Assembly: GCA_016177315.1 (NCBI GenBank)
Contig: JACOVN010000130.1
Coordinates: forward strand, 1-12,397
Origin: Candidatus Woesearchaeota archaeon
GTDB taxonomy: Archaea; Nanobdellota; Nanobdellia; Woesearchaeales; UBA12501
Length of the DNA stretch: 12,397 bases
Direction: 5' to 3'
How positions within the stretch are numbered: position 1 is the stretch's first letter; each line of letters starts with the position of its first letter. Position numbers and translations under genes: made by a program. The notes beneath the pieces are model-generated. The model was not told the origin of the DNA. It ran no database searches and saw only the letters and a program-made list of their open reading frames with translations. Positions 1 to 12,397 of this stretch are shown in pieces.

Positions 1-529
1 ATGTATACCTAGTCATGGCTGCAGGATTATGGTGAGCAATCAGCACATCATTCAACACTGGTTCTGAAATTTTCTTTCCCTGGAGAATAATTTCTAATCT
101 GCTGACAGTTGTCTTTGGAGTTTGATTCAAGTTTTGCAGTAATTCTGCAAAATGTTCTCCATTCGTTGCACAGTAAAAGCCAACACTGTGGTTGGAGTCA
201 GAGTTTACTCCCAGCATCGGAGTATGCTCTACATAATGGGAAGCTTCCAGGAACGTGCCATCTCCCCCAACAGTAACAACCAAATCATATTCCTGCATTC
301 TTTCCCGCATCTCTCCCAATTGGGCCCGATGCGCAGTCTCATACGCAATACCTTGCTTTGTAAGCTCTCCCATCACAGTTTCCAGTGTTCTTTTCTGCTC
401 CTCATGGCTCTTCCGCATTCTTGCAACATCTTCACTGCTCTGCTCCATAAACGCACGCAGCTCTGGAGTTGGAGAACTCTGATATAATTCGTAAATGCTC
501 TTCTTGTACACGACAAGGACTTTGTTCAT
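1..529 (-). CDS. nadK: NAD kinase, 3' end cut by window edge
   Basis: Phosphorylates NAD to NADP; the last step of the pathway encoded here. The visible 176 residues begin MNKVLVVYKKSIYEL and contain the diagnostic VTVGGDGTFLEASH (GGDG at 88 to 91), PMLGVNSDSNHSVGF and the second signature VLNDVLIAHHNPAAMTRY (LND at 159 to 161, matching the NE/D motif). Between the first strand and GGDG is a charged, Met/Gln-rich helical stretch (about 25 to 75), longer than in most bacterial enzymes. Roughly the C-terminal 100 or more residues lie past the window edge. The ATG at 529 overlaps the DraG-like stop (ATGA), with GGTGA 4 bases upstream, so it is translated as part of the same chain. Identity is sure. 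Confidence 0.93.
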   Translation of the reverse strand, partial: MNKVLVVYKKSIYELYQSSPTPELRAFMEQSSEDVARMRKSHEEQKRTLETVMGELTKQGIAYETAHRAQLGEMRERMQEYDLVVTVGGDGTFLEASHYVEHTPMLGVNSDSNHSVGFYCATNGEHFAELLQNLNQTPKTTVSRLEIILQGKKISEPVLNDVLIAHHNPAAMTRYT

Positions 530-1569
530 GTCTTCACCGATGTTAGTTTATAGAGCTCTTCTGCAACAGCAACGAGTTTATCCAAACCTTTCAAAGCCCG
601 TATCCACGTCTGTGGAAAAACTGTCCCGCATCTTGCTCCGCAGAGTGCACCATAGATGGCTCCGGTCGTATCGCAATCTCCTCCGAAATTTACTGTCTCT
701 AGTAATCCTTCGATCGGGTCATTCCAATATCTCTGGAACAGGAAGAGAGCAAAAGGATAGGACTCAAATACACAACCAGAGTTGCCTAACTGCCGAAATG
801 CATGGTCAGGGCTTCTATCTGGATGTTCCTGAATCCAAACAAGACGCTCGGTGAGACTTCCAGCATCAGCAAGAGTACAATCAGCAGTAACTGGTTTCTC
901 ATGCAGCATTCCCACTTCCACCAGGGAATTCAAAAAATCTTGACGAGCAATGTTCTGAAGGAGAACATAGACAGCATGTGCCTGTACCACTCCACTGACC
1001 ACAGAGCGAGGATCCAAATGTGTAACCCTTGCCACTTGCGCTGCGAAACCCAACCCCTCTGCATATTCCCCGGTTGCATGCATATACAAGCCGACAGGAG
1101 CCATTTTCATGGCAGGCGCATTACCAGGGCTTCCGACAACGCCAGAGTGCAGGGGAGAAATGCTTTTTCTCAAATTTTCAAAACCCTGCATGGTGGTTCT
1201 TCCAAATCCCCCGTGGACTCGGCCATCAGGTTTCCTGCGGATTTCATACGCCTGTAGCTGTCTTTTTGCGACATCCTCTAAATCCAGGCCTTGCCTGCTA
1301 GCAATGGATTCCGCCAAAGCCAACGTCAGAATGGTATCATCAGTGTATTCTCCCCTTGCAAAATCCTTGGTAAAATATCGCAGTTTTCCGAACTCATCCG
1401 CCTTGACCATTTGTCCCTGTGCATCCCGGACCATAACCGGAGCCAGAGGTTCAATTATTTTTCCAACGTATTTTTGGATCTGCTCTCGCTTCCAACCTTC
1501 TACCGGCATACCCAGAGCATCGCCGGTAGCACACCCGACGAGCGTTCCAATAAATCTGTCTTTGGTCAT
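526..1569 (-). CDS. ADP-ribosylglycohydrolase family protein (DraG/ARH-like)
   Basis: Removes ADP-ribose from proteins or other acceptors, using a two-metal centre. The 347-residue protein shows GCATGDALGMPVE (12 to 24), GEYTDDTILTLALAES with T76, D77 and D78 as metal ligands, a Gly-rich middle (VVGSPGNAPAMKMAPVGL), and the C-terminal NFGGDCDTTGAIYGALCG with D298, D300 and T301 completing the site. All core ligands are present. Length is at the upper end of the DraG range. The start at 1569 overlaps the nucleoside hydrolase stop by 4 bases, with GAGGTGA 7 bases upstream, and the stop overlaps the NAD kinase start by 4. No ADP-ribosyltransferase is in the window, so the modification it reverses is unknown. 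Its product ADP-ribose is what the operon's Nudix enzyme could destroy. Confidence 0.92.
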   Translation of the reverse strand: MTKDRFIGTLVGCATGDALGMPVEGWKREQIQKYVGKIIEPLAPVMVRDAQGQMVKADEFGKLRYFTKDFARGEYTDDTILTLALAESIASRQGLDLEDVAKRQLQAYEIRRKPDGRVHGGFGRTTMQGFENLRKSISPLHSGVVGSPGNAPAMKMAPVGLYMHATGEYAEGLGFAAQVARVTHLDPRSVVSGVVQAHAVYVLLQNIARQDFLNSLVEVGMLHEKPVTADCTLADAGSLTERLVWIQEHPDRSPDHAFRQLGNSGCVFESYPFALFLFQRYWNDPIEGLLETVNFGGDCDTTGAIYGALCGARCGTVFPQTWIRALKGLDKLVAVAEELYKLTSVKT

Positions 1570-2423
1570 ACTCCTCTCACCTCGCTCCCTTGTACTGTTC
1601 CCATGGTGGTTAAAATTTGCTGTTTAAAATGTTTCTGCACATCGGTAGTAATCTCCACAGTACCATGCTTTACTCTGGTTGTCATTTCTGCATCAACATG
1701 ATGATGCACCACCAACGGATCATACAGATAGGCAACATCGTACATGCTCTTCCTGAGCCAGTTCTGTGCTGCAGCATAGAGGTATGCTCCAACATGCCCC
1801 TGTTCCCTTAATCGTTCAAAATCCTCCTTCGTCAGCCAGCTCTTCTTGCACACTTCTGTCGTAACAATGATTTTGATTTTTGGCACTGCAGCTGCAAGAA
1901 CAATGTCTGCTGCCTCTGGATCTGCCTTGAAATTATGGGCACGATAGTTGAGATGGTAGGTATCACCGCAGAGAAGGGCATTGCCCATGATGTACAGGGC
2001 ATTGACCATTTCCGGCAATTCTGGATATTTCTGAAACGCTCTTGCAATATTCGTCATCGGAGCAATGCTGGCAATGCTAATATTGTTTCTATTCGCATGA
2101 ATGGTCTCTGCAATCGCATCAACGCCATCCTGCCGAAAATCAAATTGCTCTTCCTCCTCTACCAATCCTTCCCCTTCATCCCCATCCCAATAGACATGCC
2201 TTTGCTTCATCGGCTTTTGCTCTCCTGCAGCAACCGGGATATCTTGGCCTAAGAGCAACGTAAGCTTTTTTGCAATCTTTGCTCGCAAAGCAGTATCTCC
2301 ATGGGAAGTGCTGATCAATGCTATAGGCATTCCTGCCTTCACGGCATAGAGTATCGCAAGAGCATCATCTACATCAGAGCCAATGTCCGTATCGATAATT
2401 AATTTTTCATTTGCCTTTTCCAT
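1566..2423 (-). CDS. Nucleoside hydrolase (inosine-uridine preferring type)
   Basis: Hydrolyses the N-glycosidic bond of a riboside, releasing base and ribose. The 285-residue protein has the calcium site IIDTDIGSDVDDALAIL (D11, D13, D17, D19, D20), STSHGDTALRAKIAKKL, IPVAAGEQKP, IASIAPMTNIARAFQKYPEL, LYIMGNALLCGD and KADPEAADIVL, all typical of the family. Near the C-terminus the HDxxA-type motif is YDPLVV, keeping the metal-binding Asp but with Tyr in place of His. The ATG at 2423 with AGAGGAT 4 bases upstream is preferred over a TTG at 2438. The gene overlaps the preceding one by 17 bases and the next by 4. In this NAD setting, nicotinamide or nicotinate riboside is a possible substrate; ordinary purine or pyrimidine ribosides are equally possible. 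Confidence 0.9.
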   Translation of the reverse strand: MEKANEKLIIDTDIGSDVDDALAILYAVKAGMPIALISTSHGDTALRAKIAKKLTLLLGQDIPVAAGEQKPMKQRHVYWDGDEGEGLVEEEEQFDFRQDGVDAIAETIHANRNNISIASIAPMTNIARAFQKYPELPEMVNALYIMGNALLCGDTYHLNYRAHNFKADPEAADIVLAAAVPKIKIIVTTEVCKKSWLTKEDFERLREQGHVGAYLYAAAQNWLRKSMYDVAYLYDPLVVHHHVDAEMTTRVKHGTVEITTDVQKHFKQQILTTMGTVQGSEVRGV

Positions 2424-3321
2424 GGTAATCCTCTGCAATGGCCTGAATTAAGTTTAAAGCACTCAAGACAGATTCTCTTCTCAGGCAAACCTCATCGCCC
2501 AGCATGAGGGTTTTGTACCCAACCTTGAGCAAATAGGCAATATCACTGATGTCCTGAGAAGCTGGCTCCAAACTCTCTGCAAGAGAAGAACAAATTCTTG
2601 AGGCTGCAATAGCTTCTGCATCTTTTGCAATCAACAGCTCTGTTGCTTCCAGAATATGGTGGGGTTTTACAACTTCCGTGTATAAATCTCCCCTTGCTAA
2701 CATGAGTCTGGACTGCTTTGCCTTCTGATAATCCTCCCTGACGTACCGAATCCCTTTCAAGGATTCTATTTTCTCTGCAATGGTTGCATGAGCATCAAAC
2801 GTTTGCAATGCAGCAACATCTGCCGAAGATTCTACATACGAAAGCATATAATCATGCAAGCCAACTTTGCCAGCTGCTTCCACATATCGTGCATCTGTTT
2901 CTGTTAGGTAACCGTCAATCTCTAAGCTTGGATCCACAATGTTCATGGACTCTCCAGGCCCTACCACCCTCTTTGGCCCATCGAGGAATATCAGCCTATT
3001 CCCATCTACTGCTACCAGTTTAGCTTCCTCTCCTCCATTGCCGAAGTAGGCAGTCACTGGAGTTTTGACTTTGATTGCATGACTGACAGTGATTTCTGTA
3101 AATGGTGGAGTGGCATATCCCACGACTCTCAATTGCCTTCCCTTGAGGTCAATCCATATTGTTTTTCCAGCGGCGCTGTCCTGCAGTCTCTTCAGCACCT
3201 CTTCCAGGCTTTCCTTCACCGGCATGACCGTATTCAGGCGAAGGCCCGACACCAGAGGATGTCGGGCTACCTCACCCAAAAACGGTGCATACGGCGGCAT
3301 CGTCACAATAGTGTCTATCAT
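2407..3321 (-). CDS. Shortened pyruvate-kinase-like barrel protein
   Basis: A 304-residue relative of pyruvate kinase (normally about 470 or more). Matching elements run in order: LRLN (R28, N30; consensus ARLNFSHG), IDLKGRQLRV (58 onward; consensus DTKGPEIRT), a short B-like domain of about 60 residues, EIDGYLTETDARYVEAA (consensus LTEKDxxD), EKIESLKGI with K184 and E186 (consensus KIEnxEG), MLARGDL with D212, and SDIAYLLKVGYKTLMLGDE (consensus SDVANAVLDGTDAVMLSGET). The phosphoryl-transfer Lys and the metal Glu/Asp are kept, but the Ser of LNFSHG is Val and the usual C-terminal domain is absent. It may act on a related enolate or phosphate substrate rather than being a glycolytic enzyme. 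The start is set by a 4-base ATGA overlap; its Shine-Dalgarno is weak, so coupled translation is likely. The stop overlaps the nucleoside hydrolase by 17 bases. Confidence 0.75.
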   Translation of the reverse strand: MIDTIVTMPPYAPFLGEVARHPLVSGLRLNTVMPVKESLEEVLKRLQDSAAGKTIWIDLKGRQLRVVGYATPPFTEITVSHAIKVKTPVTAYFGNGGEEAKLVAVDGNRLIFLDGPKRVVGPGESMNIVDPSLEIDGYLTETDARYVEAAGKVGLHDYMLSYVESSADVAALQTFDAHATIAEKIESLKGIRYVREDYQKAKQSRLMLARGDLYTEVVKPHHILEATELLIAKDAEAIAASRICSSLAESLEPASQDISDIAYLLKVGYKTLMLGDEVCLRRESVLSALNLIQAIAEDYHGKGK

Positions 3322-3383
3322 GGTGCCAACCTTTTGCTTTTGATCGATTTGCTTGCTCCCTTGCTTCCCGCCACCATGCTGCT
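3318..3383 (-). repeat. Ser/Lys-rich C-terminal tail, copy B (amidotransferase-like protein)
   Basis: Codes for SSM plus a basic tail ending GASKSIKSKRLAP. It resembles copy A at 4197-4265, which ends GGSKKSKSLTKP. At DNA level the strongest shared part is AGCAAAAG followed by TTG close to both stops. The two genes are otherwise unrelated, so this looks like a shared tag or a common pressure on sequence. Confidence 0.45.
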
Positions 3384-4184
3384 CTTGAGGTCGCTGCTCA
3401 AGATAGGCATGGGAACACAGAGGCATGCCAGAGTGTTCAAGGTGCTGTAGGCTGCCTCCAATTCTGCAACTTTTGCCTCCTCCATATCTGCCGTCTTGGT
3501 GGCCCCAATTTTCTCAAGGAATGCTTCTAACCCTGCCTCGTCTTCCTTGGTTCTGAGATGGGTTCGCTGCAATTCCATGTGGCTGATGAAGTGCAGCACT
3601 TCCCCCTTGCCTTCGGTAAATCCAATGGCAACAAAGGGTTTCCCGTATTTCTCCTCCATCTCGGTGCTGGTAATCAGCGGCACAACACCCTCTCCAATGT
3701 CGAAGACATGGCTGCTCCCCTCGAGCCACCATTTTGGATGGCATTGGGAGTAATTCAAGCCAAGGAATCTCCTGGCAATGTCGGTGTGGCACTGTACCTC
3801 TACCACATCATCGCTGGTGTCCACGACTTTCTTCACTCTGCCTGGAAAAACTTTGGCAACCAACCCCTGGGCCCAGTCTGTCGTCACAAGCCTTCCCCCT
3901 TCCTGCACGAACTGCTCAACAGCCTTTTTTGGCACACCTCCATCGTATGGCTTGCAGTTGACAAACCAGACTCTGCCTCCATTATGGCTCTTCATCTGCT
4001 CTGGAGTGATGAGCTCATAAGGCACGTGCAGGGTGTCCAGCAATGCTTCGATGTGGTCGTATTGTCCCTGCACAACCACCAGCTCTCCTGGCGTAATGGC
4101 CTTGAGCTGCTGATATAGTGCAGGACTTCGCAACTTGCTCACCTGCTCAAAGATTTGTCCGCTACTCTTGTATGCTTCCTTCAT
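3318..4184 (-). CDS. Uncharacterised protein, probable class I glutamine-amidotransferase-like fold
   Basis: A 288-residue protein without a confident family name. Residues about 33 to 228 alternate strands and helices in a flavodoxin-like pattern: GELVVVQGQYDHIEALLDTL, RVWFVNCKPYDGG with C77 where an amidotransferase-like elbow could lie, then GGRLVTTDWAQGLVAKVFPG, SDDVVEVQCH, HPKWWLEGSS, VAIGFTEGKGEVLHFISHMELQRT. The GGxLVTTDW and GxVLHFxSH elements resemble ThuA/amidotransferase-like domains; a working Cys-His-Glu triad cannot be assigned, so a binding role is as likely as catalysis. Residues about 230 to 288 are an added helix and hydrophobic stretch (TLACLCVPMPIL) ending in a basic tail, GASKSIKSKRLAP, similar to that of the VWA protein. 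It follows VWA by 12 bases and overlaps the next ATG by 4. The tie to kinase and VWA suggests one complex. Confidence 0.7.
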   Translation of the reverse strand: MKEAYKSSGQIFEQVSKLRSPALYQQLKAITPGELVVVQGQYDHIEALLDTLHVPYELITPEQMKSHNGGRVWFVNCKPYDGGVPKKAVEQFVQEGGRLVTTDWAQGLVAKVFPGRVKKVVDTSDDVVEVQCHTDIARRFLGLNYSQCHPKWWLEGSSHVFDIGEGVVPLITSTEMEEKYGKPFVAIGFTEGKGEVLHFISHMELQRTHLRTKEDEAGLEAFLEKIGATKTADMEEAKVAELEAAYSTLNTLACLCVPMPILSSDLKSSMVAGSKGASKSIKSKRLAP

Positions 4185-4189
4185 GTTGA

Positions 4190-4199
4190 CACCTCCTTA
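4190..4199 (-). promoter_or_regulatory. Very strong ribosome binding site of the amidotransferase-like gene
   Basis: TAAGGAGGTG lies 5 bases before the ATG at 4184 and includes the VWA stop codon TAA. It is the best Shine-Dalgarno in the window. Confidence 0.8.
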
Positions 4200-4265
4200 G
4201 GGTTTTGTCAAACTTTTGCTCTTCTTGCTGCCTCCTTTGCCTTCCACTTTGGATTTCATGCTGCC
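4197..4265 (-). repeat. Ser/Lys-rich C-terminal tail, copy A (VWA protein)
   Basis: Codes for GSM plus a basic tail ending GGSKKSKSLTKP, the counterpart of copy B at 3318-3383. Confidence 0.45.
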
Positions 4266-5162
4266 CATGGCCGCCTCAGGCACATACCGCAACGATTGCA
4301 TCACGGTTGCAACAGCCCCTCCTTCTTGCCTGGATGCAAGATTCAGTTCAAAGTCACCAAACTGCCCCCAGCGCTTTGCAACAATGCCCATGGCAACGTC
4401 TACCACCCTCATCGGATCATAGACGGGGATAACTTTCTGCCCTCCAACGGCTTCTTTCCACTGTGCAGTAATTTCCTCGTCATGGCCAGGATATGGCTTT
4501 CTCAGCAGGTAGATGTCAAATCTCTGGGTTAATTTCTGCCACACCTGCATTGCGTCCAATGCGCCCTGCAGTTTGTCTCCAAGGTAATGCTGCACTTGTG
4601 CAGGATCTATCTTCTCGTAGAACTTCTCGTCCCCCATGATGATCAGGAAGGGCGAGATAGCGTTGGGTGTTTGGCAGTGCTCCTGCATAAAATAAGCCCA
4701 CAATTCATAGCTCTCCCGAATGCCTGGGCCTCCTCCTCCTTCTGGATGCAGGGCCTTGAGGTAGTCATCCAATGCAATTTCTTTCCCAAAGCTAGTCACT
4801 TGTACCGGCCATTGATCTGCTGCTGCATCCCCAATCACAGAAAAGCTCAGCTCGACACCTGGCCTGTACTTCGACAATGTTTGGTAGAGCAAGGGCAGCC
4901 TGTCAAAGATTTCTGCTGGCCAGTGCTGCATCGACCCAGTGCCATCCACGGCAAGGATAACAGGGTCCTCGCTTTTCGTGGAGATGGTTTTGCCTTTTGG
5001 ATCCACCAACTCTAATTTTGGTCCCTTGCCTAAAGCATAGCTCCTTGGCCCCTTTGTTTCTGCTTCCTTGGCCAAGTCCTCTAGATACGGTGCTCGGGCC
5101 GAGCCGTAGTCATACGAACTTGGCTTTTTCCAGGTCTTGGTATCGTCTCCCCAGCTGTACAT
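4197..5162 (-). CDS. von Willebrand factor A domain protein with Ser/Lys tail
   Basis: A 321-residue cytosolic protein without signal peptide or membrane segment. The N-terminus is Trp/Tyr/Lys-rich (MYSWGDDTKTWKKPSSYDYG). The VWA domain begins near residue 66 with PVILAVDGTGSM, a MIDAS metal motif (D73, T75, S77), continues through ELSFSVIGDAAAD, a Gly-rich GGGGPGIRESYELW (142 onward, the region of the second MIDAS loop) and PFLIIMGDEKFYE, and ends by about residue 270. The C-terminus is a basic low-complexity tail ending GGSKKSKSLTKP, matched by the tail of the next gene product. VWA proteins commonly act as metal-dependent binding or scaffold subunits; in Ter-type and similar clusters they sit beside protein kinases. 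Here it is directly after a kinase. Function is otherwise unknown. Confidence 0.88.
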   Translation of the reverse strand: MYSWGDDTKTWKKPSSYDYGSARAPYLEDLAKEAETKGPRSYALGKGPKLELVDPKGKTISTKSEDPVILAVDGTGSMQHWPAEIFDRLPLLYQTLSKYRPGVELSFSVIGDAAADQWPVQVTSFGKEIALDDYLKALHPEGGGGPGIRESYELWAYFMQEHCQTPNAISPFLIIMGDEKFYEKIDPAQVQHYLGDKLQGALDAMQVWQKLTQRFDIYLLRKPYPGHDEEITAQWKEAVGGQKVIPVYDPMRVVDVAMGIVAKRWGQFGDFELNLASRQEGGAVATVMQSLRYVPEAAMGSMKSKVEGKGGSKKSKSLTKP

Positions 5163-5170
5163 GGTTCTCA

Positions 5171-5176
5171 ACCTCC
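5171..5176 (-). promoter_or_regulatory. Ribosome binding site of the VWA gene
   Basis: GGAGGT lies 8 bases before the ATG at 5162. An in-frame TTG at 5171 overlaps this site and is not a likely start. Confidence 0.6.
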
Positions 5177-5186
5177 GGTCGTTTTG

Positions 5187-5972
5187 TTACTTTTTCTCCA
5201 CCAATTTTTCTAATGTAGATCTTCTACCAAAAGCTTCCAAACGAATATCCGAGAGCCTTGCAATCAAATCCTGCTTACTCCAGTTTGGCCTTTCCATGGG
5301 ATCATACCGCACTAATTCCTTGCAGAATTCCTGCATCGGCTCAGGAACCCAAGAAGGGAATGTTTTCGCAATGGGATCTCCTCCCAAAGTATAGATCATC
5401 GTCAAGCCTACTGCATAGAGATCGGATTCTGGCAATGGAGGGTTTCCTTCGATGATTTCTGGTGCAACAAAGACAGGAGTATAGCCCACTGCCTTTGATT
5501 TTCTGGTTGGAAGCAAAGAAGCCAAACCATAATCCACAAGAACAGCATTGTGTACTTCTGGCTGGACAATAACATTCGGGGGTTTGACATCGCCATGGAT
5601 GATGCCGAGGCTGTGGAGGTAATGCAACGCATTGAGCAACCGTTGCATAATCCAGGCCACTTCCTCTGGATGCAGGGCTTTGTGCTTTTCAATGATTTTA
5701 TTCAAGGTTCTCCCTTCAATGAACGACATGGCCAGAATAGTGCTCCCATCCTCGGCCTGGAAGAAATCCCGAGTGGAAGGGAGAGAATGATGATGGACTC
5801 TCCAGAGCAATTTTGCTTCTCTCCGTAACAATTCTGTATCACTGGGAGAGAGATTGATGTTCTGCTTTAGGCATGCTTTTTCATCGAGGTAAATATGTCT
5901 TGCTTCATAGGTTCTGGCAAATCCCCCTTCCCCAATTTGCCGAACAACCTCATAGTGACCTAGTCGTGTCAT
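5187..5972 (-). CDS. Soluble Ser/Thr protein kinase, catalytic domain only
   Basis: A 261-residue Hanks-type kinase with no sensor domain or membrane segment. From the N-terminus it shows the Gly-rich loop IGEGGFARTY (13 to 22), K36 in ACLKQ as the ATP lysine, E52 in RREAKLL as the helix C Glu, the catalytic loop IIHGDVKPPNVIV (D128, K130, N133), VDYGLA for the metal-binding DFG (D147) and VAPEII (E172). All essential residues are kept, so it should be active. It is a non-RD type (HGD in place of HRD), with Tyr in place of the Phe of DFG. It starts 11 bases after nadA and is followed 24 bases on by a VWA gene. No PP2C phosphatase is visible in the window. Targets are unknown; the next two gene products are the obvious candidates. 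Confidence 0.93.
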   Translation of the reverse strand: MTRLGHYEVVRQIGEGGFARTYEARHIYLDEKACLKQNINLSPSDTELLRREAKLLWRVHHHSLPSTRDFFQAEDGSTILAMSFIEGRTLNKIIEKHKALHPEEVAWIMQRLLNALHYLHSLGIIHGDVKPPNVIVQPEVHNAVLVDYGLASLLPTRKSKAVGYTPVFVAPEIIEGNPPLPESDLYAVGLTMIYTLGGDPIAKTFPSWVPEPMQEFCKELVRYDPMERPNWSKQDLIARLSDIRLEAFGRRSTLEKLVEKK

Positions 5973-5978
5973 GCATAT

Positions 5979-5984
5979 CCTCCT
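5979..5984 (-). promoter_or_regulatory. Ribosome binding site that fixes the kinase start
   Basis: AGGAGG lies 6 bases before the ATG at 5972 and just after the nadA stop. The in-frame TTG at 5987 precedes the site and is rejected. Confidence 0.65.
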
Positions 5985-7003
5985 CAAGCTGCCTTTACCT
6001 CATTCTTTGCATCGCTCCCAAGCTCGAACATTCTTTCCAGGCATTTCTCTGCCCTTGCTCTGATTGGCTCAGGAACAACAATCTCTGGCTTTTCTTCCTG
6101 CAAGGTTTGCAAGGTATTGTGCAAGTCGATCTTCTTCATGTAAGGACAGACAGTACAGGCTCCAACAATGTTTTTCTCTGGCATCTCTGCCTTAATGGTG
6201 GAGGCTAAGCCGCATTCTGTTGCCAAGAAGTAGGCAGGAGCATTGGTTTCCCGAATGTATCTCCTCATGTCGCTCGTTCCGCCATGCATGTCTGCTGCCT
6301 TAATCACAGAGCCATCGCATTCATAATGCGCAAGAACTTTCAAGCCCGGATGCTGAGAGCGTAAAACAGGAATGTAAAGCCCTGCATACTGCTCATGCAC
6401 AATGCAAGCGCCATCCCACTCAATGATTTCCTTGTCTGGCAGCTCTTCCCTCAGGTTTCGAGCCATGTATTTATCTGGAATGAAGACAATTTTTTTCTGC
6501 GGCAATCGGGAAATGACTTTCTTGGCATTGGCTGAGGTAACACAAACATCGCTCTCTGCCTTCACCTCTGCAGTCGTGTTGATATAGGTTACCACTGCTG
6601 CATCTGGATACTGTTCTCTCAGTCTTCTGACGTCTGCTCCGGTGATGCTTGCTGCCAAGGAGCAGCCTGCCTCTAAGCTCGGCAACAGCACCTTCTTCGA
6701 TGGATTGAGAATCTTCGCTGTCTCTGCCATGAAATGCACTCCACAAAAGACAATCATCGCTGCATCGGTTGCTTTCGCTGCCTTGCTCAAATCTAGGGAA
6801 TCTCCAATGTAATCCGCAATGCCAACCTTGATGCCATCCCGCATGTAGTAGTGCGCAAGAATAACCGCATTCTTTTCCTTCTTCAGGGCATTGATTTCCT
6901 CAATAACCCGAATCATGTCTTCCAGGTCATAGACTCCAACGCCTTGCTGAGAGAAGTAATCAGCAAGTTCCTGTCTTGTTCTTCTTTTATTTTCTATTGC
7001 CAT
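5984..7003 (-). CDS. nadA: Quinolinate synthase
   Basis: Condenses iminoaspartate with dihydroxyacetone phosphate to quinolinate with an oxygen-sensitive [4Fe-4S] cluster. The 339-residue protein has NAVILAHYYMRDGIKVGIAD, the three expected cluster cysteines C114 (EAGCSLA), C229 (LAHYEC, where most members read HPEC) and C286 (ACTVCPYM), plus DSLDLSKAA, FCGVHFMAETAKILNP and VVTYINTTAEVKA. Length is normal. ATG 7003 is chosen on Shine-Dalgarno spacing; an in-frame GTG at 7012 would add three residues and overlap nadM by 4 bases. Its partners, a source of iminoaspartate (nadB or aspartate dehydrogenase) and nadC, are not in the window, so the de novo route must be completed elsewhere. An iron-sulfur enzyme here suggests an anaerobic or microaerobic host. 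Confidence 0.96.
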   Translation of the reverse strand: MAIENKRRTRQELADYFSQQGVGVYDLEDMIRVIEEINALKKEKNAVILAHYYMRDGIKVGIADYIGDSLDLSKAAKATDAAMIVFCGVHFMAETAKILNPSKKVLLPSLEAGCSLAASITGADVRRLREQYPDAAVVTYINTTAEVKAESDVCVTSANAKKVISRLPQKKIVFIPDKYMARNLREELPDKEIIEWDGACIVHEQYAGLYIPVLRSQHPGLKVLAHYECDGSVIKAADMHGGTSDMRRYIRETNAPAYFLATECGLASTIKAEMPEKNIVGACTVCPYMKKIDLHNTLQTLQEEKPEIVVPEPIRARAEKCLERMFELGSDAKNEVKAA

Positions 7004-7007
7004 GAGG

Positions 7008-7013
7008 ATCACC
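7008..7013 (-). promoter_or_regulatory. Ribosome binding site that favours the nadA ATG
   Basis: GGTGAT overlaps the nadM stop and lies 4 bases before the ATG at 7003. The alternative GTG start at 7012 lies inside this site, so ATG is preferred. Confidence 0.5.
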
Positions 7014-7635
7014 GTTCTTGAACATGAAGCTTCTCGGCTTTCCCATCTTCCAATTTTTGGTAATCTCGCTCTGCGAGCTGTGCTAATGTTTGCAAACCAA
7101 ATTCCTGCCTGAATCTTTCCACTAATCCGTTCTTTTCCAAATAGGCAGCAACGGGCTCAGGCACCAATCCCCTCCAATTCCCTCCCTTGGCCATTTCAAT
7201 TCTTACCATGGTTCCACTGACTCTAACCCTTTTGTCTTCCGGCACCAGCTCAACAGGATGTACTACAGGATAGGAATCTTGCAGCAGTCCAGTGACATAG
7301 GGATTGCCGGAAATGAACGCATCCAAGCTTCCAAACTGCTGCCGAACTTCTTGCTTCCATCGCTGGCCATCGCTATACTCAGGAACATGCCCGTAGTCTG
7401 GGATGAGCAGAATGGTGTAATTGCTGTATCGAGGAGAAAGGAACACCTCTACCATGGCTTTGCTTTCCTCTGCGGTGAAGGGGTTTCGTGCATTGTACTT
7501 ATTGGAGCTTCCAATACCGATGATAACATACTCGGCCTGCTCGCAGAGTGCTTCGAGCATTGTGGCTCCGCCATTATGCAGTGGCTTAAACCGTGCAACC
7601 AATCCCACTTTTCCCAGCTTTTTTTCCAGGCTCAT
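7009..7635 (-). CDS. nadM: Nicotinamide/nicotinate-nucleotide adenylyltransferase, archaeal NadM type
   Basis: Joins NMN or NaMN to AMP from ATP, giving NAD or NaAD. The 208-residue protein has the nucleotidyltransferase start KVGLVARFKPLHNGG (archaeal consensus GRFQPxHNGH), then VIIGIGSSNKYNARNPFTAEE, PDYGHVPEYSDGQRW, FISGNPYV and the ATP-binding SGTMVR (140 to 145). The HxGH nucleotide-binding motif is altered: H20 is kept but the second His is Gly23. About 30 residues past the core (ending KAEKLHVQER) form a charged tail. The start at 7635 is chosen for its 4-base ATGA overlap with the Nudix stop and GGAGAGGA 5 bases upstream; a start at 7650 is also open. Family is sure; activity with HNGG needs proof. 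Confidence 0.9.
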   Translation of the reverse strand: MSLEKKLGKVGLVARFKPLHNGGATMLEALCEQAEYVIIGIGSSNKYNARNPFTAEESKAMVEVFLSPRYSNYTILLIPDYGHVPEYSDGQRWKQEVRQQFGSLDAFISGNPYVTGLLQDSYPVVHPVELVPEDKRVRVSGTMVRIEMAKGGNWRGLVPEPVAAYLEKNGLVERFRQEFGLQTLAQLAERDYQKLEDGKAEKLHVQER

Positions 7636-8102
7636 GCCAATCCTCTCCATTGCAAATACTTCAGCAAAATCCTGTCATGGTCAAAGGCCAATTGCCTTTT
7701 CCTGATGAGCTCCTTGACTTCTGGAATGGTATAGAGCCTTGCTGCTACGGCATCATCTCCTGCTCGCAAGGTTCCATAGCCTTTTGCAACATACGCAATG
7801 CTGATGATATGTGCTCTGGGATCTCTGTCAGGAGCGGAATGCACGCACAAGGGCTGCTCGGGAGTCTCCAGAATGACTTCCAAGCCGGTTTCCTCTCTTG
7901 CTTCCTTTCGTGCATTTTCCTCAAGGCTTAACCCCCACTCTGCAAATCCTCCAGGGATAGCCAAGCCATGCGGAGGATTCTTTCTTGTGATAAGCACAAT
8001 GCCTTCCTTCTTTCCATCACTATACTCGATGATAATGTCTGTAGTCGGGAAAGGATTTCTGTAGTTCGGCCTTTGGTATGTTTCGGGTGTTGTTTGCGTC
8101 AT
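7632..8102 (-). CDS. Nudix hydrolase, probable ADP-ribose pyrophosphatase
   Basis: Likely splits ADP-ribose, or a related nucleoside diphosphate derivative, to AMP and ribose 5-phosphate. The 156-residue protein opens with YRNPFPTTDIIIEY and LITRKNPPHGLAIPGGF, a layout I associate with archaeal ADP-ribose pyrophosphatases. The Nudix box follows as GFAEWGLSLEENARKEAREE then TGL. The metal-binding EAREE core is complete, but the first Glu of GX5E is Leu (GLS in place of the usual GES), and the Arg of REUXEE is Lys. An ADP-ribose role fits the DraG-like gene in the same operon, since that enzyme releases ADP-ribose. Substrate cannot be proved from sequence. The stop overlaps the nadM ATG by 4 bases. 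Confidence 0.88.
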   Translation of the reverse strand: MTQTTPETYQRPNYRNPFPTTDIIIEYSDGKKEGIVLITRKNPPHGLAIPGGFAEWGLSLEENARKEAREETGLEVILETPEQPLCVHSAPDRDPRAHIISIAYVAKGYGTLRAGDDAVAARLYTIPEVKELIRKRQLAFDHDRILLKYLQWRGLA

Positions 8103-8106
8103 GCTG

Positions 8107-8113
8107 CCACCTC
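8107..8113 (-). promoter_or_regulatory. Ribosome binding site that fixes the Nudix start
   Basis: GAGGTGG lies 4 bases before the ATG at 8102 and just after the nadE stop TAG. It rules out the open upstream extension to 8471, which only shadows nadE. Confidence 0.65.
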
Positions 8114-8115
8114 TA

Positions 8116-10095
8116 CTAGAGCTTGAGATTTTGATCGGTATTTGCCATGGCAAGCACCTTCTGCTTGAGCATGCCATAAGCCCTTGTGGGCTCCCAAGGC
8201 AACATGCTCTCTCGAATATCAAAGCCATAGGCAGACTTGCTAGTGATGATGATAGGGGGAGCTTGGATTCTCTTGAACACATTTCTCTGCGTGGTGCTGT
8301 AAAACCATTCAATATCCTGCACAAACACTTTCGGATCGTCAATGCCCCATCGTTCCATGAGGGAAGTGCTGATGCCAAGCTTCTCTTCCAGGGTTCCATC
8401 CAAATACCACTGCAGCACATCTTCAGGAGTTTTCTTCTTGTAGTCTGTTGCAGCTTCCAGCAGTGCATCATGGTAGCCGAACTTCATGGGATCAATTTGA
8501 TTGTCCTTCAATTCTGCTGTTGGCTGGATTTGATCATCCCGGAATCTAAAGAGCGCGTCTGGCAGCAAGATTTCAGGAATCACAGCATCATGGAAAATCT
8601 TCTCATTCAGGTAGCGAGCCATTTCCACCACTTCTGTTTTTGTCAGATCACCTATAGGAGCAATCGCTCCCCCAACATCCCCATAGAGGGTTGCATAGCC
8701 CAGAGCAGTCTCCAGCTTATTTCCATTGTTCGTGAAGAGAGCATGATACTTGGCAGCAATATTGGAGAGAATGGAAGTTCCACGAATCTTTGCTTGGATG
8801 TTTTCCTGATTCAGCTCGCTGAGCTGCCCGCCGCTGCCATCCAAATCATATCGTTCCAGGACTTCCTCATGCAATCTGACTAAATCCTCAATCGGAATCA
8901 CTTCATAAGCAATGCCTAATCTCTCTGCCACAAGGGCCGCTGTTTGTTTCGTTTTATCAGAATTATACCTCGTTGGCATATTCACTGCCAGAACCTTATC
9001 TCTTCCAACTGCCTGCACCAGCAATGCTGCAACAACAGCACTGTCTATGCCGCCGCTCAAACCAACCACATACCTTGGATGCTCTGGAAGGCCCAAGGTA
9101 TCTTTTACGCTCCTGATGCCTTGGATGATGGCATCGTACTTCTGCGCAATCTTTGGTAGTTCTTCCCGTTCTTGTGGAGGCTTGGCAAAATCAGCATCAT
9201 CCACTATCAGCAATTCTTGCTGAAAGGAATCATGGGCGAATTTCACCGGCAAGCCATCAACATTATAGGCAGTAGAGCCGCCATCAAAAGAGATGATATT
9301 CTTGCCATTATTCTGTACACTCACGCAATTCACATAGAGGAATGGCTTGAAATCTTTTCCAGATTCCTGCTTCAGGAATTTCACCCTTCTGTCTCTCTCC
9401 TTGCCTTTGCCGACATTCCAGGGAGAGGCAGAGAGATTAATGACAAGCTCTGCTCCATTCTCAATCAGCATTTTTGCTGGATTCAATGGTTTGCCATTCT
9501 TCCTGTAATCCTCGCACCACAAATCCTCGCAAATCTCGAAGCCAATGGGAACTTTCTTTCCCTGCACTTCAATGAGGAATGGCTGCAGCAAATCCTCCAA
9601 AGAAACGCCTGCATCTTTTGCAGCATCTTCCAGGGAAAAGAAGTACCGCTCATCGTCAAAGTACCGATAATTCGGCAGTAATGTTTTTGGCTGTACTCCT
9701 TGTGGCAGAATCTTGGTTTCCTTTGCCCTTTCCACTGGCTTTCCATTCTGCACAACAGAGACGGCATTATATTTTCTAACTCTTCCATCTTTGTTGGGAT
9801 GCCAGCTGTTATCTTCAACACGCTGATGAACAGTGCGATCTGCAAAGATATTTCCATATGCAATCGCAATGCCCTGGCTTGCCTTCAGGATGTCCTCATG
9901 GTAGCTCATCAAATCCCGGCAAAAATCTTCATCCAGCCATTTATCCCCAACTACGTATCCACCAAGGCACATCTCCGGGAAAACAACAAGGTCTGCCTTC
10001 TGCTCTTTTGCCTGCTCAATCATCTCCAGCATGGTCTCTAGGTTTTTCTTCGGCCTTCCAGGGACAACTTCCATTTGGGCAAGCGCTATTCGCAT
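8116..10095 (-). CDS. nadE: Glutamine-dependent NAD+ synthetase
   Basis: Amidates nicotinate adenine dinucleotide to NAD using ATP and ammonia from glutamine. The 659 residues fall into two domains. Residues 1 to about 280 are a nitrilase-type glutaminase with the Glu-Lys-Cys triad visible as E41 (VVFPEMCLGGY), K137 (before TLLPNYRYFDDERYF) and C189 (GFEICEDLWCED). Residues about 320 to 659 are the ATP-pyrophosphatase synthetase with the PP-loop GLSGGIDSA (S347 to S352) and GGAIAPIGDLTKTEV further on. Length agrees with the long two-domain form (the Mycobacterium enzyme is about 680); many archaea instead have a short ammonia-dependent enzyme. AGGAGGGG lies 6 bases before the ATG. The start overlaps the GNAT gene by 10 bases. 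Both active sites look intact. Confidence 0.97.
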   Translation of the reverse strand: MRIALAQMEVVPGRPKKNLETMLEMIEQAKEQKADLVVFPEMCLGGYVVGDKWLDEDFCRDLMSYHEDILKASQGIAIAYGNIFADRTVHQRVEDNSWHPNKDGRVRKYNAVSVVQNGKPVERAKETKILPQGVQPKTLLPNYRYFDDERYFFSLEDAAKDAGVSLEDLLQPFLIEVQGKKVPIGFEICEDLWCEDYRKNGKPLNPAKMLIENGAELVINLSASPWNVGKGKERDRRVKFLKQESGKDFKPFLYVNCVSVQNNGKNIISFDGGSTAYNVDGLPVKFAHDSFQQELLIVDDADFAKPPQEREELPKIAQKYDAIIQGIRSVKDTLGLPEHPRYVVGLSGGIDSAVVAALLVQAVGRDKVLAVNMPTRYNSDKTKQTAALVAERLGIAYEVIPIEDLVRLHEEVLERYDLDGSGGQLSELNQENIQAKIRGTSILSNIAAKYHALFTNNGNKLETALGYATLYGDVGGAIAPIGDLTKTEVVEMARYLNEKIFHDAVIPEILLPDALFRFRDDQIQPTAELKDNQIDPMKFGYHDALLEAATDYKKKTPEDVLQWYLDGTLEEKLGISTSLMERWGIDDPKVFVQDIEWFYSTTQRNVFKRIQAPPIIITSKSAYGFDIRESMLPWEPTRAYGMLKQKVLAMANTDQNLKL

Positions 10096-10622
10096 TGCGT
10101 TCCCCTCCTGGCAAAGTATTCATGTTCGAGCATCGACATTCTGACCATGTTGTGATACTCTCCTTGATGAAAATATTCATCCCGCAGAAAACCTTCTATC
10201 TGAAAACCTGCCTTTTCGTAGATGTGTCTGGCTTTAGCATTTTCTTCAAAGACAACGAGCCAGACCTTATGGAGGTTGTACTGTTCAAAAGCAAGCCTTA
10301 ACAGTTCCTGGAGAGCGCTCTGTGCGTATCCTTCTCCCCAGTGTGCTTTCTTGCCAATGATTAAGGCGAGTCTTCCGGCTCTGCTCGGCCAATCGATCTG
10401 ATGCAAACCGATGTTGCCAAGGTACTCTCCCTGTTCTGTCTCAATAGCAAAGAGTTTATCAGTCTCACTGGCAATTATCTGTTCTAAGAATTTCTGCTCC
10501 CGTTCCCTGGAGATGGGTGTTTGGAAGTTGGCAAATTTTCCAACTACTGTAGGGTCATTCACCCATTCCATGATATGGTTTAAATCCTTCATTTCCAGTG
10601 GTCGTATTCTTGCAGCCACCAT
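10086..10622 (-). CDS. GNAT-family N-acetyltransferase (RimJ/RimL/SpeG-like)
   Basis: Predicted to move an acetyl group from acetyl-CoA to an amine; the substrate is unknown. The 178-residue protein matches the Acetyltransf_3-type pattern: an N-terminal IRPLEMKDLNHIMEWVND, then LGNIGLHQID, the acetyl-CoA loop IGKKAHWGEGYAQSAL (Q/RxxGxG/A type), and the C-terminal motif ENAKARHIYEKAGFQIEGFLRDE. Relatives acetylate ribosomal protein N-termini, spermidine or small amines. The frame stays open upstream to 10739, but the added residues are a shadow of pncA, and the Shine-Dalgarno supports 10622. The stop overlaps the nadE start by 10 bases. Why an acetyltransferase sits between nicotinamidase and NAD synthetase is not clear. 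Family assignment is sure, role is not. Confidence 0.85.
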   Translation of the reverse strand: MVAARIRPLEMKDLNHIMEWVNDPTVVGKFANFQTPISREREQKFLEQIIASETDKLFAIETEQGEYLGNIGLHQIDWPSRAGRLALIIGKKAHWGEGYAQSALQELLRLAFEQYNLHKVWLVVFEENAKARHIYEKAGFQIEGFLRDEYFHQGEYHNMVRMSMLEHEYFARRGTQCE

Positions 10623-10626
10623 AGGC

Positions 10627-10634
10627 ATCACCTC
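10627..10634 (-). promoter_or_regulatory. Ribosome binding site that fixes the GNAT start
   Basis: GAGGTGAT overlaps the pncA stop codon and lies 4 bases before the ATG at 10622. The ATG at 10628 would lie within this site, so it is an unlikely start. Confidence 0.65.
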
Positions 10635-11265
10635 ACAGGTATTGCTCCACCTCTTTCGTCCAGATGAATCTCGCTCCGGCTTTCTGCCATGCCTCAAGCA
10701 TTGCATCGAGAGGAAGATTGGGCAGTTCCTTGATTGCATCTAATGGTACATAGACCTGTACCCCTCTCTGCAAAAGCCCCATGACAGCGAAGTTCACACA
10801 GACATTGGTTGCGACGCCATAGACAATGGCCATGTCTGGCTTGATGGTGTCCAGCACTGCTTCTGCATGCGGGGTTCCAGCAAAAACATCAAAGGCATCC
10901 TTGTAGAGGACAATGTTCCTTCGTCTCTTTACTTCCTCAGCATCAAAGCCTTTCTGCTGCCAATCAATACCATAGGGATCTTCTGGCTTCGTAGCAGGAA
11001 CATATTCTGCTCCTGGAGTATGCTGCATGCAATGCGGAGGAAAGGTTGTTCTGAAATCTGGCCTGTCAGAAATTTCTTTAGAATATTGATTGTGCCAGTC
11101 TGCGGTGTTCACAACTTGCATTCCTTTCTTTGCTGCAAGCCTGGTTATTTTTTCCAGATTGCCCTCAATTTCCCTTGCACCAGCAATTGCTAATGATCCA
11201 TGGAAGCTTTCATCACTCCGCATAAAGTCATACTGCGTATCCACATTCCAAAAGATAGTTTTCAT
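10633..11265 (-). CDS. pncA: Nicotinamidase (cysteine hydrolase family)
   Basis: Deamidates nicotinamide to nicotinate, feeding the phosphoribosyltransferase encoded just upstream. The 210-residue protein shows the isochorismatase/nicotinamidase fold with the full catalytic triad: D9 in VDTQYDF, K122 in LYKDAFD and C156 in VATNVCV. The metal site typical of true nicotinamidases is present as D56 and H58 in TADWH and H78 in PPHCMQHTPGAE, which separates it from isochorismatases. The start at 11265 is set by an extended Shine-Dalgarno and overlaps the mini-ORF stop by 4 bases. Length is normal for the family. The context with PncB, NadM and NadE supports nicotinamide recycling, whether from NAD-consuming ADP-ribosylation or from scavenging. 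Identity is sure. Confidence 0.93.
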   Translation of the reverse strand: MKTIFWNVDTQYDFMRSDESFHGSLAIAGAREIEGNLEKITRLAAKKGMQVVNTADWHNQYSKEISDRPDFRTTFPPHCMQHTPGAEYVPATKPEDPYGIDWQQKGFDAEEVKRRRNIVLYKDAFDVFAGTPHAEAVLDTIKPDMAIVYGVATNVCVNFAVMGLLQRGVQVYVPLDAIKELPNLPLDAMLEAWQKAGARFIWTKEVEQYL

Positions 11266-11348
11266 CGTGCATCACCTCCCTGCAAGCAGAAAAGATGAAA
11301 AATTCCAATGCTTCCATGAATGCTGCCAAGCTCTACGAAGGCTTTCAT
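11262..11348 (-). CDS. 28-residue mini-ORF bridging pncB and pncA
   Basis: This frame fills the only gap over 30 bases in the window. Its ATG overlaps the pncB stop as ATGA (11345-11348), and its TGA stop overlaps the pncA start as ATGA (11262-11265), so the reading chain is never broken. It has its own strong Shine-Dalgarno 6 bases upstream, while its final codons GGA GGT GAT contain the pncA ribosome site. The product starts MKAFVELG, has a mildly hydrophobic middle (GSIGIFHLFCLQ) and ends GGDAR. No known family is recognised. It could be a true small protein, a translational coupler that carries ribosomes from pncB to pncA, or chance. The double ATGA junction plus good Shine-Dalgarno favours translation; function is unknown. 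Confidence 0.5.
   Translation of the reverse strand: MKAFVELGSIHGSIGIFHLFCLQGGDAR
11271..11280 (-). promoter_or_regulatory. Extended ribosome binding site of pncA
   Basis: GGGAGGTGAT sits 5 bases before the ATG at 11265 and is a near-full complement of the 16S 3' end. It fixes the pncA start and lies within the end of the mini-ORF. Confidence 0.8.
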
Positions 11349-12397
11349 GCTGCCTCACCTCCAAGATGGTTGTTTGCATATCGCTCTGTCAGCTTGCCAA
11401 CTAATTTCTGCAATCGTGAAGAAATCTCTACACAGTACGATGTTTCTACCCTGACTTGTTTCACGTATTCTGGCAATTTTGCAACACAATCCAGAGCATG
11501 GCGCTGAATTTCTGTAAGGTTCCTTCGTTCTTTTGTTCTCTTTCCATCCTGCACTATTAATTCCAGCAAAGGTGTTCCTTCTCTGCATTCTCCTTCCAAT
11601 GCAAGAACATCATGGGAGTAATTTCCTGCTGCATCCGAAATTCTGTAAACCTGTTTCTTCCCAGGACAGGTCTGTTTTCCAGGAGAAAGCTTGATCTTTG
11701 CTCCATCTCCATCTTCGACCAGCTTATACACGCCAGCAATCGCTGCAACTGGCTTTGCCGTGATAAGCTCTGTTCCAACCCCATAGCCATCGATCGGAGC
11801 TTTGTTTTTGACAAGCTCTGCAATTTTGTATTCATTCAAATCTCCGCTGGCAAAGATTTTCACATACTGCAAGCCTTCTTCATCGAGAATTTTCCTAACT
11901 TTCTGGGATAAATCCAAAAGGTCTCCAGAATCTAGCCGTACTGCTCCAAGTTTCTTTCCTTGCTGCACTAATTCCTTCGCAACAATAGCAGCATTCCTCG
12001 CTCCCTGTACAGTATCATAGGTATCGATCAACAATGTTGCATTCTCTGGGAATGTTTTGACATAAGCCCTGAATGCATCCAGCTCTGTTGGAAAGCTCAT
12101 GACAAAGCTATGCGCATGCGTTCCTGCAATGGGAATGCCATATTCCTTTCCTGCCTTGACATTGCTCGTTGCAACCGCTCCTCCAATATAGGCTGCCCGT
12201 GCACCCTTCATGCCGGCATCTTCTTCTTGTGCCCTCCTCAATCCAAAATCAACAACCTTGGCACCATTCGCTGCTTGCGCTACTCTGCTTGCCTTTGTGG
12301 CAATCATGGTTTGGAAATTGATGATATTCAGCAATGTTGTTTCCAAAAGCTGTGCTTGGGTTCTTTTTGCAGTCACTCGCAGAATAGGAGTATAGGG
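11345..12397 (-). CDS. pncB: Nicotinate phosphoribosyltransferase, 5' end cut by window edge
   Basis: Makes nicotinate mononucleotide from nicotinate and PRPP, the committing step of the Preiss-Handler NAD salvage route, in the cytosol. The visible 350 codons carry the family signature LETTLLNIINFQT near the broken end, then FGLRRAQ (about 12240), GTHAHSF holding the expected catalytic His (about 12120), LIDTYDT, VRLDSGDL (about 11940), ASGDLNEY and GVGTEL. Family members are usually 400 to 490 residues, so roughly the first 100 residues are missing. The frame is open through to 12397, with PYTPILRV preceding the in-frame GTG at 12376, so that GTG is internal and not a start. The stop TGA overlaps the ATG of the following mini-ORF. 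Downstream nicotinamidase supplies its substrate. Identity is very sure; the start lies outside the window. Confidence 0.95.
   Translation of the reverse strand, partial: PYTPILRVTAKRTQAQLLETTLLNIINFQTMIATKASRVAQAANGAKVVDFGLRRAQEEDAGMKGARAAYIGGAVATSNVKAGKEYGIPIAGTHAHSFVMSFPTELDAFRAYVKTFPENATLLIDTYDTVQGARNAAIVAKELVQQGKKLGAVRLDSGDLLDLSQKVRKILDEEGLQYVKIFASGDLNEYKIAELVKNKAPIDGYGVGTELITAKPVAAIAGVYKLVEDGDGAKIKLSPGKQTCPGKKQVYRISDAAGNYSHDVLALEGECREGTPLLELIVQDGKRTKERRNLTEIQRHALDCVAKLPEYVKQVRVETSYCVEISSRLQKLVGKLTERYANNHLGGEAA
11355..11362 (-). promoter_or_regulatory. Strong ribosome binding site for the 28-codon mini-ORF
   Basis: GGAGGTGA lies 6 bases before the ATG at 11348, inside the last codons of pncB. 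The match to the CCUCC-type anti-SD is as good as for the real genes of the operon. This is the main reason to take the mini-ORF seriously. Confidence 0.55.

What the first reader, a model, noticed from the sequence alone, without database searches (positions are those of the whole stretch)
2407..5972. Kinase, VWA, amidotransferase-like and pyruvate-kinase-like genes embedded in a NAD operon
Four genes with no role in known NAD synthesis are joined, by short gaps and overlaps, between nadA and nucleoside hydrolase/DraG/nadK. An active-looking Ser/Thr kinase next to a MIDAS-bearing VWA protein recalls Ter-type kinase-VWA modules, but here there is no PP2C, and an amidotransferase-like protein and a barrel enzyme take its place. 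Co-translation with NAD-making and ADP-ribose-removing enzymes suggests a signalling or metabolite-sensing module that tunes NAD level or repairs damaged or modified nucleotides. The link is inference from gene order only.
Basis: partly seen in the sequence, partly recalled or inferred. Interest (0 to 1): 0.8.

Follow-up and report, generated by a model that had tools for sequence, protein, structure and literature searches.

The report
Kinase-VWA control cassette in NAD operon
An archaeal gene cluster for making the coenzyme NAD carries a built-in cassette (a protein kinase, a metal-binding adaptor protein and a pyruvate-kinase-like enzyme) that recurs as a block in related archaea, in a few bacteria and in large phages, and looks like a switch that ties nucleotide-making enzymes to protein phosphorylation.

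Summary
Four co-directional genes (Ser/Thr kinase KIN, VWA protein, GAT of unknown fold, pyruvate-kinase-like PKL) sit between nadA and IUNH/ADPRH/nadK with gaps of at most 24 bp. This is not chance: in 41 cellular VWA loci PKL follows VWA in 37 of 37 with room, KIN is adjacent in 31 of 36 with room, and 25 have NAD genes. NAD-linked VWAs form one clade. NAD operons without the cassette exist, so it is optional. It is not NAD-specific: large phages and a plasmid carry KIN-VWA with PKL or a PurA-like enzyme, never both in 66 viral loci. Kinases beside PKL alone keep the catalytic Asp; those with a PurA-like gene have lost it. VWA, and GAT where present, share a Ser/Thr-bearing C-terminal motif when the kinase is active. 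Best reading: a kinase and phospho-tail adaptor controlling a dedicated phosphotransferase, here attached to NAD synthesis. Phosphorylation and any effect on NAD are inferred. 'Amidotransferase' is unproven. The searches made found no description of the cassette.

The parts
5187..5972 (-). KIN: Hanks-type Ser/Thr protein kinase, 261 aa, no J-domain; VAIK-type Lys, HGDVKPPN loop and DYG (DFG position) present
   Evidence: Pfam PF00069 1.3e-38; catalytic residues kept in 20 of 20 NAD-linked kinases, except the loop Asn in 19 of 20
4197..5162 (-). VWA: von Willebrand A protein, 321 aa, MIDAS-type DGTGS motif, disordered C-terminal tail ending KKSKSLTKP
   Evidence: model pLDDT 80.6 with residues 299-321 under 50; PDB matches to VWA/I domains; residues conserved in relatives
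4197..4268 (-). C-terminal disordered tail of VWA (residues 299-321) with the K-S-x-x-L motif, proposed kinase site
   Evidence: motif enrichment and covariation with kinase activity
3318..4184 (-). GAT: 288 aa protein of unknown fold, optional member, ends KSKRLAP (same tail motif as VWA)
2407..3321 (-). PKL: pyruvate-kinase-like protein (barrel plus B lid, no C domain), 304 aa, catalytic residues kept
   Evidence: PF00224 2.6e-9; profile match to solved pyruvate kinases, best 3e-20; residue counts
5984..7012 (-). nadA quinolinate synthase
   Evidence: NF006878 365.6 bits, cut-off 294
7009..7650 (-). NMNAT, archaeal nicotinamide-nucleotide adenylyltransferase type
   Evidence: NF002243 2.7e-24, below curated cut-off
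7632..8090 (-). NUDIX hydrolase (start uncertain)
   Evidence: PF00293 3.5e-14
8116..10095 (-). nadE, 659 aa NAD synthase
   Evidence: TIGR00552 131 bits over cut-off 63.65
10086..10670 (-). GNAT acetyltransferase (start uncertain)
   Evidence: PF13302 3.4e-25
10633..11265 (-). pncA candidate (isochorismatase-family, presumed nicotinamidase)
   Evidence: PF00857 3.8e-16
11345..12397 (-). pncB nicotinate phosphoribosyltransferase, cut by contig end
   Evidence: TIGR01513 391 bits over cut-off
1566..2423 (-). IUNH nucleoside hydrolase
   Evidence: PF01156 1e-45
526..1569 (-). ADP-ribosylglycohydrolase (DraG family)
   Evidence: PF03747 2.3e-60
2..529 (-). nadK candidate, cut by contig end

Best explanation
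KIN-VWA-(GAT)-PKL is a phospho-signalling cassette sitting as a block in a NAD operon. KIN binds the disordered C-terminal tail of VWA (and of GAT where present) and phosphorylates the Ser/Thr of its K-[ST]-x-x-L motif. VWA is the adaptor whose MIDAS metal site holds a partner, and PKL is the dedicated enzyme the switch controls: probably a PEP-using phosphotransferase or a PEP/energy sensor. Placed after NMNAT/nadA it couples NAD synthesis to energy state. In a sister branch, in phages and on an actinobacterial plasmid, the kinase is dead, the VWA mostly ends in C-terminal [RKDN]-[LIV], and the controlled enzyme is a PurA-like ligase. Shown: gene content, block conservation, VWA fold (predicted model), catalytic-residue states, tail motif and its covariation with kinase state. 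Inferred: tail phosphorylation, VWA-PKL contact, PKL substrate, effect on NAD.
For: Block conservation: PKL after VWA in 37 of 37 cellular loci with room, KIN beside it in 31 of 36 with room, NAD genes in 25 of 41; NAD-linked VWAs form one clade, 24 rows plus one contig-cut row, SH-aLRT 99. Tail: [ST]xxL in the last 22 residues of 37 of 41 non-redundant VWA tails with active kinase; shuffles mean 12.1, maximum 24, 0 of 2000 as high; stricter [KR][ST]xxL 20 of 41, shuffles mean 2.5. GAT: in 7 of 8 the match is in the tail itself, 3 to 5 residues from the end; in L097 it is upstream of the tail. Most control C-termini are low: PKL 4 of 52, KIN 5 of 64, NMNAT 1 of 23, nadE 0 of 10, NadK 0 of 8. 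Covariation: 41 tails beside an active kinase against 38 beside a kinase without the catalytic Asp: [ST]xxL 37 against 13, C-terminal [RKDN][LIV] 0 against 31. Two sequences read after the pattern was fixed fit it: the VWA tail of L206, KSSRL, and the GAT tail of L208, KSTKL. L208 is a KIN-PKL-GAT set without VWA in which GAT carries a VWA-like N-terminus and that tail. A GAT relative with no KIN in the stretch held is fused to an FHA domain (E 5.8e-19), a phosphopeptide-binding domain by general knowledge. Precedent: Sulfolobus ArnC phosphorylates the C-terminus of the vWA protein ArnB (PMC6509490, passages).
Against: No phosphorylation, complex or enzyme activity was measured. The patterns were defined after seeing the tails. 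Phylogenetically independent support is thin: 7 independent pairs differing in KIN presence, the tail going the same way in 5.5, the other way in 1.0, sign test p 0.125; the active/dead contrast rests on few switches. PKL also occurs with no adjacent kinase detected (L014/L015, L040, L093, L102) and with a dead kinase (L103), so it does not strictly need phosphorylation. 4 of 41 tails with an active kinase lack [ST]xxL: L096, L097, L100, L118. pncB C-termini match the loose pattern in 4 of 10, pncA 2 of 11, PurA-like 8 of 44. NAD operons run without the cassette.
Confidence: 0.5

Rival explanations
1. PKL is a metabolic enzyme of the NAD operon (local ATP or NTP regeneration from PEP for PncB, NMNAT, NadE and NadK), and KIN/VWA only assemble or tune it; there is no sensing of NAD or energy.
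For: The pyruvate-kinase catalytic residues checked are kept in PKL, with Ser for Thr328; Planctomycetota L014/L015 have NMNAT-VWA-PKL-nadE with no orthologous KIN.
Against: PKL also sits in phages and archaeal loci without NAD genes; the own genome has a separate PK over the Pfam cut-off; PKL scores far below the pyruvate kinase equivalog cut-off (43.3 against 306.4 bits).
Confidence: 0.2
2. The cassette is a chaperone-like assembly unit: J-domain kinase plus VWA peptide-binding protein fold or assemble the neighbouring enzyme.
For: A DnaJ domain over Pfam's cut-off at the N-terminus of 8 of 13 kinases scanned from modules outside the NAD clade; 2 more score below it. vWA is called a Mg2+-dependent peptide-binding chaperone in PMC9503650 (passage).
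Against: The NAD-linked kinases scanned, the window's and L037's, have no DnaJ match, nor do LinStu gp257, the pDK3 kinase and L157; it does not explain why the Ser/Thr tail tracks kinase activity.
Confidence: 0.12
3. It is a conflict system: phages and DPANN archaea use it to keep or rebuild NAD and purine nucleotides under nucleotide-depleting attack.
For: Wide occurrence in large phage contigs (66 IMG/VR loci); ADP-ribosylglycohydrolase ORFs near some phage modules; phages are described as rebuilding NAD against NADase effectors (PMC9503650 section 25); the window kinase matches PADLOC kinase models PD-T4-6 (5e-40) and mad6 (2e-39) well.
Against: Those kinase matches may be general kinase similarity; VWA and GAT match no PADLOC model and PKL only a weak one at E 0.016; no NADase or nuclease family was found among the window genes scanned.
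Confidence: 0.1
4. Chance or operon hitch-hiking: unrelated genes caught between NAD genes.
For: Patchy occurrence, 27 of 352 genomes of the order; NAD operons without it.
Against: NAD-linked block order in 15 families of the order, in another order of the class and in Planctomycetota, and the same trio in phages.
Confidence: 0.02

Closest known systems
Kinase-PP2C-vWA sets (TerY-type triads; GAP1-N2-associated sets of PMC7159879)
   Same: A protein kinase gene next to a standalone vWA gene; PMC7159879 describes a catalytically active kinase usually linked to PP2C and a standalone vWA (passage). TerY triads are recalled and seen only in search listings.
   Different: No PP2C in the window operon and none by PF13672 in the own genome; the third gene is a PK-like or PurA-like enzyme; VWA and GAT share a Ser/Thr tail motif.
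Sulfolobus ArnA/ArnB/ArnC archaellum regulation
   Same: Archaeal Ser/Thr kinase acting on the C-terminus of a vWA protein with a MIDAS (PMC6509490, passages).
   Different: ArnB's phosphorylated part is a four-helix bundle and its partner is the FHA protein ArnA; here the tail is short and predicted disordered and the neighbour is a metabolic-type enzyme. Relation of ArnB to this VWA was not tested.
Pyruvate kinase
   Same: Barrel plus B domain; catalytic Arg, Asn, Asp, Lys, Glu and Asp positions conserved (residue roles and numbering recalled).
   Different: No C domain, Ser for Thr328, Gln at the Glu117 position, score far under the equivalog cut-off; a separate PK is in the genome.
Adenylosuccinate synthetase (partner in the phage/plasmid branch only)
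   Same: Asp13, Lys16, His41, Gln224 and Thr239 positions conserved in 45 of 45 distinct sequences.
   Different: Asn38 to Gln and Thr301 to Gln in 44 of 45; the loop aligned to Arg303/Arg305 is one residue shorter and has neither Arg in 45 of 45, though an Arg or Lys stands just after it and the gap could be placed otherwise. Its role in aspartate binding is recalled.

Membership tests
Hanks-type Ser/Thr protein kinase (KIN) | VAIK Lys, C-helix Glu, HxD Asp, loop Asn, DFG Asp | tested here: met
   Present in the window; in NAD-linked kinases 20 of 20 for each, loop Asn 19 of 20; the Arg of HRD is replaced by Gly, Ser or Cys
von Willebrand A domain (VWA) | VWA fold | tested here: met
   Model pLDDT 80.6; VWA/I-domain matches; the window sequence itself matches no Pfam family
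von Willebrand A domain (VWA) | MIDAS DxSxS-type motif plus downstream Asp | tested here: met
   D-x-T-G-S and D178-E179 invariant in the 32-row alignment where covered; metal binding itself not testable here
TerY-P triad / kinase-PP2C-vWA set | PP2C phosphatase gene in the set | tested here: not met
   None among the window genes scanned; PF13672 finds none in the own genome, 79% complete
TerY-P triad / kinase-PP2C-vWA set | VWA of the TerY family | not tested
   No TerY sequence was compared
Arn (archaellum regulation) module | FHA partner protein beside the vWA gene | tested here: not met
   No FHA family among the window genes scanned; an FHA-GAT fusion was seen in one relative without the cassette in the stretch held
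Pyruvate kinase | Equivalog-level similarity | tested here: not met
   TIGR01064 43.3 bits against cut-off 306.4
Pyruvate kinase | Catalytic residues of the barrel | tested here: met
   Arg, Asn, Asp, Lys, Glu, Asp at the aligned positions; Ser replaces Thr328
Pyruvate kinase | PEP-dependent phosphoryl transfer to ADP | not testable with these tools
   needs an enzyme assay
Class I glutamine amidotransferase-like (GAT) | Fold and Cys-His catalytic pair | tested here: inconclusive
   No family over cut-off, conflicting weak hits; model unusable

The most novel reading that the evidence does not exclude
KIN-VWA is a plug-in control unit for re-purposed nucleotide enzymes, shared by DPANN archaea, Planctomycetota, actinobacterial plasmids and giant phages. 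In its active form the kinase writes a phosphate on an adaptor (VWA or GAT) that carries a portable K-[ST]-x-x-L tail, to gate a PEP-driven enzyme; in NAD operons this meters NAD synthesis against PEP. In its phage form the kinase has become a reader of the adaptor's C-terminus and serves a PurA-like ligase that no longer uses aspartate and makes an unknown N6-substituted purine nucleotide.
Probability: 0.15. Interest if true: 0.9.

Novelty: new variant of a known kind. Interest (0 to 1): 0.76.

Why it matters
How DPANN archaea regulate cofactor supply is largely unknown, and protein-kinase targets in archaea are few (general knowledge). If right, this gives a defined kinase, two named substrates with a predicted phospho-site, and a metabolic-type enzyme under their control, all in one operon and testable in vitro. 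The same cassette in large phages, with the kinase inactivated and the enzyme swapped, offers a natural experiment on how a kinase-substrate pair turns into a pseudokinase-adaptor pair, and points to an unexplored PurA-like chemistry.

Tried and rejected
Chance arrangement: rejected by conserved block order. PKL as the genome's only pyruvate kinase: rejected, a PK over cut-off lies at G000:C149 (that search did not list PKL itself); this PK ORF is only 342 aa, so lack of a C domain is not special to PKL. GAT as an amidotransferase: no support above noise, structure model unusable with two rows. Protein database search for VWA, GAT and PKL could not be made. GAT in viral contigs: 48 pattern stretches, none a relative. 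VWA and GAT against PDB sequences: nothing credible. PKL in annotated phages: 2 records. VWA in annotated phages: 197 records, of which I looked at the surroundings of 2; in plasmids: 19 records, 1 looked at. The kinase in L013 first looked missing because my overlap filter dropped it; it is an intact ORF at 9229-9999. A kinase-like ORF on the opposite strand beside VWA in Planctomycetota was judged unrelated and left out of the KIN counts.

Rows dropped before counts; identical or empty tails; KIN+PKL rows whose domain match stopped before position 290; from the no-kinase set L042, L043, L080, L089, L106 (upstream cut) and L160 (tail empty). VWA ORFs under 200 aa (L042, L043 excepted) and domain hits under about 170 residues; so L104, one of the 25 NAD-linked loci, is not in the tree. 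The VWA of L079 has an in-frame stop and gives no tail. Some loci are probably parts of one (L043/L044, L105/L106) and several viral loci are near-duplicates. KIN absence means no match at E 1e-5 with my model; a divergent kinase could be missed (e.g. the ORFs upstream of VWA in L123 and L173).

Literature: searches; passages of PMC9503650 (plus its section 25), PMC7824862, PMC7159879, PMC6509490 and PMC10892097. PMC9503650, PMC7824862 and PMC7159879 hold neither 'pyruvate kinase' nor 'adenylosuccinate'. No paper seen describes the cassette; subscription journals are mostly missing from this library, so this is not proof of absence.
Full report
What is in the window. The window is a whole 12,397 bp contig (G000:C43) of a 0.9 Mb, 79% complete genome. 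A relative of the VWA (67% identical) is from a Candidatus Woesearchaeota record, so the organism is most likely a woesearchaeon; that is inference. The operon genes lie on the minus strand in the order pncB, pncA, GNAT, nadE, NUDIX, NMNAT, nadA, KIN, VWA, GAT, PKL, IUNH, ADPRH, nadK. Junctions from pncA to nadK range from a 38 bp overlap to a 25 bp gap (some starts uncertain).

The four genes. KIN has the catalytic residues of a protein kinase except the Arg of HRD (it has HGD). VWA has no Pfam match but its model (pLDDT 80.6) matches VWA and integrin I domains, with a MIDAS-type DxTGS; its last 23 residues are predicted disordered. GAT has no recognisable family and its model failed. PKL is a pyruvate-kinase relative with barrel and lid domains and the catalytic residues, scoring well below pyruvate-kinase equivalog level.

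Is the neighbourhood real? VWA was found in 27 of 352 genomes of the order and in 15 of 327 drawn from the phylum, 14 of them in the order and one (G480) in another order of the class. With the two Planctomycetota records I examined 41 cellular loci (the locus of G254 was read from L013, taken to be the same contig by its length of 28,345). PKL follows VWA in 37; the other four (L044, L082, L104, L105) end within 130 bp after VWA. KIN lies beside VWA in 31; of the ten without it, five have 251 bp or less upstream, leaving 31 of 36. GAT is present in 8. At least one NAD gene on the same strand within 9 kb is present in 25, at least two in 22. The 23 archaeal NAD-linked loci span 15 families of the order. 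The G480 locus, read later and not in the 41, is NMNAT-KIN-VWA-PKL-nadA. L014 and L015 are near-identical Planctomycetota records with NMNAT-VWA-PKL-nadE.

The cassette is optional. The window-type NMNAT is found at E 1e-30 or below in 32 of 352 genomes; 21 of these also have VWA. I read the NMNAT neighbourhoods of the 11 others: one (L197) runs into a KIN at the contig end; ten show no KIN, VWA or PKL in the stretch held, though two of these (L196, L204) end within 1.3 kb of NMNAT. In L195 NMNAT is followed directly by IUNH and nadK. This fits a block that comes and goes as a whole.

Not only NAD. In a tree of 100 VWA domains the NAD-linked rows form one clade with one contig-cut row (25 rows, SH-aLRT 99). 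A second clade (24 rows, 99) mixes phage KIN-VWA-PKL with archaeal modules without NAD genes. A third (3 rows, 100) is VWA-PKL followed by Ham1-, thymidylate-synthase- and QueC-family genes (L040, L102). The largest (44 rows, 100) is mostly phage KIN-VWA with a PurA-like gene. Two pairs lie apart: L043/L103 (archaeal, PKL and PurA-like) and L120/L123 (phage, PurA-like). Support is SH-aLRT only (quick search), and the root is arbitrary. Among 66 IMG/VR loci (several near-duplicates), 54 have KIN with PKL (18) or PurA-like (36), 8 have PurA-like with no KIN detected, 3 have KIN only (two of them cut shortly after VWA) and 1 neither; none has both PKL and PurA-like. Named examples are Mycobacterium phage LinStu gp257 kinase, gp258 VWA, gp260 and Rhodococcus plasmid pDK3, where the enzyme gene is annotated as a (2-aminooxy) adenylosuccinate synthetase. 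Of 13 kinases scanned from outside the NAD clade, 8 have a DnaJ domain over Pfam's cut-off.

Kinase state and tail. In non-redundant rows the catalytic Asp is present in 41 kinases, 40 of them beside PKL and one (L082) with the downstream gene cut off, and absent in 38, of which 35 are beside PurA-like alone, one (L103) beside PKL plus PurA-like, and two (L127, L139) cut after VWA. VWA tails of the first group contain [ST]xxL in the last 22 residues in 37 of 41 and [KR][ST]xxL in 20 of 41 (shuffled means 12.1 and 2.5; 0 of 2000 as high in both). Tails of the second group contain [ST]xxL in 13 of 38, about what shuffling gives for the PurA-like rows (13 of 35 against 10.5), but end in [RKDN][LIV] in 31 of 38, against 0 of 41. 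Fisher p for [ST]xxL is 3e-7, which ignores relatedness. VWAs with no kinase detected end that way in 1 of 13 and have [ST]xxL in 2 of 13. GAT, which shows no family in common with VWA, has the motif at its end in 7 of 8; the eighth, L097, matches only upstream. The patterns were chosen after seeing most tails; two sequences read later fit (L206 VWA, L208 GAT). On the tree, 7 independent pairs differing in kinase presence give tail change in the same direction in 5.5 and opposite in 1.0 (p 0.125), so the link is strong in counts but not phylogenetically decisive.

GAT. The search with 7 GAT rows hits 10 of 352 genomes. In L208 a KIN-PKL-GAT set lacks VWA, and GAT itself has a VWA-like N-terminus (SYSWGNDT; the VWA model scores it only weakly, 3.4 bits) and the KSxxL tail. 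In L207 a GAT relative with none of the other module genes in the 10 kb held is fused to an FHA domain. This suggests GAT is a second adaptor of the kinase rather than a metabolic enzyme; that is inference.

Mechanism. The simplest account is that KIN recognises and, where active, phosphorylates the tail of VWA and GAT; VWA then engages PKL or another partner through its metal site. A near precedent is ArnC/ArnB of Sulfolobus (PMC6509490, passages). What PKL does is open: its residues allow PEP chemistry. That it gates NAD synthesis rests on operon position and on the NAD-linked clade alone.

Novelty. Kinase-vWA pairs are a known kind (kinase-PP2C-vWA sets, PMC7159879 passage; TerY triads recalled and seen in search listings). 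The PK-like/PurA-like partners, the shared tail and the active/dead kinase split were not found in the searches made.

Noticed in passing
L207:4747-5949: A GAT relative fused to a C-terminal FHA domain, in a genome (G209) where the VWA search found no match.
   Followed up: partly
L208:4964-8191: J-domain KIN, PKL and a GAT with a VWA-like N-terminal segment and KSxxL tail; VWA itself is missing, as if GAT had replaced it.
   Followed up: partly
L120-L172 (PurA-like ORFs), L173, L174, L175, L043, L103: The PurA-like partner keeps the catalytic Asp/Lys/His but has a shortened, changed loop at Arg303/Arg305 and Asn38 to Gln, Thr301 to Gln: possibly a different amine substrate.
   Followed up: partly
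L040:9086-16544; L102:5350-11919: VWA-PKL followed by Ham1, thymidylate-synthase-like and QueC-like genes and two without a Pfam match: possible nucleotide-modification cluster in two genomes of the order.
   Followed up: partly
L014 and L015:9412-13496: Planctomycetota NMNAT-VWA-PKL-nadE with a tailless VWA (46% identical to the window's), suggesting transfer between domains.
   Followed up: partly
L107, L108, L114, L116, L124, L165: An ADP-ribosylglycohydrolase-like ORF lies about 3 to 5 kb from several phage KIN-VWA modules.
   Followed up: no
L041 and L118, PKL C-termini: Some non-NAD PKLs end in an extra KKS[IL]F-W segment not seen in the NAD-linked PKLs aligned.
   Followed up: no
window:10086-10670; L088, L093, L198: A GNAT acetyltransferase recurs next to NAD genes, also in an operon without the cassette.
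   Followed up: no
L209:1028-2056 (G000:C149): The own genome's other pyruvate-kinase ORF is 342 aa, so it too is too short for a C domain.
   Followed up: no
L079:4188-5138; L165: VWA is interrupted: by an in-frame stop in L079 and split into two ORFs in L165.
   Followed up: no
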